DNA from: Sphingomicrobium flavum
Lineage (GTDB): Bacteria > Pseudomonadota > Alphaproteobacteria > Sphingomonadales > Sphingomonadaceae
Direction of reading: 5' to 3'
Length of the DNA stretch: 64,000 nucleotides
Assembly (NCBI RefSeq): GCF_024721605.1
Contig: NZ_CP102630.1
Span: forward strand, 124,001 to 188,000
Below the pieces are notes generated by a model. That model had not been told where the DNA came from, ran no database searches, and was given only the letters and a program-made list of their open reading frames with translations. Shown piece after piece: positions 1 to 64,000 of this stretch. A program made the position numbers and the translations under genes. Position 1 is the stretch's first letter. Every line of letters starts with the position of its first letter.

Positions 1-405
1 ATGGACAAGTTGGCAGCACATGCCCAGACGCTGCTGGCGGAGGAAAAGCCGGTGGTATTGGCCGGGGACTATAATGTCATCCCCGAGGATCGCGACACGT
101 TCAGCGTCAAGGCGATGGCGAGCGACGCGCTGATGCAGCCGGAAAGCCGCGCGGCCTTGCGCAAGCTGGCCTATCAGGGCTGGACCGACGCGCTGCGGCA
201 GGTTCATCCCGACGAGGACAAGCTCTACACCTTCTGGGATTATCAGGCGGGAGCCTGGCAGCGCGATGCGGGTTTCCGGATCGACCATTTCCTGCTGTCG
301 CCGCAGGCGGCCGACCGGCTGGCGGGCGCGGGCGTCCACAAATGGGCGCGCGGCGAGGAGAAGGCGTCGGACCATGCGCCCGTCTGGGTGCAGTTGCACG
401 ATTAG
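1..405 (+). CDS. xth: Exodeoxyribonuclease III, C-terminal part (cut by window start)
   Basis: Class II AP endonuclease/exonuclease III, which cleaves abasic sites and trims 3' ends in base excision repair. Only the last ~134 residues are present and the true start lies upstream of the window, so the ATG at base 1 is internal. Visible family motifs are GDYNV (metal/catalytic Asp-Asn), RIDHFLLS, and the terminal SDHAPVWVQL carrying the catalytic His. The stop is TAG at 403-405. It is followed after 97 bases by an unrelated secreted-protein gene, and no terminator is obvious. Confidence 0.9.
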   Translation: MDKLAAHAQTLLAEEKPVVLAGDYNVIPEDRDTFSVKAMASDALMQPESRAALRKLAYQGWTDALRQVHPDEDKLYTFWDYQAGAWQRDAGFRIDHFLLSPQAADRLAGAGVHKWARGEEKASDHAPVWVQLHD

Positions 406-502
406 ACGAGCGCCGTTGGTAGAAAGTTGGTTGGTCGCGGCACCCCTCATGCGCACAAGGCGTTCAGGGGCAATCGCAACAGTGCAAGCGAGTAGAGAAA
501 CG

Positions 503-1435
503 ATGGCCAAGTCATATATTCGAACAATTCTGGCGATGGGCAGCCTTGCCCTGCTTGCCCCCATCTGCGCTCATGCGCAGGACAGCGATCCTGAAGAAAC
601 CATCGTCGTCGAAGGCGCACCCGAGGTGGATGGCAGCGATGCCCGCCAGCAGGCGCGCGACATCACCCATCCGCTCGACGGTTTTGCCGAGCCGCTGGCG
701 CGCTTCCAGGGCCCGATCTGCCCGGGAGTCTGGGGAATGCGGCCTCAAAATGCGCAGCTGGTCATCGACCGCATCTACTTCAACGCAGAATATGTCGGCG
801 CGCCGGTGAATATCGAGGAAAATTGCGGTGCCAATGTCTGGGTCATCGTGGTCGACAATCCGGCGGTCGAATTCGAGAAGCTGGTCGAAAAGAGCGACTC
901 CCTCGTTCGCCCGCTGACGCCGTTCGAGCGCAAGCGCGTGCGCCAGCAGAAAGGGCCGGTGCGGGCCTGGCAATTGATCACCACGCGCGACGAGAATGGC
1001 GAGCGGGTGGCGACGGGCCACGAGGTTGCCGGAGCATTTGCCGAAGCCAAGGTGATGGGCACCCCGCCGCCATCCTTGCCCACCACCAACATGTCGCGAC
1101 TGCGGCTACCCATCCGGCAGGATATCGAAGTCGCCATCGTGATGGTCGAGCGCAAGGCGCTGGCCAGCCTCGATGCGGTCGCGCTGGCCGACTATGCCAC
1201 GATGCGCAGCCTGGCGCGCACCGAAGAGCCCGAAGATGGCGAAGTCGGCGAGGGCGACGTCTATGATACGGTGCTGTCACTGTTCGGCGAGGAGTCGCCC
1301 AACGACCGGCTGACCGTGTTCGATCGCGCATATCTGCGCGGGGTCTATCGCAGCGGTCCCTATCGGCCCGCGCGCATGGGTGTCGCCAGCCTCAAGCCCT
1401 TGATGGAAGAGGAGCTTGCCAAGGGCGGCTACTAG
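503..1435 (+). CDS. Secreted protein of unknown function, tandem paralogue 1 of 3
   Basis: About 310 residues. The ATG at 503 puts a signal peptide (ending near AHAQ) at the N-terminus; a longer in-frame reading from 266 would overlap xth and bury this signal, so it is rejected. After the signal come an acidic patch, the shared motif RQQARDITH (variant of ARRQARDIT), a first Cys in GPICPGVWG, a second in ENCGANVWV, a block VVDNPAVEFEKLVE, then LADYATMR and a C-terminal FDRAYLRGVYR. The same order of motifs recurs in the next two genes. I do not recognise a named domain. The two conserved Cys suggest a disulphide in the periplasm. Function unknown. Confidence 0.75.
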   Translation: MAKSYIRTILAMGSLALLAPICAHAQDSDPEETIVVEGAPEVDGSDARQQARDITHPLDGFAEPLARFQGPICPGVWGMRPQNAQLVIDRIYFNAEYVGAPVNIEENCGANVWVIVVDNPAVEFEKLVEKSDSLVRPLTPFERKRVRQQKGPVRAWQLITTRDENGERVATGHEVAGAFAEAKVMGTPPPSLPTTNMSRLRLPIRQDIEVAIVMVERKALASLDAVALADYATMRSLARTEEPEDGEVGEGDVYDTVLSLFGEESPNDRLTVFDRAYLRGVYRSGPYRPARMGVASLKPLMEEELAKGGY

Positions 1436-1508
1436 GCCGCTTCGCCCAAGGCAGGGTTTTGTGTTATCCTGGCCGCAGTTTCGCTGGATAAGGGGGACTG
1501 AGTCGGTG

Positions 1509-2435
1509 ATGTTGAAACCTGCAATGGCGATGGCACTGCTTGTTTGCGCTGCGTCACTATGGCCCGCCCAAGCTGGGGCCCAGCAAAGCCCGGTCGAACC
1601 CGACCGGACCATCATCGTCCAAGGCAATCCCGAGGTCGACGGCGACGCGGCGCGGCGGCAAGCGCGCGGCATCACTTTCCCGACCGATGACTATGCCGAT
1701 TCGCTGGCGCGTTTTCATCGTCCCGTCTGTGTCGGCCTGTACGGGCTGCGGGCTGCCGCGGCGCAGGACGTGATCGACCGCATCTATTTGAATGCCGAAA
1801 AGGCCGGTGTCGCGACCAACCAGGAGGAAGGCTGCGCCGCCAATTTGTGGGTGATGATTGTCGACGATCCAGCGGCAACCTTCGAACGGCTGGCTGACGA
1901 AAGCAGCTGGATGGTGCGCGACTTGAGCCGCTTCGAGCGCAGGCGCATCCGCGAGCAGCAGGGTCCGACGCGGGCATGGCAGATCACCAGTGCGCGCGAC
2001 GATGTGGGCATTGTCGTCGCGTCAGGCACCCAAGTGGCCGAATCGACTAGCTATTCGCGCATTTCGGGGCTGTTGCCACCAATGACCCCCTCAACCAACA
2101 TGTCCAGGATACGTAACGGCATCCGCCGCGATATCGAGCTGTCTATGGTGATAATCGCCCGCTCGGCGCTGGGCGATGTCGATACGATCGGCCTGGCCGA
2201 TTATGCGACCATGCGCACGCTTGGTCGCACGCTGGTCCCCGACCAGGATGATCGGGCCTACGACGCCGTGCTCAACCTGTTCGATGCCCAAGGGAGGGTC
2301 GACCGACTGTCGGCGTTCGATCGCGCGTATTTGAAGGGCCTTTATAGCGGAAGCCCCTATCGCCGCGCCAGCCTGGGCGTGGGCAATCTAACGAAGCATA
2401 TGGAAGAGGAATTGGGCGAGCAGGCTGAAGAATGA
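1509..2435 (+). CDS. Secreted protein of unknown function, tandem paralogue 2 of 3
   Basis: About 308 residues, 73 bases after the first paralogue. An in-frame GTG directly precedes the chosen ATG (GTG-ATG-TTG), so the start is uncertain by one codon; AAGGGGGA lies further upstream. Signal peptide ending near AQAGAQ, then ARRQARGIT, VCVGLYGLR, EGCAANLWVMIVDDPAATF, LADYATMR and FDRAYLKGLY, matching its neighbours. It keeps the two Cys positions. It lacks the long acidic loop (EEPEDGEVGEG) seen in paralogue 1 after the LADYATMR motif. No recognised family; probably a periplasmic or outer-surface protein arising from tandem duplication. Confidence 0.75.
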   Translation: MLKPAMAMALLVCAASLWPAQAGAQQSPVEPDRTIIVQGNPEVDGDAARRQARGITFPTDDYADSLARFHRPVCVGLYGLRAAAAQDVIDRIYLNAEKAGVATNQEEGCAANLWVMIVDDPAATFERLADESSWMVRDLSRFERRRIREQQGPTRAWQITSARDDVGIVVASGTQVAESTSYSRISGLLPPMTPSTNMSRIRNGIRRDIELSMVIIARSALGDVDTIGLADYATMRTLGRTLVPDQDDRAYDAVLNLFDAQGRVDRLSAFDRAYLKGLYSGSPYRRASLGVGNLTKHMEEELGEQAEE

Positions 2436-2510
2436 TGCTGAGGCGCTCAGCAGAACGCCTGCGATCGCGATCGGATCAGGGCGGTCGGTGAGGATGAAGG
2501 GAATGACACG

Positions 2511-3446
2511 ATGACGCGTTTGACGAGATTGCCCTTACAGTCCGGGCTTGCCTGCCTGGTTTTTGCAGGCGCGACGCCGGCATTTGCCCAGTCCAGCGAC
2601 GAATCCGGCCCTGCCGTCATCATTGAGGGCGAACGGATCGACGATTATGCCGCCCGTCGGCAGGCGCGCGACATCACACCGGGAAGCGGCCAGTCGCACG
2701 AGGCGCTGCCCCGTTTCCAGAAACCCGTCTGCATCGGGGTGTTCGGGCTACGACCTGAAAATGCAGCGCCGATGATCGAGCGCATGTATGACAATGCCGA
2801 GGATATCGGCCTGATCGTCAATCGCGGCGAGGGGTGCCGCGCCAATGTCTGGGTCCTGGTCGTTGACGATCCGGCGGCAAAGTTCGACAAGCTTGTCGAG
2901 GAAGGCGACGATCTGATTGCGGCGCTGGCCAAATATAAGCGCAAGCGGATTGCCCGCCAGGATGGGCCAGTCCGCGCATGGAATTTGACCAGCGAGCGCG
3001 ATGAATATGGCAACAAGGTCCCCACCGGGTTCGAGGCCGCGTCGATGATGCAGGGCGCCGCGATGGGCATTTCGTCAATGCCGATTGTGGTGTCCAGCAG
3101 ATCATCGCGCATGCGCCTGTCGGTCAGGATGGATATCGACCTTTCGCTGGTGATGATCGCGCGCGAGGCGCTGGCCGATGTCGATGCCCATGCACTGGCC
3201 GATTATGCGACGATGCGCGCCTTCACCGAAACCGAGGAGCCCGAAAAGGCGGTGGGCTTTGAAAGCATCCTGACGCTGTTTTCCGACCAGCGTGAGGTGA
3301 CCCGGCTGTCGGCCTTCGATCGCGGCTATCTGCGCAGCCTTTACAAGGCCAATGCGCATCGTCCCGCGCGGGTCGGGCTGGCAAGCCTGAGCCCCCATAT
3401 CGAGCGCGAGCTGGCGCTGGAAGCGCAGCAGCCCAAGGACGAGTAG
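2511..3446 (+). CDS. Secreted protein of unknown function, tandem paralogue 3 of 3
   Basis: 311 residues; AAGGGA sits about 9 bases before the ATG. Signal peptide ending at TPAFAQ. Carries the family blocks ARRQARDIT, VCIGVFGLR, EGCRANVWVLVVDDPAAKFDKL, LADYATMR and FDRGYLRSLY. The C-terminus is Gln/Lys/Asp-rich and slightly longer than in the other copies. The three genes are co-directional with 73-75-base gaps and no hairpin between them, so they are probably one transcript. Convergent with the ceramide synthase-like gene that ends 21 bases downstream. Function unknown. Confidence 0.75.
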   Translation: MTRLTRLPLQSGLACLVFAGATPAFAQSSDESGPAVIIEGERIDDYAARRQARDITPGSGQSHEALPRFQKPVCIGVFGLRPENAAPMIERMYDNAEDIGLIVNRGEGCRANVWVLVVDDPAAKFDKLVEEGDDLIAALAKYKRKRIARQDGPVRAWNLTSERDEYGNKVPTGFEAASMMQGAAMGISSMPIVVSSRSSRMRLSVRMDIDLSLVMIAREALADVDAHALADYATMRAFTETEEPEKAVGFESILTLFSDQREVTRLSAFDRGYLRSLYKANAHRPARVGLASLSPHIERELALEAQQPKDE

Positions 3447-3466
3447 GGCGCGGGCCTGTCTGCGGC

Positions 3467-4657
3467 TCAGAGTGTCTTTTGGTAGATGCGATAGGTATGA
3501 TTGATGCCGCTGCCGGGCAGGTTGGCGATCGACATCATGCCCTGATTGTCTTCGAGCACCCAGCCGAACTCGCCATGGTTGATACCATATTTGTCGACAC
3601 ACACGCGGCGCGTATATTCGATCAGCAAAAAGGCGAAGGTGCTGGCCAGCCGGGTCGACTGGAACTCCTTGCGCACCCCCATCAGTGGCACGCGCACGCG
3701 CCGCGTCGACGGCTTGCGTAGCCGCCACAGCAATTTTGCCCAGCCGAAGGGGAAGAGCCTGCCGTCGAGATCGGCAATCATCTCGTTGATGTCGGGGATG
3801 GTCAGCATGAAGGCGACGGGGCGACCCTCATATTCGAGGATTTTGCACAGATCATCGACGATGATCGGCTTCAACTTCTTGCCGGCATAAGCGACTTCGG
3901 CGTCGGTCAGCGGGACGAAACCCCAATTGTCCGACCAGGCATCGTTCAGGATTTCCAGGATGATGGCTGCTTCCTGGTCGAATTTGGACTTGTCGACATC
4001 GCGCACGACGATCTTGTCATTCTTCTCGCCCGCCTTGATCAGCCGGTCGATCACCGGGATCATGTCGATGCGGATATCGAGCGCGAAGGTGAAGAGATCC
4101 TTGGCCTTGGCATAGCCCGCCTGTTCGACCCAGCCTTCATAGGCTGGCCTGTGATGCCCCATCATGGCCATCGGCGGCTCCTCGAATCCGTCAATCAGCA
4201 GCCCGGGCTCGTCCCAGATGGACAACGAGACGGGACCGATGGCATGCTTCATGCCCTCGCCCCGCAGCCAGTCTTCAGCGGCCGCGATCAGGGCGGCTGC
4301 GGTCGCATCGTCCTTGGCCTCGAACAGGCCCCAAAGGCCGGTGTCGGGCATGCTGTCCAGCATCAGCTCATCGACATGGGCGCTGATCCGCCCCACGACC
4401 TCGCCGCCCCGTTCGGCCAGGAAAAGCTGCAGGCGGGCATGGCCGAACCAGGGGTTTTGACCAGGATCGAGGAGGGCATGCACTTCGCTCTTCAAGGGCG
4501 GGACCCAATAGGGATCGTCACGGTAGATATCCCACGCCAGATCGACGAAGCGCTTGCGGTCGGCCTTGGTGGAAATCGGCCGGATCGTGACGGGTACGGT
4601 CATGCTGTTCGAGCTAGCCGCTCCAGGGGCGCTTGTCATCCTTGGTTCAGCGTTCAT
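3467..4657 (-). CDS. bcerS: GNAT-like protein, probable bacterial ceramide synthase
   Basis: 396 residues, cytosolic, resembling the YghO-like branch of the GNAT N-acyltransferase superfamily. The conserved opening TIRPISTKADRKRFVDLAWD, YWVPPL, NPWFGHA and GPVSLSIWDEPGLLI are typical of this group. In Caulobacter a member of this group N-acylates the sphingoid base, which is the reason for the functional call; the neighbours here (kinase, spt, acpR, cerR within 10 kb) support it. Three in-frame ATGs (4657, 4639, 4603) lie close together and none has a strong ribosome site; the conserved part starts after the third, so the first ~18 residues may be untranslated. It shares a 59-base divergent promoter region with the desaturase gene. 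Alternative: a generic GNAT of unknown substrate. Confidence 0.7.
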   Translation of the reverse strand: MNAEPRMTSAPGAASSNSMTVPVTIRPISTKADRKRFVDLAWDIYRDDPYWVPPLKSEVHALLDPGQNPWFGHARLQLFLAERGGEVVGRISAHVDELMLDSMPDTGLWGLFEAKDDATAAALIAAAEDWLRGEGMKHAIGPVSLSIWDEPGLLIDGFEEPPMAMMGHHRPAYEGWVEQAGYAKAKDLFTFALDIRIDMIPVIDRLIKAGEKNDKIVVRDVDKSKFDQEAAIILEILNDAWSDNWGFVPLTDAEVAYAGKKLKPIIVDDLCKILEYEGRPVAFMLTIPDINEMIADLDGRLFPFGWAKLLWRLRKPSTRRVRVPLMGVRKEFQSTRLASTFAFLLIEYTRRVCVDKYGINHGEFGWVLEDNQGMMSIANLPGSGINHTYRIYQKTL

Positions 4658-4716
4658 GACGTAAAGGTGACGAAACAGGAAAATTTCGCCATGATGACGC
4701 CATCATCGCTCGCCAC

Positions 4717-5832
4717 ATGGCACCCGAGACCATGAACATGTTTAACGCCGATATCATGGGCAAGAGCCCAACTGCCGCAAACGCGCCCTCGCCGGCGCGC
4801 GCTGCCTTGCGCGGTGACGACAAGGAAATGCTCAAAGCCGCAGCGGGCATGACCCGCGACCTCAATGCGCCGGATGCGAAGATTTTCTGGACCGACATGC
4901 TGGGTTCGGTGGTGGTCGGCTATGTGGCGCTTGCCATCTGTTTCACGGTGGTGAGCGGCGTGACGCCCTATCTAGCAGGCATCATTGCCGTGCTGGCGCT
5001 CTATCGCGCGGGCAGCTTCATCCACGAAATTTCGCACATCAAGAAGGGCGATCTGCCTTACTTCAAGCTGGCCTGGAACGCGCTCGTCGGCGTGCCGCTT
5101 CTGGCGCCGAGTTTCATGTATGAGGGCGTCCACAACCAGCATCATGCCAAGACCAAATATGGCACGCTGGAAGATCCCGAATATCTGCCGCTGGCGCTGA
5201 TGAAGCCGTGGACGTTGCCCGTCTTCCTCATCGTCGGTGCGATCGCGCCGGTCATGATGCTGGGTCGCTTTGCGATCCTGGCGCCGCTGTCGCTGCTCTT
5301 TCCGCCGCTGCGACGCGAAGTGGTGGCCAAATATTCGGGCCTGCAGATCAATCCCCATTTCCGCCGCAAGCCGCCCGAGGGCGAGGCGGCGCGCCAATGG
5401 CATTGGCAGGAAGCTGCCGCCAGCGTCTGGTCACTGTCGCTGATCGCGGCGATGGCGACAGGCGTGCTGCCGATCCGCACCTTCCTCATCATCCTTGGCG
5501 TGCTGTCGGGCGTGATGTTCCTCAACCAGGTGCGCACGCTGGTGGCCCATTTCTGGGAAAATGACGGCGAGCCGATGAGCGTGACCGAGCAATATCTCGA
5601 CAGCGTCAACGTGCCGCCGCCGGGCCTGCTGCCCGAACTGTGGGCGCCGGTGGGGCTGCGCTACCATGCGCTGCACCATTTGCTGCCGGGCGTGCCCTAT
5701 CATAATCTGGGCAAGGCGCATGCGCGCCTCGCCAGCGAATTGGGGCCGGATTCCGCTTATCACCAGACCACGCGCCGCGGATTGATCAGGCTGGTGGGAC
5801 ATTTGCTGTCCGCCAGCTGGAAGCAGCGCTAG
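4717..5832 (+). CDS. Membrane fatty acid desaturase/hydroxylase family protein
   Basis: 371 residues with the three histidine boxes of the membrane di-iron desaturase superfamily: HEISH (about 103-107), HNQHH (139-143) and HALHH (317-321). Hydrophobic segments near 62-95, 120-135, 165-200 and 240-270 fit four or more membrane spans. The reaction would be O2-dependent desaturation or hydroxylation of an acyl chain in the inner membrane. Which lipid cannot be read from the sequence; its divergent pairing with the ceramide synthase-like gene suggests a sphingoid base or ceramide (inference). Convergent with lptG, 6 bases apart. Confidence 0.8.
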   Translation: MAPETMNMFNADIMGKSPTAANAPSPARAALRGDDKEMLKAAAGMTRDLNAPDAKIFWTDMLGSVVVGYVALAICFTVVSGVTPYLAGIIAVLALYRAGSFIHEISHIKKGDLPYFKLAWNALVGVPLLAPSFMYEGVHNQHHAKTKYGTLEDPEYLPLALMKPWTLPVFLIVGAIAPVMMLGRFAILAPLSLLFPPLRREVVAKYSGLQINPHFRRKPPEGEAARQWHWQEAAASVWSLSLIAAMATGVLPIRTFLIILGVLSGVMFLNQVRTLVAHFWENDGEPMSVTEQYLDSVNVPPPGLLPELWAPVGLRYHALHHLLPGVPYHNLGKAHARLASELGPDSAYHQTTRRGLIRLVGHLLSASWKQR

Positions 5833-5838
5833 TCGCGC

Positions 5839-6942
5839 TTACTCTTCAGACCGGATCAGCACGGTCTCGCCGATCAGCAGGAACAGAAGGAACGGTCCCC
5901 AGGCCGCAAGCCAGGGCGGGTAGACGCCCGCCGTGCCCATCGCGAGGCTAAAATTGTCGGCCACGAAGTAGGCAAAGCCCAGCGCCATGCCGATCGTGGC
6001 GCGCAGCAGCACCTGGCCCGATCGGGCGAGCCCAAAGGCGGCGACGGCGGCCAGAAGTGGCATCAGCAGCGTCGACAGGGGGCCGGTAATCTTGTGCCAC
6101 CAACCGGCACGCGCCGATTCGGATGGGCGGCCGGCGGCTTCCAGCGCCTCGATATCCTCGCTCAGCTGGAAGATGTTGAGGCTGTCGGGATCGACATCGG
6201 CCAGCTTGAATTGCGAGGGTTCGACGCCGATCAGGCCGCTGCCCGTTTCGGCCTGGCGGACGAGGTTCTGTTCGCTGTCATAGGTGGTGACGCCCGAAAA
6301 GACCCAGCTCTGCCCATCGGACGACATGCGCGCATTGTCGATGCGGGTGATGGTGGTCAGCAGGCCGTCGGGGCGGTTGTAGACGGTGACATCGCGCAGG
6401 AAGAAATCATTGCCGCGCCCGGCCGCCAGGTTGGCGTGCACATATTGGTCGCCATTCCGCAGCCACACATTGCTCATCACCCCGCTTTCGGGCGGGACGG
6501 GCTGATAGTCATTGTCGCTCCACGCATTCACGATGCGCGCATTCTTCACCACCACGGTTTCATTGAAGACGAACAGCCCGCCGGCGACGAACAGGCTGGC
6601 GACCATCAGCGGAGCGAGGATCTGGTGCGCGGACAGGCCCGCTGCCTTCATCGAGATGACTTCGCTGTGCTGATTGAGCGCGGTGAAGGCGATTAGCGTG
6701 CCGAGCAGGATGGAGAAGGGCAGGAAGCGCGCGGCGAGCAGTGGCAGGCGCAAAGACACATAGCGCCACAATTCGGGCTCTCCATTGCCCTCGACCGCGA
6801 GAATCTTGCCGCTTTCGCCGAGCAGATCGAGCATCATCAACACCATCACCAGCGCCACCAGCACGGCAAGGCTGCGGGTGATGAACAGCTTGACCATATA
6901 GAATGCAAGCTGCCGCGAGGGCATGAAATCCACATTGATCAT
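5839..6942 (-). CDS. lptG: LptG-type permease of the lipid export (LPS) ABC transporter
   Basis: 367 residues of the LptF/LptG (YjgP/YjgQ) family: a cluster of N-terminal membrane spans (roughly 12-35, 55-80, 95-120), a periplasmic beta-jellyroll-like middle (140-270) and C-terminal spans (285-360). In LPS-making bacteria LptF and LptG form the membrane core with the LptB ATPase and pass lipid to the periplasmic bridge. Sphingomonads carry glycosphingolipids in place of LPS, so the cargo here may be a sphingolipid (inference). Its ATG overlaps the lptF stop by 4 bases (ATGA), implying translational coupling. The ATPase partner is not in the window. Confidence 0.88.
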   Translation of the reverse strand: MINVDFMPSRQLAFYMVKLFITRSLAVLVALVMVLMMLDLLGESGKILAVEGNGEPELWRYVSLRLPLLAARFLPFSILLGTLIAFTALNQHSEVISMKAAGLSAHQILAPLMVASLFVAGGLFVFNETVVVKNARIVNAWSDNDYQPVPPESGVMSNVWLRNGDQYVHANLAAGRGNDFFLRDVTVYNRPDGLLTTITRIDNARMSSDGQSWVFSGVTTYDSEQNLVRQAETGSGLIGVEPSQFKLADVDPDSLNIFQLSEDIEALEAAGRPSESARAGWWHKITGPLSTLLMPLLAAVAAFGLARSGQVLLRATIGMALGFAYFVADNFSLAMGTAGVYPPWLAAWGPFLLFLLIGETVLIRSEE

Positions 6943-8174
6943 GCCGCGCCCTCCTGCTTCGCCTTGCGCGCGGCCAAGGCCTTGGCGCGTGCATCGGGCA
7001 CGATCTTCTTCACCAGCTTGCCGATCTTGGCAAAGCCGGCTTCCAGCGCGCCGATGGGCTGTCCGCCGGGGCGGTGGGCGATGACGTGATACATCCAGCC
7101 GATCAGCACGATGAAAAAGACGAAGGGAATATAAAGCGCCAGTTCGGGCTGCAGGCGGCCCTGCGCGCCCGCGCTTTCGGCATATTGGTTGATTTTGTGG
7201 TAGGTCACCACCATCACGATGGCGATGAAGATGCCAAGCGAGGATGAAGAGCGCTTGGGCGGTACCGCCAATGCGATGGCCAGCATCGGCAGCATCAGCA
7301 TCATGATCACTTCGACCAGCCGGAAATGCAAATTGGCGCGCGCCGCCATCGATTGCTCATCCCCGCTATTGCCGTCGAAATAAGCCAAGCTGGCAAGCTC
7401 GGGCAGATAGAGTTCCTTGATCTCATTGCCGCGCCCGCGGAAGCTGTCGACCTGCGGCAGGTTGATCGGCAGGTCATAGCTGTCGAAGGCGAGCGTGCGC
7501 GGGCTGGCGAAATCGGGATTGTCCTGGACGAGACGACCGCCGCGCAAACGGAAGATGATGACGTCGGGATCATCGGTGGCGAGGAATTGCCCTTCGCTGG
7601 CGCTGGCCGAGATGCGGCCATCATCGGGATCGTCGACGGCGACGAAAATGCCCTTCAGCAGCGTGCCGTCATTCTCGCTCTCCTCGATCCGGAGCGTCAT
7701 GCCCTTGCCGAGCCTGTTGAACTCGCCCACTTCGATCGAGGCGCCGAGCGAGCCCGAGCGCAGGTCGAAGCGCAGTCCTTCATAATTGTAGCGCGCGGCA
7801 GGTTCGAGGAAGGAGACGATGAGCAGATTGAGCGCGAGCAGCCCGAAGGCATAGAAATAGGGGACCTTGAGCAGGCGGCCATAGCCGACCCCGATCCCGC
7901 GCAAGGCATCGAGCTCGGAGGACAGCGCCAGCTTGCGGAAGGCCAGCAGGATGCCAAGCAGCAGGCCGATGGGGATGCCAAGCGCGAAATATTCGGGCAG
8001 CATGTTGGCGAGCATGCGGAAGACCACGCTGACCGGTCCGCCCAACGCCACGACAAAATCGAACAGCCGCAGCATCTTGTCGAGCACCAGCAGCATCGCC
8101 GCCACGATCAACGTGCCGACCAGCGGGACGAAAATCGTCTTCGCCATATAACGGTCGATCAGGCTGAGGGTCAT
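6939..8174 (-). CDS. lptF: LptF-type permease of the lipid export (LPS) ABC transporter
   Basis: 411 residues. The start at 8174 (MTLSLIDRYMAK) matches the usual LptF opening; a longer in-frame reading up to 8891 runs over the divergent lipid kinase gene and is rejected. N-terminal membrane spans near 12-35, 55-80 and 100-120, a periplasmic domain at about 130-270, and C-terminal spans from about 280, ending in a Lys/Arg/Ala-rich cytoplasmic tail. First gene of the lptF-lptG pair, divergent from the lipid kinase across 180 bases that should hold both promoters. Confidence 0.88.
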   Translation of the reverse strand: MTLSLIDRYMAKTIFVPLVGTLIVAAMLLVLDKMLRLFDFVVALGGPVSVVFRMLANMLPEYFALGIPIGLLLGILLAFRKLALSSELDALRGIGVGYGRLLKVPYFYAFGLLALNLLIVSFLEPAARYNYEGLRFDLRSGSLGASIEVGEFNRLGKGMTLRIEESENDGTLLKGIFVAVDDPDDGRISASASEGQFLATDDPDVIIFRLRGGRLVQDNPDFASPRTLAFDSYDLPINLPQVDSFRGRGNEIKELYLPELASLAYFDGNSGDEQSMAARANLHFRLVEVIMMLMLPMLAIALAVPPKRSSSSLGIFIAIVMVVTYHKINQYAESAGAQGRLQPELALYIPFVFFIVLIGWMYHVIAHRPGGQPIGALEAGFAKIGKLVKKIVPDARAKALAARKAKQEGAA

Positions 8175-8354
8175 GCGGCTCCTTTTGGTCGTCACGCGAC
8201 CATGATTTGGCCGCATTGAAGCGCAATTCAAGCTGCGGACGATGCCGTCAAGGGTGACGGTGTCGCTAACTGTCGATTCTTTGAAGGATTTGGTGCGTTT
8301 CATGCCCCGCATTTTCATCACCATTGCCGTTCGCGCCGCTGGCGACGGGAGTCG

Positions 8355-9329
8355 ATGATGGGCGCGCGCATCGCATTGCTGTCCAACCCGCGTTCGACCG
8401 GGAACATCGCGCAGCTCCCGCGCATCCGGCAATATTGCGCCGATCACCCCGACCTGTTTCACTACGAGGTGGACGAGGTCGAGCAGATCGGCTGTGCGAT
8501 GAAGACCATCGCCCGCATCCAGCCCACCATCTTGGTCATCAATGGCGGGGACGGCACGGTGCAGGCGGCGCTGACAGAGGTCTATAATGGCGGCCATTTC
8601 GGCGACAATCCGCCGCCGCTGGCCGTCCTGCCGAGCGGCAAGACCAATCTGATCGCGCTGGATCTTGGCGCCGAGGGCGACCCCATCAAGGCGCTGGAGC
8701 GGCTGACCGAGATCGCATCGCGCGACGTGGCGCCCCATCTGGTGGCGCGCCAGCTGATCGCACTCAGCAATGGCAGCGATGGCGAACCCCCGGTGATCGG
8801 CATGTTCCTTGGCGGGGCCGGTCTGGCCGACATCATGCTTTATTGCCGCCACAAGCTTTACCCCACCGGCATGCCCAACTGGCTGTGCCACGGGCTGACC
8901 GCAGTGGCAGTGGCGTTCCAGAATATTTCAGGATTACGTGGCCGCTTCCTGCCGCCCGCGCCCTCGCAAATGGATATCGGGCTGGCCGCAAACGGCAAGC
9001 TGAGCGGAAAATTTTCTCTGCTGCTGGTAACCACGCTCGACAAATTGCTGCTGTCCAGCGACCTCAAGGGCGAAGGGCAGGGCGGGCTCAAGATGATCGC
9101 GGTCGATGATCGCCGCTTCGGCTTGCTGCGCGCCTTTACCGCCGTGCTGCGGGGCAAGCTTGGCAAGACGAAGATGGACGGGGTCCACGTAACCGAGCTG
9201 GACGAAATCCGGCTCGAGGGTGGCCAGTCGCCTGTCATCCTCGATGGCGAAATGTTCCAGCCGCGCGATGGCCATCCCATCACGCTGCGCAAGGCGCGCC
9301 CGCTTTCCTTCGTCAAACTCGCTGCCTGA
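8355..9329 (+). CDS. Diacylglycerol-kinase-family lipid kinase, candidate ceramide kinase
   Basis: 324 residues (323 if the second ATG at 8358 is used; GGGAG is 6 bases before it, a better spacing than for 8355). The nucleotide-binding signature GGDGT is at about 64-68, with a following LPSGKTN (92-98) where most family members have a Gly-Thr pair, and a C-terminal VILDGEMFQ matching the conserved DGE. The enzyme should phosphorylate a lipid hydroxyl with ATP at the inner membrane. In Caulobacter a kinase of this family encoded beside spt makes ceramide phosphate (CpgB), and the position here suggests the same. The next gene starts 1 base after its stop. Confidence 0.75.
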   Translation: MMGARIALLSNPRSTGNIAQLPRIRQYCADHPDLFHYEVDEVEQIGCAMKTIARIQPTILVINGGDGTVQAALTEVYNGGHFGDNPPPLAVLPSGKTNLIALDLGAEGDPIKALERLTEIASRDVAPHLVARQLIALSNGSDGEPPVIGMFLGGAGLADIMLYCRHKLYPTGMPNWLCHGLTAVAVAFQNISGLRGRFLPPAPSQMDIGLAANGKLSGKFSLLLVTTLDKLLLSSDLKGEGQGGLKMIAVDDRRFGLLRAFTAVLRGKLGKTKMDGVHVTELDEIRLEGGQSPVILDGEMFQPRDGHPITLRKARPLSFVKLAA

Positions 9330-9330
9330 C

Positions 9331-10221
9331 ATGACGCTAGTAGAGCTGATCGCGGCAGAGCTTGCCGAGCCGGTCGACCCGCGCGTGGTGGCGATGGCCG
9401 AGGCGGTGGCGGCCGAACATGGCGATGCCGCGCGCGCGGTGATTTTCTATGGCAGTTGCCTGCGAGAGGCCCAGCTCGACGGGCTGATGCTCGATTTCTA
9501 TCTGATCGTCGATGACTATGCGCGCGCCTATGACAAGAATTGGCTGGCCAAGGCCAACCGATTGATCCCGCCCAACGTCTTCCATTTCCAGCATGGCGGT
9601 CTGGTCGCCAAATATGCCGTGCTGGATGAAGCGGATTTGAAGCGCGAATGTTCGCTGGCGGCGCGCAGCGTGTCGGTCTGGGCGCGCTTTGCCCAGCCGG
9701 TGCGGCTGGTCTGGCAGGCCGATGACCGCGCGGCTGCGACGGTGACCGATGCGATCGCCGATGCGCCGGTCACGCTGTTTGCGATGACGCTGCCGATGCT
9801 TGAGGAAACAGATGATCCCAAGCAGGTGTGGGACGAAGGGTTCGGGCTGACCTATGGCGCCGAACTTCGCGCCGAACGCAAGGGGCGGGGCGGATCGATC
9901 ATCGACAGCGATCCCGAACGCTATGCGCGGGTGGGTGCGGCTGCGACGCAGGAGGTGCAAGAGCGGGGCTTGGCCACGGATGCTACCCCTCAAAAAGCCG
10001 CGCGGCGCTGGAAGCGGCTGCAGCGCAAGGGCAAGGCGCTATCGGTGGCGCGGCTGGCCAAGGCGAGCGCGACCTTCAACGGCGGGGCGGAATATATTGC
10101 CTGGAAGATCAACCGCCATGCCGGGACCGATATCGAACTGACCGAATTCCAGAAGAAGCATCCCCTGTGGGCCGCGATCAGCTTGCTGCCGCGGCTCCTC
10201 CGCTCGGGCGCGATACGCTAG
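9331..10221 (+). CDS. Nucleotidyltransferase-like protein, probable sphingolipid headgroup gene
   Basis: 296 residues; the start at 9331 immediately follows the kinase stop, so the two are translationally linked. Residues about 38-62 read FYGSCLR, then LDGLMLDFYLIVDDY, resembling the Gly-Ser plus paired acidic residues of the nucleotidyltransferase fold and reminiscent of the Tam41/MMP37 CDP-diacylglycerol synthase group. A basic segment (KAARRWKRLQRKGK, about 230) and a hydrophobic C-terminus suggest membrane association. In Caulobacter a gene next to the ceramide kinase is required for anionic sphingolipid (CpgA), so I infer a role in attaching the headgroup. Its last 44 bases overlap the convergent histidine kinase gene. 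Exact reaction unknown. Confidence 0.6.
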   Translation: MTLVELIAAELAEPVDPRVVAMAEAVAAEHGDAARAVIFYGSCLREAQLDGLMLDFYLIVDDYARAYDKNWLAKANRLIPPNVFHFQHGGLVAKYAVLDEADLKRECSLAARSVSVWARFAQPVRLVWQADDRAAATVTDAIADAPVTLFAMTLPMLEETDDPKQVWDEGFGLTYGAELRAERKGRGGSIIDSDPERYARVGAAATQEVQERGLATDATPQKAARRWKRLQRKGKALSVARLAKASATFNGGAEYIAWKINRHAGTDIELTEFQKKHPLWAAISLLPRLLRSGAIR

Positions 10222-12160
10222 CACGCAGCGCCGAGGCGACCGCATTGCTGAGCCCGCCGACGGTGAAGGGCTTGCGCAGCAGTTCATAGCCGACGAGATC
10301 CTCGCCTTCGCCTTCCCCGACATAGCCGGTAACGAACAAGACGGCGACGTCATGTTGGCGAGCCTTGAGTTCGCGCACCAGTTCGGGGCCGGTCATTTCG
10401 GGCATGATGACATCGCTGATCACCAGGTCGAAGGCGCCGGGTTCAAAGATGTCGAGCGCTTCGGCGCCCGAGGAACAGCTGCGCGGGTCATAGCCAAGAT
10501 CCTCCAGCGCGCCCACTGTTGCGGTCCGCACGCGCGGATCGTCCTCGACCACCAGAATGCGCGCCGACGCGCAGCCGATGGCATCGTCGGTGGCCATTTG
10601 CGCGGCCGAAGGATGGATGTGGACCTTGTCTTCCTCGACATCGGTGCGCGGCAAATAGATGGATACGGTGGTGCCTTCGCCCGGCTTGCTGTCGATGCCG
10701 ACCTCGCCGCCCGACTGGTGCGCGAAGCCGAAGATTTGCGACAGGCCGAGCCCGGTGCCCTTGCCCACTTCCTTGGTGGTGAAGAAGGGTTCGAAGGCGC
10801 GTTCGCGGATGGCATCGCTCATCCCGCACCCTGTATCTGCGACTGACAGCTTGAGATAATCGCCCTCGCGAATGTCGCCAACCTGATTGGCGGCAAGTCG
10901 GACATTCTGTGTCCGAATGGTGAGATTGCCTTTGCCGTCCATCGCATCGCGCGCATTGACCGCCAGATTGAGGATGGCGTTTTCGAGCTGATGGGTATCG
11001 ACGAAGATCGGCCAGGCATCTTCGGCCAAGTCGATCTCGATGCGGATGCGTTCGCCCAGCGTGCGATCGAGCAGGTCGCGCATCGACGTGACAAGCTGGT
11101 CGGATTTTACGCGTTCAGGCAACAGCGGTTCGGAACGGGCAAAGGAGAGCAGGCGGCGGGTCAGCGCCGCGGCGCGCGTGGCCCCTTCCATGGCGTTGGT
11201 CAGATGGTCCATCAGCTCACGGCGAGGGCCGTCGATGCGGCGCCGCGCAAGGTCGAGCCCGCCGACCACGACCGCCAGCATATTGTTGAAGTCATGTGCG
11301 ATCCCGCCGGTCAGCTGGCCAACGGCTTCCATTTTCTGGACCTGGCGCAGCTGGGCTTCGGCGGCGGCGCGTTCCTCGGCCTCGGCCTTGAGCGCCTCAT
11401 TGGCGGCGCGCAGTTCCGCAGTGCGCGAGGCGACCGCCATTTCGAGCACTTCGGCGCGCTCATATTCGGTCTGCGCCCGGCGCCTTGAACCCTGATATTG
11501 CTGGAAGGTGCGCAGCGCCACATAGCCAAGGCCGAGCGCGATGCAGGCGACGAAGATGCCAAGCCAGCCAAGATAGTCGGTCAGCCGGTCCGCCTCGGCG
11601 GAGAAGGTCTGGGTGCGCTCGATGCTGCGCGACAGGCTGTCGCGTTCAGCCTCGGAAATCTCGCGCAGGATCGAGGCGATTTCCTGGATCGTGGGGGACA
11701 GGCCGGCTTGGTAGAAAAGCGAGATGCCCCCTGCGCCCTGCTTGGCGACGGCGGCGCGCACGGCGAGGTTCAGTTCCTCGTTGCGCTTGTCGAACAGCGC
11801 CTGCAATTCCTCGACCCGCTGGCGCTGTTCGGGGTCGTTGGCGACGAGGCGCCCGAGCTGGTTGAGCTGGACGCGCGCCTGGCGCCATTCATTGACGTAG
11901 ATGCTCCCCGACGTTTCCTCATTCTCGTCGAGCACGAAGCGACCGAGCGCGGCCTCGCTGTTGGAGATGGAGGCATCGACGGTGCGCGTCAGCAGCATCA
12001 CGTCATAGGCCTGGCGTTCGCGTTCCTGCGCCGCATCGCGCGCCTCGATCGAACGGGCGACGAGATACACCATGCCCAGCAGGAGGAAGGCCGCGAACAG
12101 GCCGAAACCCACCGCGACGCCGCGGCGCCAATCGAAGGCCTGCTCTTCCCCTCCCGTCAT
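10178..12160 (-). CDS. Hybrid sensor histidine kinase (CHASE3-like sensor, receiver at C-terminus)
   Basis: 660 residues. Membrane spans at about 14-35 and 197-217 enclose a helical periplasmic sensor resembling CHASE3; a coiled coil (220-275) leads to the phospho-acceptor motif GGIAHDFNNML with His289, an ATP-binding domain with DTGCGM (about 442-447) and GTGLGLS (468-474), and a receiver with acidic pocket VVEDD (537-541), phospho-acceptor Asp583 and KPF near 630. The HDFNN type of motif is common in hybrid kinases that use a separate output protein; no separate regulator is adjacent. It starts 38 bases after spt in the same direction, so it may be co-transcribed with the sphingolipid genes. 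Signal unknown. Confidence 0.85.
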   Translation of the reverse strand: MTGGEEQAFDWRRGVAVGFGLFAAFLLLGMVYLVARSIEARDAAQERERQAYDVMLLTRTVDASISNSEAALGRFVLDENEETSGSIYVNEWRQARVQLNQLGRLVANDPEQRQRVEELQALFDKRNEELNLAVRAAVAKQGAGGISLFYQAGLSPTIQEIASILREISEAERDSLSRSIERTQTFSAEADRLTDYLGWLGIFVACIALGLGYVALRTFQQYQGSRRRAQTEYERAEVLEMAVASRTAELRAANEALKAEAEERAAAEAQLRQVQKMEAVGQLTGGIAHDFNNMLAVVVGGLDLARRRIDGPRRELMDHLTNAMEGATRAAALTRRLLSFARSEPLLPERVKSDQLVTSMRDLLDRTLGERIRIEIDLAEDAWPIFVDTHQLENAILNLAVNARDAMDGKGNLTIRTQNVRLAANQVGDIREGDYLKLSVADTGCGMSDAIRERAFEPFFTTKEVGKGTGLGLSQIFGFAHQSGGEVGIDSKPGEGTTVSIYLPRTDVEEDKVHIHPSAAQMATDDAIGCASARILVVEDDPRVRTATVGALEDLGYDPRSCSSGAEALDIFEPGAFDLVISDVIMPEMTGPELVRELKARQHDVAVLFVTGYVGEGEGEDLVGYELLRKPFTVGGLSNAVASALRASVSRPSGGAAAAS

Positions 12161-12198
12161 GCGCCTACCCTAACGGACGATGCCGAATCGCGAAAGAG

Positions 12199-13401
12199 TC
12201 AATCGATACAGCCGGTTGCGCGGCCCGCACGTTCGAACATGCCGAGGATCTGGGTGACCTGCTCGGCGCTATGTTCGGCGCAGAGCGAGCAGCGCAGCAG
12301 CGTCATGCCCGCGGGCGTCGCCGGCGGGCGGGCGAGGTTGACGTAAAGCCCTTCCTTCAGGAGCGCGTCCCACATCGCCGCGCCGCGTTCCAGATCGGGC
12401 ATGATGACCGAGATGATCGCGCTTTCGGGCGTCTTGGTGCCCAGTTCGAAGCCCATGGCGGTCAGGCCATTGTGCAGCGTGCGGCTATTGTCCCACAGAT
12501 GCTGGCGCTTGTCCTTGGCGCCCATGATCTTGCGGATCGAGGTGGCGGCAGTCGCCATCACGCTCGGTGGCAGCGAGGCGGTGAAGATGTAGCTTCGGCT
12601 GGCAAGGCGCAAAATCTCGAACTTGGGATGGTTGGAGACGCAATAGCCGCCGACCGTGCCGACCGACTTGGAAAAGGTGCCGATGATGAAATCGACCTGG
12701 TCGATGACGCCCTGCGCTTCGGCAACGCCGCGGCCATTTTCGCCGATGAAGCCCATCGAATGGGCCTCGTCGACCAGCACCATGGCGCCATATTTCTTGG
12801 CCAGCGGGACCATCTTGTCGAGCGGGGCCGTATCGCCCAGCATCGAATAGACGCCCTCCAGGATGACAAGCTTGCCGGCATCTTCGGGCAGGCGCTTCAA
12901 GCGCTTTTCCAGCGCCTCGATGTCATTGTGGCGGAAGGGCACGACATTGGCATTGCCCATGGCGCAGCCATCATAGATGGAGGCGTGGCTGTCCATATCG
13001 AGGATGATATAGTCGTCCTTGCCCGCGACAGTGGAAATGATGCCGGTATTGGCGAGATAGCCGGTCGAGAAAACCATCGCGCCCGACATGTCGAAAAATT
13101 CGCGCAGGGCCGCTTCGCAATCCTTGTGTAGCGAATAGGTGCCGTTGAGGACGCGGCTGCCGGTGGTGCCCGACCCGAAATCGTCCAACGCCTTCTTGCC
13201 CGCCGCGATGACGTCGGGATCGAAGGTCATGCCCATATAATTATAGGTGCCGAGCAGGATGGTCTCTCGCCCGTTGCACATGGCGACCGTGGGCGAGAGC
13301 ACTTCTTCCATGACGAGCCCGAAGGGATCGGTCAGCCCACTGTCGATCAGCCCCTTATGCTGGGCGATGATGGGGTCGAATTTGGAAAGAAGGTCGCTCA
13401 C
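12199..13401 (-). CDS. spt: Serine palmitoyltransferase
   Basis: 400 residues, soluble PLP enzyme of the alpha-oxoamine synthase family. It condenses serine with a long acyl thioester to 3-ketosphinganine, the first step of sphingolipid synthesis. The PLP lysine is K245 in GTFSKSVGTVGG; D211 in DEAHS binds the pyridine nitrogen; H139 in MDSHAS stacks on PLP. The offset from the well-studied Sphingomonas paucimobilis enzyme (K265, H159) is a constant 20 residues, a strong sign of orthology. Start is GTG in a GTGA overlap with the acyl carrier protein stop, so synthesis is coupled; the acyl donor is probably acyl-ACP from that protein. Confidence 0.95.
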   Translation of the reverse strand: MSDLLSKFDPIIAQHKGLIDSGLTDPFGLVMEEVLSPTVAMCNGRETILLGTYNYMGMTFDPDVIAAGKKALDDFGSGTTGSRVLNGTYSLHKDCEAALREFFDMSGAMVFSTGYLANTGIISTVAGKDDYIILDMDSHASIYDGCAMGNANVVPFRHNDIEALEKRLKRLPEDAGKLVILEGVYSMLGDTAPLDKMVPLAKKYGAMVLVDEAHSMGFIGENGRGVAEAQGVIDQVDFIIGTFSKSVGTVGGYCVSNHPKFEILRLASRSYIFTASLPPSVMATAATSIRKIMGAKDKRQHLWDNSRTLHNGLTAMGFELGTKTPESAIISVIMPDLERGAAMWDALLKEGLYVNLARPPATPAGMTLLRCSLCAEHSAEQVTQILGMFERAGRATGCID

Positions 13402-13643
13402 TTGTTCGCCATCTCGTGCACGGCATCGACGAGCTGGCCGACATTCTCGATTTCGGCCTGCTGGTTCATGGTGATCAGGATGTCGAATTCATCCTCCACC
13501 TCGGCGACGAAATCGAGGACGGTCAGGCTGTCCCATTCCAGATCCTGGGCGAAACGGGTTTCTTCGGAAACCTCGATGCCCTTCTTGTTGAACTGGTCGA
13601 TCAGGCCAAAAATGCGGCCTTTTGCATCTGCGCGGTCGGTCAT
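13398..13643 (-). CDS. acpR: Acyl carrier protein dedicated to sphingolipid synthesis
   Basis: 81 residues. The 4'-phosphopantetheine site is Ser39 in EWDSLTVLDF. The helix II region is acidic, as expected for carrier proteins, but the N-terminus is longer and less acidic than fatty-acid-synthesis AcpP. Located between cerR and spt and overlapping the spt start by 4 bases, so it most likely loads the fatty acyl group used by serine palmitoyltransferase, as the equivalent AcpR does in Caulobacter. The acyl-ACP synthetase expected to charge it is not in this window. Confidence 0.9.
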   Translation of the reverse strand: MTDRADAKGRIFGLIDQFNKKGIEVSEETRFAQDLEWDSLTVLDFVAEVEDEFDILITMNQQAEIENVGQLVDAVHEMANK

Positions 13644-13712
13644 GAATTCTCGCCTTAAAGTGATGGCGCCGCTGTGACAATCAAATCGGGCGCAAAAAGG
13701 GCGGGATCGCGC

Positions 13713-15667
<1,955 letters not shown>

Positions 15668-16255
15668 TTAGCGCAGTTCGCCCAAGACTCCTAGGATTTG
15701 GGTGACGGCAATATCATGGGCTGCCGAATGGGGCAGGCCGGTGGCCTTGGCCATTTCCTCGCCGACCAGGCTGTCGCCGATGGCGAGCAGGACGAGGCCG
15801 AGCGTTGCCTTGTCGAGCGGGCGGTCATCACCGGGGCTGGAAATGGCGCGCACGACATCGGCGACCGCGCATTCGACCGCGGCCAGGCTTTCGCGGCGGC
15901 GCGAGACGACGACCCAAGCGATGAGCTCGCCAAAGCCCTGATAACGAAAGGCGTCGAACATTTCCTCGACGACATGGCGAAGTTTGGTCTTGCCGGCGCG
16001 GTAGCGGCCGATGGAGCCCGTGATGCTTTCCGCTACTTCATGGGCGATGGCATCGGCCAATGCCGCGTGAAGCCCGTCGACCGAGCCGAAATGATGCAGC
16101 AGCAGGGCATGGGTGCGGCCAATCTTTGCGCCCACCGCCTTGAGGGTCACCGCCGCAATGCCTTCGTCGCGCAGCAGTTCGCGCGCCGCCTCTACCGCGG
16201 CGCGGCGGCTTTCTTCGGGCGACATGCGTTTACGTTTCTGCAAGCTTATTGACAT
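15668..16255 (-). CDS. TetR family transcriptional regulator
   Basis: 195 residues from the ATG at 16255, or 185 from the in-frame ATG at 16225; neither has a convincing ribosome site, and the operator-like palindrome over the first ATG favours the shorter form. The N-terminal helix-turn-helix includes AVTLKAVGAKIGRTHALLLHHFGS, the usual TetR layout, followed by a helical ligand domain. It is divergent from the ferritin-like hydrolase gene and the palindrome between them suggests it represses both. Ligand unknown; a lipid or acyl compound is plausible but unproven. Confidence 0.85.
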   Translation of the reverse strand: MSISLQKRKRMSPEESRRAAVEAARELLRDEGIAAVTLKAVGAKIGRTHALLLHHFGSVDGLHAALADAIAHEVAESITGSIGRYRAGKTKLRHVVEEMFDAFRYQGFGELIAWVVVSRRRESLAAVECAVADVVRAISSPGDDRPLDKATLGLVLLAIGDSLVGEEMAKATGLPHSAAHDIAVTQILGVLGELR

Positions 16256-16269
16256 TAGTGTCAGTAATA
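16247..16269. promoter_or_regulatory. Candidate TetR operator
   Basis: Inverted repeat TGACA-TTAG-TGTCA (16250-16263) whose arms extend outward (TTAT on one side, GTAA on the other) with one mismatch. It overlaps the first possible start codon of the tetR gene and lies about 50 bases before the divergent hydrolase start, so one bound dimer could block both promoters. Confidence 0.6.
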
Positions 16270-16316
16270 CCCAGATTGAGAGTCGATTAGTCCTACCGGC
16301 AGTTCTTTGGAGCCCT

Positions 16317-17189
16317 ATGATGGCCAGTGCAACCGTTACCCCCGCCGATCTTGTGATTTCGCTGCGCGACCGGCGCTTCGGGCGCGAGGATCAGACGCCG
16401 CGCCACTGGCATGGCGGGGATCCCTATGCGACGGCTTTCTACAATGCGCTGTCGATCACCTTTCCCAAGGGTGAGGCCTTTTTCGTCGATAGCGTGCGCG
16501 CCTTCCGCCAGGGCGCGCCCAAGCGGCTTGTCGAGGATATCAAGAATTTCGTGACGCAGGAGGCGATGCACAGCCGCGAGCATGTGGCCTTCAACAATCG
16601 CGCTGCCGATGCGGGCTACAAGATCGATCATCTCGAAGCCAAGGTGCAGGAGCGCATCGACCTGGTCGGGCAAAAGCCCAAGATCGTCAGCCTCGCCGCA
16701 ACCATGGCGCTGGAACATTTCACCGCCATCCTGGCGCATGAATTGCTGGCCAATCCCAAGCATCTCGACGGCGCCGATGAAGCGACTGCCGAGCTGTGGC
16801 GCTGGCACGCGTCGGAAGAGATTGAGCATAAGGGCGTGGCCTATGACACCTGGTTGCACGCGACGCAGGGTTGGCGCCGGGGCAAGCGCTGGAAGGTCAA
16901 GAGCCTGGTGATGCTGGACGTGACCGCCAAATTCCTGTGGCATCGCTGGGAAGGCATGCTGGAATTGCTGCGGCAGGATGGCATTACTGGTGCGAAGGCC
17001 AAGTGGCGCATGTTCAAATATGCCGTGTTGTCGCCGGGCATGGTGCGCGCCTGGGTTGGCCCCTGGGTCAAATATTTCCTTCCGGGCTTCCACCCCTGGG
17101 ACGAAGATGACCGCCACCTCATCCGCGACTATGACGCCGCCGTCGGCACCAAGTTCGACAGCGAGAAGAAGGTCAGGCGCGCGGCCTAA
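16317..17189 (+). CDS. Predicted metal-dependent hydrolase (ferritin-like, PF10118-type)
   Basis: 290 residues; two adjacent ATGs (16317 and 16320) can serve as start. Conserved metal-ligand-like Glu/His positions are seen in FVTQEAMHSREH, ALEHFTAILAHE and WRWHASEEIEHKG, a pattern of helices contributing Glu and His as in di-metal ferritin-like proteins. The family is annotated as predicted metal-dependent hydrolase but the substrate is unknown. Divergent from, and probably controlled by, the adjacent TetR regulator. Convergent with the next gene, which ends 3 bases away. Confidence 0.75.
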   Translation: MMASATVTPADLVISLRDRRFGREDQTPRHWHGGDPYATAFYNALSITFPKGEAFFVDSVRAFRQGAPKRLVEDIKNFVTQEAMHSREHVAFNNRAADAGYKIDHLEAKVQERIDLVGQKPKIVSLAATMALEHFTAILAHELLANPKHLDGADEATAELWRWHASEEIEHKGVAYDTWLHATQGWRRGKRWKVKSLVMLDVTAKFLWHRWEGMLELLRQDGITGAKAKWRMFKYAVLSPGMVRAWVGPWVKYFLPGFHPWDEDDRHLIRDYDAAVGTKFDSEKKVRRAA

Positions 17190-17192
17190 AGT

Positions 17193-19133
17193 TCATTCTT
17201 CCACGTAAGCTTTTACCGGGAATACCGGCAGGCCGTCGGTCATGCCGCGCGCCCGGCGATAATCGGCGAGCGCTTTGAAACGCGGAATGTCGAAGATCGC
17301 GTGGTAGCGCGGGTCGGCGCGGATTTCCTCAGGCACGTCGAGCCGGCCGGCATGGAAGAATTTCAAGACATATCCGACGGGCCACGCCTCGATATTGCGC
17401 ATGGCGATGCCAAATCCGGCATCAGCGTAACCATATTGAAAAATTAGCAGGGTCCAGTCTGTCAGCCCATATGAATAGCCGGTATCGTAGAAGCCCTCCA
17501 TGAATCGATTTTCCGTGCCGTACAGCATGTATTGGGCGTGGCTCTTGAGCGACTGGGGCTTGGTGGCTTCACCCGTCGGATAGGAGCGGTCATCATCATA
17601 AATTTCGCCGATTGCATCGATGTCGGCAACGTAATCGGCTTTCGTGCCTATCCGCAGCAGGGCTGCCCACCACTGATGGGCAGCAGCCCAGCAGTCGACG
17701 CGGCAGGCCTGCGCGCTGATCTTGACGCCGGGATAATCGCCAGCCGCCGTCATCAGTGCCCGACGATAATATTCCAGCTGGTAATTGAATGGGTCGGCGG
17801 TCATGGCGCGATCCATGTGGGTCGCCGCGTCTTCAAGGTCGCCTGCAGACCATAAAGCAATGCTCCGCAGAAGATGGGTTTGACCATCATTCGGCCTGCG
17901 CTCGAGCAATCGCTCGGTCGTCTCGAGGGACTGGGCGATCTTGCCATGTGCACCAAGCTCAACGGAAGCGGCAGCCAGCATGGCCATATGGTTTTCAGGA
18001 TCCAACTCAAGGGCTCGACGATTGGCGGCTTCCTGCATCGCCAGATATTGTTCTCTTGGCACGGTCATGAAGTTCCCGTTTGTCGCGACGGCCAGCGTGT
18101 AGGCAATGCCTGCATGGGCGGCGGCGAAGTCGGGCTCGATGGATGCGGCAATCTGCATCTGGCGCAGCGCTGGGGGATAGTCTTCCGGCCGTCGAACGGT
18201 CAGGCGCGCCAACCCGTCGAGATAGGCTTCGTAAGCTCGCGGATCGATATCGGTCGGAATTTCGATATCACCCCCGGCAATCTTGTGCAGCGCGATCAGC
18301 ACGCCGGAGATCTTATTGAGCAACAGCGCTTCGAATTCGTCCGGATATTTTTGCTCGCCGGTAATTTCGCCGCTCCAAATGGCGCGCCCGGTCGACACGT
18401 CGATCAGGCGAATAAGACCGACCAAGCGGTTGCCAGTGGCCTGGACATCTCCTTCGATGAAGTGGTCGACATTGAGGCGGGCGCCGATTTCGGCCGGCGA
18501 TAGGCCCTCATCTGTCAACGACCTTGCAGCTGTGATTGACGCAAAACTGATATTGGGAACTTGGGACAGGTTGCTGGTCAGCGATGCAGTCAGAGCGTCA
18601 CTACGTTGCTGCCATTCGGCATTGCCGCTGACATTCAACGGCATCACGGCGAGCGTCGTGGGAGCTTGCCGACCGGGCGGCGACGAACCGAACGGATCAA
18701 AGAAGATGACGGCCGCAATCAGCGCCAGCAGTCCCCCAACGACAATGGCCAGCGTGGGTCGCCATGACTGAGGCTGGCCACCAGCCTGAACGGGTCGAGC
18801 AGGTGCTGAAGACCCCTCGGTAACAACATTGCGGAACGATCCGTTGCCGGTCTCGAGCTGATAGCCGATGCCGCGCAGCGTATGCAGCAGATGAGCGTCC
18901 TGGCCCAGCGCCTTGCGCACCGACGTCATGTGAACCTGGAGGGCATTCTCCTCAACGGTTACGTCGGGCCACACCGCATCCATGAGTTCGTCCTTGGTGA
19001 CGATTTCTCCGTCGGCCTGCGCCAGGATAGTCAGCAGTGAAAGGGCGCGGGGACCCAGATGCACATGCTCGCCGTCCAGCAGGAGCTGGCGATTCGGTTG
19101 CAATAGGTGCGATCCAATCCGGACTTCCTCCAC
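17193..19133 (-). CDS. Membrane-anchored winged-helix regulator with TPR sensor (CadC/ToxR-like)
   Basis: About 646 residues. A GTG at 19133 is preceded by GGGGGA with acceptable spacing, which I prefer to the adjacent TTG at 19136. Residues ~1-95 form an OmpR/ToxR-type winged helix (LTILAQADGEIVTKDELMDAVW, TLRGIGYQLE), followed by a membrane span near 125-147 (ALIAAVIFF), a domain resembling the FlgO-like fold often found in these proteins (TLAVMPLNVSG, DHFIEGDVQATG), and TPR-like helical repeats to the end. The layout suggests a DNA-binding cytoplasmic head with a periplasmic sensor. Divergent from the urcA gene across 260 bases; that gene is a possible target. Confidence 0.8.
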   Translation of the reverse strand: MEEVRIGSHLLQPNRQLLLDGEHVHLGPRALSLLTILAQADGEIVTKDELMDAVWPDVTVEENALQVHMTSVRKALGQDAHLLHTLRGIGYQLETGNGSFRNVVTEGSSAPARPVQAGGQPQSWRPTLAIVVGGLLALIAAVIFFDPFGSSPPGRQAPTTLAVMPLNVSGNAEWQQRSDALTASLTSNLSQVPNISFASITAARSLTDEGLSPAEIGARLNVDHFIEGDVQATGNRLVGLIRLIDVSTGRAIWSGEITGEQKYPDEFEALLLNKISGVLIALHKIAGGDIEIPTDIDPRAYEAYLDGLARLTVRRPEDYPPALRQMQIAASIEPDFAAAHAGIAYTLAVATNGNFMTVPREQYLAMQEAANRRALELDPENHMAMLAAASVELGAHGKIAQSLETTERLLERRPNDGQTHLLRSIALWSAGDLEDAATHMDRAMTADPFNYQLEYYRRALMTAAGDYPGVKISAQACRVDCWAAAHQWWAALLRIGTKADYVADIDAIGEIYDDDRSYPTGEATKPQSLKSHAQYMLYGTENRFMEGFYDTGYSYGLTDWTLLIFQYGYADAGFGIAMRNIEAWPVGYVLKFFHAGRLDVPEEIRADPRYHAIFDIPRFKALADYRRARGMTDGLPVFPVKAYVEE

Positions 19134-19393
19134 CAATCCCCCTTCTCGCCGCTGAAAGCCCTATGAAATTGTCACAGCAACGCATGTCTTGGCAAGGCCG
19201 TAAGCAGTTTCCCTAATTACACGGAGCTTGCGCAAGTCATTGATTAGGCAGGGTTAATTCTCGACCTTAAGGAAAACAACAGGTTTCAGGCAAGTTTCAC
19301 GCATGCCTCATCCAAGCGCCAAGGCATTCAACCAGGCATCGCGACACAAGCGGGCGGTCAGTTGGATTCACTTGCTAGAGGAAGGAATTTCCC

Positions 19394-19765
19394 ATGAAGA
19401 CCATGGTGATCGCAGCGGTGGCGACCTGTCTAATGAGCGGCGCGATTGCCGCTCCGCTTTACGCCCAGGATGGTTCAGACGTCGTGCAACGTACGGTCGA
19501 GATCGACGTCAGTGATCTCGATCTTTCAACGGCATCGGGCAAGCAGGTACTGCTAGCGCGTGTCAATCGTGCCGTTCGAAAGGTTTGCCCCAATAGAGTC
19601 GAGGGCCCGGTCAAGAAATATCCCGATCCCAAACGGTGCAGCGCCCTTAGCTGGCAAAATGCGGAACGGCAGATCGAACGGATCGAGGCAAGGCTGGGCG
19701 AGGGCGACGATGAGCCGAACCGGCTGGCCGTCGCGACCGTCACCGATGAGAGTCTGCGCGACTGA
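19394..19765 (+). CDS. UrcA family secreted protein
   Basis: 123 residues with a signal peptide ending at PLYAQ. The UrcA signature is visible: VEIDVSDLDLSTASGKQ followed by LLARVNRAVRKVC, and a second Cys about 20 residues on (KRCSAL). UrcA proteins are small periplasmic proteins of unknown function common in sphingomonads and relatives. A strong ribosome site AGGAAGGA lies 8 bases before the ATG. The gene is a single unit closed by a clear terminator. Confidence 0.8.
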   Translation: MKTMVIAAVATCLMSGAIAAPLYAQDGSDVVQRTVEIDVSDLDLSTASGKQVLLARVNRAVRKVCPNRVEGPVKKYPDPKRCSALSWQNAERQIERIEARLGEGDDEPNRLAVATVTDESLRD

Positions 19766-19790
19766 GCCAACTGCTCATAGATGAAGCAAG

Positions 19791-19819
19791 GGGGGAGCGG
19801 GAGGAACGCTCCCCCTTTT
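19791..19819 (+). terminator. Rho-independent terminator of the urcA gene
   Basis: Perfect 9-bp stem GGGGGAGCG / CGCTCCCCC with a 7-base loop, followed by TTTT; 25 bases after the urcA stop and 5 bases before the end of the convergent GNAT gene. Confidence 0.85.
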
Positions 19820-19823
19820 CGCG

Positions 19824-20360
19824 TCAGGCGGCAACCTGTCGCTGGGTCGGGGCCAGGTCGAGCGTGTAGACGGCGCTGTCCTGCTCCACGCCGCGGCCGC
19901 AGGAGAAACGCGGGGCGGTGAGGCCGGTGGGGACGAAACCCAATTTCTGCAGCACGCGGCCCGAGGCCGGATTGTCGACGAAATGCGAGCCTTCGAGGCT
20001 GGTGAGCCCCAAGATGCGGGCGATATCGATCAGCGCTTCGCACGCTTCGCTGGCATAGCCCTGGCCCCAATGGCTGCGGGCAATCCAATAGCCGATTTCG
20101 ACCGCGCCCGAAGGGCGGCGGCCAAGGCCGCAGGCGCCGATGATCTTGGGCGCGCCATCGGTGCGCAGGGCGATGAGGAAGGTCGGCAGCACGGGATCCG
20201 TCGGCATGGCGAGAAAGGCTTCGGCTTGCTCAAGGCCATAGGGCCAGGGCGCGCTGGCCAGCTGCATGATGACGCGCTTGTCGGCGATGGCCGCCGCCAG
20301 CTCGGGTGCATCATTGGCCCAGCCGGGCCGTAACAATAATCGCTTGGTCCGTGCGAACAT
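19824..20360 (-). CDS. GNAT family N-acetyltransferase (RimJ/RimL-like)
   Basis: 178 residues from the ATG at 20360, chosen because AAGGAGGAA lies just upstream and the conserved opening MFARTKRLLLRP follows; a longer in-frame reading to 20456 runs into the terminator hairpin of rpmA. Acetyl-CoA site: GYWIARSHWGQGYASEA, the classic Q/R-x-x-G-x-G/A loop; a later FVDNPASGRVLQKLGF is also typical. Probably acetylates a protein N-terminus or small amine. It follows the ribosomal protein genes but is separated by a terminator. Confidence 0.85.
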   Translation of the reverse strand: MFARTKRLLLRPGWANDAPELAAAIADKRVIMQLASAPWPYGLEQAEAFLAMPTDPVLPTFLIALRTDGAPKIIGACGLGRRPSGAVEIGYWIARSHWGQGYASEACEALIDIARILGLTSLEGSHFVDNPASGRVLQKLGFVPTGLTAPRFSCGRGVEQDSAVYTLDLAPTQRQVAA

Positions 20361-20445
20361 GTGTCTTCCTCCTTGATCGTTCGCCGCCCTTTTGGGGTGG
20401 TTCGTGACAGTGAAGGGAGAAGTTTCAGACAGGGTTGAAATGAAA

Positions 20446-20479
20446 GAAGGGACCACCCCCTTATGGGGGCGGTCCCTTC
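20446..20479 (-). terminator. Rho-independent terminator after rplU-rpmA
   Basis: Long hairpin with arms GAAGGGACC and GGTCCCTTC extended by CCCCC/GGGGG across a single mismatch, 4-base loop TTAT. On the minus strand it is followed by TTTCATTTC. It sits 75 bases past the rpmA stop. Confidence 0.75.
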
Positions 20480-20553
20480 TCCCTTTGTTCAGTTCTGAAA
20501 TCAGATCTGTCGGACCGTCCCCGGTGGGACCGTCCGTTATCGACAGATCCCGA

Positions 20554-20823
20554 TTATTCAGCCGCTTCCGGCATCATGTCCACATGGACATATTTGCGGC
20601 CGAGCCTGCCGTCCTTGAACGACACGCGACCATCGGTAAGCGCAAAAAGGGTGTGATCGCGGCCAAGGCCGACGTTCGTACCCGGATAATATTTCGTACC
20701 ACGCTGGCGCACGAGGATGTTGCCGGCGAGAACCGCCTGGCCGCCAAACTTCTTGACGCCGAGATACTTAGGATTTGAGTCGCGACCGTTCTTGGACGAG
20801 CCGCCAGCCTTTTTATGTGCCAT
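20554..20823 (-). CDS. rpmA: 50S ribosomal protein L27
   Basis: 89 residues, standard length. Starts [16 protein letters not shown], the conserved L27 N-terminus that reaches the peptidyl-transferase centre, followed by [11 protein letters not shown] and IVRQRG-like blocks ([12 protein letters not shown]). It has no N-terminal extension of the type needing protease processing. Transcribed with rplU, 2 bases downstream of it, and ended by the hairpin at 20446-20479. Confidence 0.97.
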
Positions 20824-20825
20824 TG

Positions 20826-21332
20826 TTACTTCTTCTCGGTCTTCTTGGCCGCGGGCTTCTTGGCAGGAGCCTTCTTGGCCGCAGGTTTCTTGTCTGCCGC
20901 CTTCTTAGCAGGTGCAGCATCCTTTGTCGACTTCTTCGCAGGCGCAGCAGCCTTCTTGGCCGGCTTTGCCGCGGGCTTGTCGTCGGACTTCTTGTCGTCA
21001 GCCTTCTTGGCAGGAGCCTTCTTGGCCGCGCCCTTGCCACCGATCGACAGGATCTCGAGGATCGTGTGCTGCTGGCGATGGCCGCGCTTGCGACGATAGT
21101 TATGGCGACGCTTCTTCTTGAAGACGGTGACCTTTTCGCCCTTCGCCTGGGCGATGATCTTGGCGTCGACGATCAGGCCGTCGGTCTTCTCGAGCTTGGA
21201 GCCGTCACCAGCCAGCAGGACGTCGTCCAGCTTCACAGCATCGCCGGCGTCACCCGCCAGCTTTTCAACGACAATTTTGTCTCCGGGGGCGACGCGATAT
21301 TGCTTGCCGCCCGTGCGCACGACTGCGAACAT
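20826..21332 (-). CDS. rplU: 50S ribosomal protein L21 with Lys/Ala-rich C-terminal tail
   Basis: 168 residues from the ATG at 21332 ([18 protein letters not shown], the universal L21 start); an in-frame ATG 21 bases further upstream would add seven non-conserved residues. The L21 body ends near residue 103 ([19 protein letters not shown]); the final ~65 residues are a low-complexity tail of repeated KKAPAKKA-like units, rich in Lys, Ala and Pro with some Asp. Tails of this kind occur in some alphaproteobacterial L21 proteins; a role in RNA binding is an inference. First gene of rplU-rpmA. Confidence 0.95.
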
Positions 21333-21451
21333 TGGCTCTTCTCTCAATCTCAACGAATTAATTGCCGCGCAACGTTACCCTTGCGCGGGGATGGGGCCAC
21401 CTATGGAAAGGGGGGCTTGCTGTCAACCTTCAGCAGCCAAGATTCTGCCGC

Positions 21452-21787
21452 TCAATGGCGTTGTTCGGGGCGAAGCGCGTAGCGCGCACCGTCAAATGCC
21501 CCGAACATGGTCAGCACGGCGGGGTGATCGACCGGTTCGCCTTCATCATCGGCCACCAGATTCTGCTGGCTGACATAAGCGATATAGCTCGATTCGGCAT
21601 TTTCAGCGAGCAGGTGGTAGAACGGCTGCTCCTTGGCCGGGCGCATCTCCTCGGGGATGGCTTCATACCATTCGTCGCTATTGGCGAATTCGGGATCGAC
21701 AACGAAAATCACGCCGCGAAAGTCGAGCATACGGTGCCGGACGACTTCGCCAAGGGCGAAGCGGGCGTGGGGAATCTTGTTACTCAT
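21452..21787 (-). CDS. hspQ: Heat shock protein HspQ
   Basis: 111 residues. Family hallmarks: ARFALGEVVRHRMLDFRGVIFDV-like opening (here FRGVIFVVDPEFANSDEWYE) and PFYHLLAENAESSYIAYVSQQNL. In enterobacteria HspQ acts as a hemimethylated-DNA-binding protein and a specificity enhancer of Lon protease. Here it follows the sensor kinase gene by 25 bases and is probably the last gene of the EF-hand/two-component operon. Confidence 0.92.
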   Translation of the reverse strand: MSNKIPHARFALGEVVRHRMLDFRGVIFVVDPEFANSDEWYEAIPEEMRPAKEQPFYHLLAENAESSYIAYVSQQNLVADDEGEPVDHPAVLTMFGAFDGARYALRPEQRH

Positions 21788-21812
21788 GCCCTTAATGTAA
21801 GGCGTGTGACCC

Positions 21813-23123
21813 TCAGGACAAGCGCTTTACGGGAATATGGATACGGGCAATCAACCCCGCGCCATTGGGACCGGAATCGAGCACCAGGCGCCCGCCGTGG
21901 CGACGCGCGATCGCGGAAACGATGGCGAGCCCCAGTCCGTGCCCGCCGGTCGCACGATTACGTGAAGATTCGAGGCGTTCGAAGGGACGCATGGCCTGTT
22001 CGCGCTGCGCCTCGGGAATGCCCGGCCCGTCATCGGCCACTTCGATGATGACTTCGCCTAGTGTCTCGCGGACCGCCAGCTCCACCTTTGTGCCGAAGCG
22101 AAGGCCGTTATCGATCAGGTTGACGATGGCGCGGCGAATGGCGCCTTCGTCGCCTTCGAATGCGCTTTCCACATGGGTCGTCAGTGCCACATCCTTGCCA
22201 CGGCGATGATAGTCACTAAGCAGCTTCTGTATCAGCCCGACCGGACCGAGCCATTGGTCTTCGCCAAAGCTGCGGGCGCTCCTGGCGAGGTCGAGCAGCG
22301 CCTCAAATTGCGCGTGCAATGTCTCGATCTGCGCGATCAGCGCCTCGCGCTTGTCCACTTCCTCGATGGTTTCCGCCTCGATCCGCAAGGCAGTCAGCGG
22401 GGTACGCAAATCGTGGCCGATTGCACCCAGCATGACATCCTTTTCTTCGACCATCGCGGCAATGCGGGTTTCCATCCCGTTGACCGCGGCGATGAGGGCG
22501 CGCACATCGCGCGGCCCTTCGATGGGGACAGGCTTGGACAAGGTGGTGCCATCGAAGCTCTCCGCGGCGCGCGTCACATGGCGCAGCGAGCGCCCCGTAC
22601 GCCGCAAGAGCCAGAGTGTGGGAAGGAGGATGAGAAGCCCGATGATGAGATATTGGAGGATCAAGACCCCCAGCAACGGCCGCATCGGCATCGGGCCGCG
22701 CCCGCGCACGGACAGCCAACGGCCGTCTGCAAGCTGGACTGCCGCGATCATGGTGGTGACGCGCTTGCGCCGCTCGGGATCGATCGCTGCGACCTCGACA
22801 TTACGAATGGGAATCCCTTCGGCGGCAAAGACATCGGCGATGATCTTTTCGGCGTCGACGATCCGCTCCGCCGACGGGGGCAGGGGCGACATGTCGCTGA
22901 CCTGCAGGCGCATCCGGGCCTGACGCGCCATGCGGGGGCGCTCGGCAATCGCATCCACATTATAGGAGGCGGTGAGGAGGCGCTGCGCCGCCGGAAGGGC
23001 AGCATTGTTGACCAGATGATGCTGCCGGTTCTGCAGCGAAAGGGTGAAGCTCACCGCCTGGGCGATGAACAGCGCCAGCGCAACGATCAGCGCGACCTGG
23101 GTGGCCAGCGTGAAGCGCTTCAT
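21813..23123 (-). CDS. Sensor histidine kinase (EnvZ/OmpR-type)
   Basis: 436 residues. Membrane spans at about 5-27 and 150-173 flank a ~120-residue periplasmic sensor; HAMP-like region 174-226; phospho-acceptor H237 in GAIGHDLRTPLTALR; ATP-binding boxes NLIDNGLRFG, DDGPGIP and GGHGLGLAI. Its start overlaps the regulator stop by 4 bases, so the two form a cognate pair. The signal is unknown; the EF-hand protein encoded two genes upstream raises the possibility of calcium or envelope stress. Confidence 0.92.
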   Translation of the reverse strand: MKRFTLATQVALIVALALFIAQAVSFTLSLQNRQHHLVNNAALPAAQRLLTASYNVDAIAERPRMARQARMRLQVSDMSPLPPSAERIVDAEKIIADVFAAEGIPIRNVEVAAIDPERRKRVTTMIAAVQLADGRWLSVRGRGPMPMRPLLGVLILQYLIIGLLILLPTLWLLRRTGRSLRHVTRAAESFDGTTLSKPVPIEGPRDVRALIAAVNGMETRIAAMVEEKDVMLGAIGHDLRTPLTALRIEAETIEEVDKREALIAQIETLHAQFEALLDLARSARSFGEDQWLGPVGLIQKLLSDYHRRGKDVALTTHVESAFEGDEGAIRRAIVNLIDNGLRFGTKVELAVRETLGEVIIEVADDGPGIPEAQREQAMRPFERLESSRNRATGGHGLGLAIVSAIARRHGGRLVLDSGPNGAGLIARIHIPVKRLS

Positions 23124-23824
23124 GCGCGGCTGACCTCAGCCGCCAGGCTGTAGCCGGCGCCATGGACGGTCTTGATCAGGCGATTGCCGTCTTCCCCCAA
23201 TTTCTTGCGCAGCCGCATGACCGCATTGTCGATGGCGCGGTCAAACGGTCCGGCCTCGCGGCCCTTGGTGAGGTCAAGCAGCTGGTCGCGGCTGAGCACG
23301 CGGCCGGGGCGCTCGGCAAAGGCGAGCAGCAGGCGATAATCGCCGCTGGTCAGCTCGATCGGGCCATCCTCATCCGACAGCGTCTGGCTGGTGGTGTCGA
23401 TGGTGAAGCGTTCGAAGTGCAGCATGCCCGTCTTGGGTGACTCGCTCGCCCGCGGCTGGGCGCGGCGCAGGATGGCCTTGATCCGGGCAAGCAACTCGCG
23501 CGGGTTGAACGGTTTGGTGAGATAATCGTCCGCGCCCATTTCCAGCCCGACGATGCGGTCGACATCTTCGGCCCGCGCGCTTAGGAACAGGATGGGAAGG
23601 CTGCCCTGCTCACGGATCGAGCGGGCGAGGCTGAGGCCGTCTTCGCCGGGCATCATGATATCGAGGATGGCAAGCGCGAAGGCTCCGCCGGCCAAAGCGT
23701 CGCGCGCCGCGGCGGCATCGGCTTTGGCGGTCACGCGATAGCTTTCGCGCTCCAGATAGCGCTGGAGCGGGTTGCGGATCGCGGGTTCGTCTTCGACCAG
23801 CAGGAGGTGCGGGCGTTCGCTCAT
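23120..23824 (-). CDS. OmpR family response regulator
   Basis: 234 residues from the ATG at 23824 (MSERPHLLLVEDE); a longer reading to 23890 adds a non-conserved stretch and is rejected. Receiver: acidic pocket VEDE (10-13), phospho-acceptor D55 in LDIMMPG, K104 in LTKPF. The C-terminal winged helix (about 135-230) includes ELTSGDYRLLLAFAERPGRVLSRDQLLDL and VHGAGYSLA. DNA-binding partner of the adjacent kinase. Targets unknown. Confidence 0.93.
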   Translation of the reverse strand: MSERPHLLLVEDEPAIRNPLQRYLERESYRVTAKADAAAARDALAGGAFALAILDIMMPGEDGLSLARSIREQGSLPILFLSARAEDVDRIVGLEMGADDYLTKPFNPRELLARIKAILRRAQPRASESPKTGMLHFERFTIDTTSQTLSDEDGPIELTSGDYRLLLAFAERPGRVLSRDQLLDLTKGREAGPFDRAIDNAVMRLRKKLGEDGNRLIKTVHGAGYSLAAEVSRA

Positions 23825-23890
23825 CGGCCTATCCAATGCGACATGGGGGCCGGCAAGGCCAGCCCCCATGCGCTGGGGAAGATCCAGCAT

Positions 23891-24460
23891 TTACTGGCGG
23901 CGCTTGCCGCGGCGTTCCTGCATCTTGGCCTGGGCGGCATCGCGCTCGGCAGCGGTGATCTGGCCATCGCTATTGGCGTCCGCCTTGGCAAAGCGTTCCA
24001 TCGCCTGGGCGCGCACCTCGGCGAGCGTGATCTGCCCGTCCTTGTCGGCATCGGCGCGGCGCAGCATCATGCCGGCCCCGCCGCCGCGACCACCGCGGCG
24101 GCCCATGCGCTGTTGCCCGCGTTCGCCGCGCATTTCGGCGCGCTGCTCCTGGGCGGCCTGCATTTCAGCGCGGCTCAATTGCCCGTTTGCGTCGCGATCC
24201 ATCTTTTCGAACATGGTATCGCGCCGTTCGCTGCGCATCGCCTGGTGATGCGCCTTGGCTTCTTCCTTGGTGATGATGCCGTTGCCGTCGGCATCGACCT
24301 TGGCGAACATTTCGGTCAGCTGCGCCTCAACCTCGGCGGTGGTGACGATGCCATCGCCATTGGCGTCATGGCGCGGACCCTTCTGGCCGTGATGGTCGGC
24401 CATGGCGGCGGTCGGGAAGGCCATGGCAGCGGCGGCGGTGAGCAAGATAAATTTGGTCAT
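23891..24460 (-). CDS. Secreted EF-hand calcium-binding protein
   Basis: 189 residues from the ATG at 24460, with AGGAGAA 8-9 bases upstream. Signal peptide ending at TAAMA. Five EF-hand-like loops are visible: DANGDGIVTTAE, DADGNGIITKEE, DRDANGQLSRAE, DADKDGQITLAE and DANSDGQITAAE; between loops 3 and 4 is a Gly/Arg/Met-rich linker (RMGRRGGRGGG). Ends in a basic tail. Likely periplasmic calcium binding. It leads the run into the response regulator and kinase genes (66-base gap), so it may feed the sensor or be its target. Confidence 0.88.
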   Translation of the reverse strand: MTKFILLTAAAAMAFPTAAMADHHGQKGPRHDANGDGIVTTAEVEAQLTEMFAKVDADGNGIITKEEAKAHHQAMRSERRDTMFEKMDRDANGQLSRAEMQAAQEQRAEMRGERGQQRMGRRGGRGGGAGMMLRRADADKDGQITLAEVRAQAMERFAKADANSDGQITAAERDAAQAKMQERRGKRRQ

Positions 24461-24555
24461 GGGGGCATTCTCCTGAAAACAAGTGATGCTCGTCTTATGC
24501 GCGCTCGCTGTCGTCATAACATGTCAGGCGTGCCGCCGATTGTCGCAAATTGTCG

Positions 24556-25242
24556 CTAGGGGATGACCTCCTCGCCCGCCCAGTCGAAATGGCGTCCGCT
24601 CTGTTCGGGCGTCAATGTCTCGAGGACGGTAAGGAGCCGCTGCGCGCTATGGTCGGGGGTGAACAGCTTGCCTTCGGGCACATTGCCCTGGAAGGGCGCG
24701 GACAAGTCAGTGTCGACCGTGCCGGGGTGGAGCGCGACGATGCGCTGCGCCTTATGCTTGCGCGCAACCTCGATGGCGAGCGTGCGGATCAACTGGTTGA
24801 GCGCGGCCTTGGAGGCGCGATAGCCATACCAGCCGCCAAGGCGATTATCGCCGATCGAGCCGACGCGGGCGGACAGGGCAGCGAAGGTGCCGTCTTTCGC
24901 CAGCAATGGCAGGAAATGACGCGCGACCAGCGCGGGGCCCGTCGCATTGATGCGGAAATAATGGTCGAGCTGATCGGCCTCGAGCATCTTCAGCGACTTT
25001 TCCGGGCCGAAATCCTCGCCGTGGAGCGTGCCGGTGGCGATGAAGATGAGGTCGAAGGGTGCGCTGCCGGCAAATGCGGTGGCTGCGGCATTAATACTGT
25101 CGGGACGCAGATAGTCGATGGCGGGATCGCTCGATCGCGACAGACGCGCGACCTTGCCGCCGCCAGCCTCCAGCCGGTCGGCGATGGCGCGGCCGATGCC
25201 GCCACCAGCGCCGATGACGAGACTGTTGGCAAAGCGGGTCAT
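24556..25242 (-). CDS. Short-chain dehydrogenase/reductase (CsgA/C-factor-like)
   Basis: 228 residues. Cofactor loop GAGGGIGRAI near the N-terminus (about 11-20), SALSARVGSIGDN-like catalytic region (here AALSARVGSIGDNRLGG), and catalytic Tyr-x-x-x-Lys in GYRASKAALNQ. The shortness and the PGTVDTDLSAPF segment match the C-factor-like group of SDRs. Substrate unknown. It stands alone, 95 bases upstream of the EF-hand gene and on the same strand. Confidence 0.85.
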   Translation of the reverse strand: MTRFANSLVIGAGGGIGRAIADRLEAGGGKVARLSRSSDPAIDYLRPDSINAAATAFAGSAPFDLIFIATGTLHGEDFGPEKSLKMLEADQLDHYFRINATGPALVARHFLPLLAKDGTFAALSARVGSIGDNRLGGWYGYRASKAALNQLIRTLAIEVARKHKAQRIVALHPGTVDTDLSAPFQGNVPEGKLFTPDHSAQRLLTVLETLTPEQSGRHFDWAGEEVIP

Positions 25243-25367
25243 GCAGCCTGAACGGGCGGCATCGCGCCAAGTTCAACCATTGGGCCTTTTCAAGGGCGCG
25301 ATGCGCTGCTAGAGGCCCGCTCCGACCCGGGGGCGCACTGCCGCCTCCAAAGTCTCACCATCATGAT

Positions 25368-25457
<90 letters not shown>

Positions 25458-25628
25458 TGTTCCTTGAAGAAGCCGTCCAACCGCTTCTCCAGGGAACAGG
25501 TCGGTGAGTTTGCGGTCGAGCTCCCGCCGTCCAAGCGATTTTATACGACCTTGCGCATTGCCATCCGTGCGGGTGCGGGGGCGAGCAGCGCCGTGCTGGC
25601 TCGGCCGATTAATCGTTGGCCGCGCGCA

Positions 25629-26672
25629 TCACGCCCCTTCCATATGGATCACATAACGGTGCGGGAGGTCGCCCTTGGCGAGCGTTTCCCATGCCTTGGC
25701 GATACCCTCGCCGTCGATCAGTTCGATGTCGGGCAGGACATCATGCTCGGCGCAGAAGTCGAGCACCTCCTGCGTCTCCGCAATGCTGCCGATCATCGTG
25801 CCGGCGAGCGCGCGGCTGCCGAAAATCAGCGTCCCGCCCGAAACGCTGTCGATCGGTTCGGGCGCACCCGCGAGCACCAGCGTTCCCTTGGGCCGGAGCA
25901 GCGCCGTATAGGGATCGACCGAATGGCTCACCGGGATAGTGTCGAGGATGATGTGGAAACGGGCGACCGCCGCTTCCATCGCGGCCTCGTCGGTGGAGAC
26001 GAGAATGTCGTTCGCCCCCGCCGCGCGCGCTGCCGCCTCCTTTTCGGGAGAGGTGGTGATGACGGTAACCTCCGCGCCCATCGCGGCGGCGAGCTTGACC
26101 GCCATGTTGCCGAGCCCGCCCAGCCCGACGACGCCGACCCTGGTGCCCGGCCCCGCGCCCCAGCGCTTGAGCGGCGAATAGGTGGTGATGCCCGCGCACA
26201 GGAGCGGCGCGGCATGCGCCATGTCCATCCCGTCGGGGACGCGGCACACGAACTCCTCGCGCACGAGGATATGATCCGAATATCCGCCCTGCGTGATCTC
26301 CCCGCTGCGGTCGGGGATGCCATAGGTGAAGGTCGGCATTTCGGCGCAAAATTGCTCTTCGCCATCCTCGCAGAAATCGCAAGCCTGGCAGCTATCCACC
26401 ATGCAGCCGACCGCGACGCGATCGCCGACCTTGAAGCGGCTGACGCTGTCGCCGACCGCGGTGACCGTGCCGACGATTTCATGACCCGGGACCATGGGGT
26501 AATGGCTCATGCCCCAGTCATCGTGCGCGAAATGGATGTCGCTGTGGCAGATGCCGCAATGACTGATCGCGATGGTGACATCGTTGTCGCGTGGGTCGCG
26601 GCGTTCGAACTGCAGCGCATGGATCGTATCTTCGGGGCTGGTGACGCCCCATCCTTTTGCGGTGGTGGTCAT
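25629..26672 (-). CDS. Zinc-dependent alcohol dehydrogenase (YahK/cinnamyl-type)
   Basis: 347 residues from the ATG at 26672, which has AGGAGA upstream; in-frame codons further up overlap the previous gene. Catalytic zinc ligands in HCGICHSDIH and GHEIVGTVTAVG; structural zinc Cys set in CMVDSCQACDFCEDGEEQFC; NAD(P) loop GLGGLGNMAVKLAAAMGAEV. These match NADPH-type aldehyde reductases/alcohol dehydrogenases of the YahK/AdhC group. Last gene of the seven-gene operon 31018-25629; likely performs one redox step in that pathway. Confidence 0.9.
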   Translation of the reverse strand: MTTTAKGWGVTSPEDTIHALQFERRDPRDNDVTIAISHCGICHSDIHFAHDDWGMSHYPMVPGHEIVGTVTAVGDSVSRFKVGDRVAVGCMVDSCQACDFCEDGEEQFCAEMPTFTYGIPDRSGEITQGGYSDHILVREEFVCRVPDGMDMAHAAPLLCAGITTYSPLKRWGAGPGTRVGVVGLGGLGNMAVKLAAAMGAEVTVITTSPEKEAAARAAGANDILVSTDEAAMEAAVARFHIILDTIPVSHSVDPYTALLRPKGTLVLAGAPEPIDSVSGGTLIFGSRALAGTMIGSIAETQEVLDFCAEHDVLPDIELIDGEGIAKAWETLAKGDLPHRYVIHMEGA

Positions 26673-26682
26673 GATCAGTCTC

Positions 26683-27096
26683 CTAGAAAGCGAGGTTGGG
26701 GTTCGCGACGGCGTTAGCCAGCGCGACCGTGTCGACATATTGCTGGAAGCCGGTGATCTTGCCGTCGGTCAAGGTCCACCAGTGAACAACCTGCGGGCTG
26801 ATCGCCTGACCATTGTGCCGCGAGGTGCCCTGATAGCGCCCGCGCATGACGACCGTGTCGCCATCGACCGCATAGGCTTGACGATCGACCCCGAAGCCGT
26901 CGAAATCCTCGGCCAGTCGCACGAACACGCCTTCGACGATCGCTTGCGGCCCGACATAGGGATTGCGGTCGGCGAGCTTGTTATTCTCGGCTTCGTTCCA
27001 GACGATGTCGTCGGCCATGGCGGCGGTCGCACCGGCGATATCGCCCTGATCAAAAGCGGCGTAGAGCGCTTTTACGGTCTCGAGATTGGTCGACAT
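26683..27096 (-). CDS. SnoaL-like (NTF2-fold) protein
   Basis: 137 residues with a strong AAGGAG ribosome site. The pattern TVKALYAAFDQGDIAGATAAMADDIVWNEAE, then a mid-protein GPQAIVEGVF and the terminal strand pair ending GKITGFQQYVDT, is typical of SnoaL/KSI-like NTF2 folds, which act as isomerases, hydratases or cyclases on small organic molecules. Sits between SDR and alcohol dehydrogenase genes, 10-12 bases from each. Substrate unknown. Confidence 0.82.
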   Translation of the reverse strand: MSTNLETVKALYAAFDQGDIAGATAAMADDIVWNEAENNKLADRNPYVGPQAIVEGVFVRLAEDFDGFGVDRQAYAVDGDTVVMRGRYQGTSRHNGQAISPQVVHWWTLTDGKITGFQQYVDTVALANAVANPNLAF

Positions 27097-27108
27097 GATG
27101 GTTTCTCC

Positions 27109-27876
27109 TTAGATCGAGAGATGGAAGCCGCCGTCGGCGGTCAGCGTGGAGCCGGTGATGAAGCTGGCCTCGTCCGAACAGAGAAAGGCGATGCAGGTCG
27201 CAATCTCCTCGGGCTGGCCGAAACGCTGGAGATGCTTGCGCTGGCGGATACCATCGAAAGCCTCGGCGCCCAGATTGGCCTTGATCGCCTGGTGAAGCGG
27301 GGTGTCGATCACGCCCGGGCAGACGAGATTGACGCGGATGCCCTGGCTCGCCAGTTCCCCCGATGCCGACGTGGTCAAGCCGAGCTGGCCGGCCTTGGAG
27401 GCGGTGTAAGCGGTCGCCCCCGGCGTGCCGAGAAAGGTGCTGACCGAGCCCACGTTGACGATCGCGCCGCCATTGCCTGCCGCCAGCATCGCACGCGCCT
27501 CATGCTTGAGACACAGGAAATTGCCGCGCAGGTTCACGGCCATGACCTCGTCCCAATAGTCGTCGGGCATGTCCGTGACGGGATAGACCTTCGTCCCGAG
27601 CCCCGCATTGTTGACCGCGAAATCGAGCCGTCCGAAGGTGTCGACCGCGTGCGCGACCATGGCCTCGACGCTGGCCGCATCGGCGACGTCGGTGTCGATG
27701 GCGCTGGCGGTGCCGCCGGTCTGCTCGATCTCCTCGACCAGCGCGTCCAGCCGGTCGCGCCGCCGTGCCGCCAGAACCACCGATGCGCCGCGCTTGGCGA
27801 ACAGGCGGGCGGTTGCCTCGCCGATGCCGCTGCTGGCGCCGGTGACCAGCGCGACCTTGCCAGAAAATGCGCTCAT
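27109..27876 (-). CDS. Short-chain dehydrogenase/reductase (classical SDR)
   Basis: 255 residues. TGASSGIG at about 12-19, NNAGLG, catalytic Ser in NVGSVSTFLG and YTASK with catalytic Tyr/Lys, then VCPGVIDTPL and a C-terminal ITGSTLTADGG. An NAD(H)- or NADP(H)-linked oxidoreductase; the residue pattern AARRRDRLD after the second strand suggests NADP(H). Its start overlaps the stop of the propeller-fusion gene by 4 bases. Part of the operon of unknown pathway. Confidence 0.9.
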   Translation of the reverse strand: MSAFSGKVALVTGASSGIGEATARLFAKRGASVVLAARRRDRLDALVEEIEQTGGTASAIDTDVADAASVEAMVAHAVDTFGRLDFAVNNAGLGTKVYPVTDMPDDYWDEVMAVNLRGNFLCLKHEARAMLAAGNGGAIVNVGSVSTFLGTPGATAYTASKAGQLGLTTSASGELASQGIRVNLVCPGVIDTPLHQAIKANLGAEAFDGIRQRKHLQRFGQPEEIATCIAFLCSDEASFITGSTLTADGGFHLSI

Positions 27877-29411
27877 TGCTTCGTCCTTTCATCGGTCGGG
27901 GAATCGCCATCCAGCCGCACCAGTGCATCGCCGAGGCCCGAAACGTAAACGGGCCCGCCATCGGGCGAGAGGATCACGCCGGTCAGGAGGCCCGGCATCG
28001 GGCCCCACATGTCGGGCGTGAGTAGCGACAGGATCGGCTCGCCAGCCTCTTGCCGCCGCTTATATTCGGCGACGATGGCTGCGCTTGCCTCGGGGGTGGG
28101 ATCGAAAGCCTTGCGAACCGCGCCGCTATCGGGATCGATCACGAAGACGGCGTTGGCAAAGGGGCTGGCGACCCAGAGCTGGCCCTTGCCATCCAATTCC
28201 AGATTGTCGGGTGTCGTGATCCGCGCCAGCACGCGCCGATCGCTCAACATCCCCGTGGCGGGATCGACGGCGAAGCTCGACACGCGATTGGCGACGATCT
28301 CGGCCACGTAAAGCCGCCCGCGCGCCGCGTCGAAGGCGATGCCGTTGGCGAAATCGAGGCCGTCGACCACCTTGATAGCGACCGGATCGGGCTTGCCGAC
28401 TTCGTCAGGGGCGATCCGCCAGACGGCGCCATCGCCGAGCGGCTTGTCGGCGGCGGCGAACATGCGCGCCTCGGCGCCTGCTCCCGCTTCATTCTCGGTC
28501 GACTGGGTAAACCAGATCGCGCCCGAGGGGTCGCGCACCACCGCATTCACGCCATATGGATGATCGTAGATGCGGGTCACCGCTTCGCTCTGCGTATCGA
28601 CACGGTAGATATGCCCGCCGGTAATGTCGGCGACGAGGACGTGGCGCCCATCCGGCTCGAAGGACACGCCGTTGGGGCTGTTCCACAGGGGATCGGGCTT
28701 GGTCCGAAACCCGGCAGCGGCGAAGTCGCCGAAGGGCCGTTTCGTGCCGTCGCTGTCGAGGGTCACGAGGCCGTGATCCCAGTCACCGACGAGCAGCCGG
28801 CCGTCGGGCAGCAGCACGCCGTCTTCCGCATGCGTCAATGAGCGTTCGGCGGGGAACAGCGTCCATTCGGGACCCGCTTTTGCTTCGGTGTCGGCTTTTG
28901 CCAGCAGCGCCTCACAGCCGTCGCGGCGGGTCGTCCAGGTGAGGTTGAACACGCGCCACTCCCCATCGCGGCGCACCATGTCGAAATGATCGGTCCCACA
29001 ATGCGTGAGCTCGCCATCGACAGTGAAAATATAGTCAGACCAGATCATGGCGATGTCGCCGTCGACCTTCACCATCGGGTCGACGAGCGCCTCGACCGCA
29101 TTGTCGGGAATGGCGGTCGGCAGGAATTTGACCAGCTCCTCGAAGGTGTAGCTGAAGAAGATGTGCCGACCATCGGCCCGGATCTCGGTCCCGGTGCCGC
29201 GCCCTTCCGCTATGGTGGCGGCGCTATAGGCCTCGCTATCCTTCGAACTGATGGTGGCGAGAAAGCGATTGGCTGCGGCCAGCGCGGCATCCTCGTCAGG
29301 CCCTGCGTAAGCGGTCGCACTCGATGACACGAAGGCCAGCGCTGCCATCCCTGCGAGGGTGCTCCTGATGGCCGCTAAGCGAGCGCACGGGCGCATGGAG
29401 CCATTGGGCAT
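27873..29411 (-). CDS. Secreted fusion: SnoaL-like domain plus SMP-30/gluconolactonase-like propeller
   Basis: 512 residues. I chose the ATG at 29411 because AAGGAGGT lies 8 bases upstream; the ATG at 29465 overlaps the previous stop but would give an over-long leader. Signal peptide 1-36 (ending ATAYA). Residues ~38-150 look like a SnoaL/NTF2 fold (AANRFLATISSKDSEAY, VDGDIAMIWSDYIF, DGEWRVFNLTWTTR). Residues ~165-512 form a six-bladed propeller of the SMP-30/strictosidine-synthase type (GDWDHGLVTLD, NSPNGVSFEPDGR, GIAFDAARGRLYVAE, DNLELDGKGQLWVASPF). Enzymes of that fold are calcium-dependent lactonases or hydrolases. The pairing of the two domains in one secreted chain is unusual. Confidence 0.78.
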   Translation of the reverse strand: MPNGSMRPCARLAAIRSTLAGMAALAFVSSSATAYAGPDEDAALAAANRFLATISSKDSEAYSAATIAEGRGTGTEIRADGRHIFFSYTFEELVKFLPTAIPDNAVEALVDPMVKVDGDIAMIWSDYIFTVDGELTHCGTDHFDMVRRDGEWRVFNLTWTTRRDGCEALLAKADTEAKAGPEWTLFPAERSLTHAEDGVLLPDGRLLVGDWDHGLVTLDSDGTKRPFGDFAAAGFRTKPDPLWNSPNGVSFEPDGRHVLVADITGGHIYRVDTQSEAVTRIYDHPYGVNAVVRDPSGAIWFTQSTENEAGAGAEARMFAAADKPLGDGAVWRIAPDEVGKPDPVAIKVVDGLDFANGIAFDAARGRLYVAEIVANRVSSFAVDPATGMLSDRRVLARITTPDNLELDGKGQLWVASPFANAVFVIDPDSGAVRKAFDPTPEASAAIVAEYKRRQEAGEPILSLLTPDMWGPMPGLLTGVILSPDGGPVYVSGLGDALVRLDGDSPTDERTKQ

Positions 29412-29461
29412 TGTCCGCGACCTCCTTGGGACGAGGCCATGGGGGCGCCTTGCCTGTGCGC

Positions 29462-30040
29462 TCATGACATATGCTCCAGGGCGCCGCGGATCGGCGAGAC
29501 TTCCGAACCCGCATCGATGACGAGCAGGTCGCGGGCGCTGCCGCCGGCGCGCAGCTGGGCGAGCCAGGCTTCCGGATCGAATTCGACGCCCACCGGATTG
29601 TCGTTGAGCACGCCGCTCCCGAAATAGTCGAGGCACTCCGACTTGTTGTCGAAGCAGTCGATCGAAAATTCCATCTGGTTGCCGTCGGGATCGGCATAAT
29701 AGAGCGACGCGCTCATGCCGTGATTGACGCACCAGTAGGGTTCGATCCCCTTGGCCTTCAGCGCTTCGTGGCTCTCGAGCAGCGTGCGCAGGTCCGCGAT
29801 CTCATAGGCCACGTGATCGACGCCTACCTTGCCCGTATCATCCGCCTCAACGCCCGGCGCGATGACCTCGAGATCGGCGAAGGCGAAGCGGTGATGTTCG
29901 TCGTCGAAGGTCAGGAAGACGGCGGCGTCATTGCGATACACGATGCGTGCGTCGAACATGGTCGCATACCATTCGAGCATCTGCGCAAGGCGGCGGGTGC
30001 GGTACAAAACATGCACAAGTTTGGGTTTGGGCATCGACAT
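29462..30040 (-). CDS. VOC superfamily protein, extradiol dioxygenase-like
   Basis: 192 residues from the ATG at 30040 (GAGG 8 bases upstream); an in-frame ATG at 30082 overlaps the previous stop by 4 bases and cannot be excluded. VOC repeats carry a possible 2-His-1-Glu metal site: His in LVHVLYRTRR, His in VGVDHVAYEI and Glu in GNQMEFSID. The C-terminal extension (about 150-192) is not part of a basic glyoxalase. Resembles type I extradiol ring-cleavage dioxygenases of the BphC kind, though much shorter. Followed by the propeller fusion. Substrate unknown. Confidence 0.75.
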   Translation of the reverse strand: MSMPKPKLVHVLYRTRRLAQMLEWYATMFDARIVYRNDAAVFLTFDDEHHRFAFADLEVIAPGVEADDTGKVGVDHVAYEIADLRTLLESHEALKAKGIEPYWCVNHGMSASLYYADPDGNQMEFSIDCFDNKSECLDYFGSGVLNDNPVGVEFDPEAWLAQLRAGGSARDLLVIDAGSEVSPIRGALEHMS

Positions 30041-30078
30041 GATGGTATCCTCAAAGGAGGCCGCAGGCGCGGCGAAGG

Positions 30079-30594
30079 TCATCGGGCAGTCGAGACATTC
30101 TCGGCAGGCGGCAGGTCGGCGACGATGTCGCGGTAGACTTTCATCGAGCCGTCGGACTGGCGCTTGAAGACCATTGCCCAGTTGCCGTTCTCCACCATGG
30201 GCTCACCCGAGGCGGGATTGGTGAAGCGATAGGCATATTTGGCGGTGTAGAGCGCCATATCGCCCGCTTCGGCCACGTCGATCTCCTCGTTGGAAACCTG
30301 AAGGTCGACCGCCGGGTCCGCGACCTGCTGGCGCAGCGCGGCTTCGTTCTGCGCGGCGTCCATGTCGGGAAGGCCGTGAAACATGACGCGCGTGTCTGCT
30401 GCAAAGTGGCTCGCCACCGTCGCCGCATCGCCCCCGTTGAAGGCGGCCATCATCTCGTCGACAGTGGCCTCGATCTCGGCGGTCACCGCAGCGACGTCGG
30501 CATCGGCTTGTGCCGATGTCTCGGGTGATGGGTCGCTGGCACAGGCCGCCAGCGGCAGCGCCAGCAGCACAAAGGTCAGTCGGTTGATCGTCAT
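30079..30594 (-). CDS. Lipoprotein with SnoaL/DUF4440-like domain
   Basis: 171 residues with AGGGGA upstream of the ATG. The N-terminus has a lipobox (LPLAACASDPS, Cys18), so it is predicted to be lipid-anchored. The rest reads as an NTF2-like fold: VDEMMAAFNGGDAATVASHFAADTRVMFHGLPD and a terminal strand NWAMVFKRQSDGSMKVYRDI. Second gene of the operon. Probably located in the periplasm together with the propeller fusion. Confidence 0.78.
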   Translation of the reverse strand: MTINRLTFVLLALPLAACASDPSPETSAQADADVAAVTAEIEATVDEMMAAFNGGDAATVASHFAADTRVMFHGLPDMDAAQNEAALRQQVADPAVDLQVSNEEIDVAEAGDMALYTAKYAYRFTNPASGEPMVENGNWAMVFKRQSDGSMKVYRDIVADLPPAENVSTAR

Positions 30595-30628
30595 CTATGG
30601 TCCCCTGTTTTTTTTGGATGGTCGCGCC

Positions 30629-31018
30629 TCAGGCAGCGTCGAGGCTCCACGTGTCGACGATCAGTTTCCAGTTGCCGTCATCGCCCCGGCGATAGAGGCA
30701 GGTGCCCTTGCCATGTTCGGTCATGGCATCGCCCGTTTCCTTGTCGGTGTAGGTGCCGACATAGGTGTAGGTGCTGCTGGCCAGCCGGTCCGATGCCTCG
30801 ACGAGCGTCGTCGTCTTCACCCAGTGCGCCTTGAAGGCCGCGAAGAAGCTCGAGCCCCACTCGCGAACCGCTTCGGCACCTTCCATCTGCGGCTCGTTGG
30901 GTGCCTGGTAGATGACGTTCTCGTCGCACAGGGCGAGAACGGCATCGACGTTGTTGCTGTTGATCGCTGCGACATAATCGTGGTGAAGCTGGTGCACGTC
31001 GCTGGACATGGATGTCAT
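30629..31018 (-). CDS. SnoaL/DUF4440-like small protein
   Basis: 129 residues, no signal peptide; AAGGA about 11 bases before the ATG at 31018 (an in-frame ATG at 31009 is an alternative). NTF2-like pattern: LHHDYVAAINSNNVDAVLALCDENVIYQAPNEPQ, REWGSSFFAAF and terminal GNWKLIVDTWSLDAA. First gene of the operon that runs to the alcohol dehydrogenase. Function unknown; such proteins often act as isomerases or detoxifying accessory enzymes. Confidence 0.78.
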   Translation of the reverse strand: MTSMSSDVHQLHHDYVAAINSNNVDAVLALCDENVIYQAPNEPQMEGAEAVREWGSSFFAAFKAHWVKTTTLVEASDRLASSTYTYVGTYTDKETGDAMTEHGKGTCLYRRGDDGNWKLIVDTWSLDAA

Positions 31019-31209
31019 GGTCGAGATTCCTTCTGTCTATCGAGGCAAAGCGCCGCCCTTCCCGCCGACCGGGGTCGACGGGGCGGATGGACGCAGAACA
31101 CTTGGATTTCCCCTGCCGCGACAATGCGGCTCGCAGGCCAAGGCGGTCAACGGGCCCGCGCGTTAAAAAAGCGTGAAAATAATGTGCGGCGCCCCGATCC
31201 TGAGCGCGA

Positions 31210-33333
31210 TCAGCTGCGCGTGGCGTTCCCGGCGGGCGAGGACGCCAACGATTTCTGGCGCGCATCTTCCATCACCGAAGGCCAGCCATATCTGTCCCAT
31301 GCCTGCGTGAATCCGCGCCGTTGGCAGAATGAGAGAAAGTCGGGGTGCGCGCGGGTACGCGCGATCATGTCGCTGTCGGCCCATAGCGTCATGAGCCCGA
31401 AGACGTTGCCGACATTGGTTTGCTCGGAATAGATTTTCATCACCAGTTCGGCGTGCCCCATCCAGATCGCAGGGAAGGCGATCGAGGGATCGTAAGGATC
31501 GGGCATGGTGGCGTGGAGCCCGTCAATCATCTGGCAATAGAGCGCACGCTTGTCGGGATCGCCGCTGCACACGCCGTTCGCCGCCAGTTCGAAATAGGCA
31601 TCGCGCGCCGTATCGTCCAACGGCGCCACACCGGGCGGGCGCATGATGGTGGTGCCGAGATGGACCTTGAGCGCGCGATAGGTCGCGACCGCGTCCTCAT
31701 GCTGTCCCGCCGCCGCCTGGGCCACCGCGAGCCACAGGCCGGGGATGCCCAGGTCGGCCATGCGCTGCCCGGCGGCGATGGCAGCGTCATGGTTGCCGAG
31801 GCACAGATGCGCCGAGCAAAGCGCGATATAGGTTCGCCCATGCACGGGATCGCGCTCGATCGCGGTCTCGATCAGCGGGAGGGCCTGCGCTGCCAGCCCG
31901 ACATAGAGCAGCAGCGAGCTCAAGCGGACGACGACATCGACATTGGCGGGTTCGAGCGCATAGGCCTCGTAGCCAAGGTCGAGCGCCTCGCGCGCCCGCC
32001 CTGACACGAAGGCATGGACGGCGAGCATGGCGCGGGCATGCCCGCTATTGGGATCGAGCGTCGCTGCCCGCCGCGCCGCGTCGGCCATTTTGGCCGTCAG
32101 CTCGACCCGTTCGAGACTGGCGGTGAAGGCACCGGTGTAAAGGTGCGCTTCGGCCAGCGCCGCCCAGCATTCGGCAAAATCGGGATCGATCTCCAGCGCG
32201 CGCTCGAGCATCGCGATCCCGCGCGCGATCACCCCGTCGCCGACCGCGCGCAGGGTCATCTCGCGGCCCTGGAGATAAAGCGCGTAAGCCTCGCGATCGC
32301 GGGTCATGGTGCGCGGCGGGCGTGGCGCGGGATCGATGTCGAGCGCCTCGCAAAGGCCGCTCATCATCGTCTCGCCGATGATCTGGCGCGCGCCCAGCAG
32401 CTGCTCGACGGTTCCTTCGAATTCGTGCGACCAGCGCTCGGTGCCGTCGGCGCCATCGATCAGGCGGACATGGAAGCGCACCTCCACCGGATCGCGAAAC
32501 GCCGATCCTTCGATCATGTGGGTGACATTGAGCTCGCTCGCCATGGCCGGAATGGTGAGGCCGCGCTTCGTAATCGCCTCGACCGACGTGCGCCCGGCCA
32601 CCGCCACATCGGCGCGCCGTGCGAGCGCGGCGCCAAGTTCTTCTGCTACCGCGTCGGCAAGGAAGAAGTCGCCGTCGAGCTGATCATACGTCTTGAACGG
32701 AATGATCGCGACGCGTGCCGCCGCGTGGCGCGACCGCTGTGTCCAGCGCCGCCGCCAGGCTGTTTCATAGCGCTGGGCGGTGACGAAATCGGTCGTCTCG
32801 CGCAGATGGGCGAGAGCGTCTTCGATCTTTGCTTCGAGCCGCTTTTCGATCTCGTCGCGGCGGGTGTCGAGCCATGCTTGGAAAGCGGATCCGTACGCCA
32901 TCCCCTCCAGTACGGGCTTGGCGCCGACCTCTGCCAAGCGCTCGGTGGCGGCGTCCCAGTCATGCTGGTCGAGCGCTGCGATGATGTGCCGATCGTCAAC
33001 GCAAACCGCTGCGGGCTCGATGCCGATCCGGTGACGTGTCAGGCGCAGGGCCTTGCCGACATGGGGCTCCAGCGTCTTACCAAGGCTGAGCAGGCATTGC
33101 CGCAGGCTGGCGCGGGCCTGCGCCGGAAAGCGGCCCGGCCAAAGCAGCGTGCTGGCCTGCTCGCGCTCGATCGTGGCGTCGGGATCGAGACAGAGCATTG
33201 CCAGTAGCGCGCGCGCGCGCCGGTTCGAGAAATCGATCCGCTCGCCGCTGGCGCCAAATGCTCCAAAGTCTCCAAAGATCGAGATGGACACCGGTCGCAT
33301 CGAGCCGTCTGAAGAGACTTTTCCGTTGTTCAA
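31210..33333 (-). CDS. Cytoplasmic transcriptional regulator with winged-helix/BTAD-like head and TPRs
   Basis: About 707 residues from a TTG at 33333 with GGGGGA 5 bases upstream; the ATG at 33300 (MRPVSISIFGDF) lacks a ribosome site but is close to the conserved start. The N-terminal ~100 residues (FSNRRARALLAMLCLDP, STLLWPGRFPAQARASLRQCL) match the SARP/AfsR-type DNA-binding head. A FlgO-like middle domain (RVAIIPFKTYDQLD, THMIEGSAFRD) and TPR repeats follow, with no membrane span. It lies 191 bases upstream of, and co-directional with, the seven-gene operon, and is the obvious candidate activator of it. Confidence 0.78.
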   Translation of the reverse strand: MNNGKVSSDGSMRPVSISIFGDFGAFGASGERIDFSNRRARALLAMLCLDPDATIEREQASTLLWPGRFPAQARASLRQCLLSLGKTLEPHVGKALRLTRHRIGIEPAAVCVDDRHIIAALDQHDWDAATERLAEVGAKPVLEGMAYGSAFQAWLDTRRDEIEKRLEAKIEDALAHLRETTDFVTAQRYETAWRRRWTQRSRHAAARVAIIPFKTYDQLDGDFFLADAVAEELGAALARRADVAVAGRTSVEAITKRGLTIPAMASELNVTHMIEGSAFRDPVEVRFHVRLIDGADGTERWSHEFEGTVEQLLGARQIIGETMMSGLCEALDIDPAPRPPRTMTRDREAYALYLQGREMTLRAVGDGVIARGIAMLERALEIDPDFAECWAALAEAHLYTGAFTASLERVELTAKMADAARRAATLDPNSGHARAMLAVHAFVSGRAREALDLGYEAYALEPANVDVVVRLSSLLLYVGLAAQALPLIETAIERDPVHGRTYIALCSAHLCLGNHDAAIAAGQRMADLGIPGLWLAVAQAAAGQHEDAVATYRALKVHLGTTIMRPPGVAPLDDTARDAYFELAANGVCSGDPDKRALYCQMIDGLHATMPDPYDPSIAFPAIWMGHAELVMKIYSEQTNVGNVFGLMTLWADSDMIARTRAHPDFLSFCQRRGFTQAWDRYGWPSVMEDARQKSLASSPAGNATRS

Positions 33334-33582
33334 AAGTCCCCCATTCCTGCGTTTGGATACCGCTGCTCAATAAATACGCAAAGTGCGGCTAACGCAATGT
33401 TGGCCGTGATGAGGCGCTCGTGAAGGAAGGAGGTCGCGATGGGCAACTTCTCGTGATGGATCGCATATTGATCGACGGGGTGCAGGGTACATGGCGCTAC
33501 TTCAATCTTGCCCCACGCTCATTCTATTTGTGCTCATCGACTGACATTGGACAAATGCCCACGCCCGATTGGACCTATTCGT

Positions 33583-33915
33583 TCATTCTCGCGCGAAGAG
33601 CTTGCGGCGCGCAATTACGAACAAGATTGCGGGCCAGAATAATGTGTTGGCGATATCGATAATTGGCTCACCGGGCGGCGCTTCAAACCCGCCCAAATAG
33701 TCGATCGCTTCATTCAACACTGCGAATAGAAGGACGATGAAGAGGGGAAGTGGGGAACGCAGCTGCCGGCGAAATACAAGTGCACTAGCGATAAACAGCG
33801 CCAGTCCGATGTGGACGTGTAGCAGGCTCTCGCTCGCTCCTGTCGCCTGAGATATTTCGTATTTCCAGACACCGTACTGTCGTGTCCAGTGGTTGATAAG
33901 TTCGAAAGTATCCAT
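33583..33915 (-). CDS. Small membrane protein of unknown function
   Basis: 110 residues. The N-terminal third is soluble (FELINHWTRQYGVWKYEIS), followed by three likely membrane spans (about 33-48, 55-72 and 83-103) and a basic tail RRKLFARE. The conserved-looking SESLLHVHIGL and NEAIDYL segments suggest a real family, possibly related to VanZ-like small proteins, but I do not recognise it. It stands between the large regulator and the SOS cassette with low coding density on both sides. Confidence 0.6.
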   Translation of the reverse strand: MDTFELINHWTRQYGVWKYEISQATGASESLLHVHIGLALFIASALVFRRQLRSPLPLFIVLLFAVLNEAIDYLGGFEAPPGEPIIDIANTLFWPAILFVIARRKLFARE

Positions 33916-34315
33916 CTGGCCGAGTTAGGGTTAAAGCTTCGGGGCAGCAATGGGGTCGGTTCCTGATCGCCATTCTCAGCTCAGAGACGGTGATGGCGCC
34001 TGTCGCGTGCGGACGCGGAATGGCTAGTCGTGACGCGTGATCGCGGCGTAGAAGCTTGTACGAGCATTTCAGGCTGTGGTGCATTCATTTGTGGGGTCGC
34101 CGTATGCCCTTGTTCGATCGGGGCGCTTTTTTTGTTCTGCAATAGGTCTCCTAGTGTCTCGGGCAACGAGATGCGTATGCCCGGTTGCAAAATTTTGGAT
34201 TCGCCAGCCATGCCCGCTCTGCCGCGTTCTGCGCTTGAAGGACAAAGCCTTTCTTCCGCGGGAAATGATCGCATCTGAGCGGTCGGAAGGCCTTGATCGC
34301 GGTGCCGATAAGTGA
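33916..34315. other. Intergenic stretch with no supported gene
   Basis: 400 bases of noticeably lower GC than the surroundings. Short open frames occur on both strands (for example 34030-34278) but none has a ribosome site, conserved motif or the codon pattern of neighbouring genes. The right edge leads into the LexA box of imuA. A small RNA or gene remnant cannot be excluded. Confidence 0.5.
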
Positions 34316-34330
34316 GAACATAACAAGAAC
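34316..34330. promoter_or_regulatory. LexA box (SOS operator) of the imuA-imuB-dnaE2 operon
   Basis: GAAC-ATAACAA-GAAC, an exact GAAC-N7-GAAC direct repeat, which is the LexA operator of alphaproteobacteria. It ends 24 bases before the imuA start, where it would cover the promoter. Confidence 0.88.
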
Positions 34331-34354
34331 ATAAAGTCTTCCGAGTCGTTTCTT

Positions 34355-35128
34355 GTGCCCTATGCCGATATGCCCGTCCCGCCCCCAAAGGCCGATAATG
34401 ATGCCCTGCCCGCGTCGCTGGGACTGTTGTGCGCCGCGCAGCTGCCGGCCTCGATCGCCAGCGATGGCGATGACTGGTCGCCCGATCGCGACCTGCCGGC
34501 TTCGTTGTGGGAATTGTTCGGCTCGCATGACGATGCGGCGGGGGATGGAATGGCGCTCGCGCTCGCGGCGCTGCGGCGGCCTGGCGGGGCCTGTGCGCCA
34601 TGGCTGTGGGTGCAGGATGCCGAAAGCGTGCGCCGCTCGGGCCGCCCTTATGTCCACGGCCTGCCTGCAGCCCTGCGCCCGGGCCTGCTCCATGTCGAAA
34701 CCCGCCACGGCGCCGATGCGCTCTGGGCGATGGAGGAAGGGGTAAGATGCGGCGCCCTGGCCTTCGTCATCGGGGAGATATCGGGCGATCCCAAGGCGCT
34801 CGATTTTACCGCGTCGCGCCGGCTCGTGCTGGCTTCGGAACGTTCGGGCGTGCCGCTCACGCTCCTGCGCCGCGATGGTCATCCCAACCTGTCGGCAGCG
34901 CGGTTGCGCTGGCGGGTCGCGCCCGCAGCCTCCTCGTTGCATGGCTGGGACGCGCGCGCGCCGGGGCAGGCGCAGGTCGCCGCCGAACTGTTTCGCGGGC
35001 GCGGCTTCAGGCCCGGGCACTTCCTGTTTTCGCACGGGTGCGGTGGCCATGAACCGGGGGATCGTCTCGCTCTGGCTGCCCCACTTCGCGATCGACCGGT
35101 GGAGCCGGATCGCAGCCTCGCACGGTGA
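34355..35128 (+). CDS. imuA: ImuA, SOS mutagenesis protein
   Basis: 257 residues from a GTG start; an ATG five codons later (34370) is an alternative. RecA/SulA-like core with PWLWVQDAESVRRSGRPYVHGL, RPGLLHVETRHGADALWAMEEG and SRRLVLASERSGVPLTLLRR, all typical of ImuA, which recruits the translesion complex together with ImuB and DnaE2 after DNA damage. The last ~26 codons overlap the imuB start by 80 bases in another frame; the tail past FLFSHG is not conserved in my judgement and may be a by-product of that overlap. Confidence 0.88.
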   Translation: MPYADMPVPPPKADNDALPASLGLLCAAQLPASIASDGDDWSPDRDLPASLWELFGSHDDAAGDGMALALAALRRPGGACAPWLWVQDAESVRRSGRPYVHGLPAALRPGLLHVETRHGADALWAMEEGVRCGALAFVIGEISGDPKALDFTASRRLVLASERSGVPLTLLRRDGHPNLSAARLRWRVAPAASSLHGWDARAPGQAQVAAELFRGRGFRPGHFLFSHGCGGHEPGDRLALAAPLRDRPVEPDRSLAR

Positions 35129-36599
35129 CAGCGAAGGATTGCTGAAGCCGACCGTGCTGGTCACCGAAACAGCGCACGGCCCCGTCATCGATGCCGCCAG
35201 CCCGCTGGCGCATGACGCCGGGGCGCGCGGCGGCATGCGGCTCGCTGATGCGCGCATGCTGGAACCCGCGCTGGTGGCGGTGCCCTCCGATCATGAAGGC
35301 AATCATCGCACGCTGGAAAGGATGGCCATCGCGATCCAGCGCTGGGGGCCGTGGAGCATGATCGACGGGGCCGATGCGCTGCTGCTCGACGCGTCGGGCA
35401 GCGCGCACCTGTTCGGGGGCGAAAGCGCGATGCTCGCCGATATCGAGGCCCGCTATGGAGCCGAAGGCTATGCCGCGCGCAGTGCGCTGGCCCCCAATGC
35501 TGGGGCGGCCTGGGCGCTTTCCCATTATGGCGCCGAGCGCGCGGTGGTGACCGACCTGGCGGCGCTGCCCTCGCGGCTCGCCCCGCTGCCCGCTGCCGCG
35601 CTGCGGCTGAATGGCGATACCATGCTGCTGCTGACCCGGCTGGGACTGAAGACCATCGGCGACCTGATGGCGGTGCCGCGCGAAAGCCTGGCGCGCCGCT
35701 TCCGCAACCGCCGTTCGGCCGAGGCCAATCCGCTGATCCGGCTCGACCAGCTGCTGGGGCGCACCCACGAACCGCTGGTGCCGATCCTCGAGGAGCATCC
35801 GCTCGGTGCCGAGCGGCGGCTGGTCGAACCGCTGCTCCATCTCGACCTGCTGCGCCAGGTGCTGTGCGACCTGGCGGTCGATCTTTCCCGCAGCCTGGAG
35901 GCCGACCGCAAGGGGGCGCGCCGCCTCAGGCTGCAGCTGTGGCGGGTCGATGGCGACAGCATCGTGCGCGAGATCGAGCTGGCCGCGCCCTCGCGCGATC
36001 CCGATCATTTCCTGCGCCTGTTCGAGGAACGGCTGGACGGGATCGATGCCGGCTTCGGGATCGACCAGGCGCGGCTGACCGCGGTCTGGGCCGAGGGGGT
36101 CGAGCGAGTGCAGGACAATCTGGAACAGCGCGCCGGGGAGGGTACGCCGCTACCGCTCCTGATCGACCGACTGGTGACGCGGCTGGGCAAGGGGCGCGTG
36201 TCGCGGCTCGCCCCGCGTCACAGCCATCTGCCCGAACGCGCACAGCGCCGCGCCGCGCCCGATATCGCCCCCGCCAGCGCCAGCCAATATGACCTGGCCT
36301 TCCACCAGCGCCCGCTCAAGCTGCTCGACCGGCCCGAGCAGATCACCGTCATCTATCTGACCCCCGACGGCCTGCCGCGCCGGTTCCGCTGGCGCGGCGG
36401 CATGCACGATATCGTCAAGGTGGAAGGGCCCGAGCGCATCGCCCCCGAATGGTGGCGCCAGCGGTCGACCACCAGGCTGCGCGATTATTATCGCATCGAG
36501 GACGGGCAGGGACGGCGCTACTGGATCTATCGCAGCGGCATGATCGGCGACGGGCGCGGCGGGCTGCCCGACTGGTTCCTCCACGGCCTGTATGCCTGA
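35049..36599 (+). CDS. imuB: ImuB, inactive Y-family polymerase homologue
   Basis: 516 residues; the start at 35049 gives the family opening RGIVSLWLPHFAIDRW. Y-family polymerase folds are present (LLLDASGSAHLFGGE in the palm, LTRLGLKTIGDLMAVPRESLARRF in the thumb/HhH, little-finger RRLVEPLLHLD) but the acidic catalytic residues of active family members are not in place, as known for ImuB, which serves as a hub. A beta-clamp-binding-like motif QYDLAF begins at about residue 413. It overlaps imuA by 80 bases and dnaE2 by 8 bases. Confidence 0.9.
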   Translation: MNRGIVSLWLPHFAIDRWSRIAASHGDSEGLLKPTVLVTETAHGPVIDAASPLAHDAGARGGMRLADARMLEPALVAVPSDHEGNHRTLERMAIAIQRWGPWSMIDGADALLLDASGSAHLFGGESAMLADIEARYGAEGYAARSALAPNAGAAWALSHYGAERAVVTDLAALPSRLAPLPAAALRLNGDTMLLLTRLGLKTIGDLMAVPRESLARRFRNRRSAEANPLIRLDQLLGRTHEPLVPILEEHPLGAERRLVEPLLHLDLLRQVLCDLAVDLSRSLEADRKGARRLRLQLWRVDGDSIVREIELAAPSRDPDHFLRLFEERLDGIDAGFGIDQARLTAVWAEGVERVQDNLEQRAGEGTPLPLLIDRLVTRLGKGRVSRLAPRHSHLPERAQRRAAPDIAPASASQYDLAFHQRPLKLLDRPEQITVIYLTPDGLPRRFRWRGGMHDIVKVEGPERIAPEWWRQRSTTRLRDYYRIEDGQGRRYWIYRSGMIGDGRGGLPDWFLHGLYA

Positions 36600-39500
36600 C
36601 CAGCCGCTGACCCCCGATCGCCGCACGCTGGCGCGCCTGTCGGACCGGGACTTTACCGGCAATCCGCGCGCCGAATTCGTCGAGCTTGGCCTGATGAGCT
36701 GCTTTTCCTTCCTGCGCGGTGCGTCGGATGCGGTCGACCTTGTGCTTACCGCTTTCGCGCAGGGCTATGATGCCATCGGCATTGCCGATCTCAATACGCT
36801 GGCCGGGGTGGTGCGCATCCATAGCGAGGCGACGACCGCCAAGATGCGCCCCGTCATCGGGTGCCGCATCGCCACGGTCGAAGGCTGGCAGTTCCTCGCC
36901 TATCCGGTGGACCGCGCCGCCTATGGCCGGCTCTCATCGCTTTTGTCCAAGGGCAAGATGGCGACGCTGGAGGGCGAATGGCAGGACAAGGGGGAGACCC
37001 ATATCGACCTGTCGCTGATGGCCGCGCACCAGGAAGGCCTCCAGCTTGTCCTGATCCCGCCCACACGGCTGGACAGCGCGTTCGAGGCGGGGCTTGGCGC
37101 GCTGGCCGCGCGGCTTGCCTCGCTGTCGCACATTGCCGCCGCTTTCCTGTATCGCGGGGACGATGTGGCGCGCATCAACCGGCTCGACGCGCTGGCCAAG
37201 GCCAACGGGCTGGAGCTCATGGCCACCAATCTGGTGCGCTATCACGCGCCCGAGCGGCGCCCGCTTCAGGACATCATGACCTGCATCCGCGAGAAGACCA
37301 CCATCGACAAGGCCGGCCTCATCCTGGCCGCCAATGCCGAGCGCTATCTCAAGTCGCCCGCCGAAATGGTCCGGCTGTTCGCCCGCTGGCCGCACGCCAT
37401 CAAGGCTGCGCGCGCGATTGCCGATGCCTGCAATTTCAACCTTACCGAGCTGGCCTACGAATATCCCGACGAGCCCATTCCCGCCGACCGCACCCCCGAC
37501 GAACAGTTGCGCGCGCTGGCCGAGGAAGGTGCGCGCTGGCGCTATCCGGACGGGGTGCCGCACAAGGTGAAGGGGCTGATCGCGCGCGAACTGGCGCTGA
37601 TCGCCAAGCTCAACATCGCGCGCTATTTCCTGACCATCAAGGACATCATCGATTTCGCGCGCGGCTGCGAACCGCCGATCCTGTGCCAGGGGCGCGGCAG
37701 CGCGGCCAACAGCGCGGTCTGCTATTGCCTGGGCATCACCGCGGTCGATCCCGACGAGCATGAACTGCTGTTCGACCGCTTCATTTCCGAAGAGCGCAAG
37801 GAGCCGCCCGATATCGACGTCGATTTCGAGCATGAGCGGCGCGAGGAGGTGATCCAATATATCTACCGGCGCTACGGCCGCCACCGCGCCGGGCTGTGCG
37901 CCACGGTGATCCATTACCGGCCGCGCATGGCGATCCGCGAGGTGGGCAAGGTGATGGGGCTGTCGGAGGACACCACCAGCGCGCTCGCCCGCACCGTGTG
38001 GGGCAGCTATGGCAAGGAGATTGCCGACAAGCATGCCGCCGAGGCCGGGCTCGACATGAGCGATCCGCAGCTGCGCCGCGTGCTTAAGCTGACCGAGCAG
38101 ATGATCGGCATGCCGCGCCATCTTTCGCAGCATGTCGGCGGCTTCATCCTGACGCAGGGGCCGCTGACCCATACCGTGCCGATCGGCAACGGTGCCATGC
38201 CCGAACGCAGCTTCATCGAGTGGGACAAGGACGATATCGACGCGCTGGGCATCCTGAAGATCGATGTGCTGGCGCTGGGCATGCTGACCTGCCTGCAAAA
38301 GGGTTTCGACCTGCTGCGCGACCATCATCATCGCGACCTCACGCTGGCGACCTGCCCGCGCGAGGACCCGCGCGTCTATGACATGCTGGTCAAGGGCGAC
38401 AGCCTGGGCGTTTTCCAAGTCGAAAGCCGCGCGCAGATGAACATGCTGCCGCGCCTCAAGCCGCGCAAATTCTACGACCTGGTGATCGAGGTGGCGATCG
38501 TGCGCCCCGGCCCGATCCAGGGCGACATGGTGCATCCCTATCTCAAGCGTCGCCGCGGCGCCGAACCCGTCATCATCCCCAAACCCTCGAGCGATCATGG
38601 CCCGCCCGATGAATTGAGCTCGATCCTGGGGCGCACGTTGGGGGTGCCCATCTTCCAGGAACAGGCGATGAAGATCGCGCTCGACGCGGCCAAATTTTCC
38701 AGCGTGGAGGCCAACCAGCTGCGCAAGGCGATGGCGACCTTCCGTTCGCGCGGGATGGTCGATGAACTGCAGGACAAGATGGTCGGGCGGATGATCGAGC
38801 GCGGCTACGATCCCGAATTTGCGGCCCGCTGTTTCCAGCAGATCAGGGGGTTTGGCGAATATGGCTTCCCCGAAAGCCACGCCGCCAGCTTCGCCCACCT
38901 CGTCTATGTGTCGAGCTGGATGAAATGCCATTATCCGGCGGTCTTCGCCTGCGCGCTCTTGAATTCGCAGCCCATGGGTTTCTATGCCCCCGCGCAGATC
39001 GTGCGCGATGCGCAGGAACATGGCGTCGAGGTGCGCGCCGCCGACGTCAACGACAGCGGCTGGGACAACAGCCTGGAAGCCTTTGTCGAGGGCAACGACC
39101 AACCGCCCATGCGGCTGGGCCTCAGGCAGGTCGAGGGGCTGCGCGAGGTCGCCGCCGCGCGGCTGGTGGCCGAACGCGACCGCGCCGGCCCTTATGCCAG
39201 CCTGGCCGAACTGCATGAGCGCACGCGGCTCAGCTCGGCGGTGATCGAACGGCTGGCGGCCGCCGATGCCTTCCGCTCGATGGGGCTCGACCGGCGCCAG
39301 GCGCTATGGGACGCGCGTGCCTTGAAGTCGGCCATCGACCTGCCGCTGTTCGCCGCCGCCGCCGCGCGCGACGAAGGCGCCGAGCGCGCCGCGCATATGC
39401 TGCCGCAGATGCCGTTGCCCGAGCATGTCGTGGCCGATTACCAGACCATGCGGCTCAGCCTGAAGGCCCACCCGATGAGCTTCCTGCGCGACGGGCTGTC

Positions 39501-40047
39501 GGCGCGCGGCTTCACCGCCAATGCCGATCTTCGCAAGAAGAATTTCCGGCAGATGGCGAAGGTGTCGGGGATCGTCCTCATCCGCCAGCGCCCGGGCAGC
39601 GCGAAGGGCGTCTGCTTCATCACGCTGGAAGATGAAACGGGCGTGGTGAACCTGGTGGTCTGGCCCGACGTGATGGAGAAATATCGCAAGGTCATCATGG
39701 GCGCGCGGTTGATGGAGGTGAGCGGGCGGATCGAGATGGACGACGAGGTGCTGCACCTCATCGTGGGCAGGATGGAGGATGCGACCTGGCGGCTGGGCGA
39801 ACTCAGCCACGATCTGCTCAACACCCAGATCAGCCGCGCCGACGAGGTCAATCGCCCGCTGCGCACCATGAGCGAGGCCAAGCATAAGGTGGAAATCATC
39901 CCCGAGGCGGGCAATGCCGATTGCGCCCCCCGCGCCGCGCGGCGGACGTTAAAGCCTGCCGATCCGCGCAGCCCGCTGCACCAGCCGATGCGCCAGACCC
40001 ATCCGCGCAATGCGCGGATTCTGCCCAAGAGCCGCGATTTCCATTAG
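36592..40047 (+). CDS. dnaE2: Error-prone DNA polymerase DnaE2 (ImuC)
   Basis: 1151 residues, C-family polymerase that performs damage-induced mutagenic synthesis. N-terminal PHP domain ([32 protein letters not shown]); catalytic aspartates in [17 protein letters not shown] (D407, D409 and D411) and D558 in [12 protein letters not shown]; fingers with [13 protein letters not shown]-terminal OB fold ([19 protein letters not shown]). The PHP loop has Asp where many DnaE proteins have His (GASD instead of GASH). Third gene of the LexA-controlled operon; its 3' end overlaps the convergent marR gene by 4 bases. Confidence 0.96.
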
Positions 40048-40490
40048 CCCAGCGCCGCCAGCAGGCGCGACAGCGCGCTTTGCATGTCCGCCCATTGGCC
40101 AGGCGGCAAGGAAGCGCGCATCTGCTTCTCGACCGCACGGATATCGGCGGCGATGGCGCGGTAGAGCGTCTCGCCGCTTGTGGTGAGGTGGAGGTGGCCG
40201 AGCCGTCCGTCACTGTCCGAGGCGCGGCGTTCAAGCAGGCCCTCGCCGATCAGGCTCTTGACCGCGCGGCTGACGATACCCTTGTCCATCGGGGTGACCG
40301 CGACGACTTCGTTGGCGGTGCGGCCCGGCACTTCGGCGACGGCGGCGAGCACCCGCCAGTGCGACAGGTTCATATCGTCATGGCTCTTGAGCACGGCAGC
40401 GATGCGCTTGCCGATCCGGTCGGCCAGCAGCACGACCTGATAGGGCAGGAAATCGCCCAGCCGGATCACTTCGTCATCATTGACAGCCAT
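40044..40490 (-). CDS. MarR family transcriptional regulator
   Basis: 148 residues from the ATG at 40490 (AGGGA 8 bases upstream); an ATG at 40496 is also possible. The winged helix spans about 35-105: [38 protein letters not shown] and [17 protein letters not shown], the wing with the usual D-x-R. Divergent from hpd across 108 bases with an evident palindrome, so it probably represses hpd and itself, sensing an aromatic acid. Convergent overlap with dnaE2. Confidence 0.88.
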
Positions 40491-40505
40491 GGCCATTTCC
40501 CTGTA

Positions 40506-40525
40506 GTTGTAAAAACAACAAGTTG
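40506..40525. promoter_or_regulatory. Candidate MarR operator
   Basis: Overlapping inverted repeats GTTGT-AAAA-ACAAC (40506-40519) and CAAC-AA-GTTG (40516-40525), in the marR-hpd intergenic region 16 bases before the marR start and about 75 bases before hpd. Confidence 0.55.
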
Positions 40526-40598
40526 CTGCTGGAAACCAATCTGCCAGCATCGACGACAAAGCGCAAGCCGCTCCCCATATTTGCACAAGGACATCATC

Positions 40599-41696
40599 AT
40601 GGCTGACCTGTTCGACAATCCCATCGGTCTCAACGGTTTCGAATTCGTCGAATTCAGCGCGCCCGAAAAGGGTCTGCTCGAACCTGTCTTCGAAGCGATG
40701 GGCTTCACCCATATCGCCAATCACCGGTCCAAGGATGTGCAGCTTTGGCGGCAGGGCTCGATCAACCTCCTGACCAATTACGAACCCGAAAGCGCGGCTT
40801 ACTATTTCGCGCAGGAACATGGCCCGGGCGCCTGCGCCATGGGCTTTCGCGTCCATGACGCGGTCGAGGCGATGGAAGAGCTGGTCGAACGCGGCGCCCA
40901 GCCGGTCGATGGCGATATCGGCCCGATGGAACTCTACATCCCCGCCATCAAGGGGATTGGCGGCGCTTATATATACATCATCGATCGCTATGCCGACAAA
41001 GGCGAGGATGGCCTGTCCATCTACGATATCGACTTTGAATATCTGGATGGCGTGGAGAAGTGGCCGGTCGGCGCGGGCTTCAACCGCATCGATCACCTGA
41101 CCCATAACCTCTACAATGGGCGCATGGCCTATTGGGCGGACTATTATGAGAAGCTCTTCAACTTCAAGGAGATCCGCTATTTCGACATCAAGGGCGAATA
41201 TACCGGGCTGACCTCCAAGGCGCTGACCGCGCCCGACGGCAAGATCCGCATCCCGCTCAATGAAGAGGGCGAAGGCGGCAAAGGCCAGATCGAGGAATAT
41301 CTCAAGGAATATGGCGGCGAGGGCATCCAGCATATCGCGCTGATCAGCGACGATCTTTGCGCCAGCTGGGACAAATTGAAAGAATTGGGCGTGCCCTTCA
41401 TGACCGCCCCACCCGAAACCTATTACGAGATGCTGTCCGAACGCCTGCCCGGCCATGGCGAGGACGAGGCCGCCCTGAAATCGCGCGGCATCCTCCTCGA
41501 CGGCACCACCGAGGGCGGCCAGCCGCGCCTGCTGCTGCAGATCTTTGCCGAGGCGCAGGTTGGCCCGGTCTTCTTCGAATTCATCCAGCGCAAGGGCGAT
41601 GAAGGCTTTGGCGAGGGCAATTTCAAGGCCCTGTTCGAAAGCATGGAGCGCGACCAGATCAAGCGCGGCGTGCTGAAAGTGGACGAGCCCGCCTAG
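40599..41696 (+). CDS. hpd: 4-hydroxyphenylpyruvate dioxygenase
   Basis: 365 residues from the ATG at 40599 (AAGGA 9 bases upstream). Converts 4-hydroxyphenylpyruvate to homogentisate with O2 in tyrosine catabolism. Two VOC modules; the iron ligands are in place: H166 in [10 protein letters not shown]245 in GIQHIALIS and E327 in VFFEFIQ, and the C-terminal helix region [13 protein letters not shown] closes the site. Homogentisate dioxygenase is not in the window, so this gene is separated from the rest of the pathway. Confidence 0.96.
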
Positions 41697-41738
41697 CCAG
41701 CTTGCGCGGCGCGGGCATCGCGGTGTAGCCTTTTGGCG

Positions 41739-42449
41739 ATGACCTACCGAGTCCGCAGCGATCCGAAAGTCCGGGCCGTCACGATGGTGGCGGTCCTCGG
41801 GCTTCATGCTGCGCTGATTGCGGGGCTGTCGCTGCTGGCGGTCAACGTGCCGCGGATGATGTCGCCCGACCCGGTGGATATCTTCGACGTCACCCAGCCC
41901 GATCCGCCGCGGCCGCTCGAGATCGAGGAGCCCGATCGCAATCTGCCCAAGAATGAGGGGCGCGCGTCCAAGGTCGAGACGCGCAGCGAATTGTCGCCGA
42001 TCACGGTGCCGCCGCGGCTGGTGCAGACGCCCCTGTTCAATCCCGCCGCCGCATCGATCGATCCCAATGTCGGGCGCGACATCAGCTACGGCACGCTGGA
42101 GCGCGGCGGCACGGGCGCAGGCGTCGCGGGCGCTGGCGAGGGGGCGCAGACCGACCTGTCGCGCCGCCCCTCGCTGATCGAGGAAACACGGCTCAAGCTG
42201 CGCGACTATTCGCGGATGAGCCGGCGCGGATGGCGGCGCGGCGAGCAGGTGATGGTTGCCTTCAGGGTCGAGGCCGACGGTCGCCCGACCAGCTGCCGCG
42301 TGATCGGCACCTCGGGTGTCGGGGTAATCGACGTCGAGACCTGCTGGCTGGTCGAACGCAAGGTCCGCCTGCGCCCGGCGCTCGACAAGGAGGGCAAGCC
42401 GCACGCTTCATCCTTCCAGGGCTATGTCCACTACGAAGACATTTTGTGA
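41739..42449 (+). CDS. TonB-type energy transducer, tandem copy 1
   Basis: 236 residues from the ATG at 41739. N-terminal signal-anchor (VTMVAVLGLHAALIAGLSLLAV), an acidic/proline-rich linker (TQPDPPRPLEIEEPD), a Gly-rich hinge (GGTGAGVAGAGEGA) and a TonB-like C-terminal domain at about 140-236 with Cys in PTSCRVIG and VETCWLVERKVRLRP. TonB proteins couple the inner-membrane proton-driven ExbB/ExbD motor to outer-membrane receptors. exbB/exbD are not nearby. Its stop overlaps the next start by 1 base (TGATG). Confidence 0.78.
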   Translation: MTYRVRSDPKVRAVTMVAVLGLHAALIAGLSLLAVNVPRMMSPDPVDIFDVTQPDPPRPLEIEEPDRNLPKNEGRASKVETRSELSPITVPPRLVQTPLFNPAAASIDPNVGRDISYGTLERGGTGAGVAGAGEGAQTDLSRRPSLIEETRLKLRDYSRMSRRGWRRGEQVMVAFRVEADGRPTSCRVIGTSGVGVIDVETCWLVERKVRLRPALDKEGKPHASSFQGYVHYEDIL

Positions 42450-43225
42450 TGAGCCGGTGGTCAGGCTCAGGCGTGGATCGCGGACGCCGCGATCGCCCTC
42501 GCGCCGACCTGTCTTCGCGCGCGGCGACGATGACCCTTGTCGTGGGCGGGCATGTCGCGTTGGTTCTCATGCTCTCGATGATGGTGGTGGAGGTTCCTGC
42601 ATCCTTTTCGCCGCCGCCGCTCCAGACTTTCGAGATCGACCCGCCGCCGCCGCCTGAGATCATCCTCGACCGCCAGGAACTCAATCTCGACGTGCAGCGC
42701 GAGGAGGCGTTGGCGGCACCCGCCGGTCCTGAGGGTCTAGCCAGCCCGGTGATGCTGCCCGAAGCGGTAGTCGAACTGCCTGCCATCAATCCGGTCGCCG
42801 CTGCGCCCCTGCCCAATATCGGGGCCGATGCGCGGCAGGGTTCGGGATACAACGCTGATGATGGCGCCGGCGCGGGCGGGATCGGCGCCGGAACCGGCGC
42901 AGCAACCGGCGGTGAGGGCCAGGGTGCAGGTGGGGGAATGCGCGTTTCCGTCATCGAACGAACGAAATTCAATATATGGGACTATAACCGCACCAGCAGG
43001 ATTGCATGGCGCGATGCATCGCGTGTCATGGTCGTGGTGATGGTGCAGACCAGTGGCCGCGCCACTGATTGCGAGGTGAAGGTGTCTTCCGGCAATGTCG
43101 ACATCGATTCAGAGACCTGCCGACTGGTGGAGGACAAGGTCCGTTTCCGTCCCGCGCTTGATGCGCAGGGCCAGCCCTACGCAACGCCTTTCGGCTACAT
43201 CCAGCATCGACCTCCCGTGCGTTAG
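42449..43225 (+). CDS. TonB-type energy transducer, tandem copy 2
   Basis: 258 residues. A cytoplasmic basic N-terminus (DRGRRDRPRADLSSR), membrane anchor (TLVVGGHVALVLMLSMMVV), proline-rich segment (EIDPPPPPEIILD), a long Gly/Ala spacer (about 130-155) and a TonB-like C-terminal domain with the Cys pair ATDCEVKV and SETCRLVEDKVRFRP. An internal ATG just before the anchor (TMTLVVGG) might be the real start. Organised like its two neighbours; the three are likely one transcript. Confidence 0.78.
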   Translation: MSRWSGSGVDRGRRDRPRADLSSRAATMTLVVGGHVALVLMLSMMVVEVPASFSPPPLQTFEIDPPPPPEIILDRQELNLDVQREEALAAPAGPEGLASPVMLPEAVVELPAINPVAAAPLPNIGADARQGSGYNADDGAGAGGIGAGTGAATGGEGQGAGGGMRVSVIERTKFNIWDYNRTSRIAWRDASRVMVVVMVQTSGRATDCEVKVSSGNVDIDSETCRLVEDKVRFRPALDAQGQPYATPFGYIQHRPPVR

Positions 43226-43266
43226 GTGGGAACCCATATCGGTTCTTGCGACGTTGGTGGCGGAAC

Positions 43267-44007
43267 ATGGCCTATTCTCCCTCTTCTGACGGCAAGACAC
43301 GCGTCGGGACGCTGATCCTCGTGCTGGCGCTGCACGGGGTCGTGCTGGCGGCGGTAATGATCCTGGGGGGCAAGGCGCCGGAATTGCTGCCCGATGAGGT
43401 GCTCGAGACCTTCGATGTCTCGATCGCCGAGCCGCCCCCGCCGGTCGAAGTCGATATCGATACGCCCGACGAAGCGACCCCGCGCGATGAAGGACTGGCG
43501 TCGGAGGAAAATCTGGAGAGCGACGCGACGCCCGTCGAGGCGCCCAAGCCCAAGGTCGAGACGCCGCCCGTCAATCCCATCGTCGCCTCGCCCACGCCCA
43601 ATGTCGGCAGCGACGCGACGCAGGGTGCCTCCGATCGTGCGGGCGCGGGAACGGGTGCCGGCGGGCAGGGCACGGGGACCGGTGCGGGTGCAGGGGGTGA
43701 CGGCAAGGGCGGGGGCGGCGGCACGCGGCCGCGGGTCGTCCAGTCGACCACGCTGACCCAGCGCGACTATCCGCGCGCGATGCGGCGCGACTGGCCGCGC
43801 GGTGGCCGCGTGCTGGTGTCGATCAACGTGCAGGTCGATGGCCGCGCGACCGATTGCAAGGTGCGGCAATCGATCGGCGATCCGGCGATCGATGCCGAGA
43901 CCTGCCGCCTGGTGGAACAGAAAGTGCGCTTCCAGCCCGCACGCGATGCCAACGGCAATCCCTATGTGGCCTGGTACGGCTATGTGCAGACCGATGTCAG
44001 CCGCTAG
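43267..44007 (+). CDS. TonB-type energy transducer, tandem copy 3
   Basis: 246 residues from the ATG at 43267; a TTG 21 bases upstream would extend it without support. Membrane anchor (TLILVLALHGVVLAAVMIL), acidic proline-rich linker (IAEPPPPVEVDIDTPDEATP, PKPKVETPPVNP), an unusually long glycine run (GAGTGAGGQGTGTGAGAGG) and a TonB C-terminal domain with ATDCKVRQ and AETCRLVEQKVRFQP. The 3' end overlaps the convergent phosphatase by 4 bases. Which outer-membrane receptor each copy serves is unknown. Confidence 0.78.
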   Translation: MAYSPSSDGKTRVGTLILVLALHGVVLAAVMILGGKAPELLPDEVLETFDVSIAEPPPPVEVDIDTPDEATPRDEGLASEENLESDATPVEAPKPKVETPPVNPIVASPTPNVGSDATQGASDRAGAGTGAGGQGTGTGAGAGGDGKGGGGGTRPRVVQSTTLTQRDYPRAMRRDWPRGGRVLVSINVQVDGRATDCKVRQSIGDPAIDAETCRLVEQKVRFQPARDANGNPYVAWYGYVQTDVSR

Positions 44008-44717
44008 GCGACGCGCACGATCACCACGCTGACATTGTCGGGTGCGCCGCGTTCGAGCGTCAGGTCCACCAGTGTCTGGCAGGATTGCGCCGGGTTCTGG
44101 CGCAGCAGAACATCGCCGATCTCGATCCGGTCGACCACCTTGGTCAGCCCATCGGAGGCAAGCAGGAAGATATCGCCCGACTGCACATCGCCGACCCGGC
44201 GCGCGACCTTGAGATTTTCGGCAGCGCCGACTGCGCGGGTCACCACATTGGCATCGGGATGGCTTTCGGCATCCTCGATCGCCAGCATCCCCGCTTCGAC
44301 CAGGTCCTGCACCAGGCTGTGGTCGCGGCTGAGCTGGCGAATATCCTGGCCGCGCAGCCGATAGGCGCGGCTGTCGCCCGCCCAGAACAGGCCGTAGCGG
44401 TCGCCCGCGATGGCGAGCCCGACGATGGTGGTGCCGATGGTCGACCTGCTGCCCGATGCGCGGGCCATGTCGACCAGCCGGCGATTGGTATCCTGCAACA
44501 CCGCATCGGCTTCGGCGAGCACGGTATCGACATTGCGGCTGCCCTGCATCTGGCCGATCATTTCGATGGTCAGATTGCTGGCCACGTCCCCCGCCTCATG
44601 CCCGCCCATGCCATCGGCCACGGCCCAGAGGGCGCGGTCGGGCGCTTCGAAGACGGCGTCCTCGTTGAGCGTGCGGCGTTTGCCGACATGGGTAATGCTG
44701 GCGGACAGGAATCTGAT
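44004..44717 (-). CDS. PP2C-family Ser/Thr protein phosphatase with no canonical start codon
   Basis: About 237 residues if started at the ATC codon at 44717. PP2C motifs: GKRRTLNEDAVFE (first metal-site box), ALWAVADGMGGHEAG, STIGTTIVGL, FWAGDSRAYRL, HSLVQDLVEAG, LLASDGLTKVV and GAPDNVSVVIV. The reading frame is open upstream to a stop near 44766, but it has no ATG, GTG or TTG before a GTG at 44621, which would delete the essential RTLNED box. An SD-like GAGGGGG precedes ATC-44717. Expected to reverse the phosphorylation made by the divergent kinase. The start is inferred and could instead reflect a sequence error. Confidence 0.8.
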   Translation of the reverse strand: MRFLSASITHVGKRRTLNEDAVFEAPDRALWAVADGMGGHEAGDVASNLTIEMIGQMQGSRNVDTVLAEADAVLQDTNRRLVDMARASGSRSTIGTTIVGLAIAGDRYGLFWAGDSRAYRLRGQDIRQLSRDHSLVQDLVEAGMLAIEDAESHPDANVVTRAVGAAENLKVARRVGDVQSGDIFLLASDGLTKVVDRIEIGDVLLRQNPAQSCQTLVDLTLERGAPDNVSVVIVRVA

Positions 44718-44818
44718 GGCGGCCCCCTCACTGGCGCCCTTGATGCGCCAATTTGTTAACCCAGACTAGAAATGTTTGTGGCTTCGTGCAATTCAAGAGC
44801 GGCTTATTGGGGGAACAG

Positions 44819-46696
44819 ATGGGCAAGGCATATAGCAACAAGGCACTGCCGCCGGGCACGGTTTTGCGCGAATGGCGGCTGGAAGACGTGCTGGGCGTGG
44901 GCGGTTTCGGCATCGTCTACAAGGGCCGCGGCATCTATTTCGACGAGCTGGTCGCCATCAAGGAATATTTCCCAAGCGCGATTTCCGAGCGCGATGGCGA
45001 CGATACGGTCGTGCCGATCGATAGCGATGCCGAGGAAGTGCATGCGCTGGGCCTGAAGAAGTTCGTCGAGGAAGCCAAGCTGCTCTGGAACCTCTCCACG
45101 CCGACCCGCCACCCCAATATCGTATCGGTCCGTGCGCTCTTCGAGGTACATGGCACCGCTTATATGGTGATGGATTTCGAGGACGGGATCTCGCTCTCCA
45201 AGCTGTTGAAGGACGGCAAGAAATTCGACGAGGAGGGCCTCGCCTCGCTGGTGCTGCCAATCGTCGAGGGTCTCGACCGCGCGCACCGTGTCGGTGTGCT
45301 CCACCGCGATATCAAGCCGGCCAATATCATCGTCAATCATGACGAGCGCCGTGCCGTGCTGATCGATTTCGGATCGGCGCGCTTTGAATCGTCCGACGCG
45401 ACCTCGACCAAGGTAACTTTCCACACGCCGCCTTATGCGGCGATCGAACAATATGTGAAAACCTACGACCAGGGGCCGTGGACCGACATCTATGCGCTGG
45501 GCGTAGTGCTGTATGAATGTGTCACCGGCACCAAGCCCGACGAGGTGCTGGAGCGCCTCCACGGCGAGGCGGGACAGAAGCTGGCCGATGGCGACTGGCC
45601 GGGTTTCTCCCCCGCCTTCCTGGCGGCGATCGATGCGGCGATGATCATCAAGCCTTCGGATCGGCCGCAGTCGATTTCCGAATGGCTGGCCATGCTGCGC
45701 GGCGAAGATGTGAGCCATGAGGATGAGGGCGAGCGCACGCGCATCGGGGCCTATGAAGGTGATCCGCACGAGATCAAACCGGTCATGCCGCCCGCCGAAC
45801 TGACCGCCGAGCGGACCGAGCGCGAGGGCAAGCCGGCGAAGGAAATGGCGCTGCCGCCGCCCACCGCCGAAGAAATGGCCGCGGCGTCGCAGATGGCGGC
45901 AACGGCCGAGGCTGCGCCCGCGTCACCGCCCCCGCAAGCATCGCCGCCGCCCACCGATCCGGGCGCGGACAGCAAGGAAAAGGTCGCGGCGCTGCGCGGC
46001 AAGGAGGGCGACGCCGCCAAGGTCGAGAAAAAGGACGAGACGAAAAAGAGCAGGATGCCGTTGCTGCTGGTGGGCGGGGCGCTTGCCGCGCTGCTGGCGC
46101 TGGCCTTCCTGTTCTGGCCCAAGGGCGCGGGCGATGACGCCATCGCCGAGGGCGATGCGCCCAGCCTTGAAGGGGTGATCGATGTCGACGAGCTCGATAA
46201 CAGCCTGGCCGCGCAAGGCGACGAGGCGACCAACGAGATCGTGGCCGAAGAGGATATTGCCCCCGAGGCCGAGACGCCGGCACCGCGCGAACAGCGGCCC
46301 GAACGGCAGGTGCAGGCAGAGCGCCAGGCCGAACCCGAAGTGGCGGCCCCCGTCGTGGCCGCGCCGGTCCAGTCCGCAGGCGTCACCTCGGCCCAGCGCA
46401 GCCGGTTGGCCAGCCTGGTCAGCGAAGGCAAGGGCATGGCGCGCGAGGTGATCCGCATGGGCGAGCGCGCACGGCGTCCGGGCCGGAGGGCCAGCGACGA
46501 AGAGCAGGAAAGCTACCGCGTCCTGCGCGAGAATATCGGGACGGCGCGCGGCTATGACGATTATCTCGACACACTGGCCAATTCGATGCGCGGGGTCAGC
46601 ACCAATGCCGAAGCGCAGCAGTTGATCAGCCAGGCCGAACAGACGCGGCGCTACCTGGTATTCCTGCGCGATCGTTCGCGCGCGCTCAGCCAATAG
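44819..46696 (+). CDS. Membrane Ser/Thr protein kinase
   Basis: 625 residues from the ATG at 44819 (GGGGGAA upstream). Kinase domain 1-295: GVGGFG glycine loop (26-31), K48 in VAIKEY, HRDIKPAN with D164 and N169, DFG D183. A Pro/Ala-rich and charged linker, then a single membrane span at about 413-433 (LLLVGGALAALLALAFLFW) and an extracytoplasmic acidic/coiled region to the end. The topology places the kinase in the cytosol and a possible sensor in the periplasm. Divergent from the PP2C phosphatase and convergent with the TIR-FHA gene, which together look like a phospho-signalling set. Confidence 0.93.
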   Translation: MGKAYSNKALPPGTVLREWRLEDVLGVGGFGIVYKGRGIYFDELVAIKEYFPSAISERDGDDTVVPIDSDAEEVHALGLKKFVEEAKLLWNLSTPTRHPNIVSVRALFEVHGTAYMVMDFEDGISLSKLLKDGKKFDEEGLASLVLPIVEGLDRAHRVGVLHRDIKPANIIVNHDERRAVLIDFGSARFESSDATSTKVTFHTPPYAAIEQYVKTYDQGPWTDIYALGVVLYECVTGTKPDEVLERLHGEAGQKLADGDWPGFSPAFLAAIDAAMIIKPSDRPQSISEWLAMLRGEDVSHEDEGERTRIGAYEGDPHEIKPVMPPAELTAERTEREGKPAKEMALPPPTAEEMAAASQMAATAEAAPASPPPQASPPPTDPGADSKEKVAALRGKEGDAAKVEKKDETKKSRMPLLLVGGALAALLALAFLFWPKGAGDDAIAEGDAPSLEGVIDVDELDNSLAAQGDEATNEIVAEEDIAPEAETPAPREQRPERQVQAERQAEPEVAAPVVAAPVQSAGVTSAQRSRLASLVSEGKGMAREVIRMGERARRPGRRASDEEQESYRVLRENIGTARGYDDYLDTLANSMRGVSTNAEAQQLISQAEQTRRYLVFLRDRSRALSQ

Positions 46697-46705
46697 GATC
46701 AGACG

Positions 46706-47566
46706 TCAGCTGAAGAGTTCGTCGCGCTTGCGCATCTCGTGGGTCAGGCGGACATGCCCGACGCGCAGTTCGGAGCCGACGGGCAGCGTGGTGGGCCCGT
46801 CGATCCGATCATCGTCGACATAGGTGCCGTTGGTCGAGCTGAGGTCGGTCACCTCGAGCGCTTCGCCCCTGATGATGATCTGGCAATGGCTGCGCGAGAC
46901 GCGGGGGTCGGACAGCACGATGTCGGCGGGCTTGCTGCGCCCGATCTTCACGCCGAGCGGGCCGATGACGTGCTGGCGCGGGGCGCCTTCGCCTTCGGCC
47001 ATGTGCAGGACATGCAATTCCTGATCGTCATAAGCACCTGACGAGGCCGAGGTGAAGAATTGGGTCGCCTCGATCGCTTCGTCGCGGTTCGTGGTGGGCG
47101 CCGGCGCCGCAGCCTCGACCTGCCTCTCGCCATGCCGGCGCAGGGTCGGCGGAGTGAAGGGCTGCGGTTCCCTGCCCAGATGATGCGCGATGTCGGCCAT
47201 CAGCTGCTTCCAGGCCGGATCGGCGCGATCGCCGGACCAGCCCGACAGGTTGGTATTGTGGGTGAGTTCGAAGGCGATGGGCAGTTCGCACGGTTCGATG
47301 ATCGCAGGCACCAGCTTCTGGCGGCGATCGCCCTGCGTCGCTTCGGCGCGCACCCAGCGCGAGCCGACCGAGCTTGGCGACCAGAGCACGAGCACCACGC
47401 GCGCGGCGCGCAAATTGCGTTCGATCACTTCATCGAAGGTTTCGCCCGAATGGATCGCGGCATCCCACCAGACGCTATAGCCTTCATGTTCGAGCGCGAA
47501 GGCGACCCGCGCGGCGGCCTCGCGGTCGTCGCGGCTATAGGACAGGAAAATGTCGGGTCCTTCCAC
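46706..47566 (-). CDS. TIR-FHA fusion protein
   Basis: 286 residues. TIR domain 1-130: DIFLSYSRDD (strand A), GYSVWWDAAIHSGETF, VVLVLWSPSSVGSRWVRAE with E75 at the position of the catalytic Glu of NAD-cleaving TIR proteins. Linker 131-195 contains EAIEATQFFTSASS with Thr/Ser that could be kinase targets. FHA domain 197-280: GRSKPAD (from 209), SRSHCQI and STNGTYV (244-250), the phosphothreonine pocket. FHA domains bind phospho-Thr made by kinases such as the adjacent one; the set can be read as kinase-phosphatase-effector. NADase activity is not shown, only compatible. Confidence 0.88.
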   Translation of the reverse strand: MEGPDIFLSYSRDDREAAARVAFALEHEGYSVWWDAAIHSGETFDEVIERNLRAARVVLVLWSPSSVGSRWVRAEATQGDRRQKLVPAIIEPCELPIAFELTHNTNLSGWSGDRADPAWKQLMADIAHHLGREPQPFTPPTLRRHGERQVEAAAPAPTTNRDEAIEATQFFTSASSGAYDDQELHVLHMAEGEGAPRQHVIGPLGVKIGRSKPADIVLSDPRVSRSHCQIIIRGEALEVTDLSSTNGTYVDDDRIDGPTTLPVGSELRVGHVRLTHEMRKRDELFS

Positions 47567-47604
47567 CCAAGCCCCCTCGTCGGAATCCGGAATCGCTCCG
47601 GCTT

Positions 47605-47635
47605 GTTAACCGCCGTTAATATAATCGAGGTTAAC
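47605..47635. promoter_or_regulatory. GTTAACC inverted repeat upstream of the TIR-FHA gene
   Basis: AT-rich promoter region with GTTAACC (47605-47611) and its inverse GGTTAAC (47629-47635), 39 bases upstream of the TIR-FHA start. The same 7-mer GTTAACC occurs at 44755-44761 between the PP2C and kinase genes. TTAACC is half of the CtrA site of alphaproteobacteria, so CtrA control is one possibility. Confidence 0.4.
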
Positions 47636-47683
47636 AGTAAACCAATCCGTGAGGCTTATCCTAGCGCGCGGGGGCGCTTTTCA

Positions 47684-49192
47684 TCAATCGCTATTCTTGA
47701 CCCGCAACATGGCCAGCGCGGCCAGCACCAGCGTCGCCGCGGCGAAGGCCATGGTATAGATCGGCTGGCCGGGGAAGAAGATCTTCATGATCGTGCCCAT
47801 CACCGTCGCCACCAGCAATTGCGGGACGACGATGAAGACGTTGAACAGCCCCATATAGATGCCCAGTTTTCGCTGCGGCAGGTTGGAGGCGAGGATGGCA
47901 TAGGGCATGGCCAGGATCGAGGCCCAGGCGATGCCGATGCCGATTTCCGAAATGATCAGCATTTCGGGATCCTTGATAAGGAAGAAGCTGGCATAGCCGG
48001 CGGCCCCGCACAGCAGCCCGACGATATGGGTCTTCACCTTGCCGATGCGCTTGGCCAGCAGCGGCAGCAGCGCCAGTGCGGCGATGGCGGCGACACCGTT
48101 ATAGACGGCGAACAGGATGCCGACCCAGTTGCCCGCTTCCTGATAGGCAGCGCTGGAGGGATCGCCCGAGCCGTAAAAATTGATGGCCACGACCGGGGTG
48201 GTGTTGATCCACATGATGAACAGGGCCGACCAGGAGAAGAATTGCGCCAGCGCGAGCTTCTTCATGATGTCGGGCATGCCCGAAAAGTCGCCGACGATCT
48301 GGCTGAGCATGTTGGACGAGGTGCCGCCCTTGGCGAGGCGGATCGCCACCATCGAGGCCAGGCCATAGGCAGCCAGGAGCGCGCCGAGCAGATAGACTTC
48401 CTTTTCCAGCCCGAAATAGCCGACGGAGGCGGCGACGATGGCGCCGGCCAGGATCCAGACCATCGCACCGTCATAATCGCGTGCGGCAAGCGCCCGGATG
48501 GTCTGCCCGGTCGGCGCCGTTTCCTCGCCTTCGCCGGCGAATTTGGCCATCTGCTCAGGGCTATATTCGTCGGTGGCGACCACCGTCCACATCACCGCCA
48601 GGAACAAGGCCGCCGCGCCGAACCAGAAGCTGTAGCGCACGGTATCGGGAATGCTGCCATCGACCGAGGTGTTGGCGACGCCCCAGGCATCGAGCAGATA
48701 GGGAAAGATCGACCCGACCACGGCGCCGACGCCGATAAAGGCGGTCTGCACTGCATAGCCGGCAGTGTGCTGGTCCTTGCGCAGCATGTCGCCGACAAAG
48801 GCGCGGAACGGCTCCATCGAGATGTTGAGCGAGGCGTCGAGCACCCACAACAGCACTGCGGCCATGATCAGCCCGTCGGCCAGGAAGCTGTTCGACAGGG
48901 GCATCAGGAAGAGCGAGATGGCGGCCAGGATCGCACCGGCAAGGAAATAGGGGCGGCGGCGGCCGAGGCGGCCGAGCCAGGTGCGATCGGACATGTAACC
49001 GATGATGGGCTGGACGAGCAGGCCGGTCAGCGGCGCCGCAACCCACAGCGCGGGAAGGTCATCGAGCGAGGAGCCCAGCGTCTGGAAGATTCGGCTCATA
49101 TTGGCGTTTTGCAGGGCAAAGCCGATCTGGATGCCGAAAAAACCGAAGCTGATATTGAACAGCCCGGCCCAGCTCTGGCGTGGTTTCTCCAT
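47684..49192 (-). CDS. MFS sugar permease (maltose/sucrose type, SLC45-like)
   Basis: 502 residues from the ATG at 49192 (GGGGGA upstream); a TTG at 49198 is less likely. About twelve membrane spans; the conserved loops GYMSDRTWLGRLGRRRPY (between TM2 and TM3) and GQPIYTMAF near the end fit the SLC45/MalY-like permease group. Likely moves maltose or maltodextrin-derived sugar from periplasm to cytosol using the proton gradient, paired with the TonB receptor for outer-membrane entry. Same strand as, and downstream of, the LacI gene with a copy of the putative operator in front. Confidence 0.85.
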   Translation of the reverse strand: MEKPRQSWAGLFNISFGFFGIQIGFALQNANMSRIFQTLGSSLDDLPALWVAAPLTGLLVQPIIGYMSDRTWLGRLGRRRPYFLAGAILAAISLFLMPLSNSFLADGLIMAAVLLWVLDASLNISMEPFRAFVGDMLRKDQHTAGYAVQTAFIGVGAVVGSIFPYLLDAWGVANTSVDGSIPDTVRYSFWFGAAALFLAVMWTVVATDEYSPEQMAKFAGEGEETAPTGQTIRALAARDYDGAMVWILAGAIVAASVGYFGLEKEVYLLGALLAAYGLASMVAIRLAKGGTSSNMLSQIVGDFSGMPDIMKKLALAQFFSWSALFIMWINTTPVVAINFYGSGDPSSAAYQEAGNWVGILFAVYNGVAAIAALALLPLLAKRIGKVKTHIVGLLCGAAGYASFFLIKDPEMLIISEIGIGIAWASILAMPYAILASNLPQRKLGIYMGLFNVFIVVPQLLVATVMGTIMKIFFPGQPIYTMAFAAATLVLAALAMLRVKNSD

Positions 49193-49261
49193 CGTCAATT
49201 CCCCCGAATGTCTCCTGTGGGAAGGAGGCTGGCAGGGAAAAGCGCTGCTGACAATTCTGTA

Positions 49262-49274
49262 TAGGTATGCATGG
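49262..49274. promoter_or_regulatory. Operator-like motif copy 1 (upstream of the MFS permease)
   Basis: TAGGTATGCATGG, 70 bases before the permease start. Shares the pattern TA-S-GTATG-Y-A with copies at 50355 and 50376 in front of the receptor. Confidence 0.45.
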
Positions 49275-49289
49275 CGCGCGGCGCGCCGC

Positions 49290-50303
49290 TCAGCTCGACT
49301 TGCGCTCGATCAGTTCGACGGGGAGGAGGACGCTGTCGGGGGCCCGCTCCTCGATCTTGGCGAGCAGGGTGTCGACCAGCGTTTCGGCGGCGCGGCGGGT
49401 ATCCTGCGCGACGCTGGTGAGCGAGGGATCGGACAGGCGCGCGGCAGCCAGGTCGTCGAAGCCGACGATGGCGACATCTTCGGGAATGTCGAGCCCCTGC
49501 TTCTTCAGATAGCGCATGGCGCCGAGCGCGGCGAAATCGGAGGAAGCGAAGATGGCGTCGAAGCGATGCCGCTGGGTCATGAGCTTTTGCGCTGCCGCTT
49601 CGCCCTCCTCCTGGGTCGGGTGCGCGTCGATGCGCGCCACCGCTTCCAGCCCCGCTTCATCCAGCGCCCGCGAGAAGCCGCGGTAGCGCTTCAGCAATTC
49701 GGGCGCGGTATCGTCGGCGGTGCCGATGAAGGCGATCTTGGTTCGCCCGCGTTCCACCAGATGCTTGCCCGCCAGATAGCCACCTTCTTCATTGTCCGAC
49801 CCGACCGTGGTGCCGATCTGGTCGTCGAGCGCGGCGCCCCAGCGCACGAAATGGGTGCCCTGGCGCACGAGCTGTTCCAGCCGCGGCTTGGCCTTGAGAT
49901 AGTCGCCATAGCCCAGAAGGATGATGCCGTCGGCCTTGCGGCTGTCTTCATAGTCCACATGCCAGTCGGCCGAGAGCTGCTGGAAACTGATGAGAAGGTC
50001 GTAGCCCGCTGCGGCGCAGGCACGGGTCAGCGCGCCGACCATCGAGAGGTAGAAGGGGTTGATCAGCGTATCGTCGGGCGTGGGATCCTCGAAGAAAAGC
50101 AGGGCGATCGTGTTGGACTGGCCTTTTCGCAACATCGAGGCGTTGCGATCGACCGCATAGTTGAGCTCCTTGGCCGCGGCGAGGACCTTGGCGCGCGTAT
50201 CTTCCGAGACCGCCGGATTGCCCGAAAGCGCCCGCGAAACAGTGGGCTGGGACACCCCGGCAAGGGCCGCGATATCGAAGCTGGTAGGACGGCGCTGGGC
50301 CAT
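49290..50303 (-). CDS. LacI family transcriptional regulator (maltodextrin locus)
   Basis: 337 residues from the ATG at 50303. N-terminal HTH at about 8-27 (TSFDIAALAGVSQPTVSRAL, the LacI/GalR signature), hinge helix (AKVLAAAKELNYAVDRNAS), then a periplasmic-binding-like effector domain (NPFYLSMVGALTRAC, GSDNEEGGYLAGKHL, IVGFDDLAAARLSDP). Likely represses the permease gene and the receptor/enzyme operon, with sugar release. Located between the permease and the receptor, divergent from the latter. Confidence 0.92.
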   Translation of the reverse strand: MAQRRPTSFDIAALAGVSQPTVSRALSGNPAVSEDTRAKVLAAAKELNYAVDRNASMLRKGQSNTIALLFFEDPTPDDTLINPFYLSMVGALTRACAAAGYDLLISFQQLSADWHVDYEDSRKADGIILLGYGDYLKAKPRLEQLVRQGTHFVRWGAALDDQIGTTVGSDNEEGGYLAGKHLVERGRTKIAFIGTADDTAPELLKRYRGFSRALDEAGLEAVARIDAHPTQEEGEAAAQKLMTQRHRFDAIFASSDFAALGAMRYLKKQGLDIPEDVAIVGFDDLAAARLSDPSLTSVAQDTRRAAETLVDTLLAKIEERAPDSVLLPVELIERKSS

Positions 50304-50354
50304 GAAAAGCGTCGTGTCCAATCCGTTGCATCACTGCCACGATCGTGGCGTGAA

Positions 50355-50388
50355 TAGGTATGTAGGGGCTTTGAATACGTATGTATAG
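50355..50388. promoter_or_regulatory. Operator-like motif copies 2 and 3 (LacI-receptor intergenic)
   Basis: TAGGTATGTAGGG (50355-50367) and TACGTATGTATAG (50376-50388), 21 bases apart, i.e. two helical turns. The core ATACGTAT (50375-50382) is a perfect palindrome. They lie between the LacI start and the receptor start and repeat the motif upstream of the permease. Confidence 0.5.
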
Positions 50389-50492
50389 CGCCCCCGCGCT
50401 ACTGACTTTGCGCGACCTTTCCATCAGTCTGTCATCGATCCGACATCTGGGGGCCAAGCCGGATGTGGGCACATATCTCTGGAGGGGTACAC

Positions 50493-53333
50493 ATGAAAAA
50501 AGTTGGTTTGCACACGCGCATGACGTCGACGTCGAGCGCGGTCGCTATGGGTTTTGTGCTGGCGATGGCCGGCGCGACGCCCGCTTTTGCGCAGGACGCG
50601 CAGGACGAACCGAATGCCGAGGGCAATCCCAATGTGGATTCGAACGATCCCGGCCAGCCCGAAGGCGATGAAGCCATCGTCATCACCGGCTTCCGCGCCT
50701 CGCTCGAAAGCGCCGTCGGCACCAAGAAGGACCAGGACCTTGTCGTCGAATCGATCAGCGCCGAAGATATCGGCAAGCTGCCCGATGCCTCGATCGGTGA
50801 ATCGATCGCGCGCCTTCCCGGCGTGACCTCGCAGCGCCTCAACGGCCGCTCCAACGTCATCGCCATCCGCGGCTTTGGCCCCGACTTCTCGACCACGCTT
50901 CTGAACGGCCGTGAACAGACTTCGACCAGCGACAATCGCGGCGTTGAGTTCGACCAGTATCCCTCGGAAATCGTCAGCCAGGTCGTGATCTACAAGGCGC
51001 CGTCCGCCGATCTCGTCGGGGCCGGCCTTGTCGGCACGGTCGACATTCGCACCGTGCGCCCGCTCGATTACGGCAAGAGCGTCCTCGCCATCGGCGCGCG
51101 TGGCAGCTATGCCGATATCGGCGCACTCAACTCGGACTCGACCGATCTTGGCTGGCGCGCCAACGCCACCTTCATCGACCAGTTTGCCGATGACACGGTG
51201 GGCGTGAGCCTGGCCGTCGCCTATCTGGACGAGCCCTACCACAACGAGGAATTCAACGCCTGGGGCTATCAGGACGGGTTCAGCTTCTTCGCCGACGATC
51301 CGCGCGGCAACTCGCTGCTGGCCGGCGGCTCCAAGAGCTTCGTGACCTCGACCGGGCTCAAGCGCCTCGGCATCAACGGCACCGTGCAGGTCGCCGCTAG
51401 CGATGACATCATGGTCACCGTCGACGGCTTCTATTCCAACTTCGACGATGACCAGGTGAAGCGCGGCATCGAACTGCCGATCGCGGGCTGGTTCGGCACC
51501 ACGGGTGACCTCAGCACCTATACCGTGACCGACGGCTTCTACACCGAAGGCGTGCTGGAAAACGTCCAGGGCGTGGTCCGCAACGATATCTTCAACCGCC
51601 AGGCCGATCTCTATTCGGGCGGCATTAACCTGGCCTGGGATCCGGGCAATGGCTGGAAGGGCTTCCTCGACTTTGGCTATTCGCGCACCGACCGCGATGA
51701 ATTGTCGATCGAAAGCTATTCGGGCACCGGGTTCAACTGGGACAATCCCTTCAACGGCGATGATGATTTTGCTGCGGCGGACGTCACCGACACGATCGCT
51801 TTCCAGCTGACGCCGTCCGGCCTCTTCTTCAACCCGACGCTCGATTATTCGGACCCCAACCTCATCGTCCTGACCGATCCGCTCGGCTGGGGCGGTGGCG
51901 GCCGTACGCAGGCGGGCTACTATAACAATCGCATCGTCGAGGACGAGCTCAAGCAGTATCGCGCCGAGCTCGAAAGGGAGCTCAACCACGACTTCTTCGG
52001 AGGCCTGAAATTCGGCGTCTCCTATGTCGATCGCGACAAGTCGCTGACCCCGGACGAATTCTTCCTCGAGCTTGGGCAGGATGGTCTCGGCAATCCGATC
52101 CGCGAAGTGACGATCCCGTCGCAATATCTGCTCGAAGAAACCAATCTGGCCTATCTCGGCCTCGGCCCGATCGTGACCTATGATCCGCGCGACCTCATCC
52201 GTGACGGCGTGCTGGTTCGTACGACCAACGATTCGAACGATATTCCGGCCAAGGCCTTCACCATCAGCGAAGACATCATCTCGGCCTATATCCAGGCCGA
52301 TATCGACGCCGACCTTGGTGACGTGGTCCTGACGGGTAATGTCGGTGCGCAGATGGTGTGGACCGATCAGTCCTCGGGCGGCATCGCCTTCCCGGGCGGC
52401 ACCCGTGTCGAGGTGGAAGCGGGCGACGAATATGCCCACTTGCTGCCGAGCCTGAACCTCAATGCGCGCCTGCCGGGCGATTATGTCGTCCGTTTCTCGG
52501 CGCGCCGTGAGATCATGCGTCCGCGCCTTGACGACCTGCGTGTCGCCATCGGCTATAACGTGGTCCAGAATGGCGACTTTGAAGATCTGTATGGTGGCTT
52601 CTACCTCGATGGCGGCGGCGGCAACCCGTCGCTGCGGCCCTATGCTGCCAACTCGGTCGACCTGACCTTCGAGAAATATTTCGGATCGTCGGGCTACATC
52701 GCGCTGCAGGCCTTCTACAAGGATATCGACGATTATATCGCCGACAGCATCCTGTTCGATTTCGACTATAGCGACTTCCCGCTTCCGGCAGGACCCAGCC
52801 CGGTCACCACCACGGGTATCCTGCGCTCGAAGGAAAGCACCGCCAAGGGCGAGCTGTACGGCGTCGAACTGGCCGGTACCCTGCCGTTCGATGTGATCAC
52901 GCCGGCGCTCGAAGGCTTCGGCATCACGGGCGGTGTCAGCTATACCGAGAACGAGATCAGCGGCACGGTCAATGGCGACAGTCGCATCCCGGGCTATTCG
53001 AAGTGGGTAGCCAACGGCACGGCCTATTTCGAGAAGTATGGCTTCAATGCGCGTGCCAGTGTGCGTCATCGCACCGGCTTCTTCGGCGACTTCACGGGCT
53101 TTGGCGGTTCGCCGACCCGCAAGAGCGCGCTGGAAGAAACCATCGTCGATGCGCAGATCGGCTACGACTTCCAGGAAGGCTCCTTCCTCGAAGGCCTGTC
53201 GCTCTATCTGCAGGGCCAGAATCTGACGGACGAGCGTTTCGCCTCGGTCGCCAATCCTGACCAGCCACTGTCGGTCACCGACTATCAGATCTATGGTCGC
53301 CGCTTCCTGGCGGGCTTCACCTACAAGTTCTGA
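50493..53333 (+). CDS. TonB-dependent outer-membrane receptor, probable maltodextrin uptake
   Basis: 946 residues from the ATG at 50493 (GGAGGGG 6-8 bases upstream). Signal peptide ending at TPAFAQ (33/34); an N-terminal TonB-box-like EAIVITGFR (around 57-66); plug domain with LPDASIGESIARLPGVTSQ and GFGPDF, LLNGREQ; a large beta-barrel ending in aromatic residues at the C-terminus (RRFLAGFTYKF). The plug start and overall length match the large receptors used for oligosaccharides in sphingomonads and Caulobacter (MalA type). The downstream GH13/GH97 genes give the substrate call. Followed by a strong hairpin before the enzyme genes. Confidence 0.93.
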   Translation: MKKVGLHTRMTSTSSAVAMGFVLAMAGATPAFAQDAQDEPNAEGNPNVDSNDPGQPEGDEAIVITGFRASLESAVGTKKDQDLVVESISAEDIGKLPDASIGESIARLPGVTSQRLNGRSNVIAIRGFGPDFSTTLLNGREQTSTSDNRGVEFDQYPSEIVSQVVIYKAPSADLVGAGLVGTVDIRTVRPLDYGKSVLAIGARGSYADIGALNSDSTDLGWRANATFIDQFADDTVGVSLAVAYLDEPYHNEEFNAWGYQDGFSFFADDPRGNSLLAGGSKSFVTSTGLKRLGINGTVQVAASDDIMVTVDGFYSNFDDDQVKRGIELPIAGWFGTTGDLSTYTVTDGFYTEGVLENVQGVVRNDIFNRQADLYSGGINLAWDPGNGWKGFLDFGYSRTDRDELSIESYSGTGFNWDNPFNGDDDFAAADVTDTIAFQLTPSGLFFNPTLDYSDPNLIVLTDPLGWGGGGRTQAGYYNNRIVEDELKQYRAELERELNHDFFGGLKFGVSYVDRDKSLTPDEFFLELGQDGLGNPIREVTIPSQYLLEETNLAYLGLGPIVTYDPRDLIRDGVLVRTTNDSNDIPAKAFTISEDIISAYIQADIDADLGDVVLTGNVGAQMVWTDQSSGGIAFPGGTRVEVEAGDEYAHLLPSLNLNARLPGDYVVRFSARREIMRPRLDDLRVAIGYNVVQNGDFEDLYGGFYLDGGGGNPSLRPYAANSVDLTFEKYFGSSGYIALQAFYKDIDDYIADSILFDFDYSDFPLPAGPSPVTTTGILRSKESTAKGELYGVELAGTLPFDVITPALEGFGITGGVSYTENEISGTVNGDSRIPGYSKWVANGTAYFEKYGFNARASVRHRTGFFGDFTGFGGSPTRKSALEETIVDAQIGYDFQEGSFLEGLSLYLQGQNLTDERFASVANPDQPLSVTDYQIYGRRFLAGFTYKF

Positions 53334-53340
53334 TGATGGA

Positions 53341-53395
53341 AAAGGGTCGCTCTTGCCTGCTGCTTTCTGGCAGTAGGCAGGGCGGCCCCTTTTTC
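53341..53395 (+). terminator. Rho-independent terminator after the receptor gene
   Basis: Long stem with inner arms TGCCTGCTGC / GCAGTAGGCA (one mismatch) and outer arms AAAGGG / CCCCTTT, ending in a run of five T. It separates the receptor from the enzyme operon, so the latter is read at a lower level or from its own promoter. Confidence 0.8.
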
Positions 53396-53409
53396 ATGGA
53401 AGAGCGCGA

Positions 53410-54918
53410 ATGAGCGAGGACCGGAAAACACCAGTGCGCGTGGTCATTGCCGGCGGCGGGACCGCTGGCTGGATCGCGGCCGCGACCCTGCTCAAGACGC
53501 TTGGGCGGGCGGTGACGGTCACCCTGGTGGAATCCGAAGCGATCGGCACGGTCGGGGTCGGCGAAGCCACCATCCCGCAAATCCAGCATCTCAACCGCAT
53601 CCTCGAAATCGACGAGGCGGCGTTCCTCAAGGCGACGAGCGGATCGATCAAGCTGGGGATCGAATTTGTCGGCTGGGATCGTCCCGAAGAAAATTACATG
53701 CACGCCTTCGGCATTGCCGGCCGCGCAGTCGGGGTCGCTCCCTTCCGCCATGCCTGGCGTCGCGGGGTCGAGCTTGGCAATCAGCGCCCCTTTGGCGCCT
53801 ATCATTTCAATGAAGCGGCGGCGCGCGCGCTGCGCTATCATCCGCAGGCCGGCGGGGGTGCGATCCCGCACCTCGTCCACGCCTATCATTTCGATGCCGG
53901 ACTATACGCCAAGATGCTGCGCGGCCATGCCGAGCAGGCCGGTGCGACGCGCATCGAAGGCAAGATTGCCAGCGTCGAACGCGATGGCGAGCATGGCGAT
54001 GTCACAGCGCTGGTGCTGGAAGACGGGCAGCGGGTCGAGGGCGGCTTCTTCATCGACTGCACCGGTTTTCGCGCGCTGCTGATCGGCGACGCGCTGGGCG
54101 TCGGTTATGAAGACTGGTCGCATTGGCTGCCCTGCAACCGCGCCTGGGCAGTGCCGTGCGCGCGCGGCGGCCCGTTTCGCCCTTACACCCAGTCCATTGC
54201 CCACAAGGCCGGCTGGCAATGGCGTATCCCGCTGCAGCATCGCACCGGCAATGGCCATGTCTTCTGCGCCGACTTCATCGGTGATGACGAGGCGCGCGAC
54301 ATCCTGATGGGCAATCTGGAAGGCCGGGCCGAGGCCGAACCCCGCCTGATCAAGTTCACCACCGGGCGGCGGGACCAGGCCTGGTCGCACAATGTGCTGG
54401 CGCTGGGGCTTTCGGGCGGCTTCATGGAGCCGCTGGAATCGACCAGCATCCACCTTATCCAGTCAGGCGTCGAACGCCTGCTCAAGCTGTTCCCCGATGG
54501 GGGCGACATTGCGCTACGCCGCGACAAATATAACCAGCTCACCCGCTTCGAATGGGAGCGCATCCGCGACTTCCTGATCGGCCACTACAAATATAACCGC
54601 CGCGAGGGCGAGCCCTTCTGGGATGCCTGCCGCGCGATGGACGTGCCCGACACGCTGCTGGAAAAGCAGGCATTGTTCGAGGAATCGGGCGCCATCCACC
54701 GCGAGGGCGAGGAATTGTTCACCGAGGAAGGCTGGCAGCAGCTGTTCCTTGGCCAGGGCATCATGCCCGAAAGCTGGCACGCCACGGTCGATCCGATCCG
54801 CGAGGACGAACTGATGAAACTGCTCGACCTCATTGCCGACGCTTATGCGGCACGCGCGCAAAAGCTGCCCACCCATGAAGACTATATCGCCCATATTTCG
54901 GGCAAGGAGGCCGCATGA
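53410..54918 (+). CDS. Flavin-dependent tryptophan-halogenase-like protein 1
   Basis: 502 residues. FAD loop GGGTAGW (15-21), VGVGEATIPQI (48-58), catalytic-type Lys K81 in SIKLGIEF, the halogenase signature GWQWRIP (268-274, W-x-W-x-I-P) and the MEPLESTSIHLIQSG segment with the conserved Glu. These match flavin-dependent halogenases; those found beside TonB receptors have unknown natural substrates. Stop overlaps the amylase start by 4 bases. First gene of the enzyme operon; its link to sugar use is unexplained. Confidence 0.85.
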   Translation: MSEDRKTPVRVVIAGGGTAGWIAAATLLKTLGRAVTVTLVESEAIGTVGVGEATIPQIQHLNRILEIDEAAFLKATSGSIKLGIEFVGWDRPEENYMHAFGIAGRAVGVAPFRHAWRRGVELGNQRPFGAYHFNEAAARALRYHPQAGGGAIPHLVHAYHFDAGLYAKMLRGHAEQAGATRIEGKIASVERDGEHGDVTALVLEDGQRVEGGFFIDCTGFRALLIGDALGVGYEDWSHWLPCNRAWAVPCARGGPFRPYTQSIAHKAGWQWRIPLQHRTGNGHVFCADFIGDDEARDILMGNLEGRAEAEPRLIKFTTGRRDQAWSHNVLALGLSGGFMEPLESTSIHLIQSGVERLLKLFPDGGDIALRRDKYNQLTRFEWERIRDFLIGHYKYNRREGEPFWDACRAMDVPDTLLEKQALFEESGAIHREGEELFTEEGWQQLFLGQGIMPESWHATVDPIREDELMKLLDLIADAYAARAQKLPTHEDYIAHISGKEAA

Positions 54919-56708
54919 CGTTAAGCCTGTTGATCGCCGCGAGCATGGGGCTGTCGCAGCCCGTCGATGCCGATGTGCTGGCCGCCCTGCGTTCGCGCCC
55001 GCCCGAAGATGAGGTGGTCTATTTCGTGCTGCCCGACCGCTTCGACAATGGCGATCCCAGCAACGATCGCGGCGGCATTGCGGGCGGCCGGCTCGACCAT
55101 GGTTTCGATCCCACCCACAAGGGCTTTTTCAATGGCGGCGACCTCAAGGGCCTGACCAACCGCCTCGATTATCTTCAGGAAATGGGCATCACCGCCATCT
55201 GGTTCGCGCCCGTCTTCAAGAATAAGCCGGTGCAGGGCGGCCCGGGCCGGGAAAGCGCGGGTTATCACGGCTATTGGGTAACAGACTTCACCTCGATCGA
55301 CCCGCATTTCGGGACCAATGAGGAATTCAAGGCCTTCGTCGATGCCGCCCATGGGCGCGGGATGAAGGTCTATATGGACATCATCACCAACCATACTGCC
55401 GACGTGATCGGTTATTCCAACGGCGACTATAGCTACCGTTCCAAGGCCGATTATCCGTACTGGACGCGCGGCGGCACCGATGGCGAACCCATCAATGAGG
55501 GGTTCGAGGGCGACCATGTGATGACGGTCGAGAATTTCGCCAAGCTGACCAACCCCAATTTCGCCTATGAGGTGAAGGTGCCCGAGGCGGAAAAGGACGT
55601 GAAGGTCCCAGCCTGGCTCAACGATCCCATTTATTATCACAATCGCGGAGACACGACCTTCTTCGGCGAAGATTCCACCTATGGCGACTTTGTCGGGCTC
55701 GACGATCTTTTCACCGAGAACCCGCTGGTCGTGGGCGGGATGATCGAGATTTATGGCGACTGGATCGAGAAGTTCGGCATCGATGGCTTCCGCATCGATA
55801 CCGCCAAGCATGTGAACCCCGAATTCTGGCGCCAGTTCGTGCCCGCCATGCTGGCCCGCGCGGAGGCGGCCGGTATCCCCAATTTCCATATTTTTGGCGA
55901 GGTAACGCAGGATACGTCCAACCCCGGCTATCTGGCCATGTTCACCCAGCGTGACGGATATCCGGCGCTGCTCGATTTCGCCTTCCAATGGGCAACGCTC
56001 GAACTGCTCGGCATGGACGAGGGCACCTACAAGATGGCCGACATGTTCGAGATGGACGCGCTATACCGCGGCGGTCATGAAGCAGCACGCACGCTGCCGA
56101 CCTTCCTTGGCAATCATGATCGCGGGCGCTTTTCCACGCTGATCAAGGAGCGCAAGCCCGATATCGGCCAGGAAGAGCTGCTCCAGCGCGTCCTGCTCGG
56201 CCATGCGATGATGATGACACTGCGCGGTTCGCCGGTCATCTATTATGGTGATGAGCAGGGCTTTGTCGGCGATGGCAATGACCAGCTGGCGCGCGAGAAT
56301 ATGTTCCCGAGCCAGGTCGATGTCTACAATGACAATGACCTGATCGGCACCGACGCGACCACGGCACAAGAAAATTTCGACCGCAACCACCCCATCTATC
56401 GCGAGCTGGCGATGCTGGCCAAGATGCGCGCCGACAATCCGGCGCTCTCGCGTGGTCGGCAGCTGACGCGCGCTTATGGCAAGGAGCCCGGCCTGTTGGC
56501 CATTTCGCGCTTCCACCCGGACACGGGCAAGGAGACGCTGCTGCTCTTCAACACCTCGATGGAGGCGATCAGCGGGCAGGTCGAAGTCAATCCCCATTCG
56601 AGCCGTTTCTCCCCGCTGGCCGGCCAGTGCAGCCCGCAGATCAGCGCGCGCGGCAGCCTGTCCTATGCGCTGGCGCCGCTATCCTATGCCGTCTGCGAGG
56701 CGCAATGA
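54915..56708 (+). CDS. Secreted GH13 alpha-amylase
   Basis: 597 residues. Short N-terminal signal-like segment (LSLLIAASMGLSQPVDA). (beta/alpha)8 catalytic core: DIITNHTAD (region I), GFRIDTAKH with nucleophile D295, FGEVTQ with acid/base E329 and FLGNHDRGRF with D402. A short C-terminal beta domain follows. Predicted to cut starch or maltodextrin in the periplasm or outside. Start overlaps halogenase 1 (ATGA), stop overlaps the next GH13 gene by 4 bases, so the four enzymes are translationally coupled. Confidence 0.93.
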   Translation: MTLSLLIAASMGLSQPVDADVLAALRSRPPEDEVVYFVLPDRFDNGDPSNDRGGIAGGRLDHGFDPTHKGFFNGGDLKGLTNRLDYLQEMGITAIWFAPVFKNKPVQGGPGRESAGYHGYWVTDFTSIDPHFGTNEEFKAFVDAAHGRGMKVYMDIITNHTADVIGYSNGDYSYRSKADYPYWTRGGTDGEPINEGFEGDHVMTVENFAKLTNPNFAYEVKVPEAEKDVKVPAWLNDPIYYHNRGDTTFFGEDSTYGDFVGLDDLFTENPLVVGGMIEIYGDWIEKFGIDGFRIDTAKHVNPEFWRQFVPAMLARAEAAGIPNFHIFGEVTQDTSNPGYLAMFTQRDGYPALLDFAFQWATLELLGMDEGTYKMADMFEMDALYRGGHEAARTLPTFLGNHDRGRFSTLIKERKPDIGQEELLQRVLLGHAMMMTLRGSPVIYYGDEQGFVGDGNDQLARENMFPSQVDVYNDNDLIGTDATTAQENFDRNHPIYRELAMLAKMRADNPALSRGRQLTRAYGKEPGLLAISRFHPDTGKETLLLFNTSMEAISGQVEVNPHSSRFSPLAGQCSPQISARGSLSYALAPLSYAVCEAQ

Positions 56709-58387
56709 GCCTGGATAAACTGATCAAGACCGGTCGCCAGCTGGCGGAGGAAGGCAAGGCGAAAGCCGCTGTCGACCTGGCGCCGCGCGCGATGGAGCAG
56801 GACGACCAGCCCTGGTGGAAGGGCGCGGTCATCTACCAGATCTATCCGCGCAGCTATGCCGACAGCAATGATGACGGCATTGGCGATTTGCCGGGCATTA
56901 CCCAGCAGCTCGACCATATTGCGCGCCTCGGCGCCGATGCGATCTGGATTTCGCCTTTCTACACCTCGCCCATGCTCGATTTCGGCTATGACGTGGCCGA
57001 ATTTCGCAATGTCGATCCCATCTTCGGCACGCTGGAGGATTTCGACACGCTGGTCGCCAAGGCGCATGGGCTGGGGCTCAAGGTCATCATCGACCAGGTC
57101 TGGTCGCACAGCTCGGACCAGCATCGCTGGTTCAGCGAAAGCCGCCAGAGCCGCGACAATGACAAATCCGACTGGTATGTCTGGGCCGATCCCAAGCCCG
57201 ACGGGACGCCGCCCAACAATTGGCAGTCCATCTTCGGCGGCCCGGCCTGGACGTGGGACAGCCGCCGCGGCCAATATTATTTCCACAATTTCCTCAAACA
57301 GCAGCCCGACCTCAACCTGCATTCGCAGGCGGTGCAGGACGAGATCGTCAAGATTGCGCGCTTCTGGCTCGATCGCGGGGTCGACGGTTTCCGTATCGAT
57401 GCGGTGCTGCACATGTTCCATGACGCCGCACTGACCGACAATCCGCCCGCCAGCGATCCAAACAAGTTCAAGGCGCGCAGCCATGACTTCCAGGACAATA
57501 TCCACAACCAGGGCGGGCCCGGCACCTTCCGGTTCGTCAAGCGCCTGCGCGAGGTGATGAACGAATATGGCGCCATCTTCTCGGTCGCTGAAGTCGGCGG
57601 GGCGGGCACGCATGCCTTTCAGCAGAAGCTGACCGACGGCGAGAAAAAGCTGAACAGCGTCTATGGCTTCGAATTCCTTTACGCCAAGGAACTGACCCCG
57701 GGCGTGGTGTGCGAGGCGCTGGCCCGCTGGCCCGGCGAGGATGGCGAAGGCTGGCCGACCTGGGCGTTTGAAAATCACGATGCGCCGCGCGCGGTGTCGC
57801 GCTGGGCGACGCCCGCCAATGCCGACGCCTTCAACCGCTTGAAGCTGCTGCTCTTCATGTGCCTGCGCGGCAATGTGATCCTCTACCAGGGTGAGGAATT
57901 GGGGCTGACCCAGGTCGATATTCCTTTTGAGAAATTGCAGGATCCGGAAGCCATCGCCAACTGGCCGCTGACGCTGTCGCGCGACGGGGTGCGTACCCCC
58001 ATGCCGTGGGAAAAGGATGCGGCGTTCGCCGGCTTTTCCAGCGCCGAACCCTGGCTTCCGATCGGTCCCGACCATCCCGCCATGGCGGTGGGCGAACAGG
58101 ACGGGGTCGATGGTTCGCTGCTCGAATGGGCGCGCCAGGCGGTGGCGATGCGCAAGGCTGAGCCCGCCTTGCTCTATGGCCAGCTTGAACATTGCACGCC
58201 GGGCGAGACGATCCTGACCTTCGAGCGTGTCCATGATGGCGAGCGCCTGTTGTGCGTCTTCAATATCTCGGACCATGAGAGCGCCTTCACGCTGCCCCAA
58301 GGCGCCAAGATCATCCTGTCCTGCGGCCAGGTGGCGGAGGGAAAGCTGGGCCCGCTGACCGCTTTCGTCGCCAAATTGTCGGAGTAG
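56705..58387 (+). CDS. GH13 alpha-glucosidase (oligo-1,6/1,4-glucosidase type)
   Basis: 560 residues from the ATG at 56705 in an ATGA overlap. No signal peptide is evident, so it is probably cytosolic. Starts with a charged 35-residue extension before WWKGAVIYQIYPRSY. Catalytic residues: nucleophile D232 in GFRIDAV, acid/base E296 in VAEVGG, D359 in ENHDAPR. The sequence DVAEFRNVDPIFGT is typical of alpha-glucosidases that release glucose from maltose and short maltodextrins. Next gene starts 2 bases after its stop. Confidence 0.92.
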   Translation: MSLDKLIKTGRQLAEEGKAKAAVDLAPRAMEQDDQPWWKGAVIYQIYPRSYADSNDDGIGDLPGITQQLDHIARLGADAIWISPFYTSPMLDFGYDVAEFRNVDPIFGTLEDFDTLVAKAHGLGLKVIIDQVWSHSSDQHRWFSESRQSRDNDKSDWYVWADPKPDGTPPNNWQSIFGGPAWTWDSRRGQYYFHNFLKQQPDLNLHSQAVQDEIVKIARFWLDRGVDGFRIDAVLHMFHDAALTDNPPASDPNKFKARSHDFQDNIHNQGGPGTFRFVKRLREVMNEYGAIFSVAEVGGAGTHAFQQKLTDGEKKLNSVYGFEFLYAKELTPGVVCEALARWPGEDGEGWPTWAFENHDAPRAVSRWATPANADAFNRLKLLLFMCLRGNVILYQGEELGLTQVDIPFEKLQDPEAIANWPLTLSRDGVRTPMPWEKDAAFAGFSSAEPWLPIGPDHPAMAVGEQDGVDGSLLEWARQAVAMRKAEPALLYGQLEHCTPGETILTFERVHDGERLLCVFNISDHESAFTLPQGAKIILSCGQVAEGKLGPLTAFVAKLSE

Positions 58388-58389
58388 CC

Positions 58390-60417
58390 ATGCGCCTTCT
58401 TGTCCTGCTTGCCAGCCTGCTGCTGGCCTTCCCCGCCTTGGCACAGGACGTTCGCACGGAGAGCATCGCATCGCCCGACGGGCGGATCGTCCTGACCGTC
58501 GGCGAAGGCAATGAGAATCCCCATTATCGGATCGATCGCGATGGCAAGGCGGTGCTGGAGGCGAGCGCGCTGGGCTTCCTGATGGCCGACCAGGAAAAAC
58601 TGGCGCGGCGGTTGAAGATCGTTGGCGCCAGCCGATCGAGCCATGACGCGACATGGGAGCAGCCTTGGGGCGAGCGCCGCTTCGTGCACGACCATCACCA
58701 GGAAATGACCGTCCGTTTCGAGGAGGATAGCGATGCCAGGCGGCGCTTTGCCGTCACCTTCCGGATCTTCGATGACGGGGTCGGCTTTCGCTATGTCTTC
58801 GACGATGCCTCGATGGGCGAGACAGTGCGCATCGCCGAGGAACTGACCGAATTCAACCTGGCAGAGGATGGCACCGCCTGGTGGATCCCCGCGGGCGAAT
58901 GGAACCGCTACGAATATCTTTATGAAGAAACCCCGATCAGCGGGGTCTCGATGGTCCACACGCCCTTCACCGCGCGGATGGCAGGCGGCACCCATGTCGC
59001 CATCCATGAGGCGGCGCTGGTCGACTTTGCCGGCATGTGGCTCAAGCGCACGACCGGGACCAAATTCCGCGCCACGCTGGCCCCCACCGGCTCGGGCGGT
59101 GCGCGCGCGGTGCGCGACGCGCCCTTCGCAACGCCGTGGCGCACCATTCGCATCAGCGATACTGCCGCAGGCCTTGCGATGAGCGACATCGAGCTCAATC
59201 TGAACGAACCCAACAAGCTGGCCGACATTGGCGACTGGTTTACCCCGCACAAATATGTCGGGGTCTGGTGGTCACTGCACCTCGATGAGGAAAGCTGGGG
59301 TTCGGGCGAAAAGCATGGCGCGACGACGCCAAATGTGAAGCGCTATATCGACTTTGCCGCCGAACATGGCTTTGCGGGCGTACTGGTCGAAGGCTGGAAC
59401 CTGGGTTGGGACGGCAATTGGTTCTTCAACGGCAGCCTGTTCAGCTTCACCGAGGCCTATCCCGCCTATGATTTCGAGGAACTGGCCCGCTACGCAGCAG
59501 AGAAGGGCGTCTCGATCGTCGGCCATCATGAAACCTCGGGCGATGTCGGCAATTATGAAGCCCAGCTGGAATCCGCGCTCGACCTCATGGCGGCGCGCGG
59601 GGTCAAGGCGATCAAGACCGGCTATGTCACCGATGCCTGCGACCTTCGCTATGTCCATCCTGACGGGCGCGAGACGCGCGAATGCACCGAGAGCCAGGTG
59701 ATGCAGCGCCATCATCTGAAAGTCGTGACCGAAGCCGCCAAGCGCCAGATCGCGATCAACCCGCACGAGCCGGTCAAGGATACCGGGCTGCGCCGTACCT
59801 ATCCCAACTGGGTGGCACGCGAAGGCGCACGCGGCATGGAATTCAACGCCTGGGGCAACCCGCCCAACGGGCCGGGCCATGTGCCGACGATGGTCTTCAC
59901 CCGCATGCTGTCGGGGCCGATGGACTATACGCCCGGCATCCTCAGCCTCGAGGGGCGCGGGCAGCCGCTGCAGATGACGATGGCGCGCGCGATGGCCGAA
60001 TATGTCGTCATCTACTCGCCCATCCAGATGGTCGCCGACCTGCCCGAACATTATGCCGAGCATCCTGAACCCTTCCAATTCATCAAGGACGTGCCAACCG
60101 ACTGGAGCGAGAGCCGCGTGCTCGAGGCCGCGGTCGGGCGCTATGTCATTACCGCGCGCAAGGATCGCGGCAGCGAGGACTGGTATCTGGGCGGGGCGAC
60201 CGACGAAGAAGGCAATAATGCCAAGGTCGCGCTTGATTTCCTCGATGCCGGCCGCTCCTATGTAGCCCAAATCTATCGCGACGGACCCACGGCCCATTAT
60301 CTGGGCGAGACCCGTTTCGACATCGTCATCGAGGAGCGTGAAGTGACCGCCGCCGACATGTTGGAAATGCGCATGGCGCCGGGCGGCGGGTTCGCGGTCC
60401 GCTTCATCGCGCAATGA
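58390..60417 (+). CDS. Secreted GH97 alpha-glucoside hydrolase (SusB-like)
   Basis: 675 residues with a signal peptide ending at FPALAQ. N-terminal beta-domain, (beta/alpha)8 barrel from about 280, C-terminal beta-domain. GH97 motifs present: GHHETSGDVGNYE and INPHEPVKDTGLRRTYPN, the latter holding the Glu expected in the inverting subgroup. That favours an alpha-glucosidase over the retaining alpha-galactosidases of the family, which use Asp. Probably periplasmic, trimming maltodextrin to glucose. Stop overlaps halogenase 2 by 4 bases. Confidence 0.9.
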   Translation: MRLLVLLASLLLAFPALAQDVRTESIASPDGRIVLTVGEGNENPHYRIDRDGKAVLEASALGFLMADQEKLARRLKIVGASRSSHDATWEQPWGERRFVHDHHQEMTVRFEEDSDARRRFAVTFRIFDDGVGFRYVFDDASMGETVRIAEELTEFNLAEDGTAWWIPAGEWNRYEYLYEETPISGVSMVHTPFTARMAGGTHVAIHEAALVDFAGMWLKRTTGTKFRATLAPTGSGGARAVRDAPFATPWRTIRISDTAAGLAMSDIELNLNEPNKLADIGDWFTPHKYVGVWWSLHLDEESWGSGEKHGATTPNVKRYIDFAAEHGFAGVLVEGWNLGWDGNWFFNGSLFSFTEAYPAYDFEELARYAAEKGVSIVGHHETSGDVGNYEAQLESALDLMAARGVKAIKTGYVTDACDLRYVHPDGRETRECTESQVMQRHHLKVVTEAAKRQIAINPHEPVKDTGLRRTYPNWVAREGARGMEFNAWGNPPNGPGHVPTMVFTRMLSGPMDYTPGILSLEGRGQPLQMTMARAMAEYVVIYSPIQMVADLPEHYAEHPEPFQFIKDVPTDWSESRVLEAAVGRYVITARKDRGSEDWYLGGATDEEGNNAKVALDFLDAGRSYVAQIYRDGPTAHYLGETRFDIVIEEREVTAADMLEMRMAPGGGFAVRFIAQ

Positions 60418-61919
60418 CCGTTGCGCCCGCCTCCATCACCATCCTTGGCGGTGGCACGGCGGGCTGGATGGCGGCCTGCCTGCTGCAACAGGCATGGGGC
60501 GAGCGCACGACCGTCCGCCTGATTGAATCGAGCCAGATCGGCATCGTCGGGGTGGGCGAGGGGTCGACCCCGCAGATGAAGGCCTTCTTCGACAGGCTGG
60601 GCGTCAGCGAGGCGGAGTGGATGCCGCGCTGCAACGCCACCTACAAGGTCGGGATCGAATTTGAAGGCTGGTCGAGCCGGCCGGGCCATGAGCGCTATTT
60701 CCATCCCTTCCCGACCGCGCTGGACGGGCATAGCGCGCCGCAATTCTTCCGCGCCGCGCGGCAGAAGAGGCATGGCGTCGATGTCGAGGCGCATCCCGAT
60801 GCCTTTTTGCTGCCGGGGCTGATGGCGCGGCGCAAACTGGCGCCGATCAGCCCCGAACACTTCCCGTTCGAGGTCAGCTATGGCTATCATTTCGATGCCC
60901 ACCTGGTCGGCCAATATCTGAAGGAATTGGCGACCGGGTGGGGGGTCGAATGGCTCGACACCAAAGTCGCCAGCGTCGAGATCGAGGCGGGCAGGGTTGC
61001 CGCGCTTGTCGGTGAGGATGGCGCGCGGCACGCGGCCGACTTCTTCATCGATGCATCGGGCTTTCGCGCGATGATTATCGAACAGGCGCTGGGCGGCGAG
61101 CATCTGTCCTTTGCCGACAATCTGTGGGCCGACAGCGCGGTGGTGCTGCCGAGCGGGGTTGCCGATGGCGGGCCCGAATGCGCGACCCGCGCCATCGCCA
61201 TGTCGGCGGGCTGGCGCTGGTCGATCCCGCTGACCAACCGCACGGGCAATGGCTATGTCTATGCCTCCAGCTATCTGGGGGCCGAGGAGGCCGAGGCCGA
61301 ATTGCGCGCGGCGCTGGGGTTGGGCGACGAGGTCGAGGCACGGCATCTCAAGATGCGTTGCGGGCGGATGACGGACAGCTGGGCATCCAATTGCCTGGCG
61401 ATCGGGCTGGCGCAGGGCTTTCTCGAGCCGCTCGAGGCGACCGCGCTGCATATCGTGCTTGCCACTGTGGAAGGCTTCATCGCGACGGTTGATCGTGAGG
61501 GGATAAGCGATGATGCGCGCAGCGGCTTCAATCAGGACATCGGTGCGCGCTATGAGGGCATTCGCGACTATATCGTCGCCCATTATCGCTGCCAGCTGCG
61601 CCGCGATACGCAATATTGGCGCGATTGCGCACAAAATGACGCGCTGTCGCCCAGCCTGAAGGGCGTGATCACCAGTTGGTTCACCAAGCAGGACCTGCAG
61701 GCGGAAATCCAGAACCAGCAGATTGCGCGCTATTACAATGCGGTCAGCTGGCACTGCCTCTTGGCGGGCTATGGCAATTTCCCGCCCGAGGCGCAGCTCA
61801 GCGCGCCGGGCGAGGAGATGGGCGTCGCCGACATGGCGAGGATCCATGCCTTCCTTGAAGGTTGCGCGATGAACTTTCCGTCGCATTCGGACGCTTTGGC
61901 ATTGCTGAAGGACGGATGA
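60414..61919 (+). CDS. Flavin-dependent tryptophan-halogenase-like protein 2
   Basis: 501 residues, starting in an ATGA overlap with the GH97 gene. FAD loop GGGTAGW (12-18), VGVGEGSTPQM (46-56), Lys K78 in ATYKVGIEF, signature GWRWSIP, and LEPLEATALHIV with the conserved Glu. Similar length to halogenase 1 but clearly divergent in sequence (for example GEGSTPQM versus GEATIPQI), so the pair is not a recent duplication. Substrate unknown. It is separated by 65 bases from zwf. Confidence 0.85.
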   Translation: MTVAPASITILGGGTAGWMAACLLQQAWGERTTVRLIESSQIGIVGVGEGSTPQMKAFFDRLGVSEAEWMPRCNATYKVGIEFEGWSSRPGHERYFHPFPTALDGHSAPQFFRAARQKRHGVDVEAHPDAFLLPGLMARRKLAPISPEHFPFEVSYGYHFDAHLVGQYLKELATGWGVEWLDTKVASVEIEAGRVAALVGEDGARHAADFFIDASGFRAMIIEQALGGEHLSFADNLWADSAVVLPSGVADGGPECATRAIAMSAGWRWSIPLTNRTGNGYVYASSYLGAEEAEAELRAALGLGDEVEARHLKMRCGRMTDSWASNCLAIGLAQGFLEPLEATALHIVLATVEGFIATVDREGISDDARSGFNQDIGARYEGIRDYIVAHYRCQLRRDTQYWRDCAQNDALSPSLKGVITSWFTKQDLQAEIQNQQIARYYNAVSWHCLLAGYGNFPPEAQLSAPGEEMGVADMARIHAFLEGCAMNFPSHSDALALLKDG

Positions 61920-61984
61920 TGCGCGCGCGAGGCGGCAAGAAGTGAGCGTTCACATTTAAGGTAAATCCTGCGATAGCGAGGCAT

Positions 61985-63406
61985 ATGAGCAAGAGATCTT
62001 CAACATTGCTGTTGTTCGGGGCGACGGGCGATCTGTCCAAGCGCATGCTGCTGCCCTCGCTCTACGGGCTGGCCGCCGACGGGTTGCTGCCCGACGACAT
62101 CCAGGTCGTCGCAACGGCGCGCAGTGCGTTGAGCGACGCGGAATTTCGCGACCTGGCGATGGAGAGCCTGCGCAAACATCTGCCCGCCGATTTCTTCTCA
62201 GAAGAGACCGCGCTGCGCTTTGCCAAGCGGGTGCGCTACATCCCCGTCGATGTGACGACGCCCGAGGGCTTCGACCAGTTGGCTGAGGCGATCGATATCG
62301 AAAAGGGCGTCAGCATCTTCCTGTCGACCGCGCCTTCGCTGTTCAAGGCGACGATCGAGAATCTCGAGCGCGTGGGGCTCGCCGGGCCCGATGTGCATAT
62401 GGCGCTGGAAAAGCCCATCGGCACCGATCTCGCGACCAGCGCCGAAATCAACGACGCCGTCGCTGCCGCCTTCCCCGAAGACCGGATTTTCCGCATCGAC
62501 CATTATCTGGGCAAGGAAACCGTCCAGAATTTGCTGGCGATGCGCTTTGCCAATTCGCTGCTGGAGCCGGTGTGGAATGCGGCGCATATCGACCATGTCC
62601 AGATTACCGTTGCGGAAACGGTGGGGCTCGAAGGGCGCGCGTCTTATTATGATGGCGCGGGCGCGGTGCGTGACATGTTGCAAAACCATATGCTGCAATT
62701 GCTGGCCTTGGTCGCGATGGAGCCGCCCGCCGATTATGCCCCGACCGCGGTGCGCGAGGAAAAGGTCAAGGTGCTGCGCTCGCTCCGCCCGATGGCGGCG
62801 GACAGCGTGAAGGACGAAGTCGTGCTCGGCCAATATGACGCCTATGAGGGCGAGCTGGGCGAGAAGAGCGACACCGAAACCTTTGTCGCGCTGAAGGCGC
62901 ATGTCGACAATTGGCGCTGGGCCGGCGTGCCCTTCTACCTTCGCCACGGCAAGAAACTGGCGCGGCGCAAGACCGAGATCTACATCCAGTTCAAATGCGT
63001 GCCCCATTCGATCTTCGGCAAGGGCGCGACGACCGAACCCAATGAGCTGATCATCTCCATCCAGCCCGAAGAGAATATCCGGTTGAAAATGATGGCCAAA
63101 ACCCCAGGTCTGGATCGCGGCGGCATCCGCCTGCGCGAAGTGCCGCTGGATGTGACGATGGAAGGCGCCTTTGCCGATTATCGTCGCCGCATCGCTTATG
63201 AGCGGCTGCTGCTCGACCTCATCGAGGGTGACCAGACGCTGTTCGTGCGCCGCGACGAGGTGGAGGCGCAGTGGGAATGGATTGACGGGCTTCGCGCAGC
63301 ATGGAAGGCCGCCGGCATGACCCCGGATCGCTATGACAGTGACAGCTGGGGCCCGGACAAATCGAACGAGTTCGCCATGCGCGACGGAAGGGAATGGAAT
63401 GATTGA
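61985..63406 (+). CDS. zwf: Glucose-6-phosphate 1-dehydrogenase
   Basis: 473 residues; GCGAGG about 5-7 bases before the ATG. NADP loop LFGATGDLSKRMLLPSL, active-site RIDHYLGKETVQNL with the catalytic His/Lys, and LRHGKKLARR near the C-terminal half. It oxidises glucose 6-phosphate to 6-phosphogluconolactone. Downstream of the sugar hydrolase genes and overlapping pgl by 8 bases, so it links glucose released by them to the Entner-Doudoroff route, the usual sphingomonad pathway (inference). The kinase and edd/eda steps probably follow beyond the window. Confidence 0.95.
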   Translation: MSKRSSTLLLFGATGDLSKRMLLPSLYGLAADGLLPDDIQVVATARSALSDAEFRDLAMESLRKHLPADFFSEETALRFAKRVRYIPVDVTTPEGFDQLAEAIDIEKGVSIFLSTAPSLFKATIENLERVGLAGPDVHMALEKPIGTDLATSAEINDAVAAAFPEDRIFRIDHYLGKETVQNLLAMRFANSLLEPVWNAAHIDHVQITVAETVGLEGRASYYDGAGAVRDMLQNHMLQLLALVAMEPPADYAPTAVREEKVKVLRSLRPMAADSVKDEVVLGQYDAYEGELGEKSDTETFVALKAHVDNWRWAGVPFYLRHGKKLARRKTEIYIQFKCVPHSIFGKGATTEPNELIISIQPEENIRLKMMAKTPGLDRGGIRLREVPLDVTMEGAFADYRRRIAYERLLLDLIEGDQTLFVRRDEVEAQWEWIDGLRAAWKAAGMTPDRYDSDSWGPDKSNEFAMRDGREWND

Positions 63407-64000
63407 GGCCGAGTGGTGGGAATATGACGATGCCGATGAAATGGCCGATGCAGTGGCCGGGGATATCGGTTTCATCGTCGAAAGCGCGATCGATGCGCGC
63501 GGCGAATGTCTGCTGGCCTTTCCGGGCGGCGGCACGCCCAAGCCCATCTTCGAGCGACTGGCGGGTAAGAGCCTGCCCTGGAAACGAGTGACCATCATTC
63601 CGGGTGATGACCGGCTGGTCCCCGTCGACAGCGACCTTTCCAACATCAAGGCGATTGCCCAGGCCATGCTGCCCGCCGGTGCGCGCGTCTATCCCATCGC
63701 CGTCGAGGCGGAAGACTATGTCATGGCGGGCCATGCGGCCGATGCGCGGCTGAAGAGCCTCAAATGGCCGCCCGACCTCGTCTGGCTGGGCATGGGGAGC
63801 GATGGGCATACCGCCTCGCTGTTCGCCGGGCCCGACCTTGAAGCCGCGATGGACGCGCCCAAGGCGCGGCTGGCGATGGGCATCCATCCCGATCCCATGC
63901 CGCCCGAAGCGCCGGTCGACCGCGTCTCGCTGACCCGTTCGGGCATATTGTCGGCGCGCACCATCATCATCACCATCACCGGTGAAGAGAAGAAGGCGCT
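63399..64000 (+). CDS. pgl: 6-phosphogluconolactonase, N-terminal part (cut by window end)
   Basis: About 200 codons visible, starting at the ATG at 63399 in an 8-base overlap with zwf. Family blocks: LLAFPGGGTPKPIFE, TIIPGDDRLVPVDSDLSN, and GMGSDGHTASLFAGPD with the conserved catalytic-region His. The open frame runs off the window end at 64000. Hydrolyses 6-phosphogluconolactone; follows zwf in the same operon. Confidence 0.93.
   Translation, partial: MIEAEWWEYDDADEMADAVAGDIGFIVESAIDARGECLLAFPGGGTPKPIFERLAGKSLPWKRVTIIPGDDRLVPVDSDLSNIKAIAQAMLPAGARVYPIAVEAEDYVMAGHAADARLKSLKWPPDLVWLGMGSDGHTASLFAGPDLEAAMDAPKARLAMGIHPDPMPPEAPVDRVSLTRSGILSARTIIITITGEEKKA

Follow-up and report, generated by a model that had tools for sequence, protein, structure and literature searches.

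The window, a stretch of 64,000 nucleotides of Sphingomicrobium flavum contig NZ_CP102630.1, contains a carbohydrate-uptake locus in which two flavin-dependent halogenase (FDH) genes stand among glycoside hydrolase genes behind a TonB-dependent receptor (TBDR) gene. Its features are as follows.

47684..49198, minus strand: MFS sugar transporter (PF07690 73 bits, PF13347 44 bits), in the divergent arm of the locus
49290..50321, minus strand: LacI-family regulator (PF00356 and PF13377)
50463..53333, plus strand: TBDR of the TIGR01782 class (TIGR01782 527 bits, cut-off 310; PF07715 plug)
51888..51890, plus strand: codon of TBDR Trp476 (in TDPLGWGGGG; numbering from 50463), a candidate modification site only
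53410..54918, plus strand: FDH1, flavin-dependent halogenase (PF04820, 579.5 bits); by eye no signal peptide
54915..56708, plus strand: GH13 alpha-amylase-type enzyme (PF00128 225.5 bits); N terminus signal-like by eye
56705..58387, plus strand: GH13 alpha-glucosidase-type enzyme (PF00128 398 bits, scanned from 56702); by eye no signal peptide
58390..60417, plus strand: GH97 glycoside hydrolase (PF10566 317 bits, with GH97_N and GH97_C); N terminus signal-like by eye
60414..61919, plus strand: FDH2, flavin-dependent halogenase (PF04820, 406 bits)
61985..63406, plus strand: glucose-6-phosphate dehydrogenase, zwf (TIGR00871 516 bits), the next gene, 65 bases past FDH2

The order TBDR-FDH1-GH13-GH13-GH97-FDH2 forms a single packed run. 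The true start of the TBDR may be the ATG at 50493. Overlaps of 4 bases (ATGA) join FDH1 to the first GH13 gene and GH97 to FDH2, bearing out the first-pass annotation in its claim that both halogenase genes are coupled to glycoside hydrolase genes. The two GH13 genes overlap in the same way and the second is only 2 bases from GH97, therefore the coupling is a trait of the whole five-gene run. Among the fetched loci, the median gap is -4 both from FDH to GH13 (47 cases) and from GH97 to FDH (16 cases), single values being rough because ORF starts were set mechanically. Promoter-like and terminator-like sites are no more frequent than in shuffled sequences.

Both FDHs far exceed the curated PF04820 cut-off of 21 bits in the profile search, and share 34% identity with one another. 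Aligned to solved halogenases, both retain GGGTAGW, the catalytic Lys (K81 in FDH1), the H/F pair, WxWxIP, and the Glu of EPLE[SA]T (E343 in FDH1). The FAD loop, W-x-W-x-I-P, Lys, and Glu had been read as intact at first pass, and no loss of the active site was found in these alignments. At this point FDH1 reads ESTS and FDH2 reads EATA, so that in FDH2 the residue beside the Glu is Ala rather than Ser; this variant is common to all 11 members of the FDH2 branch. Three long FDH frames, considered as possible fusions, look by eye like upstream extensions of the reading frame. In PLSDB, 91 plasmid records match FDH1, every one at less than 60% identity.

Judged from these conserved residues, it is probable that FDH1 and FDH2 perform halogenase-type chemistry. 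They might instead be flavin monooxygenases or redox enzymes that do not halogenate, for example hydroxylating a protein or a small substrate. Flavin monooxygenases, QhpG among them, are kin to this family, and some related loci also contain oxygenase-like genes. NCBIfam matches to the protein-modifying flavoenzymes are weak and far below cut-off, at 36 and 31 bits for QhpG (cut-off 240) and 23 bits for LodB (FDH1) and GoxB (FDH2) (cut-off 400). Fresh water is often bromide-poor, which also counts in favour of this alternative. It is nevertheless unlikely, as 108 of the 117 FDHs examined retain the halogenase Lys and Glu and the Lys83Ala substitution in the halogenase BrvH is reported to abolish activity.

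By gene content the locus matches a maltodextrin CUT locus (TIGR01782 receptor, two GH13, GH97, MFS, and LacI). The first-pass annotation had tied the halogenases to starch use and proposed looking for co-occurrence with GH97. By genome this co-occurrence is present: 24 of 36 FDH-bearing genomes have GH97, but of the 23 genomes without an FDH only 2 do (Fisher p ~1e-5, without kinship correction). Of the 30 GH97 copies, 23 have an FDH within 12 kb. These counts are in keeping with FDHs as accessories to the starch enzymes, acting on something specific to alpha-glucan breakdown, yet GH97 is absent from the other 12 FDH-bearing genomes, and FDH genes are also found in GH3/GH16, GH31, and GH10/GH43 receptor loci. 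In addition, one locus (L131) has the full LacI-MFS-TBDR-GH13-GH13-GH97 complement without an FDH, which suggests that the FDH tracks receptor kinship more than starch use. An accessory role in starch breakdown is therefore very unlikely; coupling to starch genes stands, but a tie to starch as such does not.

The FDHs very probably partner related TIGR01782 receptors. In the genomes of the family, 83 of 115 strong FDH matches (above 370 bits, with weaker matches and fragments excluded) are within 6 kb of a TIGR01782 receptor and 97 are within 12 kb. By a hand estimate these receptors and their 6 kb flanks make up about 2% of the genomes, so that chance would place only 2–3 of the 115 near a receptor. 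The TIGR01782 search took in 58 of 59 genomes, with large genomes scored on their first 23 or 28 candidates, therefore the 225 receptors are a lower bound, mainly for those that are FDH-free. On a tree of 130 receptors (FastTree, 740 columns, midpoint-rooted, receptors shorter than 800 aa or containing odd letters dropped) the presence of an FDH neighbour changes 6 times, compared with at least 32 changes in 500 shuffles. There are 119 receptor-FDH pairs within 3 kb, 86 of them on the same strand with the FDH downstream, and in 77 of these 86 the FDH is within 300 bases. In the window's own genome, 2 of 16 plug-domain receptors pass the TIGR01782 cut-off and all three FDHs are in those two loci. 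FDH-linked receptors adjoin GH13/97, GH3/16, GH31, or GH10/43 genes; some FDH-free receptors adjoin alginate, uronate, or phytate genes.

The arrangement extends beyond the family. Among the best 80 of at least 568 confirmed relatives, the locus has a TBDR-profile match in 71 cases, directly before an intact FDH in 58; the pairs are also found in beta- and gammaproteobacteria, with the same gene order in groups as far apart as Sphingomonadales and Alteromonadales. The six best relatives of each of the solved halogenases Xcc4156, BrvH, and 9luq are, among the fetched loci, in receptor loci or in SapC-Cupin_8 runs.

Sugar islands could simply carry FDHs that have no role there. Mirror-tree correlations of receptor and FDH (0.71, 0.44, and 0.60 in three sets) are not clearly above those of other locus genes (LacI 0.76, GH97 0.54, GH13 0.52), which speaks for such hitch-hiking. 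It is highly improbable all the same, since the FDHs have the lowest mean distances of the proteins compared (0.47, 0.44, and 0.45 in three sets, against 0.64, 0.53, and 0.56 for the TBDR), conserved active sites, and a gene order with the TBDR that is shared across these bacterial orders.

Partnership with the receptor raises the possibility that the receptor itself is modified. Trp476 is the sole invariant Trp in all 23 FDH-adjacent alpha-glucan TBDRs and is a candidate for the modification site. This position is Gly in the FDH-free receptor of L131, which is weak evidence because that receptor is altered at 31 of 126 conserved sites. Trp is kept in another FDH-free receptor (L107), which adjoins GH31 in a genome without a PF04820 match. 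A second FDH-linked receptor group has no Trp at the 476 column, and has an invariant Trp of its own. At the thresholds used, no residue separates FDH-adjacent from FDH-free receptors, and a wider search gave partial markers only. A Trp-Gly dipeptide is present in 101 of 104 and 13 of 16 FDH-linked receptors, compared with 39 of 71 FDH-free receptors; its distribution follows receptor kinship, and it was rejected as proof of FDH partnership. The 71 FDH-free receptors were sampled from 161 with a per-genome limit. The 80 regions compared come from 83 FDH clusters; the remaining three are the one in the window and two that hold weak fragments. FDH-bearing loci were the source of the family profiles, and in FDH-free loci annotation covered only cluster representatives, therefore FDH-free loci may contain unprofiled families.

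Some related loci also carry protein-hydroxylase-like Cupin_8 genes and other oxygenase-like genes. One Cupin_8 neighbour is nearest to FIH, then JMJD5 and JMJD7, with TYW5, a tRNA-modifying relative, lower in the same search. The predicted model places DUF6445 in the 2-oxoglutarate oxygenase fold, its best fold matches being tied between protein hydroxylases and small-molecule oxygenases. The predicted model of SapC has a mean pLDDT of 60, and Foldseek gave it no match with an E value of 0.001 or lower. The idea that FDH-free TIGR01782 receptors use SapC, Cupin_8, or DUF6445 instead was rejected: profiles found none near the first 11 such receptors, a Pfam scan of 20 neighbours of those 11 found none, and none is within 8 kb of the 71.

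On the reading preferred here, FDH1 and FDH2 would be working cytoplasmic halogenases of a TonB-dependent receptor module, rather than of starch breakdown as such. With FADH2, O2, and halide they would alter an aromatic side chain in a protein from the same locus, the receptor, before its export, being the leading candidate and Trp476 the candidate residue. Such a modification would tune the binding or gating of the receptor for neutral glucans. That the receptor is the FDH substrate is put forward tentatively. By analogy only, a protein substrate would fit the short region-1 loop of the FDHs, which resembles that of open-site halogenases, and the Cupin_8 and oxygenase-like neighbours. The weak matches to the protein-acting enzymes QhpG, LodB, and GoxB point the same way. 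Against the receptor as substrate are the lack of a separating residue, the exceptions at Trp476, the mirror-tree result, the sub-cut-off QhpG, LodB, and GoxB matches, the presence of TYW5, the DUF6445 tie, and the unusable SapC model. We know of no halogenated or hydroxylated receptor.

A small-molecule substrate is nearly as likely as modification of a locus protein. The FDHs may halogenate a small aromatic, such as an indole derivative, a glycan-borne phenolic aglycone, or a signal, with a product that serves regulation or competition while the sugar locus is active. PF04820 members of known role mostly make small molecules, and an open active site would admit many aromatics. BrvH is reported to brominate free indole and Xcc4156 to act on indole derivatives, but indole is a poor substrate for BrvH, and the authors of that work question whether it is the natural one. 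Nor is there a recurrent natural-product or flavin-reductase family among the annotated representative neighbour clusters, and the single PF01613 reductase of the window's genome is distant from the FDHs. A small-molecule substrate would also give no obvious reason for the FDHs to track receptor kinship.

That halogenase genes can stand next to such receptors has been pointed out before. The pairing is not described in the open-licence literature searched, a scope that leaves aside subscription papers and preprints. By word search, TonB and receptor are absent from a 2021 FDH survey (PMC8269204) and from the main texts of the Xcc4156 and BrvH papers, and 'halogen' is absent from a TonB-transporter review (PMC11658791) and a marine TonB survey (PMC3400609). 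For Xcc4156 and BrvH there are crystal structures and activity in vitro, with no native job known; the tight link to defined receptor groups shows where to seek the substrate of such halogenases. It may be, although this is rather doubtful, that a widespread system exists in which these FDHs, accompanied in some loci by FIH/JMJD5-like Cupin_8, DUF6445, and SapC, chemically alter their cognate TonB-dependent sugar receptor ahead of its export, and that this is the native role of Xcc4156 and BrvH. If the receptor is edited, nutrient uptake in common soil and water bacteria would be subject to a new type of post-translational control, and the system would offer catalysts for protein halogenation.

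Among known systems, the mal locus of C. crescentus (MalA) and the maltose CUT locus of Xcc likewise combine, in the available descriptions, a receptor and alpha-glucan enzymes with an inner-membrane transporter and a regulator for maltodextrins. The letters 'halogen' are absent from the main text of the paper on those CUT loci. The Caulobacter mal locus probably contains a halogenase gene.

The free-tryptophan halogenases (PrnA, RebH, PyrH, Thal, 6nsd, and 8fov) share with the FDHs the fold family, FAD loop, WxWxIP, Lys, and Glu. According to PMC7336383, their substrate-binding loop is long, in region 1 for the Trp-5 group and in region 2 for the RebH group. The long region-1 loop of the Trp-5 group is absent from both FDHs, with 42 residues in each against 58 in the Trp 5-halogenase 8fov, and 38–44 in Xcc4156, 9luq, and BrvH. 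The region-2 loop has 37 residues in FDH1, the same number as Xcc4156, and 43 residues in FDH2, RebH-group chains lying outside the measured set. The alignment of FDH1 with PrnA ends near residue 420, before the C-terminal part.

The nearest solved structures to FDH1 are 9luq, 6y1w (Xcc4156 of Xanthomonas campestris), and 6frl (BrvH), with 471 bits to Xcc4156 and 411 to BrvH, against 253 to PrnA. These open-site indole halogenases share the motifs of the FDHs and a region-1 loop of similar length, with a similar region 2 in FDH1. FDH2, with its EATA and longer region-2 loop, is of a more distant type and is not closer to them than to the tryptophan halogenases, scoring 299 bits to 6nsd and 297 to 8fov, then 255 to 9luq, 253 to 6frl, and 247 to 6y1w. 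The available text of the Xcc4156 and BrvH papers reports that free Trp is not halogenated and the native substrate not known, with peptides proposed as substrates. The short region-1 loop of both FDHs and the inactivity on free Trp of the nearest characterised relatives of FDH1 favour the earlier suggestion of a function other than free-tryptophan halogenation. ChlH, MibH, and QhpG indicate, from the parts of their descriptions available, that relatives of the FDHs can act on Trp within peptides or proteins. The likeness of QhpG to the FDHs is weak (E 0.00038), and, unlike the FDHs described here, ChlH works in a pathway to peptide natural products and QhpG in one to a quinone cofactor.

The flavin halogenase-like (FDH) proteins of this locus are best described as halogenases dedicated to a TonB-dependent sugar receptor. 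Genes for an MFS transporter and a LacI regulator lie on the minus strand, and the plus strand carries the receptor, FDH1, two GH13 genes, GH97 and FDH2, followed by zwf. The receptor and FDH genes are:

50463-53333, plus strand, TonB-dependent receptor of the TIGR01782 class (527 bits)
53410-54918, plus strand, FDH1
60414-61919, plus strand, FDH2

The receptor stop codon is 76 bases from the start of FDH1. Overlaps of 4 bases join FDH1 to the first GH13 gene, the first GH13 gene to the second, and GH97 to FDH2, with a gap of 2 bases between the second GH13 gene and GH97. The coupling of both FDH genes to glycoside hydrolase genes proposed in the first-pass annotation is therefore borne out, as are its two halogenase-like proteins with active-site residues. 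Both are intact members of PF04820 that share 34% identity, and the FAD loop, aromatic pair, WxWxIP motif, catalytic Lys and catalytic Glu are present in each, as in solved halogenases. Halogenase chemistry is likely for both. Inspection by eye found no signal-like N-terminal segment in FDH1 or FDH2, and found signal-like starts on the receptor, the first GH13 and GH97. The gene order is identical in Sphingomicrobium lutaoense, whose FDH1 counterpart is the nearest among the named loci (79% identity; best 80 of 568 relatives). Just 5' of the sugar locus, 44004-47566 of the window encodes, as judged by eye from translations, a PP2C-like phosphatase, a serine/threonine kinase and a protein with a TIR-like N-terminal end and an FHA-like C-terminal end.

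The partnership between FDH and receptor is well supported. Besides FDH1 and FDH2, the 2.34 Mb genome has one further PF04820 gene (665964-667337), which is divergent from the single other TIGR01782 receptor gene above the cut-off. A single PF01613 flavin reductase was found (2220219-2220653), distant from the FDH genes, therefore any FADH2 that it supplies must arrive in trans. PF04820 matches at E 0.001 occur in 43 of 59 Sphingomonadaceae genomes, and in 40 of the 59 a match exceeds the cut-off. At least 225 TIGR01782 receptors are above the cut-off, spread over 50 of the 58 genomes searched; an FDH lies within 6 kb of 61 of these 225, another 161 are free of FDH out to 15 kb, and 3 fall between. 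Of the 115 strong FDH matches (>370 bits), 83 have a TIGR01782 receptor within 6 kb and 97 have one within 12 kb. The 80 fetched loci and the window together contain 116 full-length FDH genes, of which 94 have a receptor gene of any type within 5 kb and 108 have one within 10 kb.

This arrangement extends beyond the family. The named relatives of FDH1 (best 80 of 568 confirmed) are from alpha-, beta- and gammaproteobacteria. A receptor profile matches in 71 of these 80 loci, and in 58 the gene immediately after a receptor, in the same orientation, is an intact FDH. Across the family and relatives' loci, 119 receptor-FDH pairs lie within 3 kb; 86 are on the same strand with the FDH downstream (median gap 84 bases; 300 bases or less in 77), in 25 the two genes are on opposite strands, and in 8 the FDH is upstream. 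A receptor-FDH-SapC-Cupin_8-FDH run is present in L205, L224, L230 and L238, which are from Alteromonas (two), Parvularculaceae and Ferrimonas. A Lysobacteraceae record (L229) has the same run with the receptor end cut off by the contig end, and a Microbulbifer locus (L219) lacks the first FDH.

FDH presence tracks the receptor. In an approximate, midpoint-rooted tree of 130 receptors (59 FDH-adjacent and 71 not), two FDH-linked groups are 11/11 and 22/22 FDH-adjacent (support 0.993 and 0.989) and the alpha-glucan group is 23/24; the remaining three FDH-adjacent receptors are scattered, in groups of 2/2 and 1/3. The FDH label switches 6 times, against a minimum of 32 and a mean of 43 in 500 shuffles. 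With this rooting the FDH-linked groups are separated by several FDH-free lineages and do not form one clade.

FDH partners glucan and xylan receptors. Profiles built from FDH-bearing loci identify, within 8 kb of the 59 FDH-adjacent receptors, LacI (35), GH3 (22), GH13 (20), GH97 (17), Cupin_8 (14), GH16 (9), SapC (6), DUF6445 (5), GH31 (5), GH43 (4) and GH10 (3). Within the same distance of the 71 FDH-free receptors, no GH3, Cupin_8, SapC or DUF6445 was found by profile, GH13, GH97, GH16 and GH31 occur once each, and LacI (13) and GH43 (9) are present, GH43 being near both kinds of receptor. Neighbour clusters typical of FDH-free loci, named from cluster representatives, are short-chain dehydrogenase (18 FDH-free versus 2 other), phytase (9 versus 0), GntR-type regulator (9 versus 1), TRAP transporter part (5 versus 0), PhoD phosphatase (5 versus 0) and chondroitinase-B-like lyases (4 versus 0 each); alginate lyase, altronate dehydratase, PhoX, SurE, melibiase and SSF are each in single FDH-free loci. 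Acidic or phosphorylated substrates look to be the targets of many, not all, FDH-free receptors.

The link to starch use suggested in the first-pass annotation holds in part. GH97 does co-occur with FDH (24 of 36 genomes with FDH, 2 of 23 without), but it is missing from the other 12 FDH-bearing genomes, so FDH is not confined to starch loci. Nor is it required for one, since locus L131 has a complete LacI, MFS, receptor, GH13, GH13, GH97 set with both FDH places empty. The L131 genome has only a marginal PF04820 match, and its receptor is on a branch adjoining the FDH-linked alpha-glucan group. L131 is a natural experiment on what FDH contributes to a starch locus.

The best single guess, made by analogy, is that the receptor itself may be the FDH substrate, and there is counter-evidence. 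In a search against solved proteins, the L224 Cupin_8 protein matches FIH first (E 6e-21, residues 164-282), then JMJD5 and JMJD7, all protein hydroxylases; a tRNA-modifying relative is next (E 4e-10). DUF6445 (PF20043; L190:4983-5654 and relatives), which is listed without a function, has an HxD...H...R pattern, and its model (pLDDT 94) matches 2-oxoglutarate oxygenases, a 2-oxoglutarate/Fe(II) fold being predicted with high confidence. By VIA-align, OGFOD1, PHD2 and lysyl hydroxylases are top (Z 13.3-12.8), tied with the small-molecule oxygenases AsqJ and HygX (Z 12.6 and 12.4), and HygX is first by Foldseek; the fold is therefore uninformative on substrate. FDH matches to QhpG, LodB and GoxB are weak. 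Published work on ChlH and QhpG provides precedent for tryptophan halogenation or hydroxylation in peptides or proteins.

W476 of the window receptor (TDPLGWGGGG) is the sole invariant Trp in the 23 FDH-adjacent alpha-glucan receptors, and is a candidate site to examine, not counted as evidence. In FDH-free receptors the position is Gly in L131 and non-Trp in L127, L090, L136 and L148; Trp is retained in L107, from a genome without a PF04820 match. Conserved receptor sites are changed at 31 of 126 positions in L131 and at 2 in L107, therefore their W476 states weigh little. The second FDH-linked receptor group has a different invariant Trp (W534 of L224, 16/16).

Lys and Glu are both kept in 108 of 117 aligned FDHs; one other is a fragment from which the Lys region is missing, and eight are degenerate, seven having lost both residues and one Lys alone. 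The degenerate proteins (L056, L020, L040, L042, L062, L076, L032 and L017) are each encoded directly 3' of an intact FDH gene, as if each were a retained, catalytically dead partner subunit.

Compared with solved halogenases, FDH1 best matches 9luq (520 bits), Xcc4156 (6y1w, 471 bits) and BrvH (6frl, 411 bits), with PrnA distant (253 bits). The Xcc4156 paper describes an open site, inactivity on free Trp, an unknown native substrate and a proposal of peptides; the BrvH paper describes slow bromination of indole at C3, no bromination of Trp, and an inactive Lys83Ala variant. The earlier doubt about tryptophan as the substrate is sound. Loop lengths in FDH1 are similar to those of Xcc4156 and BrvH; in FDH2 the region-1 loop is short and region 2 is somewhat longer. 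The BrvH and Xcc4156 genes themselves were not located in any genome. Among the fetched loci, the six best relatives of BrvH are 48-52% identical to it, the six best of 9luq (57-60%) are each directly after a receptor, and the six best of Xcc4156 (57-68%) are FDHs of receptor-type loci, with four of these six belonging to SapC-Cupin_8-FDH runs.
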